64,000 bases of DNA from Protula sp. h YS-2021 (taxonomy: Eukaryota; Annelida; Polychaeta; Sabellida; Serpulidae): positions 50,117,347 through 50,181,346 of the forward strand of contig OX457024.1 of NCBI GenBank assembly GCA_949752745.1, given 5' to 3'. This document shows positions 1 to 64,000 of the stretch, in pieces. Made by a program: the position numbers and the translations under genes. Under the pieces are notes generated by a model. The model did not search any database, had not been told where the DNA came from, and saw only the letters and a list, made by a program, of their open reading frames with translations. The number at the start of each line of letters is the position of its first letter. The stretch's first letter is position 1.

Positions 1-1080
1 TTAAGTTTAAGAGAAAATAAAGCGCTTTAAAAATGTGAATTAAGTTACAAAATAATGCTTCGTGTTTTTTTACAACAAAAGGTGAAAATAAGTTGAGCAA
101 TAAAAATTTTTTGATCTTCCGACGAAAGGAAGATAATAATATTGAAACAGTGAATTTACATTTGGCTATTTAGTAAAATAACGCAAATGAAGGAACAGGC
201 ATTACGTTTATCCGTTATATTGTATTCAGCTGCTGTTTATATATGCTTTTATTTGCTTGCTTATTCACACTTTTAATAGCTTTTTTAAAAATTAAACTGG
301 TTGCCTCTACAATTGTGTTACTTTATGACATATATTAATGTCAGGAAAGACAAAATGATATGACATGTGTTTATATGTAAATGAGCAATATTTATAGATA
401 AAGCGAGCATTCAGCTAATTTCCGTATGAAACCCTGTGTTCCTTAAGTTCCAGGTTTGGATTTTGTGCCGTGTGACTGCGTTGTTATTCAAAATCTTGTG
501 CTGAAGTTATTTCTCGTAATTTTCCAATGGTTACTTCCCTGAGGTCCGAAAGCTGGTTTTACTGAATTTTGATGTTTCTTATTCGAAGACCCATAGTTTT
601 GAAGGGTCGGACTGGTTTGGGCACGAGGCGCAAACCTCTAATTATTGGCCGATTCGTTTAAATATGACATTTTCCTGAATGAAGAAGCTGACCATCTGAC
701 GTGCAAAGTAATGCAAAATCAGTTAAGTTTCATTTTATTTTAGAACAGGCGAGTACAACAGACACTTTACCTTTTAAACTCAACACAGCACATGGGGAAT
801 TTTAAACATGATGGCACTAGAAATGATACTTTTCCGGTTTTTGACCGGTTTTCCGTTTCTTTTTTTTTTTTTAATTTAAAAAGGTCATTTTTGAGATCGA
901 TGCAAATCAGGTGAGAAATTGAGATGACGTTGGGGGAGGGGGAGGGGAGGTAAAGGAACTTAAATTATTCCTCAAATAAAATTGCACCCTTTTATACTCA
1001 GCAATATAATGCTCCAGTTGTTACTCAAAATGGGCTTTCTAAAGTACCAAAATGTGTTAGCTGAATTCCCAATTTTTTCG
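1..1080. other. No gene seen
   Basis: AT-rich sequence with scattered stops in all frames, a T-run near 859-871 and a short G-rich patch near 932-950. I see no exon-like reading frame, tRNA or recognisable repeat here. Confidence 0.5.
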
Positions 1081-1084
1081 CTTC

Positions 1085-2130
1085 GCCGGTATTATCCCTG
1101 TAGCTTTTAAAGGCACAGCTATTCGTTTAAATATCATAACTAGAGCAGTCAGTGCATACAAAACATAAGCATACAGGGATATATCACACTTTCAATTGGC
1201 ACCTATTTAGCTTCTTGTATTTGTTAACAAAAAACAGATGTCTCCCCAACCCAAACCCACATTTCTTGAACACCAATTCCCTTATTTCGCACTACCCAAA
1301 TAAACGAATAATTTTGTTCTTCTGCAAACATGATTAAAAAAATACCCAAAATTATGCGCCGCCGAAATATTCCAAAAATTTGCAATATAAAATCGCTTTA
1401 GATTTTTTAATCAGTGCACCCCAGCACCCCACAAAAGAGAAAAATGGAAGTCTCTCCAACGCTGCCCCAAAAATGGCAGTTTCTCAAACGCTGTCCAAAA
1501 AATGGCAGTCTCTCAAACGCTGTCCAAAAAATGGCAGTCTCTCCAACGCTGCCAAAGATGCTTATTTAACTTTGTCCACTTCACGAGCTCTTCACAAATC
1601 TTAAAAAAAAAAAGAATAATAGAAAAAAAATTCCTCACTGATGATATTGCTCAGGTGAAGAAATAAGTTCACTGTCCTATTGTGGCTATTTCAGTCTTCT
1701 CTTCGTGGTTTACTCAAACACACCCTTCAGTCATATGTGTCACATTTCTTGCTGCAGACGTACCACGTAGGCGATCAGTTTTCCCACGTCACAGCCAGTT
1801 ATGGCAGGAAAAGACTTAATGATCCATCACAACTGACATTGACTCCTGACAGAATGATCTATTAAGTAACAGTTTTGTTTTCACACAACATCAATCGATA
1901 GATGACTTTGTTGTCACTGTTAAAATTAAGCGACAGCGAAATATATCACGCTATAATTTTATGCAATGGTGACGTGCGAACTTAAAGTTTAACAAACACC
2001 GTTCAACTTGTCCAAAGATTAATTACACCCAGTTTGAAACTGATCTCCGCTATCGAAATAACTTGCTCAAGAACAGATAACGGCTTTACGTAGTAACTTC
2101 ATCGCCTATTGCACTCGCGAAAAATTTTTT
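1085..2130. repeat. Dispersed repeat, copy 1 (partner at 10.02-10.88 kb)
   Basis: Several blocks align by eye with 10,020-10,880 in the same order. They include a GCAGTCAGTGCA-type block near 1,146, an AATTGGCACCTATTTA-type block near 1,194, an AATATTCCAAAAA block near 1,367 and a CAGCGAAATATATCACG block near 1,935. The copies are diverged, so this is an old interspersed repeat; the family is unknown. A 29-bp minisatellite lies inside this copy. Confidence 0.5.
1441..1558. repeat. 29-bp minisatellite, about 4 units
   Basis: The core AATGGCAGTCTCTCAAACGC recurs at 1,444, 1,473, 1,502 and 1,531, an exact 29-bp spacing. The units differ by a few substitutions. They produce a repetitive 74-aa open frame that I do not regard as a gene. 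Confidence 0.85.
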
Positions 2131-2139
2131 AAAATCTTC

Positions 2140-2630
2140 AAAATGTTCTAACCAACAATCCCATCAAATCCCAAGCAGGATCGATGTTCACCGTTTTGCA
2201 AATTTAATCGACGTACATAATGTCATCTGCCATACTGGTTCGTTTAACTCGCGAATCTTTCGGACTAATCAAGCAACAATTCCACCAAGTTTGAACATTC
2301 TCCGATGTTCACCGATTGAGAAATTGGACACGCGTTCTTTACGTAGTGACGTCACACGCATTCTTTCATTTCGCCACAAGCGTAAAAAATCACAGAGGCG
2401 TCGTATTGGCCCGAGGAACAACCACACGAAGTTTGAAGTCGATAGGACTTTTGGTAATCGAGATACAAGATCTTGTGCAAAATGTACATTATGTTGACGC
2501 AATAGCGCCATAGCCGTACTCGTTCGTTCTACTCGCGACAGAATTTTATGGAATAATAAGTAACAAAGCAACAAGAGTCCAGCGAAATCTCTCAAAATAT
2601 CTGAGAAAAGTGTAGTCGCATAACATGTTA
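2140..2630 (-). repeat. Dispersed repeat, minus-oriented (relatives at 59.88 and 61.42 kb)
   Basis: The reverse complement contains the string GTTCAAACTTGGTGG followed by ATTGTTGCTTGATTAGTCCG. Close relatives occur on the plus strand at 59,880-59,940 and 61,425-61,520. Within this block the motif recurs in diverged form, with GTTTGAAC-type strings near 2,030, 2,290 and 2,430 that suggest internal duplication. Open frames of 65-108 aa here are incidental. Confidence 0.5.
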
Positions 2631-3080
2631 ACTACAAAATGTCAATAACAAGAAAAACTTTAATTGAGATGGAATTGAGAATAAATTTTGCTGTGGAAAT
2701 CGGCAATTGTTTCAAATATTTTGTCTGCGATAGATAAAGAATGGGACAAATTAGTAAATAATTCATTAATTCGAAAAATAGGGTTTTATAAGTCAATGTA
2801 ATTTTTGCGACAAAATAGGCCAATTTTCAAAAAATAGCTTTAATTAAGTTTTAATAGGTTCCACCAGAAAGCCTGCCTTGCACAAATGCGTGCCGTATCC
2901 GTGTCTGAAATTTCAAAGCAATCGGATTAATAATTCTGAGATCCAGCCTAAATACGAATTAGTTTAATTTCAAAATACTGTCGTTTTAACAATTTTTCAT
3001 GAATCTTAACATATATACGACGTTTTACACCTTCAATATGTGCTCTATCGAAAACAAGTTAAAATAATCAACAAAAAAAA
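2630..3080. other. No gene seen
   Basis: AT-rich intergenic sequence. Nothing recognisable. Confidence 0.45.
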
Positions 3081-3159
3081 GTCATTTTGAATTTCTTCTA
3101 TGGATCCGAATCACAAAATTGTCCATGGACAATGCCCCAGCTCATGAATATTGATGTCA

Positions 3160-3579
3160 AGATTTATGACATCTGTATAACCTTTAACCAAAATTTCAAG
3201 ACAGTAAGGCTATGTACCGGGCGTCAGCCAACATATCCGCCAGTTTTTACACTGCTAAAAATAAAAATAATGGGCACTTGTTCAAACTACATTCAATCAA
3301 CATTTTATGACGGTTTCACTAAATCCCGTGCTACTGTTACTTAAAATTACAAGGTAATAATTCTACTCTCCTGGGGTTCGTTATGATTTTCTTAAATGTT
3401 CTTTCTTTGGCAAAATTTATAAGTAATAGCCGGGTAGGCATTAATGCCTGCTACGTTTAGTTAAAATTTCAAGACGTTAAGGCTATTCTCCTGAAGTTCG
3501 TTAAGATTTTACAGATTTTTTTTTTTTTTGGTTCCTCGCCAAAATGTTCACCAATTGTTTTGACAATCACCAAAAAAAA

Positions 3580-3623
<44 letters not shown>

Positions 3624-3690
3624 TTCAAAACAGTAAAGCTATTTTCCTGCAGTTAGTTAAGATTTTACGATTCGCCAAAACAAGTAGTAA
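3160..3690 (-). repeat. Reverse-oriented copies of the 145-bp array family
   Basis: AAATTTCAAGACAGTAAGGC-type blocks recur near 3,194, 3,465 and 3,625. They are reverse complements of the GTCTTGAAATTTTA...GGTAGCAAGCATTACTACCTACC units that form the array at 56.45-58.83 kb. Another relic of the family is present at 4,300-4,460. An (AAT)n tract interrupts the unit series at 3,583-3,620. Confidence 0.6.
3583..3620. repeat. (AAT)n microsatellite
   Basis: About 12 uninterrupted AAT/TAA repeats read directly from the sequence. Confidence 0.95.
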
Positions 3691-4138
3691 CAAGTTGGAC
3701 ACTTGTTCTCATTGATAAATAAGAGGAAAAGATGCTTTGTATTTGCATCAGAAAATTGTTCAGTACCTCGGGGAACAGCTGTTCACTCTGTAAAGTCCGA
3801 AGGCAAATACTTTCATCTAAGCCCAGCAATCTGCGATACTTCTTCCATAAATCAATCTGAAATGTGGCAATAAAAAGTCACGAAAATTTACCTTCACCAT
3901 TATTTAGCCTCCTAAAAAGTAGCAAGCGCTAGAGGCTCTTTAGTTAACTGGGCGATGTCACATTCCTTATAAATACAAGACCATCACGTGACGGTTCCCA
4001 AGTGGGCAAGGCACGAACCGGCACTGCAATTTTATCAAAATACGGCGGACAGTGTGTAAGAAATTTAACTAATGCGGCTAGTCCACACCAACATCAGTGC
4101 ACCCGAACACGTCAAACACTTTTACTAGCCAGCCACTG

Positions 4139-4141
<3 letters not shown>

Positions 4142-4232
<91 letters not shown>
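4142..4232. repeat. (TA)n microsatellite, about 90 bp
   Basis: Uninterrupted TA repeats. The alternating Tyr-Ile open frame across it is an artefact of the repeat. Confidence 0.97.
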
Positions 4233-4234
<2 letters not shown>

Positions 4235-4468
4235 CCAGGTAGCTATCAATGCTCGTTACCTCTCATAAAAATTTCACCAGTGTAAGGTAATTTGCCTTCA
4301 AGTTTTCAATAAGGAATGTTTTTTTCCCATTTCCGATAATTTGGCAAACCACCAACGAACAAATATTAGCCTGGTAAGTACTAGTGTCCCCTTCCATTCT
4401 TCAAAATTTTCTGGCATTAAGAGTATATCAATATTGTTTGTTAAGAACCTGGTTTTTTACCAATATTT

Positions 4469-6235
4469 CTTTTTTTTTTTTTTTTTTTACCTTTATTCTC
4501 TTTATTAATATACAATATACAATACATAATCAAACTTGCATATAGTAATTACGTACAAGCATATCATAACACCAAGTTTAGATTACCGCTGATTTTGTCC
4601 ATTTAGCAAGTTTTTTTTTAAATGAATAGTAAAAAGAAAACACCAAAATGAATAGAAAACCCTATCCCCTGCCCCTTTATGTTTTCAGGCTCTCACCAGT
4701 ACCTATAACATCTCTCAGAAATACTGCTGAATAAAACGTTCACTTTTATGGCATAGTGATGCATAATGTCCCCATTTTTTATTGAAATTTTTCACCGAAA
4801 GCGATTGCTTATCAACATGTATTTTTTTATCTGAATTCTCGACACCAAAGATAAATTCCATAGGTGATATTACAATATTTCCTGTAGGGTTTATTCTATT
4901 AAAAATTTCTCGAGTCCACTCTTTCGTTGTGGGACAATCAATTAATGCATGCATTAATGTATCTCTTGTTAAATTACACAAATGACATGTATCGTCTTCC
5001 TTTATTTTCCACTTTACCAAATTTGAGCCACAATTGATTACATCGTGTACAATTTTAAATTGTAATGCGAGCAATTTTGGTTCTTTTACCGATCTTCTAG
5101 TGATTGTTAAACTTCTATGTATCACATCTTCTTGTACATTTAATTCATCGCACCATTTTATAATGGTAGCGGGCGGAGATTTAATAAGATTGATGAAATC
5201 CCAATAGAAATCCCTGCTTTTCGTGTCAGCTAAATTAATCCTTTTCCCACTTTTTAGTGTAAAATTATAGCTGTTGAAGTTGATACTGGGCCTGGGCGTG
5301 GTTAAGGCATGGCTTGTCAATGGGTGTTTTTCTATCGAATTTTTAACAGCACTGACCACTCCCATGTATCTAAAGAAGTTTACTCGTATATTGAATTTTG
5401 AAGAAAAGGCTTCAAAAGACAACCAGGAGCCGTCATCTTTTATCAGATCTTGTATGTACACCACCCCTTTTTCATACCACTCTTTAATAAATAGGCTTTG
5501 TTGACCCACGACGATGAATTGATTGTTCCACAGCATATATTCAGAGTTTTGATGGCGAATAATTTCAGTTGCGTATCGAATCATATTTTTGTAAAGGTCG
5601 GAATCGTAGGAACACTATCAATATGGTAATTACACCTTAAGAGGAACAATAGTCCTCCCATGGGTTCGAAATATTGATGGGCAGTGTCCGTCCATCCAGT
5701 GCCTGAAATAATTCGCCCCAGCCAAGGCATTCTCAGAGCCTTCACTGCGCATTCTACATCTGTCGCTCTGAGCCCCCCCCCCCTAATTATACTGTCGAAT
5801 AATAACCGTTGTGTTTTACTTTTGAGGGTTTAAATTTCCACAGAAAGGAGCTTATAGCTTGTTGTACCTGCTTCTTTATTTCAGTATTAGCTTTGACAAT
5901 AGAGAATGTATGCACAAATTTTGACACGCCGAACGTTTTTGTAACTAGAATTTTACCACAAATACTTAATTCTCTTTGCCTATGCTGATTAAGTAAAGCG
6001 GTTAAGTTTTTGACTTTAGAATCAAAATTTTTCGCCTTTTTAACTGACTCATTTCGCCCTACATGTACTCCCAGCATATCGAAAGACCCCTTTACAACAT
6101 TCATATTTAAAATTTTGTCATTTTTGTCCCTCCAGCATCCTAGATAAAAGATACAGCATTTCTCGGTGTTTAATTTCACCAATATTAGTTTTTGACGAAT
6201 ATTTCTGCCATTTTTTCTGAATCACGAAAAAAAAA
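4469..6235 (-). pseudogene. 5'-truncated LINE, ORF2 3' half (reverse transcriptase C-terminus and zinc knuckle)
   Basis: A non-LTR retrotransposon copy read on the minus strand. The upstream frame (6182 to 5787) carries the connection region that follows the palm, including the motif RELSICGKILVTKTFGVSKF and an AISSFLWK segment typical of LINE ORF2. The downstream frame (5584 to 4715) continues the family's C-terminal region and holds a CHLC...H....C zinc knuckle (zf-RVT type). The two frames are separated by about 200 bp with stops. On the plus strand a T-run at 4,470-4,489 marks the poly(A) tail, so the 3' end is preserved and the 5' part is missing, as expected for abortive target-primed insertion. 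No catalytic palm (YADD) is present in this fragment. Clade not assigned. Confidence 0.8.
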
Positions 6236-6359
6236 GTCATGGCAAGTTTATTGTCCATGACCGCTATCTTAACCAAATTTTTTTTTTCTCGCTTCGGTTA
6301 AGATTTAAGTAAACAAATTATTTTGTAGCCAATTTTTTGTCGCATAAAAAATAAGTAAG

Positions 6360-6640
6360 TAAAACCCTGGATATGGACATCTCTCTATTATGGACACCCC
6401 TGAATTATGGACAGTATTTTTCAGTCTGTTTTAAAACCTCATAGAGTTCTGTTATATCTAGACCCCTCTATGGTGGACACCCCTCTATTCAGAATTAGGG
6501 ACACTCTTTTTACCCCGTAAGTACAGTTACACATTTAAAACAACCCCTCTATTGTGGACAGTCAAACTGCTGTCCATATGTTGTGCCTTTTGTAAACAAC
6601 CCCTATCAGCTTCTTACTCGGTAGTGTTTGACAAACCCGA
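6360..6640. repeat. TATGGACAC-rich short-repeat segment
   Basis: Repeated variants of CTATTATGGACACCCCT occur at about 6,388, 6,405, 6,470 and 6,555. The wording resembles the terminal regions of pogo/Tigger-type elements, but I cannot place paired ends, so the family call is open. Confidence 0.45.
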
Positions 6641-6727
6641 ATAGTAGTCTCCCGCTTTGCGCTACGCGGCGGCAGAGACTGCAAAATGTTTACAGCTGGA
6701 ATAAAAAAACGTTTTGCGAACGCTGTG

Positions 6728-7170
6728 TAAACTAGAGTCTCAGTGAGACGGGATCCCCCGTGTAAGGTAAATTATATACAATAAAATCTCCATTACTGAA
6801 CACATCCCAATCGTGAACACCTTCTATATGGACGATTTGTTTCGGTTCCATATTGCCCTATTCACTTTAGACTGGGCACTTTAACTGAAACTGTAGTTAA
6901 CTAATACCTTTAGAGAGTAAACTCCGCTGCATGGTTACGTGCGAAGTGGTTCGGACACGATCTCGCACAGTTCAACGAAATTTTTGGCAATTCTTGACAA
7001 GTCGTCATTTTCTCAGTTTTTCACTGATTTCAAAAATAATATGACGTTGCACATCTACAATACACATATTTTCACCGTGCAAGGTTTCAAGCCACTACAA
7101 CAAATGGTTATATGTGAAGTGGTGCGGACAAAACATCGCACAGCTGCTACGTTCAAAGTAATTTTTGACA
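6728..7170 (+). repeat. Dispersed repeat, copy 1 (partner at 12.06-12.44 kb)
   Basis: It starts with ACTAGAGTCTCAGTGAGACG and continues with a CTCCATTACTGAACAC block, a TTTCAAAAATAATA(T/C)GACG block, CACTGTGCAAGGT-type sequence and ATGGTTATATG. The same order occurs at 12,062-12,440. In the second copy a (TA)n tract sits where this copy has ACACATATTTTC. The same module (a sequence like GCAACGTC, then a TA-rich spacer, then CACAGTGAAAATATAT) recurs at 18.2, 23.5-24.1 and 60.0-60.45 kb. Confidence 0.6.
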
Positions 7171-7440
7171 AGTATTGACAAATTCCAATTTGTCAATTTT
7201 TCATCGATTTCAACGGCGTTTTTGTCACTCTAGCTTCTTTACCGAAAAGCAGACCTTTTCCGGTGGCGAAAATGACACCTGGGGTCACAAAAAATACGAT
7301 TCTCAAACCTATTATTTATCTGATGCAACGCTTTTGAAGGTTATGGAAATTCGCCGATTTGTGTAGAAGTCGACGTCACAAAAATAGTTTCAAAATCTAG
7401 TGTCCAGAACACATAATGACGTCACGAGGCGTCATAATAG

Positions 7441-7458
7441 AGAGAGAGAGAGAGAGAG
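7441..7458. repeat. (GA)n microsatellite
   Basis: Nine GA repeats read directly. Confidence 0.9.
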
Positions 7459-7588
7459 AAGGGAAGAGGTTCGTCCAGCGGTTCCAACTTTCGAGTCATC
7501 CAATTACTCAAATTACGCCTGTTTATGTTCAATACCTCCAAATTTTCTATTTCGTTTGAAATACCTTTTATAAGACGTATAGTTAATA

Positions 7589-8387
7589 CAGTAAACATTC
7601 GTTACTTCGAACAAGCTGGGACCAACGAAATTGTTCGAATCAACCGATATTCGAATTACCCGATATTTGGCTTCAGATTTTTTTTACATCAACAAAGGTA
7701 TGGGTGTTAGAGGGTGAGGTGTAATCGACACAGAAATAAAAAATGCTTGATCATAGAACAGTTGTTTATTGCAAAGAACTACCTACAGAAAAAGTTAAAA
7801 ATTTACAATATTATAAAAAATGCAATCGTGATGAGTGCTAATTGCAAGTATCATGATCTTCACTTACAAGAAATACACTCACAATTATTAGGGTAAATCG
7901 GGAGTAATTCAGTTACAGTCCAATTGTGTCTTCCTGAAAAATTTGCTTGCCTATAGTTTCTTGAAATAGTCTTTGATGTTTTTTGTGTTGTATTAACAGC
8001 CCGTTTCTTTTCCCAGAATTCCATAACAATATTCAAATGCTCAAACATCGTAGCAAATGTGGATTCGCGATGAACGTCAGTCTTTAATGCCTTTGTTATG
8101 TTGAGATCTGTGGCACAATCAATGGTGTTTGAGTGGTTCTTCATTACAAATAAGCACAAAAGATAAATCACCATTGATGTCCAGTCATTTTTTGAGTAAT
8201 TTTTGATTTAAAACAAAAAATATAAAAAAAAAATGGCCACTTTTCATTTTGTTCGAATTAACCGGTATATTCGTTAATTCGAATTTTTTTGTATAAATGT
8301 GTAGTAAAAAACGTTGGGACCGAGCACTTTTGTTCGAATTATCCAATAATTCGAATTGGTAGATTTCGAAGTAACGAATATATACTG
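7589..8387. mobile_element. pogo/Tigger-like MITE, 799 bp, TA target site
   Basis: The left end is CAGTAAACATTCGTTACTTC. The reverse complement of the right end is CAGTATATATTCGTTACTTC, so the first 20 bases match except at four or five positions. Both ends are flanked by TA (7,587-7,588 and 8,388-8,389), the target duplication of Tc1/mariner-type elements, and the CAGT start fits pogo. Subterminal blocks with TTCGAATTA(A/C)C are also inverted (7,628-7,670 versus 8,250-8,355). The interior holds no intact transposase; a 104-aa minus frame (8,174 to 7,860) is not recognisable. It is non-autonomous. Confidence 0.85.
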
Positions 8388-8389
8388 TA

Positions 8390-9088
8390 TATACATATAT
8401 ATTTCTAGGCGATTTTGATATTTTTCAAGCTCTGCTTAGTAAGAGTAAAAAAGTAAAAGGTAAACTCCGTTGAAAAACGCCGAATATCACATTTTGCCCA
8501 GTGTCGTGCCATTTTTTATTTGACACACATGGCATATAGGCATATACAGCCTTTGACAAACAAAGATCTGTGAAAAATCGCGAATTTTGTGAATTCCGAA
8601 ATACACGTAAAATACCAGATTTCCTTTTTGCTTACCGAATTCAAGCTCTATGTCTATGAGTGTGTGTGTTAATTTGTGTAGACCACAGTGTTTGGCACAC
8701 TGGAAAAATAACACGGTAATACACATCTACAATACATAAATTATCACTACACAACACCCGAAGACAGCTGAAAACAGCAGCTGCTGCAGTTCCGGAGGAC
8801 TTAGGTGCACAAAACCCTAAGTACAGGAAGCAATATTCACATGATAATCCATGTTCAACAAAATATTTTTCAGCCAATTTTTGGTTGATTTAAGAAATCA
8901 TACGATATTGCACATATGACCATGAAAACAAACTGAAAACCGTACTTAATATAACTTTAGGGAACCTGTGTGCACAAAACATGCTACAAAACGGGAAAGA
9001 CAGACGGACACAACTCACTATATGCCCCGCAGGGGTTAATATTTTCTTTTTCACTTCTCTATGACAAGTTAAGCATAACACGCATTAC
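8390..9088. other. No gene seen; possibly intron of the minus-strand gene at 9.09-9.34 kb
   Basis: No exon-like frame recognisable. If the 9,089-9,343 exon is real, this stretch would be the start of its first intron. Confidence 0.35.
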
Positions 9089-9343
9089 CAATTTTGTAAT
9101 ATCTCCGATTCCTCTTCTAATTAAAATGTTTTTTGCAATGGTACTCGTATTTTCCTCCGACAGAAGGTAACGCCAATTGTATTGTGGTACTGGTGGTATA
9201 TACCGGTCAGATGTATTCAGTTCTCTTTTTGAGCAAAACAGTCTTTGTGTAACAGCAGGAAATATTAATTTGTGCTTGGAAGCTAACTGTAGTGTTCGGC
9301 GGTGACTTGATTGGCAACTTAGCCTCCTGGTATGTTGAAGCAT
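9089..9343 (-). CDS. Putative first coding exon, mitochondrial seryl-tRNA synthetase-like
   Basis: Read on the minus strand from an ATG at 9,343 this gives 85 codons ending in ...RRGIGDITKL directly before a GTAATG splice donor (phase 0). The first 40 residues are rich in Arg, His, Ser and Gln and lack acidic residues, like a mitochondrial transit peptide. Residues about 55-85 (PQYNWRYLL...IAKNILIRRGIGDI) resemble, from memory of the family, the N-terminal 'deletion of residues/RKG-GDI' block that opens bacterial-type and mitochondrial SerRS before the coiled-coil arm. No second exon was found below 9,089 in this window, and the open frame extends 51 codons upstream of the chosen ATG. Function is inferred from a short similarity; it could be another mitochondrial protein or a chance frame. 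Confidence 0.38.
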
Positions 9344-9660
9344 CCAGCACACATGTCGGTTTTTCCAAACAATATGGTTCTGTACTTCGTGTAACACTCT
9401 ATATATCGGAAGAGCTTTCCTCATCCCATCCATATTTAACGGCCACATGTGTCCCTTTTCCACCGATAAATGTGCCCTCTTCAACACTGCAATCAAATTG
9501 ATAAAAATTTTTTTACTTAAAATAAATCGCTCAATTTTGATTGGCTAAGGCGTATTTGACAAGTCTAATTGTTGCACACAAGCTGGCCTTTTTGTGAAAG
9601 GTGAATTGCCAAAACATTAAACAACACACAAGTTAACAAGCATGTCCTGGGGCTAAATCA
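9344..9660. other. Upstream region of the putative 9.09-9.34 kb exon; nothing specific seen
   Basis: Open frame continues to 9,496 on the minus strand without family resemblance. No clear TATA box. Confidence 0.3.
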
Positions 9661-9822
9661 AGCACCCCCCCCCCCAAAACAAAAAAACAAAACAAAAAAC
9701 ATGAGCAACTAAACACACAAATAAAACAAATAAAAACAAGCAAAAAAAAACAAAAAACAAAAACAAAAAAAAAACAAAAAACAAAAAACAAAACAAAAAC
9801 AAAAACAAAAACAAAACAAACA
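9661..9822. repeat. C-run and (CA4-6)n low-complexity tract
   Basis: A run of C at 9,666-9,675 is followed by irregular repeats of CAAAA and CAAAAA to about 9,820. The frame on the other strand is Phe/Val/Cys-rich and artefactual. Confidence 0.9.
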
Positions 9823-10019
9823 TTCCTTTGGTAACTTTGAATGCTCAATTTAACTGATCTCAACTGCAATCATTCTGTTCAATTGCACAAGTTTACTATT
9901 AAGATAAATTGCAGTTCGGATTGATTGATAACTTTGTTCCAGTCGTGGTGTTTCTACTTTGCCAAAATGGTGTGTGTGGGAGGGGGGGGGGGTTGTTCTG
10001 GGGGCGCTTTAGGCCGGAT

Positions 10020-10880
10020 ACCCCAGGGATATGACATGGCGGTCAGTGCAAACATCAAACATATTGAGGATTTCCAATTGACACCTATTTAATTTCTTCT
10101 TTTTGTGAGCAAAAACATGTCTCTCCGACCACATTCAAGGTTTTCCCTACTATTTCCATTTCCAGGAATAAAAAAAATAATTGTCCTTTCCTCCAAATAT
10201 AAACATAATTCATGACGACTGATTCAAACAAAACACAACACGGTTCACAGGAATTACCATCAAAATATTCCAGAAACTTGCACTATGCAATTATATGCAA
10301 CACTTGTTTAAAAATAGGACACATCCTCAATCCCGCCCTCAACAAAAATAAAAAAATAAATAAAAACACACACACACACTTGTTCCGCACTAATTAGAAC
10401 TGCACACTACACTATTCATCTCACGCATTGTTTACGTGAAGAGATGGCGTCACTACAGTTTTAGTGCAATTTTAGGAACGTTATTCTCTTTTCCGTTTAC
10501 GTACACATGTGCTGTCACTGTTTCGGACTACAATGCTTCAAGAATGAAGGCATGGTCGAATTCCAACCGTATTAACTAACAAGTTTATTTACGACGCTTA
10601 GTTAACAAAAGACGCTAAAAAAATAAGGGGGAGAGGGAGGGTCAGCGAAAGAAAATATATCACGTAATATTTTTATGTAATGACCTCAAACGCCGTCCAC
10701 TGATTTTCCCGTGCGTGTTTCAAATTGCATAAAAATCGCCCCACTTCTCCACGGGATAAGTCAATCCGACTGACCGAAGGAATACCACATAGAGTTTCAA
10801 ATCGATACGAATTTCCATTATACATTGCACATACGATCTGGTTCACAGCTCTTCATTGGTGATTTGGTGTTTCCAACTTC
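10020..10880. repeat. Dispersed repeat, copy 2 (partner at 1.09-2.13 kb)
   Basis: Matches 1,085-2,130 block by block in the same order (GCGGTCAGTGCA, CCAATTGACACCTATTTA, AATATTCCAGAAACTTGCA, CAGCGAAAGAAAATATATCACG). It lacks the 29-bp minisatellite. Confidence 0.5.
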
Positions 10881-11039
10881 TTCCACGCGCAGTTAGTAGG
10901 AGTTTTGTCTGAGTGCAATCTAACTTACTGCGGAGCTGAAATGTCTATGCCACACCCGGACAGCAGAACAGATTCTACCCAGGAGCCAAACAGTCTTAGC
11001 TTAAATTTTCTCGATCATGACCGCCAAATCGTTTGCAGT

Positions 11040-11412
11040 TTATAGCATGTCACTCATGCAAGTATCATTCTCTGTTTTGATATCCGCAGCCGAACTACTG
11101 ACAAGAGATCTAAGGTATGTAAATTCTTCAACCACATCTAGTGTTAAGCCAACACTTGTTACGATTATCACTTCTTGAGAATGGCTTAAGCCCATGAGCT
11201 TAGCCTTCGTATTAGCTTTGAGTCCCACTCCAGGTGCGGAAACTTCTACCCGTACGAGCATTTCCTGTGTTTGCTCTATTTGCTCACTGATCAGGACGAT
11301 ATCAGTCAAGCCGAAATCTGTCAAAACGGGTTCTTCTCTTCTGCTCGGTTTCCTTTTCACTCTGAAAACCAGTTCTTCGTGACCGTTCGGTGATTGTTTT
11401 TGGCCAAAATCT
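11040..11412 (-). pseudogene. LINE reverse transcriptase fragment (post-catalytic palm)
   Basis: The minus frame reads LTDIVLISEQIEQTQEMLVRVE, then VGLKANTKAKLMG, then LDVVEEFTYLRSLVSSSAADI. This is the segment of non-LTR reverse transcriptases around and after the YADD box, in which the usual ADD-like motif appears as LTD here. Only about 125 codons remain, flanked by non-homologous repeat sequence. It is a dead fragment unrelated in position to the LINE at 4.5-6.2 kb. Confidence 0.7.
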
Positions 11413-11549
11413 GTTTGTCCATTCAGCAAAATAATAGCCAGGTAGAAAATAATGTTGGCTACCCCAAGAAAGCAAGAGTACTTTCCCTGAGTTCGTTAAG
11501 ATTTCACTGAATTTTTTTTAGTTTTTCGTAAAAATTTCCGCCAATTTTT

Positions 11550-12060
11550 GGCCAGGTACCAAACAAGAATGTCCAGGGACATTGTGACCAGCCCAGATCT
11601 AGTAAATCACCTATCAATAGGTTTGCATGGTCGCCAAAAAGTGGTTGTCATATTGTTAAACCAGGCTGTTGAAAATTCTTACAAATTTATACAGGAATCC
11701 GGTGAAAATTGTGAGAGAAGAAGCATTTTGAAAACAGGCTACTTAATATTTTCAAATGCCCCCATTTAGCCAATTCTTAGCGGATCGCCGGAAAAGTAAC
11801 AGTAAAAAAGGACTGCCTGGTTTATGAAAAATTTGAAGACAATCCGATCAAAGAGAGGCCTACCCAGTAAATATCCGTTAAAAATTTGAAAGGAAAGCAT
11901 TTTGAAAATTGGCCCCAGAAAAATTTTCTTTTGAATCGCAAAAAAACTAGCTTTTCGAGAGAAGAAAGCCTGGGAAACACTTATGTCAAATTAGAAGGTA
12001 ATTCAACAAAAATGTTGAAGAAAAAACTTTTTGAAAATCCATTAATATTTTAAAATGCCC
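11550..12060. repeat. Dispersed repeat, copy A (partner at 21.01-21.56 kb)
   Basis: AAGAATGTCCAG...TTGTGACCAGCC(A/C)AGATCTAGT(A/G)AATCA and following blocks are shared with 21,018-21,480. A third partial relative of the downstream part lies at about 20,400-20,490. Family unknown. Confidence 0.65.
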
Positions 12061-12061
12061 C

Positions 12062-12245
12062 GAAACTAGAGTCTCAGTGAGACAGGATAGCTGGTGTAAG
12101 GTAAATTATACACAGCAAAACCTCCATTACTGAACACCTCCCAATAGTGAACACCTATAATGGACAAGTTATTTTGATCCTAAATTCCCCCCCCCCCCTC
12201 CCAATCACTTTTTCACCGATTTCAAAAATAATACGACGATGCACA

Positions 12246-12319
<74 letters not shown>

Positions 12320-12440
12320 CATTCACTGTGCAAGGTCCCTACGATAAATGGTTATATGGGAAATTATGCGAATAAATCATCGCACAATTGCTAAGCCCAA
12401 TGCAATTTTGGGCAATTTTGTCGATTTGTCATTTCTTAGT
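12062..12440 (+). repeat. Dispersed repeat, copy 2 (partner at 6.73-7.17 kb) with internal (TA)n
   Basis: Same module order as 6,728-7,170. The (TA)n tract at about 12,247-12,320 lies at the point where related copies at 18.3, 23.8 and 60.2 kb also carry TA repeats, so the microsatellite appears to expand from a fixed site in the family. Confidence 0.6.
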
Positions 12441-12479
12441 TGAATTTTGCCTTTAATGCATGTAAAAACATTGTAAATT

Positions 12480-12960
12480 TTAACACACGTTTTTCTTTGG
12501 GGACGTTTTGGACCGAAATTCATTTGGGGACCTAATGGCCGGGGATATTATGCCCAAGTACCTCATGGCCGCGGTAAAGCTTAATAAAGCGCTGATTTAG
12601 GTTTTCATATTTTTTAGCTTTGCTGACGTTTTGGCCCTACACTCATTTGAGGTCTTTATGGCCGGGTACTTGATGGCCTGGGAGCTTACAGGCGGGGTAC
12701 AGCTTAATGTAAATCGTTAATTTAGGTTATCATAATTTTTTTTTGGCTTTTGGGAGATTTTGGCACTTAATTAATTTGGGGACCTTATGACCGGGGACCT
12801 TATGTTCGGATATTTTTTTGCCGGAAACCTTGTGTTGTCCTAGATTCCACAACAAATTATGCTTTGGGGACGTTTTGGCCTAAATTCATTTGGGGACCTT
12901 ACGGCCGGGACATTACGCCCGGGTACCTTATGGCCGGGACAAAGCTTAATACTCTGTTTT
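12480..12960. repeat. Degenerate tandem repeat, about 4 units of 120 bp
   Basis: The phrase TTTGGGGACGTTTTGG...ATTCATTTGGGGACCT(T)A(T)GGCCGGG recurs near 12,497, 12,610, 12,735 and 12,860, each followed by AAAGCTTAAT or a close variant. Units vary in length. Confidence 0.75.
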
Positions 12961-13074
12961 TAATGCTTGTGTTCAGCATATTTATTTGCCAGACGCCTTT
13001 ATGGAATCTGTTCTAACATCAATATTGAAAGAAAAAAAATGGTATTATATCACATACATGAAACTACAGACCCA

Positions 13075-13192
13075 TCACTATTGTGTCCACTAGGTCGAAA
13101 ACATTAGAAAAAGTTTTATTAGAATTTTAGAATGCATAACCAATTATGTACCAACGACTGACAACCAATTTGGATTTAAAAAGGGCCATGGT
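13075..13192 (+). pseudogene. LINE reverse transcriptase N-terminal palm fragment (part 1)
   Basis: The plus strand encodes YRPITIVSTRSKTLEKVLL followed, after a one-base frame change, by DNQFGFKKGHG. Both are conserved motifs at the start of the reverse transcriptase domain of CR1/Jockey-like LINEs. The homology stops after KKGHG. The next motif of the domain (part 2, 14.75-14.9 kb) lies about 1.6 kb downstream on the same strand, so the domain seems split by insertions. Confidence 0.8.
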
Positions 13193-13199
13193 AAGAATA

Positions 13200-14204
13200 T
13201 GCGTAATTTCCAGGGCTGAAAAAATCCGATTTAAAAAAAAATCATGATTTTTTTTATTTAAATCTGATTTTTCATGTTTTTTTATTTAAATCAAACTGAA
13301 AAAAAAAGCCAAAATATCCAAAACCACCAACCTTTTTAACAGTTAATTGAAGACTCACAACACTCTTTCGTAATACAAAAACATTTACATTTCACAAAAT
13401 CTGTGACAACTGTCCTCAGTTTTGAAATGTTCAGATAACTGTCTTCAAATTTAATCCTTCATTTATTGGGCGATCGGTAGCAAAACGCCAGTTTACAGCC
13501 TGTTCCACTCTGAGATTTGTTCAGTTAACAATTGAAGAAAACAGTGATATGGGGGGGAGGATTTAAAGGGAAATGCGGGTGTCTCACCTACAATTGACAC
13601 TTCCTTCATACTTTCATAGTTTAATGCTTTGAGGGTATACATTCAAAAATTGAAAAGAAAAAGGGGGGTCACCGATGTTATAAGAGAAATAAAGGCGCTG
13701 TAAGGTCGAGTACTTTTACTATAGAAACCATTTAGAAAACCAAGTAATTTCGATCAAAATGCAAAATTCGCACATAATCACAATTGACAAAATATCAATA
13801 CAGATGATTTCAGGACACGACCCTATTTGTCTCTGAAAAGAATTTTTCGATCTAGACGGATTTAGTAGTTATTTCTGCTGTGTAAACATGGATTCAAACT
13901 CCGCGATATTCAATGCAATGCGCATTTCGGTCGCTAGATGGTGCAGAGATACCCGCATTTCCCTTTAAATAAAATTGTTCGACGCGTAACACTAATGCTT
14001 TGTTTACAAGCACACGCGGTTGAGAGAAAGGCAGGAGTACGTTGGGGATATCGATGCTACAGGGAGTTTCTGAACATTAGTTGTGCGATTACATACCTAC
14101 TCCAGTTTACGTGCTCAAACGGTCATAATACTCTGCGACTCAAGGGTTTCTTTTCACTAGCAGTTACCTGCTTGAAGCGTGCTGCCCCTAGCTAAACCCC
14201 TTCT
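13200..14204. other. Inserted non-coding sequence between LINE fragments
   Basis: AT-rich block beginning with CAGGGCTGAAAAAATCCG and a run of AAAATCATGATTTTTTTTAT-like inverted AT sequence. The CAGGG start is reminiscent of hAT ends, but no matching right end was found. An 85-aa frame at 13,938-14,195 has no family resemblance. Confidence 0.4.
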
Positions 14205-14209
14205 TATCA

Positions 14210-14740
14210 CCTCGGAGGTGCATGTGCACTAGTCCTAGATGACTCTTGCTTCCCAGCAAGAGTCATAGTTCCTATAATATAACTTGTCATTGATCTCAAT
14301 TTTGCCAATCTCGGCGCACGATTTGGGCTAATGGCGTTATTTTAGAAGGGTGCATGACATAAATAACTCAATTATAAATTATGGCGCACAATTTTTATGG
14401 TCAAATAACAATTTTGTAATGAGAAAAAATATGTTTTCATCAGATCAGAATATAGAATCTCCCATTATCGCCCACAACAACAATGAATCTACAGTTGCAA
14501 AACCACTCTTTACTCCACTTTGGTAGTTTGGCCGAGGTTGAAAATAGTGCGCCAGGATACTTCTTGGTGTGCTTTTACGAAAAAGCACGACACTCCGAAT
14601 TTCGGTGTCCAGGATCGTGCGCCGAGAGAGTTGGATCCTCGAAAATTGAGATCAATGGTCATTCCTATTACAGGAACTGTGACCTTTCTGACCTAGGGAG
14701 ACAGAAAGGGTCCACTGGGACTACATGTGCACCTGCCCTG
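14210..14740. mobile_element. Foldback-like element with about 120-bp inverted arms
   Basis: The left arm (14,215-14,330) and the reverse complement of the right arm (14,610-14,735) share GGTGCA.ATGT, AGTTCCT.TAAT, TCATTGATCTCAATTTT and TCTCGGCGCACGAT in the same order. The arms are diverged (roughly 70 percent by eye). No target duplication could be fixed. Its left edge abuts 13.2-14.2 kb and it lies between the two halves of a LINE reverse transcriptase domain. Confidence 0.65.
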
Positions 14741-14744
14741 GTAA

Positions 14745-14905
14745 ATTCATATTCAAAGAATCCATCAGGCATTATAATTAGTTTTCATCTAGTGCGCATA
14801 CATGTTTTTATTGATGCATCCAAGACATTCTATCGTGTTCACCACAGTAAACTGTTAAAGGTTTTAACTGAAAAGAAAATTCCTAAACTAACAAGTAAGT
14901 ATTTG
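14745..14905 (+). pseudogene. LINE reverse transcriptase fragment (part 2, motif A region)
   Basis: The frame reads FIDASKTFYRVHHSKLL, the motif A region of LINE reverse transcriptases (first catalytic Asp in DASK, with Tyr where Asp usually follows in AFD). It continues in sense and strand from the fragment at 13,075-13,192, which ends just before this motif in the family. Homology is lost after TSKYL. Confidence 0.75.
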
Positions 14906-15087
14906 TGAAACACAAGCAGGCCCCAACCGGCCCCAAATTCATAGGGGTATAAAGCGATGACGGACAGACGGACGGACGGACACCCCAAACCTATAGGCTC
15001 CAGTCCGAAGGGTTGGGGCATAATAATGAAAATCATAAATTACTGATAAACAAATCAAAAGATAAGAGTGAAATGGGGCAGCGTAAT

Positions 15088-15971
15088 ATGGAATGCCCTT
15101 TTCACATTTATTAGTGAATTATTGATATCAAGAATTAATTTTTGATCTCAAAAATTGATTTTTTGATATCAAGAATTAATTTTTGATCTCAATAAATCCA
15201 TATTTTGATCTCAAGACTTCATTTTTGCTATCTGTAATTATATTCCTGATATCTCTAAATGTATTCTTGATCTCAAAAAATAACTTTTGATATCAATAAA
15301 TATTTAGAGATATCAAGAAATATTCATTGATATCAAAAATGATTTAATGATATCTAAAATTGATTTGTTGAGATCAAAAATTCAATTCTTGATAGCAAAA
15401 ATGAAATATTTGAGAGCAAAATATTAATTTTGAGCTCACTAATTGATTTTCTATATGTTGATATCAAGAATTTATTTCAGATATCATTATTTCAGACTGA
15501 TACATTTTTAATTTGCATTTTGAAATCTGCAAACGATTTTTTTATCTCAAAAACTGATTCCTGATATCAAAATATCAGTCTAATTTTTTAAATAAAAAAT
15601 ACGGAAACGCACATCTGTAAATAAATAATGACTGTCATTGTATACAGAATCTTTATTTTAATTTTTACGGTACAAAAAAGAAGCAATTCTTGAGATCAAA
15701 AATTATGTTGTTATTATTGATCTCAATAATTCAAATTTTCATCTCCAAAATTTAATTGACGATTCGTTATATTTTATGTGAATGTGTGTCTCCCTTAAGA
15801 TTTTTTAGGTTTGTAAAATTGATTTTTTGATCTCAAAAATAAATTTTTGCCATCTAAAATTCAATTAGTGATAGCAAAATATAAATTAAAGAGATCTAAA
15901 TTGATTTATTGATATCTCTAAATATATTTTGATATCAAAAATAAGCATTAAATGTTAAAATGGCATTCCAT
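15088..15971. mobile_element. 884-bp MITE with 8-bp TSD, interior of GATATC/GATCTC short repeats
   Basis: Left end ATGGAATGCCCTTTTCACAT and reverse-complemented right end ATGGAATGCCATTTTAACAT differ at two positions and stay similar for about 22 bp. AGCGTAAT is directly duplicated on both sides (15,080-15,087 and 15,972-15,979), an 8-bp target duplication. The interior is almost entirely a degenerate 25-35 bp repeat built from TTGATATCAA and TTGAGATCAA words. There is no coding capacity. The 8-bp TSD fits hAT or P-type transposases; the ATGGAATGCC terminus is not one I can name. Confidence 0.9.
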
Positions 15972-16103
15972 AGCGTAATATCTGATTTATTCATTGTAAA
16001 AAAAAATTGGGGAAAGCAAGGTGAGTATTATCTCCATTTCTGTTTAACGCATACATTAATTAAATTAGAAAGGCACTAAATGAAATTAAGATTGGTTGCA
16101 GTA

Positions 16104-17250
16104 CAGTGTTGTACAGTGTTGTACCAATGGGTCATCAAGAAAAAAAGTATAAAAAAGTAAAAAAAAAAAAAAAAGGATAAAATTGGGGAAAAAGTATGAA
16201 AAAAGGATAATTCATATTTTGCTGAATATCGAGCAAAAAAATGTTAATCATATTGTATCACTTTTTTGTAATTATTACTTACTGACATGCTCGTTTTCAC
16301 AGCGATTAAAAATATTTGCATACGTGAGTGTACTTCTAAATTGTCCTGAATATTACCAAAAGGGCTGTATCGCTTTTTTCCCCATATTTTGTTAATGAAC
16401 CCTCGGAAAGCAGCTTTGTTTTGTTTCACTAAAAATTTATCAAAACAAAAAAAAGGATGAAAAGCGAAAAAAAGTATAAAGAAAGGATGAATTTTTTAAG
16501 TATAAAAAAGTATTTAAGGATAAAAAAAGGATAAAATCGGGCTTTCATTCTTTTTAAGAAGTATAAAAAAAAAGTATTTAAAAAAGGATAAAATTGGGCT
16601 TTTTCCAAAAAAAAAAAAAAAAAGAAAAAAAAGATGATCCTTTAAAAAAAGGATGATGTGGCAACACAATCCTTTACAAGGCCCAAACCGTAGAATGGGA
16701 CGGAGGGTAGAATGAGACATTTGATGCAGATAGCCTGAAACCTGCTTTACTCATTTTACTGTTGGATATCTTTAGATCCACATACTTGGGAAAGTGGGTC
16801 TCATAATATTGTAACATAAAATTGAAAGTATCATTTGTTGTTCAAGAGAAAAGTTAATAAAACCAGCCAGATTGATCAGCTGTTTATTTGTTGACGTCGC
16901 CATCTTGGTCTTGGGACATCGGTTGTAATGCTGTTTGTGATTGGTTCATGTTCTGAGAGATCGGTTGTAACGCTGTTTGTGATTGGTTCATGTTCAGGCC
17001 GACATTTTATGTCACAAACTTGTCTATTGTTTACCTTAGAAACACAATTTATACTTTTGTGTATTTTAATGTCCGTATACTCGGAAGTTGCGGTGTTTTG
17101 TTGCAATGTTCGGTTAATCCTCTTCTGTCTGTGGTATATATTTGTTTACGTGTAAGTTGAGGGATATTTCCGTAAAATCATTAAAAACCCATAATTTTGT
17201 CCCAGTTACTGTCTCGTCCTTGTACAAAAAAGGATGATGTCGCAACACTG
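16104..17250. mobile_element. Possible hAT-like element with A-rich interior, partly nested
   Basis: CAGTGTTG at 16,104 and 16,114 faces CAACACTG ending at 17,250, and a second right-end-like string GGATGATGTGGCAACACA lies at 16,652-16,669. Between 16,140 and 16,650 the sequence is an irregular AAAAAGTATAAAAAAGGAT repeat. 16,680-17,220 may be a separate insert with weak inverted ends (TACAAGG...TGGGAC). Flanks TTGCAGTA and TGAGAGTA match at 5 of 8 positions, so a TSD is not established. Limits are uncertain. Confidence 0.4.
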
Positions 17251-17263
17251 TGAGAGTATTAAG

Positions 17264-18801
17264 CAGGGCTTTACGTTAACTTTTTTAGGCACCTGCCCGG
17301 TGGGGCAAGTAGATTTCAAATCTACCTGCCCCACAAGCACTCTTACCTGCCCCACCTTGTCTTTTTGTTGGACATTTTGATAATTTTGACAATTTTACAC
17401 ATTATTCTTCAATTATTGTATCACAAGTGACGCGACGCTATATTTGGCGCGTGTCCAGACACAGTCCATCACCCACATTAGGGATGGGTCGGGGCCAAAT
17501 TTTTGGCCCCGGGGACCCGTGACCCAAAACCCGCCCCGTCCCCGGGGGGTACCCCTATTCGAAGACCCACCGTGCGAATACTGTTTCAGCCAGAAAATTG
17601 ATTTTTGGTCTAAAATGAAAGGAAATGGTCACTCTTTATTATTTTTAACATTTTAAGTTCCAAAACATGTTCATCACTGCAACAGATCCCAAATCCCCCC
17701 ACCCGGACAGAACTTATGTCCTTATGTTTATATATATATATATATAAACATAAGAAACTGTATATATATATGTACAGGGATGTGGTACCTGCATATGATT
17801 TTTTTTTACAACTGATGTCAAGCTTTTATTTCCATAGGAACAGTGTAGATAATTGAAAATCTTGACCAATTATTCTCAGATCTTAAATATCAAACAAATC
17901 TTAGCATTATTAATTTTCAAAAATCTACTTTAGGTTACTAGATTATTTTAACTCCAACAAACTTAATTAAGAATTATGGAGGATCCTGGAAAGAAACGAG
18001 TGTAATTCTACATTTTGTAACGCAAAATTAAAAAAAAAAAAAAAAAAAAAAAACAGAAATAAAAATCATCTGCAATTGTCTGTGATAATATGTTAGTCCT
18101 AAGTTTCGTCACTCTTTAATGAACACTTCAAATTGTTGTAATAAAATAGACTAGTTTATGATTTGAAGTCTTTGTTAACCACTCATATCCCACTTTTCTC
18201 CTGTTCGAGTTCGGTATCTTCCAAAATGGCGACTTGTCAAAAATTGCCATTTTTTTGATAACTGTAATGTAAGACTTAGGTGGTTACACGCGAGTTCTCC
18301 GAAACTATTTACCCTAGGCATGAAAATATATATATTGAAGTTGTGCAATGTCGTGTTGTTTTTCAAATCGGCCAAAAAACTGCCAAAATGGCGACTTGTC
18401 AAAACTTGTGATTTTTTGTTTTGCTTTGTATTATTTTTATTCATTATGTTATTTTTATTTAAATATCAAAATTATTTATTTAAAGATGTGACGTGGCCCC
18501 GGGGTCGAATTTCAACCCCGGGTTTTAAAATTTTTGACGGGGCCCCGGGGAACCCGACCCATCCCTAACCCACATATAAACTAGAAACGTTCCAGTGGCT
18601 AGTATGTAGGTCAGGTGCAGCTGGCGAACACCGATAATAACTACAGTCGCCTACTTGACAAGTGTGTTGTTAAGGCAGTACGTCACGCCACATCTCCCCG
18701 TACGGATCTACCTGCCAGGTGGGGCAGCTAACCGGGCGAGTTTACCTGCCCCACCAGGCCTGTCACCTGGCAGGTGGGGCAGTCGTTAACGTAAAGCCCT
18801 G
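17264..18801. mobile_element. TIR element (outer), ends CAGGGCTTTACGTTAAC
   Basis: CAGGGCTTTACGTTAAC at 17,264-17,280 is the perfect inverse of GTTAACGTAAAGCCCTG at 18,785-18,801. Subterminal GGTGGGGCAG and CTGCCCCACC words occur in both orientations near both ends (17,298-17,360 and 18,705-18,780), as in hAT subterminal repeats. Only TAAG is duplicated at the flanks, shorter than the 8 bp expected for hAT. A second MITE is inserted inside it. Confidence 0.85.
17479..18567. mobile_element. hAT-type MITE nested in the 17.26-18.80 kb element
   Basis: The TIR TAGGGATGGGTCGGG at 17,479 is the inverse of CCCGACCCATCCCTA ending at 18,567. ACCCACAT is duplicated at 17,471-17,478 and 18,568-18,575, an exact 8-bp TSD. 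TAGGGATGGG is a common hAT terminus. The interior has no transposase and itself contains a 180-bp module of the dispersed family seen at 60.0-60.45 kb (18,215-18,430), giving a three-level nest. Confidence 0.92.
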
Positions 18802-20600
18802 TAAGGCACTCGAAGCTAGATCGAAAGGGCCAAATGACTGCCTCTAGTGTATCAAACTGGTATGGTTATTTCAATCTGCAGATCTGTGACATTTTCTGTT
18901 ATAGCGTGGTTCCAGGCCAGGTGTTAGTGAGCGATAAATGGTGATTTTCCGTATTATGCTATCGTCGCTCGTCGATTCGATAAACAGGCATGTTATTATA
19001 AAAAAACATTGTGTCTGTTATAAACTGCGCTAAGAACATGTTTACTTGTACAAATTTAATAAAATGTTACGAACTTCAGATAACTGGGCGCATTTTATTT
19101 TATGCATTTATTCTCGGATAGTTTTCGCATTTTATTCTTGCGTCTCGGAAAAATAAATTAGATGCGCAAAAGACCAACAATGTCTGTGAATGTTTCTCGA
19201 AATGGTCACAATAAAATGGTTATCAAATTTCCGAGAAAGTCGTAACCACAGTATAACCACCATAAAATAAACCTTCAAATCACAATTTTTGAATAGATAC
19301 CTTTGCGTTTTCTAATTTTATATATATATATATAATCTATATATATATATTTGTAACCATAAATTTGAAGTTTAAAATAAGTATCTCAAAGGAGATAAAT
19401 AATTGCTTTTCAGGTAAACATTCACAAGATTTCTGGGCCACAGCTGTGTGCTTGGATCACCAAATTTCCCTACGCAGCGCTTATCCGCAAAGAAAAATCT
19501 TATCATAAATCTTATCAAAGCGTGCTCGTTGTTAGTTTTTAAGTGCAACAGAAATATGAAAACAGCATCTGACATAAAATCTAACATCTGTTGCTTGTTT
19601 TAGATACATATTTGTGTAAAATCTTAAAGAATACAAAACATCTTATTTTGTAAATATTTGAGATGAAATTTTATTTTTTAGTTTCCGAGGAAGTCGAGAA
19701 TAAAATCGTTGTCAAAAACTTAAAATAGTTCCAAATATTGGTTGCGTTTTATTTTGCTTATTTGTTCTCCTAGAAACTAAATAATATGGATTCTAATAAA
19801 TTCTTTTCTTTTTCAAATTTGCCGTTTTCGAACTAGAATGACAAGTGACCCTTTTCCTCAGGATCGCAATGCAGTGTAAGAGCCTCAACTTCATCTTAAC
19901 ATTAAAGAACAAACTAAATACGGATTTAACCTTCCGAGTTAGATTGCATGATAGAAAACGAAAGAGACAAGTGAAGTGTCTTATCCAAAGCATGATAGAC
20001 AGCAAATAGAGGGCATCTTATAATGAGTGGCCATATTATGCACTGCTCACGCATTTTTTGTTTTTGTTTTTTGTTTTCTCTTTTAGACCCGCCGACTTTT
20101 ATCGGACTATTCCTATCTGTTTTATTTTTCTGATATCGAATGATTCATTAACATCAATGCGGGCATCCGCCATCTCTATGTGTGTATGCAAAATTTTACT
20201 TAAAATGTGTAAAGACTAATAAATAGTAAGACTGTTATGCTTGTTAGTTCACTACTTTATTAAATCTTAAATGTGACAAAGCGGCAGTGGTTTATATATG
20301 ACCAGATGAGTAATAAGAGGAAATAGATTCAGAAGCACCAAAAGAAGCTTATATTAATATTAGGATATAACAAAATGCTTCTTCACATATAGTTTTGATC
20401 GGATTACTTTTCAATTTTACAAGAATGGACCTTATTTAGCCCTCTCTCGATAACGTTCTTTTAGTGGCGATCCGCCAAAAATTGACCTCACTTGAAAAAA
20501 AGGTAAAACTTGACGTTATATGAAAAAATGCCAAGGAAAATGAAAAGGGTAATAAATATATACTGTAGTCAGTGTTTTTTGCTGGTTGCTATTGTTAGTT
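18802..20600. other. No gene seen
   Basis: AT-rich DNA with short TA tracts near 19,320-19,350. A weak local duplication around GCGCATTTTATTTTATGCAT (19,088) and TGCGTTTTATTTTGCTTATT (19,743) is visible. No coding signal. Confidence 0.45.
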
Positions 20601-21012
20601 CGACTCCCAGAGAATGCTTGCAGAGCGGTTTCTTATGCAAAAAAAAAAATAAGCTGGCACTATCGGGTGGTAGCACAGCAAGATAAGTATTAGCCTAGAA
20701 CGTATTACCAGGAAAATGGTTGACAATTGGCACAAAAATGTCCTCACATGACAGAAGAAGTATCAAGAGAAGTGCTACATAATGATGATAAGGAGTTTCG
20801 ACATAAATTTCTGGATTAGTATCACTAAAATGTTTGTATGTGTGTGCCTTAAAAATGTCAATGCGAAAAATTCTATAAAAACTACTTCACTTATAGTTTA
20901 GGTAGAATTATGGGAAATGACTGAAGTTTCTACATCTTAAAAAAGGTTGCTCAGAAACACTGTGACCACATGGAATCTAGTGAATCAAGTACAAAAGCCT
21001 TGTAGAATCGTT
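20600..21012. other. No gene seen
   Basis: Non-coding, no recognisable feature. Confidence 0.4.
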
Positions 21013-21570
21013 AACAAGAATGTCCAGAAACGTTGTGACCAGCCAAGATCTAGTGAATCAAGTATTAATAGGCTTGTATGATCGTCAAAAATTGGTAGTT
21101 ATACTTTAAAAACCGGCTACTGAAACATTTTCAAAGGCCAGTATTTGCCTAATCTTTGGGTAATCTCAGAAAAAAATAAATTTCAAAGAGCCCTAACGTT
21201 GAACTGAGCCTAAAAAATGAAAGCAATCGAGTAGAATTACTTGCAGAAAAACTATCTTGAAAAGCTTGATCCCAAATAATTGAAACGGCGGCATGAGAAC
21301 AGTTTTTGGAGATGCACATTTTTTGTAAAGAAAGCGTCACACAAAGAGCAATAGCAAAGATTTAAAATGCCGTCAATTGACCAATTTTTGGAATTGCAAA
21401 AAAGTAATTTTTCAAAAGAGAAACATATAGGAAACATTCGTATAAAATTTGAAAGGAATTCGGTCAAAACCATTGGAGAAGCATTTTAAGTTAAAATTTA
21501 CATACGTTTGTACATAATTAGAGACGATGAATGTTCCATCCATGTAAGACTAGCCCGCGGAAATCACCGC
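21013..21570. repeat. Dispersed repeat, copy B (partner at 11.55-12.06 kb)
   Basis: Shares the AAGAATGTCCAG...GTGACCAGCCAAGATCTAGT blocks with 11,550-12,060. Its right part (TTTACATACGTTTGTACA...GACTAGCCCGCGGAA) is related to 33,505-33,590 (TTTACTTGCGTACAGA...GACCAGCCCGGCGAA), so at least three copies of the right half exist here. Confidence 0.6.
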
Positions 21571-23480
21571 CTAAAAACACTAGATATAAATATTTTGGAA
21601 ACTGATTTCACTGTTACAGCTTGTAGCTTCACCACCTTAATAAACATTAAATAGAATATCTATTGCATCAGTTGAACAATGGAATGCTTGGTAGCTCTGA
21701 CGAAGAGATATGCAGAGCAAACGTTAGGATGAGCTAACTCGGGTGTTGAATGCTTATATCGAGAAATATTTTTCGAAGTACTAACTGTGAGACTCCGTGA
21801 ATGGTAGATTATAAACTCAGTAAACAAAGACCATATTGATATAGTTATCCATATTGAAATGGTTTATAAACTCCCAATTTATAAAGACGAAGTTGTATGG
21901 ATTTTTATGTGGGCGATAATACAGTACTGATGCAATATCAGGCCTGGAACCACAATTAATTTACTTGATGTTTCTTTATAACATATCAAAAATTTAACAC
22001 CTTCCCTACATCTGGAACAGCAAACATGGCCACGACCCTTCACATACATCGACCCTTCACATGAACAAAAAATATGAGAAATATAGGGCATGACCATTTA
22101 CTTTTTGATATATTTGTATAAAATTGGTACCCTCAAAAAGTGCCCCTATTTTCATTAAAAATTTGACAATTTTCATTTCTCTATTTTTCCAGGCCAATGA
22201 AATTACTGTCTTTTATTTTTCTCACGCATAAATTCCACTTCTTTTCTTTATAAATGTACCCTCAGTTTATTCCTATGACAAAATAATCGAAAATCAGCAC
22301 CATTTGCTGCGCAACTACCGTTTTCCAATCTTTCGCTTTGTTTATCAACTACCAGGAAGTAAACAATTGCGATCCGATTCCTATTACAGTATTTCCAAAA
22401 GGTCAGCACTTTTAAATACAAGAGAAGTAAACAGGACATGTTTATGTTATCACTGTAAATTTGCTATCTATTTCGTTGAGTCTATTCCATGACCCGCAAA
22501 TATTTTCTGTACCTAATTTAGCTCATCCACCATTCTAAAAAAAATACCCGATACACAAAGCTACTCTAAAATGGCTGTGGAGACCAACTTAATATCAAAG
22601 AAGCTTCAGATATACGCGAATACGTTTAAAACAATAATAAAATAAAAACACGAATCCAGATTTTTTGTACATGTCTGTGATAAATATGTAATTTTTATTG
22701 CTAAAAAGATATAAAAATCATATGATAATCGTTTATTGGGGAAGTGATCCAGATTATTGATATATTTGCGCTTTAGGTATTGATTGTTGGTCTAGTATAT
22801 TAAAAGGAAAAGGAAGTGATAAATTAGTAATTACATGTGTAAAAAGTAATTACATGTGTCACTAGAGCATCTAGTATCGTCGGTATGTTGGAAATTGTTA
22901 TTAAGTGTACAGCTATTCCTTCTGGCACCGTAAATTCTTAATCCGGCATCTGGTTGCCTCATATATTCCCATATCCAACATATATCTTGTATATTCCCAC
23001 AAGAAAAAACCTATGGTTTCTCGAAAAAGACACGAGTCTGCCAAGAAAAAATAACATAAATCCCCTAGATGCCTAGACAAGCCTTCTGTCATTCCCTATA
23101 AAAGAAGTCACCAGGCACGCTCCATCAGAGGGCGATTGAAGACTGCCGTCTTTCAACCGCTATGTTAGAATTGCCTTACGAGCTCTGTTACATAATTTAG
23201 TGGCCACGACCAGGATTTACCAAATAACAAGCCATCGTCGAGGGCGCAGACCCGAAAACTGTGATTGACTAAACGATAACAATCACTAGAATGTAGGAAT
23301 CAGCAACCGATAGCAATAATTGGAAGGAAAAACATTACTTGAACTGATAGAGAAGAGAGAACAGTGAAATAGTTCCCTGTTCGTCGCGTCTTTCTGACAG
23401 AAGCTCAATAGATTATCAGATTAGCTACTGAAGCATTTGCCTCTCTGTTTCGACGAACTCACATAGAAAGCACCCAAGTG
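21571..23480. other. No gene seen
   Basis: Searched both strands by eye for exon-like frames and tRNA-like cloverleaves; none supported. Confidence 0.45.
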
Positions 23481-24115
<635 letters not shown>

Positions 24116-24419
24116 GGAAACAAAACAGCATACAAAGTGTGACACACGGACGGACGAACAGAGGGCAATCCTACAGACCCCTGCTGGCTCGCCCGGTTGG
24201 AGTCTAAAAAGCAAAAGCATCGAAGGAAAGAAACTGAACAAGATTGTCAAAACTTCCTCTGCTCTGACGAGTACTGACAACTGACGAGCAAAGCCTGCTG
24301 CCAATTCTTGACCCAAGTGAACCAGAGTCGCTACTGCCGTATCGACGAGACGGCTAGGAACTACTCTACCGACGAATGCTATTATCACGACGCGCCGCAC
24401 TCCTGCCAGCCTTAATCAA

Positions 24420-26800
24420 CAGGGTAAGCAGAAATCATACCGGATAGACAGTAAATATTGTTATTAAAAACAGAGACTTTATTATAATACATTTATTATA
24501 ATAGCATTATTATTTATTATAATAGCATAATTTATTATAATACATTAATTACGAGCCTAGGTTCAGCCATTTACTCTAGCAAATTAAAAAAATGGTTTGA
24601 AGCAAGTCAACAGCAGTCAACAAGATGTTTTAATCCAAGCCCTACAACACTCCTTCCGACAGCTTCAAGTGGAGCTGCAGTCTGGATGTTTAGGCAATAG
24701 ATTATGTGACTCCGTTTCAGTGATTGGTTCAATGATATTGAACTGGTTGCTAAGCCTGTAAATGCTGTTGACGGTACAATTAAGGCCCTTTGTTTTGACT
24801 CCTTAACGACCCTGCTACTGATCACTGTCTCACCCATAGAAAGAACCCCAACATTAACTGACAACAGCTCCGACAAATGCTAGTTGCGCAGTATGGTGAT
24901 ATTAGCGACACCCATATTGCTCTTCAAAAATGAAGCATGAAACAAAAAGGAGGAGCAATACAGTCAAACGCATTAGAAGCCTTTCCGAGGAGGCCTACCC
25001 TAATGTGGATCGAAATCAACACTAAGTTTAGAAGTCCTTGATTGAAGCCCTTACTGACGGTGTCTGCGACGCTTAAATTTCACGTCGATGCAAGAGGCTC
25101 CAAAGGTTTGACGCAGCCGTACAAATGGCGAATCGCGAACAAGCTGGCATGTACTTTTCGCTGCATCGTCTTTCTAAGTAGCCACGGACGTGGATTCTGT
25201 CAGCGGTCAAACCCATGCTAGATGACCCAACAGGTAAATGAAAGTTTGACAGGCTGTGTACCTGTCTTGATGGAGTAATAATGTCGGATGCGTTAACGGA
25301 AGCAGTCCCAGAAATTTTCCAAGCCAAAAAACATAAGAGCACCTGGCTCCGTAACACAGAACTCGGTGCTGGGTGCATATGCTAGTTCTGCTAATGAATC
25401 GCGATGGACAACGATGTGCCCCCTTGAGTTCAGAAAAACTGAAATTCTTACCCTTTTGGACACTGGAGCTGATGTTTCTTTGATCTATGCGAAACTCTTA
25501 AATAGTCTACCAAAAAAGTAAAAGTCAATAATCGACAGACATGCGACAGTCAGCCCCACTAGTGTCACGGAACAAGAATTAACAGTTTTAGGGACGTAAT
25601 CTCTTAGCTTCACTGTTGGAAAAAGCATCTGTGTCACACTTTAGTATTTTGTTACTACAATCTGTAATTTTGGGAAGTGACTTCACGCAACACGACGTGA
25701 GATGGGGCTTCCGAGGAAGAACGTTATCAAACCCCCTTTTCACAGCGACCCAAATTGAAAAGCAACTAAATGATAGAAATGAATGTGATCCGACCAAGCA
25801 CCAGCCCTTAGATATATCTTATAGTCATTGTACCCAAATAAAGAAGCGCATATTCGTTGACTACCGTACACTCAACAGTATTAGTCACAAAAATTATTAC
25901 CACTTACCGGATATCTCGCACATTCTTTCTTCTCTCAATAGCGCTAAAATAATTTCATGTTTTGACTTAAAAAGTTAATATTGGCAAAAGAAATAGCCGA
26001 AGACGATCGCGAGGACAGCCTTTGTATGTCTATGGGCTGTTGAAATTTAATGTCTCGCCGTTTGGACTTTGTGCAGCTCCACCGGTATTCCAGGAACTGA
26101 TAAATCACGTACTTGGAGGTGCTCTCAATCGGTTCGCTTTCGCTTACTTGGATGATATCACTATGTATTCATTTAGCTTCGAGAAGCATAATGGAACACA
26201 TCGATATCATTTTTTGAAAACTGAGAAAGGCAAATTTATGCATGAAGCCTTCAAAGTGCAACTTCATAGTCAAGAAAGTAAGCTTTTTAGTCATAGATCT
26301 TGGATTCTGGATTGAAACCGGATCGGGAGAAGCTCAACGATATTCACAACTTTAAACTACCATCGACGATGCACGGACTTCGTTCTTTTGTGAGTATGGC
26401 ATCGTATTACCGTCGCTGTATTAAAAATTTACACGATCGCTAACCCAGTTCACACCAAAAACACATGTTTTCATTAGACCACAGAATGTGCACATATGCT
26501 AGCCTGAACGGTGTTGACGCAGTACTTAAGAGTTTCCCGAAGGCGAAAGTGTTGTCCAATATGTCTCGAAAAAACTCTCACCAGGCTAGAAGAAGTGAGT
26601 CACCATCGGAAGCGAAGCTCTCAAGATCATTTATACCATGAATAAACTACGATACTAGTTGCGATCATTGTTCACTTATGAGATGCGGAATGTTGGTATT
26701 CAAAATACCTCTTCGAGATGTTCAATTTCGGAAGGCATGTCTCATGCAGTATTAGCGTCATCTCGCCCACGCCAAACGGTCATACCAATAGTTGGCAACT
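24420..26800 (+). pseudogene. Decayed Ty3/gypsy retrotransposon pol
   Basis: Plus-strand fragments occur in gag-pol order. A retropepsin active-site motif LLDTGADVSLIYA is encoded near 25,450-25,490. Reverse transcriptase pieces follow: VDYRTLNSIS...LPDIS...ISCFDLKS (25,856-25,975, motif A FDL), FGLCAAPPVFQ and AYLDDITMYS (26,065-26,170, the YLDD catalytic box). A connection/RNase H-like stretch LRSFVSMASYYRRCI is near 26,380-26,425. The frames are separated by stops and shifts throughout, and no integrase was recognised. LTRs could not be defined. Gag is not recognisable in 24.4-25.4 kb. A dead copy. Confidence 0.8.
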
Positions 26801-27900
26801 ACTTGGAAGATGTCTGCATTCTATGAGAAAGTGTTCATTAGATAAACATAACTAATTACGAGTAAATCGGAAAGCTCTTCTGAAAATGATTATATATGTA
26901 CCTCGTGTAACACAGTTTCATGCTTTCCCCTGATTTCAGTGGTTAGTAATTGATTCGATCACAGCACATGAATAATACACTGCACACTATCCAAATAGAA
27001 ACTCTTTATTCACGCTTTAGACAAGCGTTAACATCTTGTGGTGTTTTTATAGTTTAATTTCTATTTTCTATAATATTTTACATACATTTCATTCATTCAG
27101 AAAAAGTTTTTACTTCATGTGTTATTTATACCTGTATTCATTTATTTTCACTACCGACAAGCATTTATTTCATACCATCACTGTTGTATATTTTCCCACT
27201 GTCTTTCATCAGTGACTTCTGCCAGTTTCTTCTATCAGTGTTTTCTCTCCGTGGCATCCATAAAAGCTCCACAGCCATATGGTTTTATATGGGGACCTAT
27301 GCTCTCCTATGCCTCCACCCTTAATGTCGAAACGTAATGACAAAATGCTATGCAATGCTTTTGACGATGAGTCATCATTATGGATTTCGATGGTGAGAGG
27401 GTAAATGAGGGAGGTGGGGGCTGATCGTGAATCGTATGTAAATGGCGTAAACCCCATCAACAGCAAGAGTAGAGAGCAAGCAACAGTTCTCGAACGCCAT
27501 ACGGAGAGCCACAGGAACATTCTAGGAGTAAGCACTGGGTTCACTCTTAGGTAAACAAAAGTACCTGAAATCTACAGAACCATCAGCACCAGTGAGTGCA
27601 CAAGTGGGTGCATAGTATAGTATAGGAGTATAGTTAAAAGTCAGTTCTGATCCAGAGACAATATAACAGTACTGAAAGAGGCAAGAGGAACATTGAAGAC
27701 ACCAGTAGCCGTGTTAGTAGAAAAGAGTGAGCAACAACAGTAGTGGGAAAAATGTGGGCTGTGGTCCACCACAGGTAGAGAAGAATAGTGCTGGAACACA
27801 GATTTAAGGGAGCAGCAGTGAGAACAGCACTATCCAAGGAAACGTCAATCCACCGCACAGTGTATGCACCAGTAGTGAGAAAAAGTGGATTCTAGTGCAG
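26800..27900. other. No gene seen
   Basis: Between the gypsy relic and the Polinton relic. It may include their undefined termini, but I found no terminal repeat. Confidence 0.4.
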
Positions 27901-28249
27901 TGAGCAAAGAGCTGAAGAGCAGAAGTGGAACATCACAACAGAACGCCAGGTAGTAGAAAGACATAGTTGCGGGTACAACCATGAAGGAGGACAGAGAAGA
28001 GCGCAATTTGGAGCTATGTGCCAAACAAACGTGGTAAAGAGCAATTGGAGCAGTGGGACAATAATAGCAGTAATAGTTGTAGAGAAGCCAGTGGAGCAAC
28101 ACTGGCCAACAATGGAGCGACAACGGCCAACAATGGAGCAGCAGTCGCCAGCAATGGTGGAGCAGTGGCCAGACCCAGCAGCAAATATCGGTCTTACAGA
28201 AGCCAATCTAGGTGCTCTCAGTTGTCAACAGTTCGGGGGCTCTCAATAG

Positions 28250-28855
28250 TCTTAAAACTGCTGATGAAATTTTGTGATGAGATCTTTGGTGCATGGAACA
28301 CAACAAAAGAGAAACCACATGCAGTTCATATTTGCAAGAAGGAATTATCGAAATCATCTCACTTGAAGAGGCATCTCACAACATTTCTGGAAGATCACGC
28401 ACATGCGAAATGTGTGGGATGTTTTTTCATCAACGTCAATATGAAGATATATGTTATTACTGTACATAGATGGAAACGACACTGTAACATCTGCGGTCGG
28501 CATTTCGTCAGCGTATATAATCTGACAGGCCACATAGAGACGGTAATATATGAAACTGCGCCTTAAATGTGAAGGCTGTGGCAAAGACTTTTCTGAAAGC
28601 AGCAACGTTCAACAACACCGATTTGTGTGTCATGGGCATGAAAACTACAACCAAAACGACAGAAATGTACAGCAAGAAAATGATAACGTTCTGACATTCA
28701 ACCAACAGCACCTTCATGCATATACTGAAGAAAACATCAAATGCTATGTGATTATGCACAAAATGTATAGCAAAATCAGAGATGATGACATAACCAAAGA
28801 ATATATTTATCAAAGCAGCAAGGCCAAAATAGCACTTGAAACCCAACAATATTGA
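28250..28855 (+). pseudogene. Zinc-finger segment of the decayed Polinton (28-33 kb)
   Basis: Two overlapping frames encode four degenerate C2H2-type fingers: ICKKELSKSSHLKRHL, CVGCFF..., CNICGRHFVSVYNLTGH and CEGCGKDFSESSNVQQH. They lie directly 5' of polymerase B remnants, where Polintons often encode fingers. The frame changes at about 28,553. Part of the following sequence (28,870-28,960) is duplicated at 30,520-30,610. Confidence 0.65.
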
Positions 28856-28979
28856 TGATGCCTTACCAGAAGTACCTGAAACAGTGCAAATTTCAGAAAT
28901 TTGAACTGCAAGGATAAGGTTGGAATCTTGAAGAAATGGCGAATATGGTAGTTTATACAGCATTTTACTCAGCAGTTAC

Positions 28980-30830
28980 ATTCCTCTAACAAAAAATATT
29001 GCAGGGCAAGAAAACCATCAGAATCGAGATGACAAGTGTTTGTTATGGTCAGATCTAGCCCATCTTCTTCAAGAACAAAATGATGTTACACGAGTATCCT
29101 AAGAGGATCCTAAGAGCATTAACTTAGTGTGGAAGGCATCACTTTTCAACACCTATGGTGCAAATGAAGACATTTGGAACAAGCAGATTATACATCAACA
29201 TCTTTGGTTATGCGGGAGACACAACGCCTTTGTACCTGAGTAAGTCGAATTATCGAATTATCAAAAAAGTGATTAGTTTACTCCTCATTTCTGAGAAAAG
29301 GTAAAAACCTCTACTGTTTAATCAAGAAGTGCAGCCAATTCATGAGTGACCGCACATGGCACCATCAGGTTATTTTTCACTGTTTTAACTGCCTGGATGG
29401 ATTTAGACGCCAAGACCAGCTGGAAAAGTACCAGAAATTTTGCAATCATCATTGAACACAAACTATACGGTTTCTAGAGAAAGACAAGATAAATGGGTTT
29501 AATTTAAAGCCACTGCTGTACTGGAACGTCATTTATGCATTTATGCTGATTTTGAGTGTTATACAACCAAACCAGGAGATGATAAGAAACATCAGTACCA
29601 TCATCCCAACAGCTTTTGCCACGTTGTCTTTAGTACAGTGGAGAAATAATGCCGGCCACTAAAATGCGGCGGTGATGCTGTGGCTAAGTTTCTCAAATAC
29701 ATAATAAAATAAGAACAGCACATTGTACAGATTATGACCAAAGAAGACAAGCGAAGTTTGAACAAGGAGACGTCTCATATCTGCAATGAACTGTTTTGGT
29801 ATAGCAAAGATGGCGACGTTCAAGTTCAGGAAAAAGAATGAGAAGAAGATATCATTCCATGGTATTCCACAACTTACACAGATACCATGGTCAAGTTATC
29901 ATGGGTGGACTGGCCAAGTACATGGACACACCCTTGATAGTGATTATTAATGCCCTGGAGAAAAACAAATTCAACAATTTGACCACCCATGTACAAGACA
30001 GTCACCAGCAAGAGTTGTTACAGAGTAAAGAAGTGTACCCAAGCCAAAAAATGAAAGCGACCACCAAAATAACACATTACTTACGGACAAACAAATATCC
30101 AACGAAGATTATGCACACGTACAACAAATATGTTTCAGGGCCAGAAATTTGGTGATTACCACGATATCTACCTGAAATCAGAGGTATTGCTAAAGGCTAA
30201 GTTCTTTGAGAATTTGTTTATTGACATAGATAGTCTTTAGTCTTTGCTACCATGTGTTTACAGGAGATATCTACCAAGGCATGTCGCAAGAGGCAGCGGG
30301 GTATGATATGACCGAGTGCCCAGTAGATCACTTTTTTGGAACTCCAACGCCAACAAAAACGTCACAAAAATCACAGCATCCTATTGAAATGAAATGAAAG
30401 ATGATGACGCAATAAAAAGCTCATCTGTAAGAGAAGCAATACCAGAACAGCACTTCAAAACTAAGATATTCTTGATGAAAAGTGTTTCAAAGTGTTTTAG
30501 AAATGTTTCAAACATTACTCGCAAAGTTTCAAGAATTTGAACTGGAGGATGAGGTTGGAATCGCAAAGAAATGGTGAATGTGGAAGTGCTTACAACAGTG
30601 TACGATCACATTTCATCCATCAGTTACATACTGCTACCAAAATGACTGAAAGAAACACTGATGTTTTTTGCTATCATGTGTTCGTAAAAGATATCAACAA
30701 AGACATGTTGGAAGAGTTACCAAAGAATGATACGAACGCTACTCCAATGCTGACGAAAAGGTGTTGGGCGAGATGTAAGGTGAAACAGCTGGTGTTCCCA
30801 TAAAGGTATCACAAGAGCCACTACTAAAGT
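28980..30830 (+). pseudogene. Polymerase B remnants of the decayed Polinton
   Basis: Short stretches align in order with the polymerase of the 33.85-50.45 kb element. CYGQI and a GITFSTPMV-like pair lie near 29,030-29,170, and INIFGYAGD at 29,195. SKEVYP and SHQQELL (30,000-30,050) correspond to the region between exonuclease motifs II and III, and YHDIYLKSEVLL (30,157-30,195) is exonuclease motif III. IDIDSL near 30,225 corresponds to the motif C area. The palm between exonuclease III and motif C is deleted, and a second copy of the post-motif-C region appears at 30,650-30,780. Stops and shifts are frequent. Confidence 0.75.
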
Positions 30831-31344
30831 TTAATTGAAGCATGACATCTAGAGACAATGTCTATTGGAGAAGAAAAGGACCTTTATCATGGTGCAAGGC
30901 ATCCATTTACATCACATGTATAAAGAGAAAATTGTAAAAGTAGGACTGGCGCCCTTTGATGATCAGCGGTATGTATTACCACATAGATACAAAAAAAGTA
31001 AACCCTTGTATCGGTTCAAAACATTTTGCGTTTAATAATTAAACTAGAAACTTATTAGTAATTTAAAAATACTTTTAACAAAAATAGAACTCTGTGTAGC
31101 TTAAAAAACATTTTACATTTTACAGAAGGAAAACTTATACGAAATTTAAATACTTATAAGCTTATAAGTAATATAAAAACCACTTTTGAACATTTAATAA
31201 CTGTAGTGCTGTAAATTTAAATGTGATTAAAAAACTTGAAAGACGCCCAAATGCTCTGTTAAGCTCAACCACAATATCTTCCACAGACGCACGTGTGGCG
31301 ATCACAGTCTAATATCACTTCAATCTTGAATCCATTGTGGTCAT

Positions 31345-31529
31345 ACAAAAGGTATTATAGGTGTGATCGAGTGTAAACCACGAATGTGACTATTGTATTT
31401 TCGTGAAAGCAACATCATAGTCGTATTGGAGGTAAATGATATGCCCCATATTAACTTCATAGAACGATGCTATGTTGTCAAAAATCTTTGCATTCATTGC
31501 TAGGTAACAAACAAAGGAAGATTCTATGA
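31345..31529 (-). pseudogene. Penton-like minor capsid remnant of the decayed Polinton
   Basis: The minus strand reads ESSFVCYLAMNAKI..., then YDYDVAFTKIQ, a stop, SHSWFT...Y. This parallels the start of the minor capsid protein at 43,646 (ESTSFYITLPSNASM ... LALAEIQYPHTWT) at the same spacing. It has an in-frame TAG at the position after TKIQ. Confidence 0.6.
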
Positions 31530-31735
31530 CATATATTCTTGGGCTGCTTGTTTTTCTACGAGTTCTGGTTCAGGCTCAATAACAAATGTTCCGCAACAGC
31601 ATACACTGGTTCAACGACTCGATAAAAAAGCACTTGCGACGGTTCAGTAATTGACCCATTGCTGCTTAAGTGCTTCATTGTATTGAGGGGTGGTCTGTTT
31701 TGTAAATAAGGTTACAGGCATATTCGTTGTCACTT

Positions 31736-31981
31736 CTAAATGGTTCCAGTCCATGCGGAACATGTTCCCTTTGCCTGCTCGCATGTTCCAACCAATGCTT
31801 CTTTAAGTAAATCTGCTGTGTTTGACCCTGTGACTAAAGTAACCTCTTTCATGATCAGTTCTTCAGGAGAAGACATGTAGTAATGGTTGGCATGTAGTAA
31901 TTTCGACTTGTTGTGATACATGGAACTTAAATAATCCACAATATGATACTGTTTAGGTTTTGAAGCTCTTTCCTCCTTCAT
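31736..31981 (-). pseudogene. Remnant homologous to the 43.7-44.45 kb Polinton gene
   Basis: The C-terminal half (EVTLVTGSNTADLLKEALVGT) matches the minus-strand protein at 44,147 (TGTVITNSNIIDLLKEALVST). It confirms that the 28-33 kb block and the 33.85-50.45 kb element share a second gene type and the same strand layout. Confidence 0.7.
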
Positions 31982-32749
31982 GTGTATGAAATCATTTATA
32001 TGTTCACAGTACTATCATTTCTCGCTACGTGGAGTGTATTTTTCAAAGAGTTCTTTATTTTGAACGTTTTTTCTTCTTTCGAAGACAATTGAGTTGCAGC
32101 GAATGATATTTATCTCCTGTAATCATGACCAATTTCTTTGTGTACTTCATTTTAGAAACTTACTTTATAACGGAAGCTCTAATGCAGCAAAACTTTGTAT
32201 GAAACCTCCGTGTTAGGTGACAATTTTCTGTTTATCTTTGATAGTCACTCTTGCGTTGGCTTGCTGATTGTTGAGTAATATATCGTCTTTCAAAATCTTA
32301 ATTCAAATCTCACACTGACTTCAATTCCTCTCGTGTAACTTAATTGAAGAGTATCTTGAGACGTCTTGAATCTACTCCTTCCCAAGAAATGAAATAAGTT
32401 TTACTTTAGCTATTCTTTTAAATGTGCTGTTGCCAGTCTTTAAACTTTGGTCACTTGAGCGCTTTGCATGTCCTGATGTACAAAGACGATTGTATTGTAT
32501 TGAGTAATATACCTGTACGCACACGCATGTGTTCAGGCGTCTTCTGTTTTAAATGCAGTAGAAGTAGCCATATGGTTCTGACATGTCGCCCTATACATGG
32601 ACTCATTTGACACACAACTTATCAGTTTGCAGGTTATCACATGTATTTTTAATCCGAATCAGTTGAAACTAATGTTTTCTCATTTCTTAAGCCTGGTCTA
32701 TGGTTGTAATTTGCGACAAGGTCTTCATCAGGGTATCGATATTTTTGAT

Positions 32750-33123
32750 TCCGTAGGAAAAAGCTGTACGTCAACTCCTTCAATGTACGTTTGACACGTC
32801 CTGTATGATTGGCCTGAGTCTCATTTTAGTAGTGTAGGGAGAATGTTACGTTTCTTAACAATCGTTTAATCTAACTGTTCATAAATTCACTACCTTTCTC
32901 AGGACGAAGCATAAAATATTGGTAAAGCCTTGAATGACAGTACTATGTTGATTATGCCAAACACAATGAGTAGAGATTTCAAGTCATTATTTTGTGACCA
33001 GACATTGTTTATATTTGCCAAATCCACATCCATCACGTCATCAATGCCATTTGCACGCAAACGGTGGCATATAAATTGTGAGCATCTTGATTTTTTAACA
33101 AATTCTTTATCTTGCGATAACAA
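32750..33123 (-). pseudogene. Integrase remnant of the decayed Polinton
   Basis: The minus frame from 33,123 contains GIDDVMDVDLANINNVW and a following hydrophobic stretch. This corresponds to GIDDMWDIDLADMGNIA of the integrase at 45.4-46.5 kb, including the first catalytic Asp. The rest of the DDE core is not recognisable. Confidence 0.7.
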
Positions 33124-33199
33124 CTTAAAACTGGTCCTCTTGCTTCAAAATTCGATATTATTTGTATGGACCATTAAATGACTTAGAATGTTACAAAAC

Positions 33200-33845
33200 G
33201 GTCAGGCTGCATATATTCTCTTAACCACTATTTGATTTCGCAATGAACAAAACAAATTTGCAAGGAATCTAATTGAATCTATAAGAGTAGTAACATTTTA
33301 AAAGAAATTCCAATTAAACCGAAAACGCTAAAAATATACAAGCTATGGAAGATTGCCAAAGCTAAATACAATCTCACCAGAAATGGAGTAGCAGTTGCAA
33401 AAATTGGTTACATGCACTCACATGAGTGACGACGGATAACCCATAACAGATGGGAATGGGCCACAGACGAACTTTGACTGGACTAAAAACTGAGGTGAAT
33501 AAGCATTTTAAGTAAAAGTTTACTTGCGTACAGAGATGCATGCCCCCACTCATATAATAAGACCAGCCCGGCGAAGTCGGCCATCTAAAAAAAAAACAAA
33601 TAAACAGCCGAATAAAAATTGTAGGCGAAGTAACATTTTGACGATTTCACTAGAAAATATAAACAAGCCATGTTAGAGAATTTTTAGTTCAGAGCAGTAC
33701 ATTCCGTGCTTGTGTTAATATCGCTCTTACAAACTCTTAGTGCAAGCTTTTGAGAGAGACTACTTTGTTGCTGTCTTTTTTTTGCAAAAAATGTTAGTGA
33801 ATATTGTACTCAGCCATAAAACGAAGTTATTACAAAGAGAAAAGC
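33200..33845. other. Spacer between the two Polintons
   Basis: Includes a copy of the dispersed repeat right half at about 33,480-33,600 (relative of 21,480-21,570). No gene. Confidence 0.45.
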
Positions 33846-33900
33846 TACTAGCTTTGGCGAAATGTAAATTTGATAGTTGACGCTTAGTAGGGTAGAAATG

Positions 33901-33996
33901 GGCGCCTCATATCACTATATAATGGGCGCCTCATATCACTATATAATGGGCGCCTCATATCACTATATAATGGGTGTCTCATATCACTTTATAATG
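33901..33996. repeat. 24-bp subrepeats, 4 units, left TIR
   Basis: GGCGCCTCATATCACTATAT plus AATG repeats at exact 24-bp spacing (33,901; 33,925; 33,949; 33,973). The fourth unit is diverged. The right TIR has six units. Confidence 0.95.
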
Positions 33997-34022
33997 GGCC
34001 TTTTTAAACAGTGACCTTAAAA

Positions 34023-34030
34023 TGACGTCA
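34023..34030. promoter_or_regulatory. CRE/ATF-like palindrome TGACGTCA (left TIR)
   Basis: Perfect TGACGTCA, with TGACGCCA at about 34,079. The right TIR keeps two perfect copies. Retention on both sides suggests a host CREB/ATF-type site; this is inference. Confidence 0.45.
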
Positions 34031-34200
34031 CGACTGTTTTAGAACGCCCATGGGCATATTAGAACAGCGACGTTATAATGACGCCACATGGATGGCAGAC
34101 AGACGGTCAGACGCTTTTTTTAAGATTTCCCACACTCTCATGCATACACAGACATACTAACACCATAACACGATTAGCGTTTCATTTTGTAATAGTGGAG

Positions 34201-34216
34201 GGCCCTTAGAAGGGCC
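34201..34216 (-). terminator. Histone-type 3' stem-loop, copy 1 (minus strand)
   Basis: The minus strand reads GGCCCT-TCTA-AGGGCC: a 6-bp stem and 4-nt loop matching the histone mRNA consensus GGYYCT...AGRRCC. It lies 111 nt after the stop codon of the RING gene. Twelve nt 3' of the stem comes AAAATGAAA, a purine-rich element in the place of a histone downstream element. The 5' flank ACTAACACCTCTC resembles that of copy 2. See the findings. Confidence 0.7.
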
Positions 34217-34327
34217 GAGAGGTGTTAGTTTTTCCTGCTGCCAGATTAAAAAAATGCTATGATGTCTTGCACTGGTCGCGCGCAGTCGCTCATTTGCTGC
34301 CCGTTCATCAGGTAGAGCTTTGTTCTC

Positions 34328-34753
34328 CTATTTGCAGCTGAAGCATCTCATGGTGTATCTGTGGGCCAGAGCAGTGTGATATACCCAAGTAGCCGCACAG
34401 TAGATACATGTCTGGTGCCCACAGTCTGCAGCAATCACACGGTCTGGGCTTAGCATGACACCACATCCAATGCAAATATCTACATCCTGCTGCAAGAAAT
34501 ATCGGCTCCAAGCCGGATATTCTTCTTCCTCAAGTCGTGAGGGGATTGACTCCCCCAGCACAGCAGTTCTAAAATATCCGTGGTTGTAGCGCCCCTCCTC
34601 AATGTCTCTCAGACGCTCGCCGATGAGCAACGTTCTGTTCAGGAAGACCGGTATGCATAGCACCGTAGCGTGAGCTGGAGCCGGCAGCAGGTGGAAAACA
34701 AAAGTTCTTTCTGGCTCAGTAACAGGCGGTGTGACCGGCAAATGCACCTCCAT
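34328..34753 (-). CDS. RING-finger protein, leftmost Polinton gene
   Basis: Minus-strand frame of 141 aa starting at MEVHLPV. The open frame continues upstream to 35,020, but that part is translated from G/C runs, so I prefer this ATG. Near the C-terminus is a RING-type C3HC4 arrangement: CIGC, then CGHQTCIYC about 14 residues later, and CFSC at the very end. RING domains usually act as E3 ubiquitin ligases; the substrate is unknown. The middle has an acidic LEEEEYP patch. A TATATAAC box lies at 34,853-34,860 on this strand. An ATG 67 bp upstream (near 34,820) in another frame gives only a short peptide, so a frame error near the start is possible. The gene runs outward into the left TIR and ends in histone-type stem-loop copy 1. 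Confidence 0.65.
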   Translation of the reverse strand: MEVHLPVTPPVTEPERTFVFHLLPAPAHATVLCIPVFLNRTLLIGERLRDIEEGRYNHGYFRTAVLGESIPSRLEEEEYPAWSRYFLQQDVDICIGCGVMLSPDRVIAADCGHQTCIYCAATWVYHTALAHRYTMRCFSCK

Positions 34754-34852
34754 TATATCGGAAAGGGTGAGCGCGTAGTTGATGGGTGCGTACGTAGTAC
34801 TCCATGTTGAACAGTCAGAAGCGGTTGTGAACCCAAACTGAAACGACAAGCA

Positions 34853-34860
34853 GTTATATA
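34853..34860 (-). promoter_or_regulatory. TATA box for the RING gene
   Basis: TATATAAC on the minus strand, about 100 bp before the MEVHLPV start and about 33 bp before the first ATG after it. Confidence 0.5.
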
Positions 34861-34981
34861 GCACCCCCCCCCCAACTGAGCCACAAGCAAGTAAGGACCT
34901 CCGCCCAAGCCACAAGCAAGGACCTCCCCCCCCCCCCGGTAGCCAGCATATACTGTGAGGACAGCCGCTTGTATATAGTAG

Positions 34982-34989
34982 TATATAAA
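34982..34989 (+). promoter_or_regulatory. TATA box for the 35.03-35.37 kb gene
   Basis: TATATAAA. The longest open frame begins at the ATG inside this box (34,989), which therefore cannot be the translation start. The expected transcription start near 35,012 puts the first usable ATG at 35,029. Confidence 0.55.
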
Positions 34990-35028
34990 TGGGGGTTAAA
35001 GACCACATTTTCCAAAACAAGCAGCAAG

Positions 35029-35366
35029 ATGTCTACAAGTCGTACAGTTACAGTGATGCGGAACGGAAGGGCAGTGACGCTGACAACAGAGTGTGGCTAG
35101 AATATCCAGGGCAACCACACAACTGCCCGGTACACCACAATGCACCACGTCATTATTGTTGCAAAACCTGTGGTGGTTTGCTATGGTACAAGTTTACTGC
35201 AAGATTACCTGGACCAGAGCCATGCACAGACTGCTGGTGGTGCGGTGCGACGCTGAAAAACTTCGAGTATTATAATTTTCATCATTTCAAGTGCTCAAGA
35301 AGACCTTTCACGATGGAGCAGTCTTACAGATACCAGTGTAGTTGCGGAAACCCGACCTGTTGGTGA
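35029..35366 (+). CDS. Cysteine-rich zinc-ribbon-like protein, frame-broken at 5' end
   Basis: The C-terminal 90 residues hold paired cysteines (HYCCKTCGG, CTDCWWCGA, HFKCSRR, CSCGNPTCW), a likely zinc-binding protein of unknown function. It is divergent from the RING gene with facing TATA boxes about 120 bp apart. The first ATG downstream of the TATA box opens a 23-codon frame (MSTSRTVTVMRNGRAV...) that stops, while the cysteine-rich part lies in another frame. A one-base error at about 35,095 would explain this. The mRNA end is a histone-type stem-loop 24 nt after the stop. I do not recognise a family. Confidence 0.55.
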
Positions 35367-35390
35367 AGAGTCAACTCACTAACATCTTTC

Positions 35391-35406
35391 GGCCCTTTTA
35401 AGGGCC
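35391..35406 (+). terminator. Histone-type 3' stem-loop, copy 2
   Basis: GGCCCT-TTTA-AGGGCC, 24 nt after the stop of the preceding gene, a typical histone-mRNA distance. It is followed after 12 nt by GAAATGAAA. Its 5' flank is ACTAACATCTTTC. This copy lies outside the TIR and is therefore not simply part of the inverted ends. Confidence 0.75.
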
Positions 35407-35522
35407 ATCCTCTGTTGTGAAATGAAATGTAAATTCTGTATATGTATGAGTGTGTAGAAAAGGGGATGTCTGAGATTACATTTCAGCATTTCAGTTTCAG
35501 CAGTTGACGTGACAACAACAAC

Positions 35523-35672
35523 AATGGCATCTAATTCAGACACATCAGTCTTCTGCCATGATTGCAATGCAACATTTCTATCTCTGGAATTGTTTGTAGC
35601 GCATACATGCAAACCAGCTAAGATGAAACGTGCTCATGGAGAGCTTGTTGAGGAGATTGAAGCCAAGAGATG
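35523..35672 (+). CDS. 49-aa zinc-finger ORF upstream of polymerase B
   Basis: MASNSDTSVFCHDCNATF... with C-x2-C ... H-x2-C spacing, ending EIEAKR. A second, frame-shifted copy of similar sequence follows at 35,720-35,830 (TGTGAATGCATTAAAATATA ... ACCAGCTGAGATGGAAAATG). Probably the broken N-terminal finger region of the polymerase gene, as Polinton polymerases often start with such fingers. Confidence 0.5.
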
Positions 35673-35865
35673 AAAGACGGTACAAGATCGCGTTGACAGA
35701 CCTGATCCGGTCCTATGCTGTGAATGCATTAAAATATATTTCCATCTATGGATACGTTTGAGACACATGCATGCATACCAGCTGAGATGGAAAATGTGCC
35801 TCATGAAGAACAACCTACAAAGAAGCAAAAGACAGGACAAGTAGGGAGAGGCAGAAGGTTTAGTC

Positions 35866-38800
35866 TTGGTGAAAACGCGCAGGAAAAGTGGTTTGAAGTC
35901 TGAAGATGGATCGGATTTACTGCTTGAAATGCGACAGCAGGAGAACCGTATTAAGACACATTTGCTGGAAACCTTAAACCATGGAATGAAATGGTATATT
36001 GTAGTGCATGCACGTTTCAAGAAACTGGCGGCGAATGCAGAAGGTGTTATGACAGAACAAGTGGATAATGCATTTATCAGCAGTCCAACATATACAGCAT
36101 ACAATCCAGCAGATATTGAAAAGGACTTGCCGGAAGCCTATAAAGGATTGCTTACTAGGTTTGGCGAACATGAGCGACAAGGCTCTGGTTGGGTATTGGA
36201 TAACATACTGTATATTAAAGTACATACAGCTACGTTGGTGCTTCTGCCACTGCCGAAGAAAGTGAAGAAAACAAGGGGTGTGATAAACATTAAGAATGAT
36301 GACAACAAGTGTTTCGTATGGTCTGTATTGGCGTACCTTCACCCTCATGACAGAAATGCAAATCGCGTGAACCAATACAAGCCATTTGAGAAGGAATTAA
36401 AGGTGGAAGGTATGACATTTCCGACGCCAATTACTGACATTCCAAAGTTTGAAAAGGAGAACGATGTAGCCATCAACGTGTTTGGATATGAACAAGATGT
36501 CGAAACACCAGTGCGAGAGAAATCAACTTGCTTCTGATTAGCGATGACAAGAAAAGGCATTACTGCTTCATCAAGAATTTCAGCAGACTTATGACTTATC
36601 GATCAAAGCATCATGGAACAACTTTTTATTGTTTCAACTGTCTTCACGGGTTTGTGCGACAAGAGCTTTTAGATAAACATCGTGAAGTGTGCGGCAAGCA
36701 TGGAGCGCAACCCCTCATCAAGTTCAAGAATGTAGCAAAACCGCAGCGAGCAACTTTTGTGATTTATGCTGACTTTGAATGTTTCACGAAAAAGCAGGAA
36801 GGAGACAAGTATCAACATCATCGTCCAAACAGCTTCGCCTATGTAGTTGTCAGCCAGTATGACATACGTGCACCAGTTGGGTATCGAGGAGACAACACCG
36901 TAAAAGTCTTTCTAGACCATATAGTGAATGAACGTGATCATATTGTGCATGGTTTACAGCAGCCAAAGGGCATGGTGATGACTCGCGAAGACAAAGAGGA
37001 TTTCAAGAACGCTGTTGATTGCTACATTTTTCATGAGCCTCTAGGAGCAGATCGTGTGAGAGAACATGACCACATCAATGGCAAATACCGCGGAGCTGCA
37101 CATAATGAATGCAACTTACAATTCCGACTCAGAAAGGATCAGCAGGGGGATAAAGATTCTTTTATCATCCCTGTGTTTTTCCACAATTTACGAGGCTATG
37201 ACAGCCATTTGATCATGGAGGAAATTGGAAAAGTTAAAAATGAAACGATTACAGTCATTCCCAACACCATAGAGAAATATATTGCATTCACCATGAGCAA
37301 TCTAAAATTTACAGACAGCTTTCAGTTCATGAGTACCTCTCTACAGAAGTTAGTATCCAACCTTGTGGCAGAAGGGAAAGATAACTTCTACAACATGACC
37401 TCTCACATTCACGATAGCAACCAACAAGATTTGCTGCTGAGAAAGGGAGTGTATCCCTACGATTTCGTGGACGAACCATCCAAGTTTGCTGAAACACAGC
37501 TACCATCAAAGGACAAATTTTATAGTCAGCTCAGCGAAGAGGACATTAGTGATGAGGATTATGCTCATGAGCAGAAGGTGTGGGATACATTCAACTGTAC
37601 CACATTCGGTGAATACCATGACCTGTACCTGAAATCAGATGTGCTACTGCTAGCTGACGTGTTTGAAAATTTTCGTCAAGTGTGTCTCAACACGTATGAA
37701 TTGGATATGTAATGTTAAAAGCGACAAAGGTGAAGTTGGGATTGATCAATGACATTGACATGTACCAAATGGTTGAACAAGGCATACGTGGAGGAATATC
37801 TGTGATCACGCACAAGTATGCGAAAGCAAATAATCCCTACGTAGCAGATTACAATTCTGAGTTACCAAACAACTACCCGATGTACCTCGACGCAAACAAC
37901 TTGTATGGCTGGGCCATGTCACAAAGCATGCCACAAAGAGAATTTATGTGGGTGAGCGAGCCAGAATCCATCGACTTCATGGATGTAGCTGAAGATGACG
38001 ATATTGGATTCATTTTGGAAGTGGATTTAGAATACCCAAATTCAATCCATGATCGTCATAATCACTACCCAGTGGCTCCAGAACGGAAATGTGTCAAAGT
38101 TGGAGAATTGTCAGAGTACAGTCAGAAGCTGCGGAAAGATCTGAGCATGAAAGACAAACCCAGTGGAAAGCTCATTCCTAACTTGTCTGACAAGAAGAAA
38201 TATGTACTTCATTACAGGAATTTACAACAGTACGTCTCACTGGGGTTGAAAGTCACCAAAGTACATCGTGCCATCATGTTTGAACAGAGCAAATGGCTAG
38301 CAAAATACATTACCTTGAACACAGAAAAGAGAAAATTGGCTAAGTACCCATTTGAGAAAGACTTCTTCAAACTGATGAACAACTCAGTGTTTGACAAAAC
38401 CATGGAAAATGTGAGAAAGCGAATCAATGTTGAACTTGTTCACAAGGAAAAGCGGTTCAAGAAACGTGTAGCCAAACCTTCTTTCAACAAATTCAAAATT
38501 TTCAACGAAGATTTGACCGCTGTACATTTGCGCAAAGTGGATTTGCTTCTGGATAAACCCATTCAAGTTGGTTTCACCATTCTCGACCTCAGCAAAGTGC
38601 TTATGTTCAACTTTCATTACAACTACATCATGGTCAAGTATCCCAATGCCAAGTTGTTGTTCAGCGACACCGACAGTCTATGTTACGACATAGAAACGGA
38701 AGATATCTACAAGGATATGCAGCAAGATGCTGACCTGTTCGACACAAGTGACTATCCGCCAGATCATTTCCTACATTCCAACGTGAACAAAAAAGTGCTT

Positions 38801-39136
38801 GGGAAAATGAAGGTTGAGACGGCAGGCGTCCCCATTGAAGAGTTTGTTGGACTCAGACCGAAAATGTACAGTTTATTGTGTGGTGGGAAAGAAAAACATA
38901 CAGCTAAAGGCATCACTCGAGCTTGCCAAAGACGCATTAAACATGTGCAGTATAGAGACAGTTTGTTCAAGAAAACTCAAACGATGGCTACAAGACACAT
39001 TATTCGAAGTCATAGTCACCAGCTTTTCTCAGAGAAGATGGGGAAAGTAGCCCTCTTCCCATATGACGACAAGCGATATGTGCTGAATGATGCTTATTCC
39101 ACCTTAGCTCATGGACATTACAAGGCTGTGGTATAA
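35866..39136 (+). pseudogene. Protein-primed DNA polymerase B, broken in at least two places
   Basis: Three consecutive frames. Frame 1 (35,866-36,537) is the N-terminal region (GSGWVLDNILYIKVHTA; VINIKNDDNKCFVWSVLA). Frame 2 (36,528-37,712) has a treble-clef-like FYCFNCLHGF...KHREVC finger, exonuclease motifs YADFECF, FHNLRGYDSHLI and YHDLYLKSDVLLLAD. Frame 3 (37,712-39,136) has palm motif A DANNLYGWAM, motif B region KLMNNSVFDKTMEN and motif C FSDTDSLCYD. Breaks: a one-base shift near 36,515, and at 37,707-37,715 a stop plus loss of roughly a dozen residues compared with the family. Motif B has Asp where the family normally has Gly before KTMEN. The gene has no ATG-led start. The enzyme normally copies the element from a terminal protein primer. 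Confidence 0.9.
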
Positions 39137-39139
39137 AAA
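39132..39139 (+). promoter_or_regulatory. TATA box overlapping the polymerase stop codon
   Basis: TATAAAAA followed by GGGGAGG. The polymerase stop TAA (39,134-39,136) is inside the box, and the next ATG is 55 nt downstream at 39,194. It parallels TATAAAAG boxes at 47,937-47,944 and 48,876-48,883 on the other strand. Confidence 0.6.
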
Positions 39140-39193
39140 GGGGAGGTCCTCTAACGTAAGAGTTATTTGAGGTGTGAACATTGAAGAGTTAAC

Positions 39194-39549
39194 ATGGAAC
39201 TTGGAAGTGGTAAGAGGTCTACAACTGATATGGATACTCTTGCAGATACAGTCAAAGACTTAAAAGTTAAAAATCCTACCACTACCATCAAGAAATTGAA
39301 AGTGGAGACGGCACCAACACCACAGTCGTGGGATGTAATGCTTTCTCTAGGAAATGGAAAGTATATCAAGGTTATGAAACAAAGCAATGAAGGAGTGGTA
39401 AACATTCGCAAGTACCTCAGAGATGAGGGGACGGGAAGAAACCGTCCTACGAAAAGGGTATTTTGCTGACAATACCTGAATGGAAAATGTTGAAGAAGCA
39501 AGAGAAAGAAGTGGATAAAAGGCTTCGAAGACAAGAAGACGGCTCATAA
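39194..39549 (+). CDS. PC4-like (single-stranded-DNA-binding fold) protein, one-base frameshift
   Basis: The first frame (39,194-39,469, 91 aa) has a Lys/Thr-rich N-terminus. It is followed by LGNGKYIKVMKQ and VNIRKYLRDEG....RPTKR, the beta-strand pattern of the transcription coactivator p15/PC4 C-terminal domain. The domain's final strand and helix (an LT.PEW.ML motif and a basic tail) continue in another frame from about 39,466 to the stop at 39,547-39,549. PC4 folds bind melted DNA; in a protein-primed replicon an SSB or promoter role is plausible. It has its own TATA box at 39,132. Similarity is by motif recognition only. Confidence 0.6.
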
Positions 39550-39564
39550 CAAGGTATTCTCATC

Positions 39565-39969
39565 ATGAATGCACTCATCTTTAACGGTGGTGCTTACCTT
39601 ACTGTAAATGAGAGGAATGAAGTGATAATAGGTTCTCGGATAAGTTCTGATTATCGGTTTAAACCTGAAGTGTGGAAAGACTTTAAAAACATACCGCTTA
39701 AACCTGGGTTTAAACGCAGACTTGAAAATAAAGTTGAAGTGTATGTGATTGAACATGATTCTAACATACGTGTTAGATTCTGGAGAAATCTTTTACAGGA
39801 TTATCCTGAAGATTATGATGGAGTTGTGCCAGATAATTCATATGCAGATATGTTTCACTTTGATATGAAGAATTGGCGCGCAGTCTTACGATTCCTAGAA
39901 GCTGCCCACTCTTCACCATCTTGGGAGCATAAAAACGTCTTTGCCGACAAGGAGACAGCTCATAGTTGA
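39565..39969 (+). CDS. Uncharacterised 134-aa protein, possibly PC4-like
   Basis: Intact ATG-led frame following the preceding gene by 15 bp. It holds alternating strands (GGAYLTVNERNEVIIGSRI; NKVEVYVIEHDSNIRVRFW) and ends in FHFDMKNWRAVLRFL, a strand-W-helix ending like the PC4 ending of its neighbours. The C-terminal EHKNVFADKETAHS may be frame-shifted tail. No family recognised with confidence. Confidence 0.5.
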   Translation: MNALIFNGGAYLTVNERNEVIIGSRISSDYRFKPEVWKDFKNIPLKPGFKRRLENKVEVYVIEHDSNIRVRFWRNLLQDYPEDYDGVVPDNSYADMFHFDMKNWRAVLRFLEAAHSSPSWEHKNVFADKETAHS

Positions 39970-40037
39970 TTTGACTGTTGAACGAGATGGAAGACTATTT
40001 GTTGGATTATAAACCCATTACACATTGATTCTCATAT

Positions 40038-40232
40038 ATGAGAAACTTATGTGATGACATTGTACTAAAACATTTTGGAAAGTATATCATTCTATCACCT
40101 GACGAACAATCTGTGTTGAAAGAACATCTAGAGAAGTTGAGGATACCTGGCTTTCTCCTAATACTCTCAAATGAATTAGAAGTGCGTGTTACTGAGAACT
40201 GTCTAGACGTGTTTGTAGAATTTCCGACATGA
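40038..40232 (+). CDS. Small 64-aa ORF, unknown
   Basis: ATG-led frame MRNLCDDIVLKHFGKY...; acidic and aliphatic, no cysteines beyond three. It overlaps the next ORF by 4 bp (ATGA-type), typical of compact element genes. It may be the C-terminal part of a frame-broken gene that begins near 39,990. Confidence 0.35.
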   Translation: MRNLCDDIVLKHFGKYIILSPDEQSVLKEHLEKLRIPGFLLILSNELEVRVTENCLDVFVEFPT

Positions 40233-40603
40233 ATATGAAATCTATGACTACATCACCCTCAACACAGTGGAATGGTACGCTCTGTTACAAGCATTGGATT
40301 GGAAAGAACCTGGTGCTTGAATTTAAAGAGGAAGGAGTGCAACTCATGCGGGGCACCAAGTCCATTGAGCTAACACATCCCATGTGCGTTTTGGTGATGG
40401 ACATTGACATAAATAAAGATGGATATGAACTGAAACTGTCTGAACACGAAGATGTTAAAATAATAAAGTTTGGTAATGGACAGTGTTATGCTAGTTTTCA
40501 TAGCATTTACAAACGTGGGTGTAATGTCTATGATACATATATTAATTTAGATTGGTATGAATGGCATGTGTTTATCGATGTATTGAATGTATTTGTGAAA
40601 TAA
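40229..40603 (+). CDS. 124-aa protein, PC4-like C-terminus
   Basis: Intact frame. Residues about 80-120 (FGNGQCYASFHSIYKRGCNVYDTYINLDWYEWHVFIDVL, split here as GNGQCYASF, YDTYINL and WYEWHVFIDVL) follow the same GNG-strand / strand / W..F..L pattern as the 39,194 gene. The last plus-strand gene before the convergent junction; AATAAA follows at 40,652. Role unknown; paralogy with the 39,194 and 39,565 genes is inferred. Confidence 0.5.
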   Translation: MNMKSMTTSPSTQWNGTLCYKHWIGKNLVLEFKEEGVQLMRGTKSIELTHPMCVLVMDIDINKDGYELKLSEHEDVKIIKFGNGQCYASFHSIYKRGCNVYDTYINLDWYEWHVFIDVLNVFVK

Positions 40604-40651
40604 AAGTTTAATGTAAAAAACAATTGTAAAAATGTAAATAATGTATAACAC

Positions 40652-40657
40652 AATAAA
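40652..40657 (+). terminator. Poly(A) signal AATAAA, plus-strand genes
   Basis: 49 nt after the 40,603 stop, in AT-rich sequence between convergent genes. Confidence 0.6.
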
Positions 40658-40684
40658 CAAAGAATGTTGTATAAAACTGTCTTG

Positions 40685-40690
40685 TTTATT
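40685..40690 (-). terminator. Poly(A) signal AATAAA, minus-strand genes
   Basis: TTTATT on the plus strand, about 58 nt beyond the protease stop. Together with the signal at 40,652 it marks a convergent poly(A) junction. Confidence 0.6.
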
Positions 40691-40747
40691 TACAATAAAA
40701 TTAACAGTTACCAACTTCTTAACTAATACAACTTAACTAATATAACA

Positions 40748-41186
40748 TCAATAAAATAATGGTTTATAATGTCTATATACAAAATCCTTTACAACAAAAT
40801 CACCATCACTTCTTCTTAATACATCAATGATTTCAAAAGGACTATGTCCTCGAGCTCTTTGAATTATATAATACACACAATAAAATCCACATGTAGATGA
40901 TATTGGTGTTTGTAATGGAACTGAATTATAAATGAAATCAAACTTTTTCAAAATTTAAAAACTTATTCAAACAAAAGTCCATAAGAAGTCAAAATATTCT
41001 GCAGGGTCTTTGTCATAATATACTGCCACCCAATGCTCTCCTGGCTCATCATGATCGTCTGTGTTGATGACATAGGTTGTAACCGCGTTGTAAAGATGGT
41101 AACTGGTCCATGGAAAACACACCTTGAAACAAGTCTTTTGTCACGGCATCATGGGATAGGATGGCTTCTATCTGCTTCGTGTTCAT
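40748..41186 (-). pseudogene. Adenain/Ulp1-type cysteine protease, two frame breaks
   Basis: Virion maturation protease type. The ATG at 41,186 opens MNTKQIEAILSHDAV, a typical family N-terminus. The frame shifts near 41,085, after which EHWVAVYYD gives the catalytic His segment. A second break near 40,955 precedes the C-terminal frame with the TPISSTCGFYCVYYI segment (Gln and nucleophile Cys in QTPISSTCG). All catalytic landmarks are visible but in three frames, so this copy would not make protease as read. Distal gene of the minus-strand capsid block. Confidence 0.85.
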
Positions 41187-41224
41187 GACTGGTAGTCGAA
41201 TTGAATGCTACGATTTGCGCTTAT

Positions 41225-42550
41225 TTAAACAATGTTATCAAATTCAGCATACACTATAACATTGACTGTATTTTGCAAGGCACCAGCAAAATTCATTTCT
41301 ACTCGCAAATTCCCATGTTTGATAAGGGCATAATGATCATCACCATCATAATCAGGTGTTAAGTCAAAAGAAAATAAAGCATAACCTCTAGGCCAATCTT
41401 CCCGTTTTATAATGGAACTTTTCTCACCATTCAATCTATCAAAGGATTTGTAAAGAGTTTCAAAAGCATCAAGATATTTGCCTCGATTTATGTTAAGCTT
41501 GAGAGGTTTAGATAGGACTGGTTCACCATCCGTGTAAAGCTGCATAAAGTTAAGATCAAAATGATCAAAATTGTATGGATTTCCTAATACTGTTCCAGCA
41601 AAGGCTTCATTATGAACCAGTCCAATAACAATACGTTTTGGTAATTAGCCTAAAAAGATGTTATCTTTCACAAAAGATAGAAATCCAGCTGGAATAGCTA
41701 AAATTTTACATTCTTTTCTAGTAATAATAAACTTACCAGGAGTTTTCATCAATGCATCTGCATGCCCTAACTGAATACCTGGACTAACCCTCACTTTGCG
41801 AATGGTTGAAAAGGCATCTCTCACTTCTACTTTAAAACCCTTATTTGCAGTAATTTATACATATTTTTGTCTATGTAAACTTAATTTCATACTAATACCA
41901 TTTGGAAGATAGCGATCTTGCTCAAACAAATCTACTCTTAAACCACCTGTAAGCGTAAACTCACGGCTTAGACGTGTATACAAATAACGATTATGTAAAC
42001 CATTATTTCCCTGTAGAGCTATATCACCACCCTTAACATTTACATGAAAACCTGCTACATATCTTTCATTATTAGCTCTTTTCACCTCATGAGTATTCAT
42101 TGACCCAGCAGTGTCTTTATACATGAGACGCATAGAGCTCTCAGGATGGAGGCTTTCTTCAGAGTCATGAATGAGACGAGATGTGATGCTGGTATATCCA
42201 TGGGTATTGCTACTATGTGATACCAAACGATCATTTAGAAACAATTCAATATTGGACCATAACCCATTAAACAAATCATTGATACATGATACGTTATCAT
42301 CTACATCACATGGTGTTCCATCAGCCTTTACAATAGCGCCAACAATATGAAGTTTACTATTCTTTAAATCTAGATATTCTTCTGTACTCGCAGGAATGTA
42401 GAATTCTACTGGAGCACCCTCTCTAATGGTAGCCAGTGGTTGATAGTCTGCATTATAACTTTTTTCAACAGCAGTTTGCTTTGGTGGTATGCGAAACCAT
42501 TCTAATGGAGAAAGACTGCATTCACAAGAATGATTATGAATTAAAGACAT
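41225..42550 (-). pseudogene. Major capsid protein (double jelly-roll), interrupted by stops
   Basis: N-terminal frame 42,550-41,855 (231 aa; EWFRIPPKQTAVEKSY, PVEFYIPASTEEYLDL, NDLFNGLWSNIELFLN) and C-terminal frame 41,545-41,225 (ALFSFDLTPD..., LRVEMNFAGA, NVIVYAEFDN) are the two ends of a Polinton/adintovirus hexon-like capsid protein of about 440 residues. The middle (41,546-41,850) is recognisable (VRVSPGIQLGHADAL; AIPAGFLSFV). Breaks are a TAA at 41,855-41,857, with some family sequence apparently lost there, and an in-frame TAA at 41,645-41,647. It forms the icosahedral shell in related viruses. Confidence 0.88.
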
Positions 42551-42584
42551 GATTAAAAAATATCTTTCTTATATTTTGTTGATG

Positions 42585-42898
42585 TTATCCGTTTAGCTGC
42601 CTGACACGTTTTGCTGGTTGTGCTCTGTTTTGTCCTCCTAACCCATCACCAAACACTCGTTGTGCTATTCGGCCTGTAACATCTTTCGCGACATCTTTGC
42701 AGCCTTTTTAAGATGTGGTGCAACGATTTTAGCCCCTGCCTTAAGCAGTGGAATAGCTTTGCGAGCCAATGATCCCAATATTGAACGAATAACATCTCCA
42801 TATTGTATTCGCGCTCCTTTAAATCCTGGTAATTCCCCGCCCACCTGACGAAGAAAATGGTTGCGATACGTAGACGGATCGTGTGTACATGCTTTCAT
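42585..42898 (-). CDS. Basic virion peptide (adenovirus pVI/pX-like), C-terminal frameshift
   Basis: 77-aa frame with FKGARIQYGDVIRSILGSL followed by ARKAIPLLKAGAKIVAPHLKKAA (split motif). This is a glycine-rich amphipathic segment and basic helix typical of the small membrane-active or DNA-condensing virion protein encoded next to the capsid gene in Polintons. The frame ends at 42,665; an Arg/Gln-rich tail ending at 42,585 continues in another frame after a one-base shift near 42,670. Confidence 0.7.
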
Positions 42899-42929
42899 AA
42901 TGCTTTTGGTCGAAAATGAAGTTTACATA

Positions 42930-43646
42930 TCACTTTCTCAGTTTGAAATAAAAAACATTATGACTTGTGTCATCCTTAATATTCATTGTTCATTCTATTG
43001 TCTCAAATTTAGATATGTTTACAGTGACATGATGAGGTTCTTCATAAGTTTTCATAACAATATCACCATCGTCCTCTTTAATGGGAACAGAACGTAGTAA
43101 AGGAACATAACAATCACCAACTACTTGTGGCACAAATACTACAGAACACATGAAGTGTATAAAATCCATGTTTCGCATCGGATTGATGTTCAGCAGGACC
43201 GGATTCTTTATACCATTTATCTGGTTTAAATCCTAAAATCTCACTAAGCCAGTAGAAAAGAAAGTATCATAATCATCTCTCAAAATAAGATAAACTCTTC
43301 GACTAATTTTATTATACTTTAACTGAATAGGGTTTGCATTAATAGATTTTTGTAATTCTTCATTTATTGCAGTACATATTTCAGGTATGAACCTGTAGTA
43401 ACCATATGGAATGGTAACTGCATAAAATACTTCTAATGATGATCGATAATGAAGAGTATATTCTATTCCTGGCCTCATTGTCGTCCATGTATGCGGGTAT
43501 TGAATTTCAGCTAAGGCTAGTTCATATTTTCCTTTCCAATATATTGTACGAGGTAAACGAATTTGAAAAGTAGAAGCCTTATTAGTAGGATAATAGTTCA
43601 TACTAGCATTGCTGGGTAAAGTAATGTAAAAACTTGTTGACTCCAT
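42930..43646 (-). pseudogene. Penton-like minor capsid protein (single jelly-roll), broken
   Basis: The frame from 43,646 (MESTSFYITLPSNASMNYYP; LALAEIQYPHTW; GYYRFIPEICTAIN) is the conserved N-terminal half of Polinton minor capsid/penton protein and stops at 43,233. The C-terminal half (VVGDCYVPLLRSVPI; EEPHHVTV; FETIE) is at 43,178-42,990. One in-frame TGA (42,987-42,989) separates it from the last residues, MNIKDDTSHNVFYF, ending 42,930. It occupies capsid vertices in relatives. Confidence 0.85.
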
Positions 43647-43700
43647 GATGACTAAATCGTTTGTGTGACGTAGATAGACTGGATATGTATATACATTACT

Positions 43701-44450
43701 TCATGTTTGACACTCGTCATCTCCATTGCTGTCTACATTGTCGTCTAAATTGCTATCTACATGATCTACATTGGTATCTACTACTTCTCCTTGACAACAA
43801 GCACTGGCACACCTAATTTTTACAGGAATAGTATTTTTATTTTCATTTTCTTTACAACAACAACACCATAACTCTTTAATCCATGTTAAAACGTTTCCCA
43901 TCCTTCGTTCACGTTGTTGCATCTCTTTTGTAATATCACCAGTTGTCTTTTTGCCAAAAACAGTTTTTGCAATATTAGCGTCTACAATTTCCTCAATAAA
44001 CTGCTTCCAACCATGTGTTGGTTCTCGTCGTTCTTTTCTTCTTGTAGAAACCAATGCTTCTTTCAACAAATCAATAATGTTGGAATTTGTAATGACAGTA
44101 CCCGTTTTTAAAAAAAAATTCATTTTTATCTGTCCATCTCGTACCATATTTCTTAAGTTCTGCCAGGAGTTGTGTTAGTTTTACATGATAAATAGGTTGA
44201 AATGGTTTAGAAACTGTTGGGACTTTTCTGATGTTTCTGCTTTGGATGATGTAACAGACTTTTGTTGTGACTGAGTTGTTCGTAAATGACGTCCAAGAAC
44301 TTGAGACAGTTCTATTGCCTTTTCACGAGTTCGTTTCCCACGTAAAAGTTTATTCACTTTCGTTTTGATCTCACCATCTATTCCCTTCTTTTCTAACAAC
44401 ATTTTATATTCATATTCAGGAATGAGGACCATTTTCATAGTATGTTTCAT
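43701..44450 (-). pseudogene. Conserved Polinton protein of unknown function, frame-broken
   Basis: Starts MKHTMKMVLIPEYEYKMLLEKKG (given here as its first motif MKMVLIPEYEY), with a basic KVNKLLRGKRTREKA segment. After a break near 44,160 it continues as FFLKTGTVITNSNIIDLLKEALVS...GWKQFI..IVD.NI....FGKKTT. A CCCC patch and an Asp-rich tail end it. This start and the 'IIDLLKEAL' block recur in metazoan Polinton neighbours of the ATPase gene, as I recall the family. A homologous remnant lies in the decayed Polinton at 31,736-31,981. Confidence 0.65.
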
Positions 44451-44769
44451 TTTAACAGCAACTGAGCTAACAAAGGTAATACAAATTGAGCAATAGCTCC
44501 AATGAATCCTCCTTTCTGATTAACCAACTTCTTTTTTCTTCGAAGTGATATCTTCTTATCTGCCAGTGTAGGGTATGACGTTCACGCTTGAATTCCTTAT
44601 ACCTTTTTGAGCTTAAGGGTAAATGTCCTCGCAGTATATTCAAACAAATTTCAAACAAGCTACTTAATTCCTCCTTAGTAGCTTGTTGTAACAAGGATTT
44701 ACGTCGTTTAGGCCCACTGCGTGCGAGCAAGTGAGGAAAAGGTTGATTCGCTTGAATACGTTTAGACAT
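44447..44769 (-). CDS. Small conserved Polinton protein, basic helical with hydrophobic tail
   Basis: MSKRIQANQPFPHLLARSGP, LQQATKEELSSLFEICLNIL and KRYKEFKRERHTLHWQ: a predicted helical, Arg/Lys-rich protein commonly found beside the packaging ATPase in Polintons. The frame ends at 44,467. The usual glycine-led hydrophobic C-terminal tail (GGFIGAIAQFVLPLLAQL) is present in a shifted frame ending at 44,447. That stop would overlap the ATG of the next gene (ATGA), supporting the shifted frame as original. It overlaps the ATPase stop by 8 bp. Confidence 0.7.
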
Positions 44770-45421
44770 CTTGGCTGCGAATGGTTAAGTGACTTGGTTC
44801 TTGTTTATACGCTACTTTATCAACATGTAAGTAATGTGTATCTTTTGGTAAAATGCCTGTACGAATACGTAGTTGATCATTCGTCTTCGGCTTCAAATCA
44901 ATGAATAAATAGCCATGAGGTTTGCTCGTAGCATCTTGATAGGCTTCTATGAGAAATTGAGATTTTCCAGGATACATTTGTGGCGCTAATGTACTTATTT
45001 GTTGACTGTCTCTAAGATTTTTAAAGAGAATGATGTAATGTGTATTCAAACTAATATTTCGCATTTCTCTACCATGATGGAACAAATTATGCACAATAAA
45101 AATAATGCCTAGATTTTGATGACTGCTGCCAACACTAAAGACACGTGTCATACGCTCATCACTATGACATTTGGTCATTAAGTCATCAATGATGAGTAAG
45201 TTTGCTTTTTTCGGATTAAAACGCTCTTCAATGTCATCTAGAATGCCTTGGTAAAATTCCGCACCCTTCATTCCCTTGTATAAAGGCTGATCTGCTGTAT
45301 AGAGCCATAAAATGGTTTTTGGAGAGGGTTTAATTAACTTTTGTTCTAGAATTTCTCTAACTAGAGAAGTTTTACCACTGCCTGTAGGTCCAGAGACCAA
45401 ACATGTGAATGGATGCTTCAT
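44762..45421 (-). CDS. Genome-packaging ATPase (FtsK/HerA type), intact
   Basis: 219 aa, ATG-led, no breaks. Walker A GPTGSGKTSL at residues 10-19, Walker B NLLIIDDLM near 93-101, and the sensor-like FIVHNLFHHG near 128. Length and motifs fit the Polinton/adintovirus A32-like packaging ATPase that drives DNA into capsids. It overlaps the small gene downstream and the end of the integrase upstream (45,418-45,421, ATGA overlap), so the minus-strand genes are tightly coupled. Confidence 0.92.
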   Translation of the reverse strand: MKHPFTCLVSGPTGSGKTSLVREILEQKLIKPSPKTILWLYTADQPLYKGMKGAEFYQGILDDIEERFNPKKANLLIIDDLMTKCHSDERMTRVFSVGSSHQNLGIIFIVHNLFHHGREMRNISLNTHYIILFKNLRDSQQISTLAPQMYPGKSQFLIEAYQDATSKPHGYLFIDLKPKTNDQLRIRTGILPKDTHYLHVDKVAYKQEPSHLTIRSQDV

Positions 45422-46547
45422 TTTCGAATATCAGTTTCTTTCACCCAACTGTTAAACTTCTTTGGCCAACCTAACCATTTCACAAATAATTCTTTAACAC
45501 CTCGCCTTCTTCGTGTTTTCAAAACCTTTTCAATTCTGTAGACAGATTCAATATCTTTTGTTACTTTCTGCAGTTCTTCTTCATAGAAATGTCCATCAAT
45601 ATCCTCGTCTAAAAAGTCTTTCACACGATATAAGTGTATTCCTTGCTTCTTACAACGATGTGTGATAATGAAGACTTTTTGCGTTCACTTTATATGATAA
45701 TCCCGTTGAAATACATATTTCATGTGGGAAATGCGAACCTGATCACCAATTTTAAATTTGTAGGTTTTTTCTCCTTTGGTTTCAATTTCAGTTTGTCTAC
45801 ATACATATACTTCTACACTTTCGATTCGATGTCTTTACGAATATCTGCTGGAGCATACTTACTAGGGAGGGAGCCACGAGGTCTATGGTTGTAATTATAC
45901 ACTAAGTCTGGAAGGATGTCCATATAGCGATAAGTTTGATTGTGTAGGAAATATCGATACATCATTCCCTTTAGAGTACGAATGACTCTCTCAGCAAAGT
46001 TGGCTTTGGTTTCGTTCTTTGTTGTATAGGCATGTATTCCCTCCTTCTTCAAAAATGTTTTTACCCATCTGTTTTTAAATTCAGTTCCTTTATCCGACCT
46101 TAGAGTTCGTGGTCTTCGTTGTGTTTCATGAAAAATCTTTTGAAATGCTTCTATGACACTGGTATGTGATTTATTAGGTATTTGTTGCACCCATAAATAT
46201 TTGGAAAACACATCAATGACAACCAATAAAAAGCGGGTGTCATCATTATAGGGAGCTATGTTTCCCATGTCAGCTAAATCAATATCCCACATGTCATCAA
46301 TTCCACGTGTAATGACACGTTGCCTTTTAAACCTGTATTTTATAGGTTGCAGTAAACTGAAGGCATCCTGATCCTGTAACCATTTCTTCACTTGCGAATG
46401 AGTGACTGGTTGATCATGTTTTTTAATATGTGAAAAGTTTGTAAGGGCCAGCAAATGCCCCAGGTTGACCAGGTTTAAAGTAAATATTGGTAAGGCAGTC
46501 TTTCCACGTCGACATGTTAACACTAAATGATTAACACTTGTCAACAT
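45418..46547 (-). pseudogene. Retroviral-type integrase with C-terminal chromodomain, frame-broken
   Basis: The core frame (46,547-45,813) has the DDE triad: Asp in DDMWDIDLADM, Asp in TLRSDKGTEFKN, and Glu in KANFAERVIRTLK. After breaks in 45,625-45,812 the C-terminal frame (45,624-45,418) holds a chromodomain: YRIEKVLKTRRRRGVKEL, then FVKWLGWPKKFNSWV. In the region between, KFKIGDQVRISH-like and a shifted TQKVFIITH can be read. The N-terminal zinc-binding part before SQVKKWLQDQDAF looks shifted too. Integrates element DNA; the chromodomain probably steers it to modified histones. Confidence 0.9.
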
Positions 46548-46596
46548 ATCTTTTTATTTTGTCTTACAACTCAATCAACATGTTTTTATAACTCAA

Positions 46597-46910
46597 TCAA
46601 CATATCTTACAGATCAAGTATTGATATAATGGTGTGAATAATTGGAGTCCTTGATCTTTAATGAATATTAACCAACTACTTAATTCATCTAATGTGCTAG
46701 CATCTACACCATAATTTTCACAACGTTGATTTGCATTATCTAACACTTTATCTAAATGAATATAATATTTAACTTCATTCAAGTATGTTCTGAACACTCT
46801 TCATTTTGACAAGCAGGACATACTAAACATGCAAACTTTTTTACAGCTAATAACATTTCTTCACAATATGTTTTTTGCACAATATATTGTCTCAATGTAA
46901 TGTCTACCAT
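46597..46910 (-). pseudogene. Small zinc-knuckle protein, one-base frameshift
   Basis: ATG at 46,910 opens MVDITLRQYIVQKTYCEEM, then FACLVCPACQNEECSEH (C-x2-C-x2-C cluster), and stops. From about 46,800 the frame ending at 46,597 (FRTYLNEVKYYIHLDKVL...) continues. A single base change would join them into about 105 residues. The start overlaps the previous gene's stop (TAATG). Unknown function. Confidence 0.5.
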
Positions 46911-47155
46911 TATAATGCAATGTAGATTAACCACCCTCTCACTTCATCAAACAGTCTTGGATCAAATCGAGCAAAGTGATGTGCTGCTTTCACATCAAAC
47001 TCCTAAGCTCCGTCAATGTTTGAAAGCACACACTCTTTGATGAAATCCTCGCGTAAGTTTGGTACGTTTAACGTGGAATGAGCAAATTCCCAATAAATGT
47101 CAAAGTGTTCCAGTTGTTGTTGAATAGATCCAAAACGCGCCAGTTCACTTATCAT
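46910..47155 (-). pseudogene. Unrecognised coding fragment with one in-frame TAG
   Basis: Reading from ATG 47,155: MISELARFGSIQQQLEHF, then EFAHSTLNVPNLREDF, TAG at 47,003-47,005, and FARFDPRLFDEVRGWLIYIAL to the stop at 46,910-46,912. Codon usage and the TAATG overlap with the next gene argue that it was coding. It may be the C-terminal part of the 47.26-47.90 kb gene after a shift. Confidence 0.5.
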
Positions 47156-47261
47156 GTAGTCCACATACCCATGAAAAACGTTTCTACAGCCATCTTTGTT
47201 TCACATATCCATATGACACATCTGCACACTTTGACGGCTGGCAAGCAAATGATTTGTAGTC

Positions 47262-47896
47262 TTACTCGACAGATGCTGTTAGTGAGCCGCACTTGTTGCA
47301 GAAGTTGTCAGGTTCACACAACTTGCAATTGTACTTATGGCAGTGACAAACATAATCCTCAGCATATCCGTAAGCACCACAATATTCACAGGTAAGTCCA
47401 AGTTGATTTTGCACGTTCATATTCTCCAATCGAACTTCAGCCAGTCTGTTCTTGGATAGCTTCGACACTTTCATTCGCTTATCCTTTTGCAGCTTGATAG
47501 GAGTTTTCTTCCCATGACATTCCGTACATGGCTCAAGTTTGGCGAATAAGACTGAGTTGATGTTATCCATTTCCTGAAGAAATGTCTCCCATTCACCATC
47601 ATTCATGTTAATGTGTAACGCGTATATTCTTTCCCTTCAAACAAGGATGTTTGCACAAAACTCACATAGCGCATATCCAAGTATGAAAAGACTTCAAGCC
47701 ACTTCGTTTGCGTTAAGTACAGTTTGAAGCCAATGTTGCATAATCTTGTTAAGTTCTGACACACAATCATCCACAAGGACGGTGATAAAGCAAGCCATCT
47801 CTCCCCATGTTTGATTTGAAGAAATTGTCCAAATTGTCCATGCTCCACAGTAATGGTGAAGTTTGCACTAATTTTAAAGCTGCTTGTCTTCTCCAT
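47262..47896 (-). CDS. PC4-like plus zinc-ribbon protein, one-base frameshift
   Basis: Start chosen at ATG 47,896 (MEKTSSFKISANFTITVEHG) because a TATAAAAG box lies 41 bp upstream. The first frame contains GQFLQIKHGERWLALSPSLW and LEVFSYLDMRYVSFVQTSLF followed by GKEYTRYTL. The second frame from 47,606 gives DGEWETFLQEMDNIN. Together these make two repeats of the strand...W..(L/F) pattern of PC4-like folds. The C-terminus has three zinc-binding clusters (CTECHGK; CEYCGAYGY; CELC-like NCKLCEPDNFCNKC). It is likely a nucleic-acid-binding protein. The shift is near 47,605. Confidence 0.55.
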
Positions 47897-47936
47897 GGTT
47901 GTGCATTGAATGATGACTGCACTTGACACCTCACTC

Positions 47937-47944
47937 CTTTTATA
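47937..47944 (-). promoter_or_regulatory. TATA box TATAAAAG for the 47.26-47.90 kb gene
   Basis: TATAAAAGGAG on the minus strand, 41 bp before the chosen ATG. It decides the start over the longer GTG-led frame. Confidence 0.6.
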
Positions 47945-47950
47945 TGGACA

Positions 47951-48834
47951 TTACATGTATGTTTTCATGAGATGTTTGCAAAATCGCGGAGTGATCTCAT
48001 TGAAACCATCCAGAAAGGCTGTTGGCAAACCGTCTGTTAGAGACTGTCTCATGACGATCACTAAAAAGTCCCCTCGTTTGCGACTCCCAATTATCCATTG
48101 AAAGAGCATTGGTATTGTGAAATGTCCTTTTTCATAGAGGTAGGCCATCATATCATACACCTTAATACGTTCTTCAAGGTACTTGAAGCCATGTAGCATG
48201 ACCTTTGCACATTTGTAATCGCAATACTCATCAACACACTTTGGCGCCGGTAGACATAAAGTCTTAAAAAATTCCTCATAAAGACTCCTAATAAGTTGAA
48301 CGAAACGCCGGGTCACGGCTTCGGAGAACTGTGGCTCTGACGCGGGAAGATGTTCTATGTTTCCTTCTAGCATGTAGATAAGCTGAATGACAGTGTTCAC
48401 TTCTTCCGTTAGGTACATGTATGTGTGTTGATCGAAAAACCTTCTTCACATAAACGCCATAAAATGTTGCAATCCATCAGAAGAATCACTGCTCGAAAGT
48501 TTCGTTTCAACAGCGTGGCGTCTTCCTCAGTAACAGGAATAGTTTTGCTCAGTTCAAATTTAGATTTGAGCTGCTTGTCATCGTCGTCGCTGTCGTCATC
48601 GCCGTCGTTGTCGTCATCGCTGCCGCTGTCGTCATCGTCGTCGTTGTCGTCATTGTTGTCGTCATCGCTTGACATGATCACTTCTTCAGCTTTTTCAGCT
48701 TCTGCCAGTGTACTTAGGAAGGTAGCAGTCTCCTCTGCAGTTAAAACTGCATCTGTAAAAGCCATTGCTTCGTTGTTAAACAAGCTATCAATTTCCATGT
48801 CGCTAGCTAAAGGTGCTATCAGAGACGTTTCCAT
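47951..48834 (-). CDS. Acidic protein of unknown function, one-base frameshift
   Basis: Start chosen at ATG 48,834 (METSLIAPLASDMEIDSLF), because a TATAAAAG box (48,876-48,883) overlaps the first codons of the longer frame. An Asp/Ser tract of about 45 residues (48,550-48,665) resembles acidic activator or histone-binding segments. The frame ends at 48,409, and the continuation (TEEVNTVIQLIYMLEGNI; FVQLIRSLYEEFFKTL; YLYEKGHFTIPMLFQWI) is in another frame from 48,418 to 47,951. The second part is helical, without recognised motifs. No family identified. Confidence 0.55.
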
Positions 48835-48875
48835 GATGTCTTTGTGATAATTGTCATAGCATTGAAGAACACTCG

Positions 48876-48883
48876 CTTTTATA
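48876..48883 (-). promoter_or_regulatory. TATA box TATAAAAG for the acidic protein gene
   Basis: Lies 42 bp before ATG 48,834, inside the longer open frame, which argues against the upstream ATG at 48,891. Confidence 0.6.
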
Positions 48884-48909
48884 CTACTCATTGGTGAATC
48901 AGAAGCTCG

Positions 48910-49325
48910 TTTGGGGAAAGGGGGGGGGTCAAAATTGTGGACTTGTTTGAAACGTGTAAATATGCAAAAAGCGCAAATTCTCCCGGGGGGGGGGGGTCGA
49001 CAAAAAAAAACAAAAAATGCTTAGAATTGTCTAAAACGGATAAATATGCAAAAATCGCAAATTCGACCCCGGGGGGGGGGTCCAAAAACTAAAAATGTTC
49101 TCAATCGTCTGAAACGGATAAACATGCAAAAATAGTAAATTCGACCGGGGGGGAGGAGTTCGACCAAAAAAACCAAAAATGTTTAGAATTGTCTGAAATG
49201 TAGAAATATGTGAAAATCACAAATTCGACCCGGGGGGTGGGGTCGAAAAACTAAAAATGTTCTGAATTGTCTGACACGGATAAATATGCAAAAATCGTAA
49301 ATTCGACCCGGGGGGGAGGTCGTCC
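48910..49325. repeat. G-tract minisatellite, about 5 units of 67-86 bp, inside the Polinton
   Basis: Each unit has a run of 7-12 G, AAAATGTTTAGAATTGTCTG-like sequence, ACGGATAAATATGCAAAAAT and CAAATTCGACC. G-runs begin near 48,917, 48,984, 49,070, 49,147, 49,231 and 49,310. It sits between two divergent genes of the right arm. Confidence 0.9.
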
Positions 49326-49354
49326 CAAAAACAAAAACAAATATATATATATAG

Positions 49355-50019
49355 ATGGCTCACTTTGCTGACTTCTCACACTTGCCAAAACTTCAGCTAC
49401 AGTCATCATGGAACTTCGCGAGCACGATCACGAAGCTTGCGCTGAAGGCTACACCTACGCCAAAGCCCAAGACGACGCCCAAGACGACGCCTGAGAAAGC
49501 GACTGTGACGAAGCTGCCTGATGCAACCGCAGAATTGTCAATATTCTTTGGCATGCTTGCCACCAGCCCGCATCCGGTCACTTTTATGGATGATGATGAC
49601 GAAACTGCAGCAGCCGTGGCAGCCATCACCAAGCTGTAGCAGCACACTTCCGACTTGCGCGTACCGAAACCGCCCGCCGACTTAAACCTGGCAGACCCCA
49701 GAAAAGAGTCACTGAAAGACGTGCGGCAAATCCTCGGCTCATTTAATGAGTTCTCGATCTTTTGTAACTTCTGCGGACACCTGATTCCTCAAGGAGTCCC
49801 GAGGAGTTTGCACGAGGCAGCCTGTGGAGACGCAAAAAACCTGAGGCTTACTACTGTAGCGTCCTGGGCAGGCAGTTTAAGTCGACGGCGGGGTCGGTTG
49901 CTGCGCATAGGAGGAAGTGCCGCTGCAGCCACACACAGCGACGGAGGAGGGGCAGCAGGAAAAGACTCGGGACCGGCAGCAGGACAACATCTCCGGCTCT
50001 TTTTAGAGCCACTCACTAA
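49355..50019 (+). CDS. Zinc-finger protein, rightmost Polinton gene, frame-broken
   Basis: ATG 49,355 follows a TATA-like run (49,341-49,353). The first frame has a Thr/Pro/Lys repeat (TPKPKTTPKTTPEKA), an FMDDDDE patch, and ends at 49,639. A next frame (from 49,655) reads FCNFCGHLIPQGV...H....C, a C2HC-type finger. From about 49,825 a third frame gives YYCSVLGRQFKSTAGSVAAH followed by RRKC and an RRRRGSRKR nuclear-localisation-like stretch, ending 50,017-50,019. Two shifts are needed for one protein of about 220 residues. The gene points outward into the right TIR and its 3' end overlaps histone-type stem-loop copy 3. Function unknown. Confidence 0.5.
49995..50010 (+). terminator. Histone-type 3' stem-loop, copy 3
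   Basis: GGCTCT-TTTT-AGAGCC, the textbook histone stem, followed by ACTCACTAATAC (12 nt) and GAAATGAAA. The C-G pair at stem position 4 of the other copies is T-A here, a compensatory change. Unlike the other two, it overlaps the end of the open frame in all readings, which may reflect frame damage. Confidence 0.7.
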
Positions 50020-50238
50020 TACGAAATGAAACGCTAATCGTGTTATGGTGTTAGTATGTCTGTGCATGCACGAGAGTGTGGGAAATGCTTAAAAAATGTC
50101 GTCTGCCCGGCTGTCCGTCTGCCCGCGTCTGACTGTCTGTCTGCCATCCATGTGACGTCATTATAACGTCGCTGTTTTAATATGCCCATGGGCGTTCTAA
50201 AACAGTCGTGACGTCATTTTAACGTCACGGTTTTAATA

Positions 50239-50383
50239 CGCCCATTATATAGTGATATGAGACGCCCATTATATAGTGATATGAGGCGCCCATTATATAA
50301 TGACATGAGGCGCCCATTATATAGTGATATGAGGCGCTCATTATATAGTGATATGAGGCGCTCATTATATAGTGATATGAGGC
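50239..50383. repeat. 24-bp subrepeats, 6 units, right TIR
   Basis: CGCCCATTATATAGTGATAT plus GAGG, with single-base variants between units; inverse of the left TIR array. Confidence 0.95.
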
Positions 50384-50557
50384 GCCCATTTCTGCCCTAC
50401 TACGCTTGAAGGTGCCCGTTTTGGGCATTTTAGCCAAAACTAGTAATGAACTGGAAACGGCAGTGTATCCGAACATGCCAAACACTTGTATAGCGCTGCC
50501 ATTGCCGTTTGTTTTTACAAACAAAGACAGATTTTGAACTTATACAAATGTAACTGA

Positions 50558-50679
<122 letters not shown>

Positions 50680-51440
50680 TGCGCCTGGAACTTGAGGTTC
50701 AGAACACCTCTTTCGCATATTTTAATTGACTGGGATGCTTCTTTTGGGTATCTTAATCCTTAATTTCTACATACGTCGAAGTACAGGTTTAAAAATGTGG
50801 AATGTGGTCGCTATAACTAGACTTATACGTTACGCCTGGATACTAGAAACTAGTCGTTTAGTAATGAACTTGCTAATTTTACATTTAAAGCAGTTGTATT
50901 GTTATTGGAAAACGGTATAATTTAAATTTCTTCATGACATCACACAATTTTGACAAAATGTCTACATTCGCATCATCTCTGCCGACAGCCAAAATGAAAA
51001 TAGCCGATTCAGAGATGAAGGTGAAGGACAACAAGATCGTTGCTATAAAATAGCTTACCTCTGGCGGGATCTATCTGTTATGTGTAAATACAGAGCATGT
51101 GGATATTTTTAAAAGTAATTTCTGTCCTTATGAGTACTATTTTCGCGGAATTCCTAGTGGGTCTGCAGAGTAAGAAGATGTTATACAGAACGAACCGCCG
51201 CAGAGGTTGGCTGTTGGACAAAACGGTGGTCAAATGTCTCCGCATAAAAAAACTGTTTTTGAAACGGTATATCTGAAAGGTATATTTTGCAGCTTCCAGC
51301 AACTGTTTGAGCGTTATTCGAGTTTCACCAGTAACAGTGTACTGACCAATAAGCACGCAACGTAGCTCCGAGTTAACCCCGAGTCAGCTCTGACTTAAAT
51401 AACCTTACACTCGTACATTGTTCCGCTAATAGGGGTAAAT
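50680..51440. other. No gene seen
   Basis: Short open frames on both strands have no family resemblance. Confidence 0.45.
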
Positions 51441-51451
51441 TCCGAATCCGG

Positions 51452-52170
51452 GACAGAAGGGCCCTGGACATAACGGCCTTTCCCAAAACGGCCTTTCCCA
51501 AAACGGCCCTAAATGAAAAGTTGGACAAAAGGGCCTTGAGAATTTTTTTTGGATATGGTTCTCAAAATTATTTTTATTTTTGTGTAATAAAATAACAACT
51601 CCAAAAACAAAGTTTATCGATGTTATTGCCTGATTCATCCATTGCCTGTAACAGTTCAAATAAAGACCTCAAATTCAGCACTCGTATATCGGCAAGATAC
51701 TGACACGCCAACATCATCCGGCTTAGCGCATGTGTTTAAACATTGCAGAGGAACGAAACAAAGGACGGAGATTATCTTTTGTGGCACAACTGCTCCGAAA
51801 TCTGGCATCTAAAGACAGTGATGGGAAGTAATTGAACGAGTCTTTACAATGAGTAAAATATCAAGAAAGTGATTGGTACAAACAGGGATTATCCTGTGGC
51901 ACAGTGCTTCGGAAATCTCAAGAGAGTGATGCAGAGTAATTGAAACAAAACTTCAATGCAGTTATCTTAAAAAACACAATGAAGTTTGTTTGTTTGTTTT
52001 TTTTGTTACTTGTTATTTTATTACATATTTTATTAAATAATTAAAACTCAAAATCCTAGAAAAAATTCTCAAGGCCCTTTTGTCCCACTTTTCATTTAGG
52101 GCCGTTTTGGGAAAGGCCGTTTTGGGAAAGGCCGTTTTGGGAAAGGCCCTTATGTCCAAGCCCTTCTGTC
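51452..52170. mobile_element. 719-bp MITE with about 100-bp TIRs containing 15-bp tandem units
   Basis: Left GACAGAAGGGCC...GGACAAAAGGGCCTTGAGAATTTTTT and right AAAATTCTCAAGGCCCTTTTGTCC...GGCCCTTCTGTC are inverted copies over about 100 bp. Within the TIRs a 15-bp unit, GGCCGTTTTGGGAAA, is present two times on the left and three times on the right. The TIR may extend outward (ATCCGGGACAG versus ATCCAGACAG). The interior has two related copies of a GGATTATC(C/T)TGTGGCACA..TGC(T/)CCGAAATCT block and no coding region. No clean TSD. Confidence 0.88.
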
Positions 52171-52179
52171 TGGATACCG

Positions 52180-52500
52180 TAAATTCCATATCGTCTGAGG
52201 CACAAATCCTGCATACCGCCCCCTGTTATTCAAACATTTACTTAAGTTCATGCATATGGTAACCTTTCTGCAAAGGGTGAAGCTACAAGGGAGAGGAGAT
52301 AGATATGGTTAGAGTAGATCGTAATTGGTGACAACAAAATGTTCCATTCCGACTAAACTTAAGTAGCCAGATGCAAATTAGGCGACCTTTTATACTAAAT
52401 ATTCCTTATTTTGCTATACTTGACAAATAAAAATTGTTTTCAGCAACGGAAGATGGTCTTTTCAATTTCACCAATTTCGATCTACTGTAGCCATTCGTTC
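52180..52500. other. No gene seen
   Basis: Non-coding, nothing recognised. Confidence 0.4.
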
Positions 52501-52509
52501 TCCTCCCCC

Positions 52510-54370
52510 TCCTATATACACGCCGGCGTGTATATAACTCCGAATTGAACCTTATATACACGTCGGTGTGTATATAAGATTCAAATATACACGCCGGCGT
52601 GTAAATAAGACCAATTTACGCCTTATATACACGCCGGTGTGTATATAAGCATTGAATTCGTTTTATATACACGCCATACATAAATAAAATCTGGCGTGTA
52701 TATAAGAAGACATCTGTTATCCCCCGTGGAACGGAGGGATATAGTTTTGAACTTTTCGGTCTGTCTGTCCGTCTGTCACGCTTCAGTCTCACGCGCCTAC
52801 AGGCCACATTAACATATAGATTCGTTTCAAATTCTGTACACGGCTTCTCTGGACCCTTCCGCAGTGCAGTGATCAAGATTTTTCCGGATCGGAAAAAAAT
52901 TGACAAAATGGCGGACTTTTGCAAATTGGAACTGGACTTAGCGTATATACGGCAGTCTCACTGGTTCTCTGGACCCTTCCGCAGTGCAGTGCCTAAGAAT
53001 TTTCCGGATTGGGTAAAAATTGACAAAATGGCGGACTTTTGAAAATTGGCACTGGACTTAGTGTATATACGGCAGTCTCACGCGCCTACAGGCCACAGAA
53101 ACGGATGGATTCGTTACAAATTCTGCACGCGGGTTCCCTGGGACCTTCCGCAGTGTAATGATCGAGAATTTTCTTGACAAAATGGCGGATTTTTCAAAAT
53201 CGGCGCTGTACTTAGAGTGCCTACGACAGTCTCACGCGCCTACTGGTTAATGGATTGATTCATTTAAATGCTAGACACTACGTCTACCTATCCTTCCACT
53301 TTTAAATTTTGCGTTGTCAGCACGTACGCAACAGCCTTACACACACCAAGGCCCCCACGGGGGATAGACGTACTCCTCGAGACGTAGTCAAGTTCTTATA
53401 TGCACGCCACCTTATGTGCGAACCGTTGTAATTGGTCATATTCTGACGTGTATATACCACTCAAATGCTTCTTATATACGCGCCACCGTTATTATATACA
53501 TTGAAAAACTTTTCTTTGCACATTCTAATAGTAAGGACAGCAACTAACAAAAATCCATTTCTTTTCAAAATCTCGCGTGTATATAAGAGGAATTTCGATC
53601 TTATGTACACGCCACCACAACTGTTTTGTATATGTGGTATATTTTAATATTGTCAATATACAAACCCTTCAGTTATTGTTTTCCTATACTTTAATCTACT
53701 GTGGCGTGTGTATAAGATAGTGTGACATCTTATTTAAGTACCACATAGCGTGTATATAACATACAACTGCTTCTTGTATACACGCCACCGTTTTTTTTTT
53801 TTGGTAATTTGATGGATTTTGTTTGCTTTCTGTTCGAAGTAAAGGCGTATATATAAGACTGAGTGACATATTAATTAATTGTCAAATATTCTGGCCTGTA
53901 TATAACACCTAAATGGTGCTTATATACACGCCAGGGGTATTATGTACTTTGTAAAATTTTTCTTTAAACATCGTAATGGATATGACTTAAACTTTCTGTA
54001 ATTCACTTTTTATGAAATGTCGGCTCTTTTGACCATACAGAGTCTTATGGTCTTCCAAATACTTCTGAACACGATTAAAATTAGTATGACTAGCGCCATT
54101 TTTAGAACAAATTACATTGTACTCTTAAAGGGCTAATTTTTAATAGATTACGGTAATTTAATGAGGAATTAAGGTTGATTAATAAGAAAGAGTTATTTAT
54201 CGTTCACAACAGTGTAAAGATTGCCGTTATTGAAAAAATCTTGAAATTATTTGAAAGTCCGTGTGTTGTTGTTCCAGACGCAGTTGTAACACGCGATGCG
54301 ATTGGTTAAAACCTGGCGTGTATATAAGGCAGTGTTGTGGTTTATATACATGCCGGCGTGTATATAGACG
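52510..54370. repeat. Field of palindromic ACACGCC/GGCGTGT(ATATAA) motifs
   Basis: At least 18 copies of TATATACACGCC or its inverse GGCGTGTATATA, including full palindromes at about 52,515-52,535, 52,552-52,575, 52,586-52,606, 52,624-52,648 and 54,342-54,365, and single arms near 52,690, 53,395, 53,470, 53,575, 53,605, 53,705, 53,750, 53,775, 53,915 and 54,312. Spacers are unrelated AT-rich DNA, except for the three-unit repeat at 52.74-53.25 kb. Confidence 0.85.
52740..53250. repeat. Tandem repeat, three units of about 150-165 bp
   Basis: Units share CAGTCTCACGCGCCTACAGG, a GGACCCTTCCGCAGTGCAGTG block, TTTCCGGAT, TTGACAAAATGGCGGA and an ACTGGACTTAG(C/T)GTATATACGG block. Inserted in the palindromic field. 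Confidence 0.8.
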
Positions 54371-55090
54371 CTCCCTTCTGCAAAACAGGCACAATTTTTA
54401 ATGGACTGCATGTCTGTCTTCGTCAAACTTCAGGGAAGAAATGAAAGAAACCTTAAAAGGAGTAATATTTGGAATTTCTTTCAAATAATTTGCTTAAGCT
54501 GCACTCGGAGTAATTCTTGAATAGGTGCGAATTTACATGTCAAACTTCTATGCAATAACTAGGATTAATGGGGATTACAGAAAGGGTCTTGGGCGCCATC
54601 ATCTATGCTTTTTATGTACTCCGGAAACTGTGCAATTCTGCACGCCTCGATTTGGAAAGGGACGCGAATCCACATCTTTTTCTTTCATGCAAAGAAAACA
54701 AAGGGGACACGAATACACACATAAACTGGTCAATGATAATTACAGAATTTTTTTTGTTTACTTAACGAACAGCAAATGGAACGACTTTAAATGAGTAGCT
54801 CAACAGTTTGGTCTGGGTAAATCAACTTTACTTAACTCATGAAATCAGAATATATAAGGGGCAAAATTTATTTAAAATCATGTTCATACATTCATACAAT
54901 CCAGCATATTCAAAGGCGGCAGACCTAAAAGTTCTCCGTGGGAACTTTGTCCAAGTGATCAAGGACAAGAAAGTGTATGCAAAGTGTGAAAAAATTCGTC
55001 TGATATCTTGTGTTATAACAAGCAACTCTATTTTCGCACCAAAATGCACCTCCCGTCTTGCGCTCAGGTGAGTCATATGTTGGGCAGTTA
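54371..55090. other. No gene seen
   Basis: Plus frames at 54,525-54,794 and 54,808-55,071 have no family resemblance and weak coding character. Confidence 0.4.
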
Positions 55091-55129
55091 TGAAAAATAG
55101 GTGGGTGGGGAGGGGGGGGGGGGGAGGGG

Positions 55130-55470
55130 CTGGTCAGGAAAAAAAAAGTATCAAGACTACCTATAAGACTCGGATAAAAAAAAACGTAAAAGTAAAACTT
55201 GTTTGTCGTGACCCCTACCAGATTCGGATAAATAGACGTACGGTAAAACCTGCCTGTTTTGGCCAACCCCCAGACCGGGATAAAAATATAACGTACAATA
55301 AATTCCGTTCAACCTTCCATATTTGGATGAAAAGGACGTACAGTAAAATCTGTTTTAGTAACCACCATCTGGTTTTTTTTGTTTATTTTTGAATTTATGA
55401 CAATGAATTATGATTAATTTCGCAGAAATGAATCTTTTGTTTCAGCAATAAAAAAAAGGGGGGGGGGGGG
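55130..55470 (+). repeat. Repeat with about 52-bp internal units, copy 1 (partner at 63.16-63.41 kb)
   Basis: Units of AGACC(T)GGATAAAAA.GACGTACAGTAAAACCTG(T/C)(T/C)TGTC. It ends with TTTTTGAA...TTTGACAATGAATTATGATTA...TTTCAG(C/T)AATAAAAAA. The same block order is at 63,160-63,410. Preceded by a G-run at 55,111-55,135. Confidence 0.75.
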
Positions 55471-55479
55471 ATTTATGGG

Positions 55480-56440
55480 TTACGTCGGGGAGACATTTGT
55501 TTTCGTTTATAAAAAAGACAAGAAACTAAATAGGTGTCGGTTGAAAGTGTGTAATATGGGCCTGTATTCTTATGTATTGTGTTCACTGGCTGCATTAGTT
55601 TGTTTCTTTATCTTTTTCCTCAACTGAGCATGTGCACTCAAAATTGCGAACTGGCTTATTACTGTCTCTTGATTATATATCCTTATACTTGGGAAGGTAC
55701 GAGTATGCTAACACCTGCCCGTAAAAATTGATCTTTTTTTTCAAAAAATAATACCTAATACTTTCGTTATTTTAAGATAGCTCCCCCAAGTATCCAAGTC
55801 CCAGTGGGAAAGCCCCGCTGCCATGTAAGGTGGTCAGAGTAAGTCCGGAACCGGCAGACTTTGGAGAAAAGTTAAAATAGGCACCTATGGAGAATACAAT
55901 CATGAACACAAAGATTTACAAAACATCACAAGGCATAACAAACGTCCGCATCTAGTCATCAATTCTCCTAGTCCATGCTTTGAGTACAGCGTTGTTTCAT
56001 CACAAAAAGGTTCTTTCAAACTTTCACCATTTGCAATTCAAAAAGGCGTATGTTGCGCTGTCGGTTCTTAACACTCTATCACAGGACTCCGCTCAGGCGA
56101 TATTTGAATACAAGTATCTTCGACTCAACAAAGTTAAAATCTTCTAGAAATGAAAACCTTTGTAAACGCACCAGTGAAAAGCACCCGTCACCAGATACCA
56201 CATCACAAGACACACAAAAAGACGGTGGCAAAAATGGAATGAACAAAGAAACAACAAACTATCAAATCAACCCATTAGTCGGACAAAAGCCGTTGCCGCT
56301 AAACAGTGTGTGAGATGAAATGGTTTATCGCAGGAGAGTTCATGCATATATCACCCACAATCACCTTCTTAGAGACGAAACACCGCCCTACTGCGTTGGG
56401 TGTCAAAAACGTTTTACTTTCTAAAATTTTAAAAATTTCG
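55480..56440. other. No gene seen
   Basis: Non-coding by inspection. A basic 87-aa frame at 56,050-56,313 has no family resemblance. Confidence 0.4.
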
Positions 56441-56449
56441 TGGAAGGTA

Positions 56450-58830
56450 GGGTGCATATGTAATCATCTGACTATGACTTTCTTTGGCGATTCGCCAAAA
56501 ATTGGCCAAAATATTCGCGAAAAAAAAAACATTTTTTTCGTGAAATCTTAACTATCTCCGGGAAAATAATCTTACTGTCGTCGTACTATCTTAAGTTATA
56601 GTAGCAAGCAGTGCTAACTACCTTCCCCCTGTGCGTTGGGGGGGGGGGATCTTGACAATACGCCCCCTGCTTTCTGTTCCGTGCATGGCGTCAGAGGCGA
56701 CTAATCGGAATTTCTTTCTTTCTAGCTCCTCTTTTACTATTTTTCCATTCTCCCTTCTTTTTTCTCACTTGTTCCCATAGCAAGTGCGTCCCAGTATACC
56801 CATCAAAGTTCGTGAATGGGACGTTAAGCACGAAATAAATACACTATTTCTTTTTTGGTGATTGGCCAACTGCTGAAAAATAATCTTACCGTTTTGAAAT
56901 TTTAGTTGAAGGCAGCAGGCATTACTACCTACCTAGCTGTTAATGTTTTTTTTGAATGGTCAAAATTTGGCGGAAATTTTGGCAAAAAACCTAAAAATTT
57001 TCAGTGAATTCTTAACGGACTGCTGAAAAGTGATCTTACCGTTTTGAAATTTTAGTTGAAGGTAGCAGGGGTTACTACCTACCTGGCTGTCACTGTTTTT
57101 GGTGAATGGTCAAAATTTGGCGGAAATTTTGGCGAAAAACAAAAACAATAGTGTTAAATAACTCCAGGAAAATAGTACTACTGTCTTGAAATTTAAAATA
57201 AAGGTATCAAGCATTACTATCTGTTACTGTTATCGGCGAAACAAAAAAAAATCCATAAATTCCAGGAAAACAGTCTTATTGTCTTGAAATTTTAAGTTTG
57301 AGCAGCAAGAATTACTGCGTACCTGGCTATTAATTGTTTTTTGTTTTTGTTTTTTTTTTTTTGTTTGGTGATTGGCGAAAAATTTGTGAAAAACCGTAAA
57401 AAATTCAATAAAGTATTAAATAAGTCCAGGAAAATAGTATTACTGGCTTGAAATTTGATGTAAAGCTAGCAAGCATTACTGTCTACCTGGCTATTACTTT
57501 CTTTGGCGATTCGCCAAAATTGGCGAAAATATTGGTGAAAACTTTTTTTTATGAAATCATAACTATGTTAAGGAAAGTAGTCTTGCTGTCGTAAAATCTT
57601 AAATGATAGTAGCAAGCGTTACTGCCTACATGGTTATTGCTTTTTTGGTGATGCACGAAAAATTGGCGAAAATTTTGGGGAAAACTCAAAAATTTTAGTG
57701 AAATCTTAACTGACTGCTGAAAAATAATCTTACTGTCTTGAAATTTTAGTTGTAGGTAGCAGGCGTTACTAGCTACCTGGCTTTTACTTTTTTTGTGATT
57801 GGTCAAAATTTGGCTGAAATTTGGGTGAAACCCACCCCCATCCCCCCCCACCCAAAAAAAAAAAAAAATCTGTAAAATCTTAAATAACTCCAGGAAAATA
57901 GTATAATTGCCTTGAAATATAACATAATGGTATAAAGCATGACTATCAACATGGCTGCCACTTTTTCGGTGACTGGCCAAAAAAAAAAAAAAGTTGGAAT
58001 TTTAAGGAAAGGTAGCAGACCTTCCTACTTAGTGATTAGTGATTGGCCAGAAATTGGCGGAAATTTGGCGAAAAACCAAAAAACTTTTCAGTTAAATCTG
58101 AAATAACCCCAAGAAAAAAGTATTACTCTCTTGAAATTTTAGTGACGATACTAGGCATTATTACCTACCTGGCAGAAATATTGGCCAAAAAACGATTTTC
58201 TTGAAAAGGTATTTCCTAGGGTTCTCATGGAAACGTTCTAAAAATTTGGTGGAACATAGGGTGCATAACTGTCCACATGGCTGTTACTTGTTTTGGCCAT
58301 TCACCAAACATTTGTGAAATTTTAGCGAAAAAATAAATAAGCAAACAAATAATGGCATGAATATTAGGCAACAGCAAAGAAAATATCAGTAAAGTCTTAA
58401 CTCAACCCAGAGAAATGTCCTTACTGTCTTTCAGTTTTAGATAAAGACAGCCATCATTGGTACTTACCTGGCTATTACTGTTTTTCGTAATTCGGAAAAA
58501 AAAATTGGCAGAAATATTGGCGAAAAACCAATGTCTTACTGGAATCTTAACTCAAACACAAGTTATATAATCTTACCTTCTTAAAACCTTGAAATAGGGA
58601 AGCGCATATTCGAACCCACTTTGCTATTGTTTCTCTCTCTTTTTCTTTGTGATTCACCAAAAATTGGCGAAAAAAGCATTTTTTTTTTCAACTAAATGTC
58701 AACTAACCACAGGAAAATAACCTTGTAATTTTATGTAAGAGTGGCACACATTACTACCTGCCTGGCTATTACTTTTTTTGGTAATTCGCAAGAAATTGGT
58801 CAAAACACAATAAAAACGTATGTCATCCTG
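56450..58830 (+). repeat. Tandem array, about 14 units of about 145 bp
   Basis: The core ACTGTCTTGAAATTTTAGTT, then GAAGGTAGCAGGCATTACTACCTACCTGGCTATTACT, then a TTTTTGGTGATTGGC..AAATTTGGCG..AATTTTGGCGAAAAAC block, then AAATCTTAACT..CCAGGAAAATA, recurs from 56,560 to 58,740. Starts of the core are near 56,578, 56,891, 57,041, 57,183, 57,281, 57,445, 57,588, 57,735, 57,909, 58,128, 58,425 and 58,585. Most spacings are 142-174 bp. Units are diverged. Reverse copies are at 3.16-3.69 kb. Confidence 0.88.
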
Positions 58831-59244
58831 TGGTTTCATTCCAAACGTGCACATAAGTGTAAGAAATTTGGGTTACAGGTCATACTTATATGTCATTAAT
58901 CTTGACATCAGCATGCGCGAGCTCTTTGTCCATGGATAGTCTTGTTATATGATAAAAATGACACACATTTCGTCGAGACTAGGAGGCATCTTTACATCCT
59001 ATTTAGCTAGGATGACATTGTCGGGATGAACACAAGCTGTATTTTGTAGTCTAAAATGAAACTGATGTTGAGAATACATAAAACAGTTAATAATAGCAGT
59101 AGAATGTCCCTTAACTGTCCGCCTTGTTTTTAGAGAAAAAAAAGCGCAGCGCCAGTTCGTGTGTTGCTCCTCTGAGGACGCTTGTGTACCGTCGCTTGAC
59201 GGTCTTGCTCTGTTCTAGTTACTGGTGTTGGTTGGGAAATCTTA

Positions 59245-59450
59245 AGAATAGACACACTGCTGTGTATTCCGGGCAAGTCATAAGAGGCGACTAGTCAGAC
59301 TTTCTTTTTAGCTCTTTTTTTTTTACCATTTCTACATTCTTACTTCTTATCGCCTACTATCGCAAGTGCATCCCAGTATGGCCTTCCTAGACGTGTCGTT
59401 GTATAAATCATCTAAGTATCTAATTGACTGGTGAATGGGACGAACAGGTT
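59245..59450 (+). repeat. Dispersed retroelement tail-like repeat (partner at 56.65-56.84 kb)
   Basis: Both copies share AAGAGGCGACTA(G/A)TC, TTCTTTTTAGCTC, TCGCAAGTGC(A/G)TCCCAGTAT, and GTGAATGGGACG. The 'GGCGACTAA...GGGACGTTAA' wording is, as I recall, common in mollusc retroelement 3' regions; this is an inference. Confidence 0.6.
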
Positions 59451-59509
59451 TTAAATATTTACTGCGTATCGTTAAAGCAAATCATATAACTAAGTATTGC
59501 TGTTTCAGA

Positions 59510-59608
59510 ATGTCTGTGGACTATGCTTCGGGTTTGTCTCCGTATGAGTTTAAAGGAGAAGTAGGTATGAAGGAGAAGTTTGATGCTGTTGAGGATGTCG
59601 AAAAGAAG
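59510..59608 (+). CDS. SIRT6: Sirtuin 6, coding exon 1
   Basis: NAD-dependent deacylase/mono-ADP-ribosyltransferase acting on chromatin. The ATG at 59,510 opens MSVDYASGLSPYEFKG, clearly the SIRT6 N-terminus (family members begin MSVNYAAGLSPY). Thirty-three codons run to KK, then a GTAAAA donor at 59,609 (phase 0). An in-frame ATG 25 codons upstream exists, but similarity starts here. Exon 2 is at 60,594 on the same strand. No TATA or clear CpG island was seen; the region upstream is repeat-derived (59,245-59,450). Later exons, with the zinc-binding module and the catalytic His, lie beyond the window. Confidence 0.9.
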
Positions 59609-60593
59609 GTAAAATTCGTTCTTATCTTGCGTTAAATATTCACCCATTGCGTACTGATATACACCGAGTATCATAGAGGTTTTACAGCCGCTAATCCACA
59701 TTAGTCTATTTCGGAAGTATATTGTCGAGAATCTTGGTCCAGTACAAGAAATATATATGTAAACACAATTTTATTCCCGATATCGTCTAAGAAGCTAACA
59801 AATCTACGGGGGATCCGCGAAATATCACGCAAGATTTTGCCTAATATCATACGCTTTGCATGTATAATTTCTCATCCGTTGAACATCGGAGAAAGTTCAA
59901 ACTTGATGAGGTGATTGCTTGTTGGGTCTGTCTATAGAATCTATAGGACTGCCCTCTGTTTTCCGCCTATCCGTCCGTCCGTATGTCACACTCTGGATGC
60001 TGTTTTGTTTCCACGCAAGTTCTCCTAAACTATTTACCCTAGGCATATGCAACCTTGCACAGTGAAAATATATATATGTAAAAAATTACCAAAATGGCGA
60101 CTTGTCAAAACTTGCCAATTTATTAGATAACTCTAATGTAAGACTTAGGTGGTTTCCACGCGAGTTCTCCGAAACTCTTTACCTATATGCAACCTTGTAC
60201 AGTAAAAATATATACATATATTGAAGTTGTGCAACGTCATGTTATTTTTCAAATCGGCCAAAAATTGCCAAAATGGCGACTTGGAAAAATTGTGAACTCT
60301 TGAGAAAACTGCAATGTAAGACTTGGGTGCTTTCCACGTGAGTTCTCCGAAACTATTTATCCTAGGCATATGCTACCTTGCACAGTGAATATATATATAT
60401 TGAAGTTGTGCAACGTCGTGTTATTTTTCAAATCGGTAAAAAATTGCCAAAATGGCGAGTTGTTGTGTCAGATTGGGGTCTGCCCCTTCGACGATGGCTT
60501 GTTCATTTCATTATGGTCATATTACCGATGGGGATTTGACTTTGGTACAATGGCCAGTGGTAGCGGTGTAAAGGGTCATAACTGTTGTTTTAG
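59609..60593 (+). other. SIRT6: SIRT6 intron 1 (985 bp), repeat-filled
   Basis: GTAAAA donor and TTGTTTTAG acceptor. Contains, at 59,880-59,940, a relative of the 2.2/61.4 kb repeat, and at 60,000-60,450 three units of the 'GTTCTCCGAAACTATTTACC / ATTGAAGTTGTGCAACGTC' family. Confidence 0.8.
60000..60455 (+). repeat. Three tandem units of the TTCTCCGAAACTATTTAC / GTTGTGCAACGTC family
   Basis: TTTCCACG(C/T)(A/G)AGTTCTCC(T/G)AAACT and CTTGCACAGTGAA(A)ATATATAT recur near 60,008, 60,154 and 60,336. Each is followed by AAATGGCGACTTG-type sequence. Inverse of the units at 23.48-24.12 kb. Confidence 0.8.
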
Positions 60594-60699
60594 GTGAAGC
60601 AACTGGCAGATTGGATCAAGGAAGCTGGAGAGCTAGTGGTAATCACAGGCGCAGGAATAAGCACCGCAGCTGGCATTCCTGACTTCAGAGGACCAAGTG
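60594..60699 (+). CDS. SIRT6: Sirtuin 6, coding exon 2
   Basis: Translates in phase 0 from exon 1: [20 protein letters not shown], then [18 protein letters not shown], the sirtuin Rossmann-fold NAD-binding signature ([13 protein letters not shown]). The exon ends with one base of a Gly codon before GTAAAC (phase 1). The order and the exon 1 junction fit the SIRT6 protein. No exon 3 (family segment starting VW) was recognised between 60,700 and 64,000, so intron 2 appears longer than 3.3 kb or leaves the window. Confidence 0.92.
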
Positions 60700-61420
60700 G
60701 TAAACAAAAAATAATTATTAATTATATTAATTATTAATGTAAAGATTAAATCAGTTTTAATTTGGTTTGAATTAGTCGTAAAATATTGTGTGATATATGT
60801 TTCTTTCGCTGATCCTCTCCCTTCTCACCTCCCCCCCCCCCCCTTGTAGGGTCTTTTGCTACCCACACATGGTCGATAAAGTTGTTGGTTGTTAATACTC
60901 TTGGGATTACTGTGTTTTCTAGAAGATTGGCGATCATGCTGCCATCCTTTAGGCATTTTAGTTCAAAACAATGACAGCACGAGCAATTTGTCGTTCAATG
61001 CTGCAATGAAAGTCGACTTGCGAGAAAGCATTTAGATTAGATGATCACGGTACTGTGTTATTTATAAGGTTTTAGTAATACTTTTATACTTTGACATGGA
61101 CACTTCCAACCAATCCCTGGTTATCTCGAACCATTTTCATTTGTCCAAAGAAGTTCAAATTAATCAGGGGGTACTGTTTATCCTTTCCTTTCAGATATAT
61201 ATTGACGGCAAAGACGAAAATTGGTGAGACATATAGCGTTTGCAAGTTCTGTGTCTGTGTTGGTTTGGTGTGTGTGGTGAACAAATTGTTGTGTGCAAGA
61301 CACCTCAAGTACGAAAGTTCGGATCGCCTTCAGACTTGGTCTGTTTGTTCCTTGGGTAGGTGGGACGGCTCTATTCACTTTTGTCGCCTATTGTGGTATC
61401 AAGGAGGGCGTGCAATATTT
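60700..61420. other. SIRT6 intron 2 part, no further gene
   Basis: Includes a C-run at about 60,829-60,844. The 123-aa frame at 61,091-61,462 runs into a dispersed repeat and is not exon-like. Confidence 0.5.
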
Positions 61421-61424
61421 CCAC

Positions 61425-61530
61425 TGAACAAGTTCAAACTTGGTGGGATTGTCGCTTGGTAGTCCGAAATATTCTTTCAAACGTTGTATGCAGTAGAATG
61501 AACTAGTGTGGCATATGACGTCATTATTCC
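61425..61530 (+). repeat. Dispersed repeat (inverse of 2.2 kb copy)
   Basis: AAGTTCAAACTTGGTGGGAT and TGTCGCTTGGTAGTCCGAAA match the reverse complement of 2,240-2,300. Confidence 0.6.
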
Positions 61531-61532
61531 CC

Positions 61533-62170
61533 GTGTAACGGAGGGATGTAGTTATGAACTTGTCCGTCCGTCTGTCTGTCTGTCCGCACTTTTTAACCCA
61601 GCCGACTTTGTCGGACTGGGTTAGTCGTATCACTATAGGGGCCTTGAATGTGTGTGCGTATGTGCGTATATTAAACTCTTTCTTTAAAATGCTACTGCTC
61701 CTACAGTTTTGCTCCAATCGTTTTGATATTACGCAGGAATGTTCCCTGCGCGGTCCCCCGCGTGGCTATTATTTTTTTTTTGACGATTGACGAAAAACTG
61801 ACAAAATGGCGACACTTTTTGTGCCCCTTTTGACCCATTTTTAAAATGCCACTCCTCCTACAGTTTTACTCCAATCGTTTAGATTTTACACAGGGATATT
61901 CTGCAGGGGTTCGCCTAATAGGCTATTATTGTTTTTCGCGGGTCGCCAAAAACTGTCGAAATGGCGGAACTTTGAAGTTTGGCAAAAACTGGAATAAATG
62001 GTAGTAATTAACTGAATTGTCAAACTGTTCACTTCTCTCAGTCTTTTTCAAATAGTTGTAAAATTTTAATCGGAAGTTTCTTGGGTGGTTCTCCACCTGG
62101 ACTTTACTTTTTTCGCAAATGACAAAAAATGCTGAAATGGTGGAATTTTAATTTTTTTTGTAAAATTGTG
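61533..62170 (+). repeat. Tandem/dispersed repeat after 'CCGTGTAACGGAGGGATGTAG' leader
   Basis: The leader plus CTGTCTGTCTGTCC recurs at 52,722, 61,533 and 62,996. After it, two clear 157-bp units (AAAATGC(T/C)ACT(G/C)CTCCTACAG at 61,687 and 61,843) and a diverged third occur. Confidence 0.7.
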
Positions 62171-62396
62171 TAAATGTCGGTAAATACGTGTATCGTCAAA
62201 ACCCAACCTCTCCAACATCACTTTTCCCGTAGCTTCCATCCGGGAAAACTCGTTTTTTGTGTGTTAAAATTATGAAAATGTTACGTTCAGAAACAAAGTT
62301 CTTCATTTTTTGGCATAACAGTATTCGTTTCAGAGTTTTTCTCTCTTTTCTTGTTTGGTAACTCAGCTGGGTCATGTCATTGGACATGCTTGTTTG

Positions 62397-62995
62397 TTCG
62401 CGCGATATCTCTGTTACTATTTATCGGAAGCAAACCAAATGTTACAGGATGCAAGTATATATAGTGAAGTTGTGCAACGGCAGGTTATTTTTAGATTTAA
62501 AAAAAAATGTGAAAATTTCGACAATTTTACATTTTTGGACTTGGGTGTTTTTGTATTAATATTGTTCGCGCGATATCTCGGTTACTATGTATCGGAAGCA
62601 AACAAATCTTACAGAAAGAAAGTATATATAGTGAAATTGTGCAGCGACAGGATATTTTTCGATTTTGTAAAAAATTGTGAAAATTTTTGAGGTTTTTACA
62701 TTTTAGGACTTAGTCGTTTTTATATCAATTTTGTTCGCGCGATATCTCTGTTACTATTTATCGGAAGCAAACCAAATGTTACAGGATGCAAGTATATATA
62801 GTGAAGTTGTGCAACGGCAGGTTATTTTTAGATTAAAAAAAAATGTGAAAATTTCGACAATTTTACATTTTTGGACTTGGGTGTTTTTGTATCAGTTTTG
62901 TTCGCGCGATATCTCTGTAATTTTTTATCGGAAGCAAACCAAACCTTACAGACAGAAAGTATATATAGTGAAGTTGTGCAACGGCAGGTTATTAT
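62397..62995 (+). repeat. 168-bp tandem repeat, about 3.6 units
   Basis: TTCGCGCGATATCTCTGTTA starts at 62,397, 62,565, 62,734 and 62,901 (spacings 168, 169, 167). Each unit contains ATCGGAAGCAAACCAAA, GTATATATAGTGAAGTTGTG and GGCAGGTTATTTTT. Units 1 and 3 are nearly identical, suggesting recent conversion or duplication. Confidence 0.93.
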
Positions 62996-63149
62996 CCCCT
63001 GTGTAAGGGTGGGATGTAGTTATGAACTTGTCCGTCTGTCTGTCCGCAGTTTTGTTGGCGTGATATCTCCGAGGCATTTTACATTGTAAAATATTACCAA
63101 TAAAGTAGGGAATTGGTGTAGCAAGTGCCTTTCAGACCCGCATGAAACT

Positions 63150-63415
63150 GGCCAGTAAGACATTTGTAACGCCCACCTGCAAGACCTGGATAAAAAGATG
63201 TATAGTAAACCTGTTTGTCGTGACTCCTTCCAGGTTTGGATATAAAGACGTACGTAAAACCTGCCTGTCTTGAACAACTTCCAGACCCAGAAAAAAATGT
63301 AACGATCACTAAAACTGGTGAAGTAACCACCAAGTTAAGTTTAATTTTTGAAGTTTTGACAATGAATTATGATTATGTTTATTTCAGTAATAAAAAAGAG
63401 GGAAATGGTTATAGT
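63150..63415 (+). repeat. Repeat with about 52-bp internal units, copy 2
   Basis: Same order of AGACCTGGATAAAAAGATG and CCTGTTTGTCGTGAC blocks and the GACAATGAATTATGATTA end as 55,130-55,470. Confidence 0.75.
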
Positions 63416-63419
63416 GGGT

Positions 63420-64000
63420 TTTCAAGTCAACATATACAAAATGAAAGTGAGTAAGGCACGTCGGCATCTTTTCAGCTGTGGCGCCATTGACGGACTGAAC
63501 CTAATCTGGAATTTGCAGCCCAGAACGAAATTAATGTTGAGGATATATAAAATATTTAATAATAGAAATAAAATTTTCACCCGTGTTCGCCGGATTTTGA
63601 TAGAATAGCAGTGTGTGTTCGTTTCTTGTTGCTCTGACGGCATCTGTGCAGTCTTGTTTCATGCTGTGGGAATATTTTTTGGACTGCTTAATCAACACTC
63701 CCATTATTGCACATAGAAAACGAGAAGCAACCCTGCCAGACCTCTGACAGAAGCACGTTTGAGAAATAAATTGAATATGCTTTTCACTTGTAGAAAAATC
63801 CATTTATCTGACCCTTCTATGCGTATTGGCTTGTGAGAGTTAGTATACATTTGCAAGGGGGCATTGTGAAACATTGTTATTTTTATCACCGTCACGCAAC
63901 TAACATACATTTGGAATGTGAGCTGGCCGTAAATTTCACAGGTTGAGTGTTATAGTTATTTTAAGCAGAAGCTCCAGTGCTGTTGCCACTCCCGAACCTC
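63420..64000. other. No gene seen
   Basis: No exon-like frame recognised; presumably still inside or near SIRT6 intron 2. Confidence 0.4.

Follow-up and report, generated by a model that had tools for sequence, protein, structure and literature searches.

Histone-type 3′ ends in animals are, to our knowledge, essentially private to replication-dependent histone genes, and a 64-kb stretch of the Protula sp. h YS-2021 genome (contig OX457024.1; hereafter the window) raises the question of whether genes of a Polinton can end in the same way. The initial annotation of this stretch proposed that they do and that their mRNAs mature by the histone pathway. Histone-type 3′ ends on Polinton genes find strong support in the sequence: a stem-loop is followed by a cleavage region and by a downstream element that matches the one in host histone genes, and the arrangement recurs in a second family as well as in many diverged copies.

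The window element and its three stem-loops

The window carries the following features, given by coordinates and, where one applies, strand.

33897..34217, left terminal inverted repeat, with outer 24-bp tandem units (33897-33999) and stem-loop 1 at its inner end
34177..34187, minus, downstream element AAATGAAACGC, 13 nt after stem-loop 1
34201..34216, minus, stem-loop 1, GGCCCT-TCTA-AGGGCC; RF00032 24.5 bits (E 4.1e-3)
34328..35008, minus, RING-like zinc-finger ORF of 226 aa that precedes stem-loop 1 (RING label by eye)
34989..35366, plus, cysteine-rich ORF "ZnF", 125 aa, before stem-loop 2
35391..35406, plus, stem-loop 2, GGCCCT-TTTA-AGGGCC; RF00032 26.6 bits (E 6.9e-4)
35420..35429, plus, downstream element AAATGAAATG, 13 nt after stem-loop 2
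36591..39136, plus, DNA polymerase B, split here between two frames (DNA_pol_B_2 match of the first piece, E 2.5e-7)
44762..45421, minus, packaging-type ATPase, 219 aa (Adeno_IVa2, E 8.3e-8, above its cut-off)
45418..46547, minus, pieces of rve integrase and chromodomain (rve E 1.7e-11, Chromo E 8.9e-9)
49355..50029, plus, degraded two-zinc-finger gene upstream of stem-loop 3 (reading frame disrupted here; open-ended relatives exist)
49994..50342, right terminal inverted repeat, its inner edge one base before stem-loop 3
49995..50010, plus, stem-loop 3, GGCTCT-TTTT-AGAGCC; RF00032 29.4 bits (E 6.5e-5)
50024..50034, plus, downstream element AAATGAAACGC, 13 nt after stem-loop 3

The terminal inverted repeats lie approximately 16 kb apart and align as an outer pair (33897-34114 with 50125-50342; 218 nt, 94%) and an inner pair (34115-34217 with 49994-50096; 103 nt, 86%). 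Together with the polymerase B, which the DNA_pol_B_2 match identifies and for which protein priming is predicted, the retroviral-type integrase and the packaging ATPase (381 homologues at E ≤ 1e-3), they mark the element as a Polinton/Maverick. The second piece of the polymerase is 65% identical over 474 aa to a 1406-aa ORF on the polymerase side of a second Polinton family (L039), and that ORF gave no polymerase match in Pfam at E ≤ 0.1. In Pfam, no capsid family scored above its cut-off in the window or the second family, and the capsid genes referred to below are those that we take to be such; a search for an adenain-type protease in the second family gave a weak match below the cut-off (E 0.037). 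Searches of viral contigs with the ATPase, with a 20-row ATPase alignment and with two motif scans returned no related viral contig.

All three hairpins lie where the initial annotation had placed them, on the strands it gave, and are exact motif matches; each fits GGYYCU-N4-AGRRCC, the claimed 6-bp stem and 4-nt loop, and the distances of 111 and 24 nt from a stop codon to stem-loops 1 and 2 are correct. The motif GGYYCTNNNNAGRRCC occurs three times in the 64-kb window and not once in 100 dinucleotide shuffles. Model R1, whose training rows include all three window stem-loops, scores them at 61.9, 55.5 and 69.5 bits (stem-loops 1, 2 and 3), and its next match in the window reaches 13 bits; the shuffles and this background, 13.1 bits at best, led us to reject a chance origin. 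The scan of the window with the Rfam model RF00032, proposed as a check, returned the three hairpins at 29.4, 26.6 and 24.5 bits and nothing at the gathering score of 34. Hairpins 1 and 3 occupy the innermost part of the two terminal-repeat arms and are therefore not mutually independent, whereas hairpin 2 lies outside the repeat and was seen again in one further locus, L122.

The genes that precede the hairpins are small. The RING-like ORF had no Pfam match, none of the ZnF, MSLRL and MEHE proteins received a Pfam name, and a protein search with ZnF found no homologue. Close to the start codon, a TATA-like box is present in the six terminal genes inspected, and their ORFs are uninterrupted. 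The window RING-like ORF stops earlier than those of several relatives; among ten RING-end loci, the frame ends 30-60 nt upstream of the hairpin in six and crosses the hairpin start in two (L046 and L048), while it stops 136 nt upstream in L049 and is broken in L059. At the opposite end, the two-zinc-finger ORF ends 50-56 nt upstream of the equivalent of hairpin 3 in 18 of the 27 parsed loci (of 30 related); the window and a pair of RING-end loci, L014 and L023, are counted among the 27.

A downstream element in common with host H1 genes

The Polinton hairpins and the host H1 genes have in common the element AAATAAGC, located 12-13 nt after the stem. It is present in all five host H1 loci and, by hand count, in 11 of 26 Polinton rows, with AAATG(A/T)AACGC in a further 9 and a differing sequence in 6; altered elements were seen in L047 and L048, and several decayed copies have altered hairpins. 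Judged by likeness, this is a histone downstream element at a fitting distance. U7 snRNA, with whose 5′ end such an element would pair, would be recognised by Rfam RF00066 or by GCTTATTT near an Sm site. A model built from the 26 Polinton rows alone recovers all five H1 loci and an H2B remnant (assigned by eye) at 45-48 bits, the next best match scoring 15.

The 26 Polinton rows, which are related, divide at stem pair 4 into 17 with U-A and 9 with C-G; the stem departs from full pairing in two rows, each with one unpaired position, and one row has A-U at pair 1. A C immediately precedes the stem in 22 of the 26 rows, as it does in the host H2B remnant, whereas host H1 genes have AAA there. Because A residues before the stem matter for SLBP affinity, the affinity of SLBP for the Polinton hairpins might be lower.

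Genome-wide matches and a second Polinton family

At least 75 RF00032 matches were scored genome-wide, and among the matches listed, 69 are at terminal Polinton genes and only 6 of 75 at histone genes (five H1 and the H2B remnant); a histone stem-loop model thus returns mostly Polintons in this genome. The RING gene of the second family accounts for 54 of the 69 listed Polinton matches, at 37.4 bits. We considered whether these could be histone genes and rejected this because all 54 loci match the RING protein of that family; in 51 of the 54, an open RING frame ends 22-30 nt upstream of the hairpin. When 80 kb of arbitrarily chosen sequence was scanned, the sole match above noise was another ZnF copy of the window family.

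The second family has four hairpins, each located 16-23 nt past the stop codon of one of four neighbouring small ORFs and on the coding strand. The RING hairpin exceeds the gathering cut-off of 34, and the other three fall below it (33.7, about 24.5 and 20.2 bits). Between the two families, the RING genes are only 30% identical over 79 aa and the ZnF proteins 59% identical over 85 aa. No hairpin-model match was found in L039, and a second RING-like ORF located there (6729-7277), whose frame is disrupted in the copy inspected, lacks a hairpin in the surrounding 400 nt; therefore, not every terminal gene carries one. A further 18 ORF ends from the two families were inspected, and none has a hairpin. 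The anatomy of these 3′ ends, their recurrence and their match to the 3′ ends of host histone genes are direct observations.

A proposed histone-like route for terminal genes

We consider it probable that the terminal Polinton genes are histone-like units giving rise to mRNAs that are processed by SLBP and U7, lack poly(A) and are present mainly in S phase. The small zinc-finger and RING genes, with a TATA-like box (in the six inspected), an uninterrupted ORF, a stem-loop and a downstream element 12-13 nt further on, would be transcribed into RNAs whose stem-loop is most likely bound by host SLBP and whose downstream element would pair with the U7 snRNP. The mRNA would then be cleaved just past the stem-loop with no poly(A) added, and we infer that such mRNAs would be made, kept and translated chiefly during S phase, the time at which DNA can be replicated. 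SLBP and U7 use, the absence of poly(A) and the S-phase timing are predictions from the likeness to histone genes. This likeness points to elements that borrow histone RNA machinery from their host and may time their terminal genes to DNA replication.

The hairpin could instead act through SLBP in the stability, export or translation of mRNAs that are still polyadenylated downstream, with no part in 3′ cleavage. An AATAAA more than 100 nt past the stop codon in two of the seven hairpin ORFs (MSLRL and MEHE) would suit such transcripts, but the other five have no AATAAA or ATTAAA within about 220 nt, and the downstream element, on which cleavage of histone transcripts depends, has retained its proper spacing; we regard this alternative as unlikely. 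We consider it very unlikely that the hairpins act at the DNA level, as terminal-repeat palindromes serving replication or integration, and merely resemble histone ends. Two of the three window hairpins do sit where the terminal repeat meets the element interior, and conservation extends into the adjoining repeat sequence outside them (mean identity 0.88 at +25 to +50). As the sole explanation, however, we rejected this because hairpin 2 lies outside the window repeat and the four hairpins of the second family lie approximately 0.8-3.7 kb inward of the point where two copies diverge (L040:978), each downstream of a stop codon and in the sense orientation; moreover, a DNA palindrome would have no need of a downstream element in common with host histones. 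Least probable is that a histone 3′ end was captured once and copied among element genes as a passive relic, or that it acts as an SLBP decoy against histone mRNAs, since the likeness from stem to downstream element, as expected from capture, is set against paired changes at stem pair 4 (in related rows), a rise in mean identity from 0.45 to 0.90 at the stem-loop in 11 RING-end loci (although the terminal repeat also starts there) and the retention of hairpins after RING genes as diverged as those of the two families.

With SLBP- and U7-processed terminal mRNAs as the preferred reading, a broader proposal, to which we give an even chance, is that Polintons took over the histone mRNA pathway as a second 3′-end system. 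The terminal regulatory genes would then be poly(A)-less, SLBP/U7-processed and S-phase-limited and the polymerase and capsid genes polyadenylated, such that two gene classes are split by 3′-end type and the first is tied to host DNA replication. The block of the polymerase and that of the presumed capsid genes run towards each other and meet in a region where ordinary poly(A) signals are found. Histone-type 3′ ends that recur on mobile-element genes, in no fewer than two diverged Polinton families of this single genome and with a downstream element matched to that of the host, would show a virus-like DNA element exploiting the histone 3′-end pathway and would give Polinton gene expression a simple link to S phase; if the terminal-gene mRNAs do lack poly(A), poly(A)-selected RNA-seq would miss them.

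The initial annotation knew of no description of this in Polintons, which holds for discussion in the open-licence literature, where we found no mention beyond a bare count: in the portion accessible to us, a 2025 survey (PMC12220804) gives six "histone 3′UTR stem-loop" Rfam matches in 8300 Polinton-like/virophage genomes, without interpretation.

Compared with the 3′ ends of replication-dependent histone mRNAs (RF00032), the Polinton hairpins have the same 6-bp stem and 4-nt U-rich loop within GGYYCU/AGRRCC, mostly an ACCCA-like 3′ flank and a downstream element at 12-13 nt, and the RING hairpin of the second family passes the curated score. They differ in that they are located on mobile-element genes, in that C rather than the AAA of host H1 mostly precedes the stem, and in that the window hairpins and three of the four in the second family score under the cut-off. 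The window element itself resembles Polinton/Maverick elements and Polinton-like viruses in its DNA polymerase B, rve integrase with chromodomain, Adeno_IVa2-like ATPase and terminal inverted repeats, but unlike in those known elements, its terminal genes bear histone-type 3′ ends.

Stem-loops of the window Polinton and their counterparts

Within the 863-Mb animal genome examined, the window carries a Polinton at ~33.9-50.3 kb that has inverted repeats ~16 kb apart and encodes a DNA polymerase B, an rve integrase with a chromodomain and an ATPase of the adenovirus IVa2-like type. Several of its genes are broken here. The three histone-type hairpins reported by the initial annotation were recovered exactly, as were the distances it gave from the upstream ORFs for hairpins 1 and 2; the window contains three occurrences of the motif, against none in 100 shuffles.

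34115-34217: terminal repeat, inner arm (inverted-repeat detection)
34201-34216, minus strand: hairpin 1, 111 nt 3′ of a RING-like ORF
35391-35406, plus strand: hairpin 2, 24 nt 3′ of the stop codon of a cysteine-rich ORF
49994-50096: terminal repeat, inner arm (inverted-repeat detection)
49995-50010, plus strand: hairpin 3, 3′ of a two-zinc-finger gene (broken here)

The terminal repeat has hairpins 1 and 3 at its inner edge, both pointing outward; hairpin 2 lies outside it. Units of a 24-bp tandem repeat (33897-33999 and 50239-50390) lie in the outer part of both repeats, and a 78/162-bp tandem repeat with G-rich stretches (48943-49341) separates the last minus-strand ORF from the right-end gene. 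With the Rfam Histone3 model (RF00032), which the initial annotation had proposed as a check, no hairpin was called at the cut-off of 34 bits, and all three ranked below it as matches of 46 nt that include the downstream region.

For hairpin 3 we fetched 30 loci, of which 27 could be parsed (including the window and two RING-end loci), and in 18 of these the two-zinc-finger ORF ends 50-56 nt ahead of the hairpin. Hairpins are altered in several decayed copies (L015, L025, L031, L035; loops of five bases in L032-L034; a mismatch in L020, L021, L028), and L030 and L038 have an A as first loop base. Ten related RING-end loci were compared. In six of them (L047, L050, L053, L054, L055, L057) the RING frame stops 30-60 nt 5′ of the hairpin, and in two (L046, L048) it overruns the hairpin start; in L049 it stops 136 nt ahead of the hairpin and in L059 it is broken. 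On contig C2, the zinc-finger gene end and hairpin recur in two apparent tandem arrays, at 93.635-93.654 Mb (L010-L013, L016, L017, L019-L021, L028, L037) and 94.049-94.068 Mb (L032-L034), with spacings of ~2 kb and ~6.2 kb.

A covariance model that includes the window hairpins (R1) scored them at 69.5, 61.9 and 55.5 bits, the next best match in the window reaching 13.1. On sixteen arbitrary 5-kb stretches (80 kb), R1 rose above noise only once (60.7 bits, L122), at a further copy of the window family's zinc-finger gene and hairpin, and an RF00032 scan of 13 of the 16, leaving out L122, gave no match up to E 5. Because one of the sixteen stretches held a copy of the window Polinton family (L122:3969-4999), this family may be abundant.

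Genome-wide matches and a second Polinton family

All 75 scored places of the RF00032 genome search, the best candidates of a first look, were inspected. Five are histone H1 genes (L001, L002, L041-L043; L002 assigned by its tail and model score) of a host H1 that we take to be mollusc-like. One, L052, was recognised by eye as an H2B-like remnant followed by an intact stem-loop; it does not lie with the H1 loci on C4. Fifteen are Polinton RING or zinc-finger (ZnF) genes of various subfamilies, among them L044, assigned by eye with no match at E ≤ 1e-3, and L051 and L056, whose matches on the hairpin strand are all short.

The other 54 share one score above the cut-off, 37.4 bits, and because they were selected by that score, their identical hairpins are not countable as conservation. 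All 54 listed loci (L003-L008, L061-L108; contigs C1-C11) have the same hairpin tail and match one RING protein, with identity of at least 94% in 53, which suggests a recent spread, and in 51 the hairpin comes 22-30 nt after an open RING end.

This 54-copy repeat is itself a Polinton, because locus L039 has a polymerase, a weakly adenain-like protease (E 0.037, below its cut-off) and a presumed capsid ORF that has no Pfam match; the polymerase ORF (1406 aa) shares 65% identity with the window's second polymerase piece across 474 aa. Four small ORFs (ZnF, MSLRL, RING and MEHE) lie on the polymerase strand toward the element end, each followed by a hairpin at 16-23 nt. Only that of RING exceeds the Rfam cut-off, those of ZnF, MEHE and MSLRL scoring 33.7, ~24.5 and 20.2 bits; the first stem pair of MSLRL is A-U. 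If the element ends near L040:978, where two copies stop being homologous, the hairpins lie ~0.8 to 3.7 kb inside it. A perfect 44-nt palindrome (L040:927-970) lies near this point, and long tandem-repeat ORFs on both strands (L040:3649-4757) adjoin the copy. The hairpin has been kept after both genes shared with the window family, whose proteins are 30% (RING, 79 aa) and 59% (ZnF, 85 aa) identical.

Hairpin-bearing and other genes

Hairpins were found at none of the 18 other ORF ends (13 in the window, five in the second family), seven of which carry a poly(A)-type signal. A second RING-like ORF beside the polymerase (L039 6729-7277; broken there) lacks a hairpin within 400 nt, and R1 found no match in 8 kb of the polymerase side of L039. 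Poly(A)-type signals occur on both strands where two gene blocks converge (window ~40.6-40.75 kb; L039 1453-1866). In five of seven hairpin ORFs there is no AATAAA or ATTAAA within ~220 nt of the stop; MSLRL and MEHE have such signals farther out, and MSLRL an additional ATTAAA immediately ahead of the stem. The gene classes are clearly split by hairpin, the split by poly(A) signals being only suggestive. For six hairpin ORFs the upstream sequence was inspected by eye, and each has a TATA-like box at most 80 nt from the start codon, the start codons of the two window ORFs being assumed.

Downstream element and host histone ends

Downstream elements of this kind pair with U7 snRNA in histone genes. 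In host H1 genes, AAATAAGC lies 13 nt 3′ of the stem. Of the 26 Polinton rows in alignment A3, 11 carry this octamer 12-13 nt beyond the stem, nine have AAATGAAACGC or AAATGTAACGC, and six have a different element (w2, MEHE, L047, L048, L056, L058). A covariance model built from these 26 rows, with no histone included, recovered the H2B remnant and all five H1 loci with scores of 45-48 bits, the next best match having 15. Stem cells are paired in 98.7% of cases, against 5-57% in slid controls, and pair 4 is U-A in 17 rows and C-G in nine; because the rows are related, these counts are not independent events.

Taken together, the sequence evidence for a histone-type processing signal on these Polinton genes is strong. 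The best reading is that the mRNAs would be cleaved 3′ of the hairpin via SLBP and U7 and left without poly(A), and the outcome would probably be S-phase expression.

Viral-contig searches (the ATPase, a 20-row ATPase alignment and two motif scans) returned nothing related. In the open-licence literature we found no other account of histone-type ends in Polintons besides an uninterpreted count, in a 2025 survey (PMC12220804), of six Rfam matches to the histone stem-loop among 8300 Polinton-like and virophage genomes. Because of that count, ours is not the first Rfam-model match in such an element; what is new is the whole system, namely the repeated placement after terminal genes, the host-matched downstream element and the contrast with core genes.

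The Polinton ends differ from those of host H1, where AAA precedes the stem: in 22 of the 26 rows the base before the stem is C, as it also is in the H2B remnant of the host.
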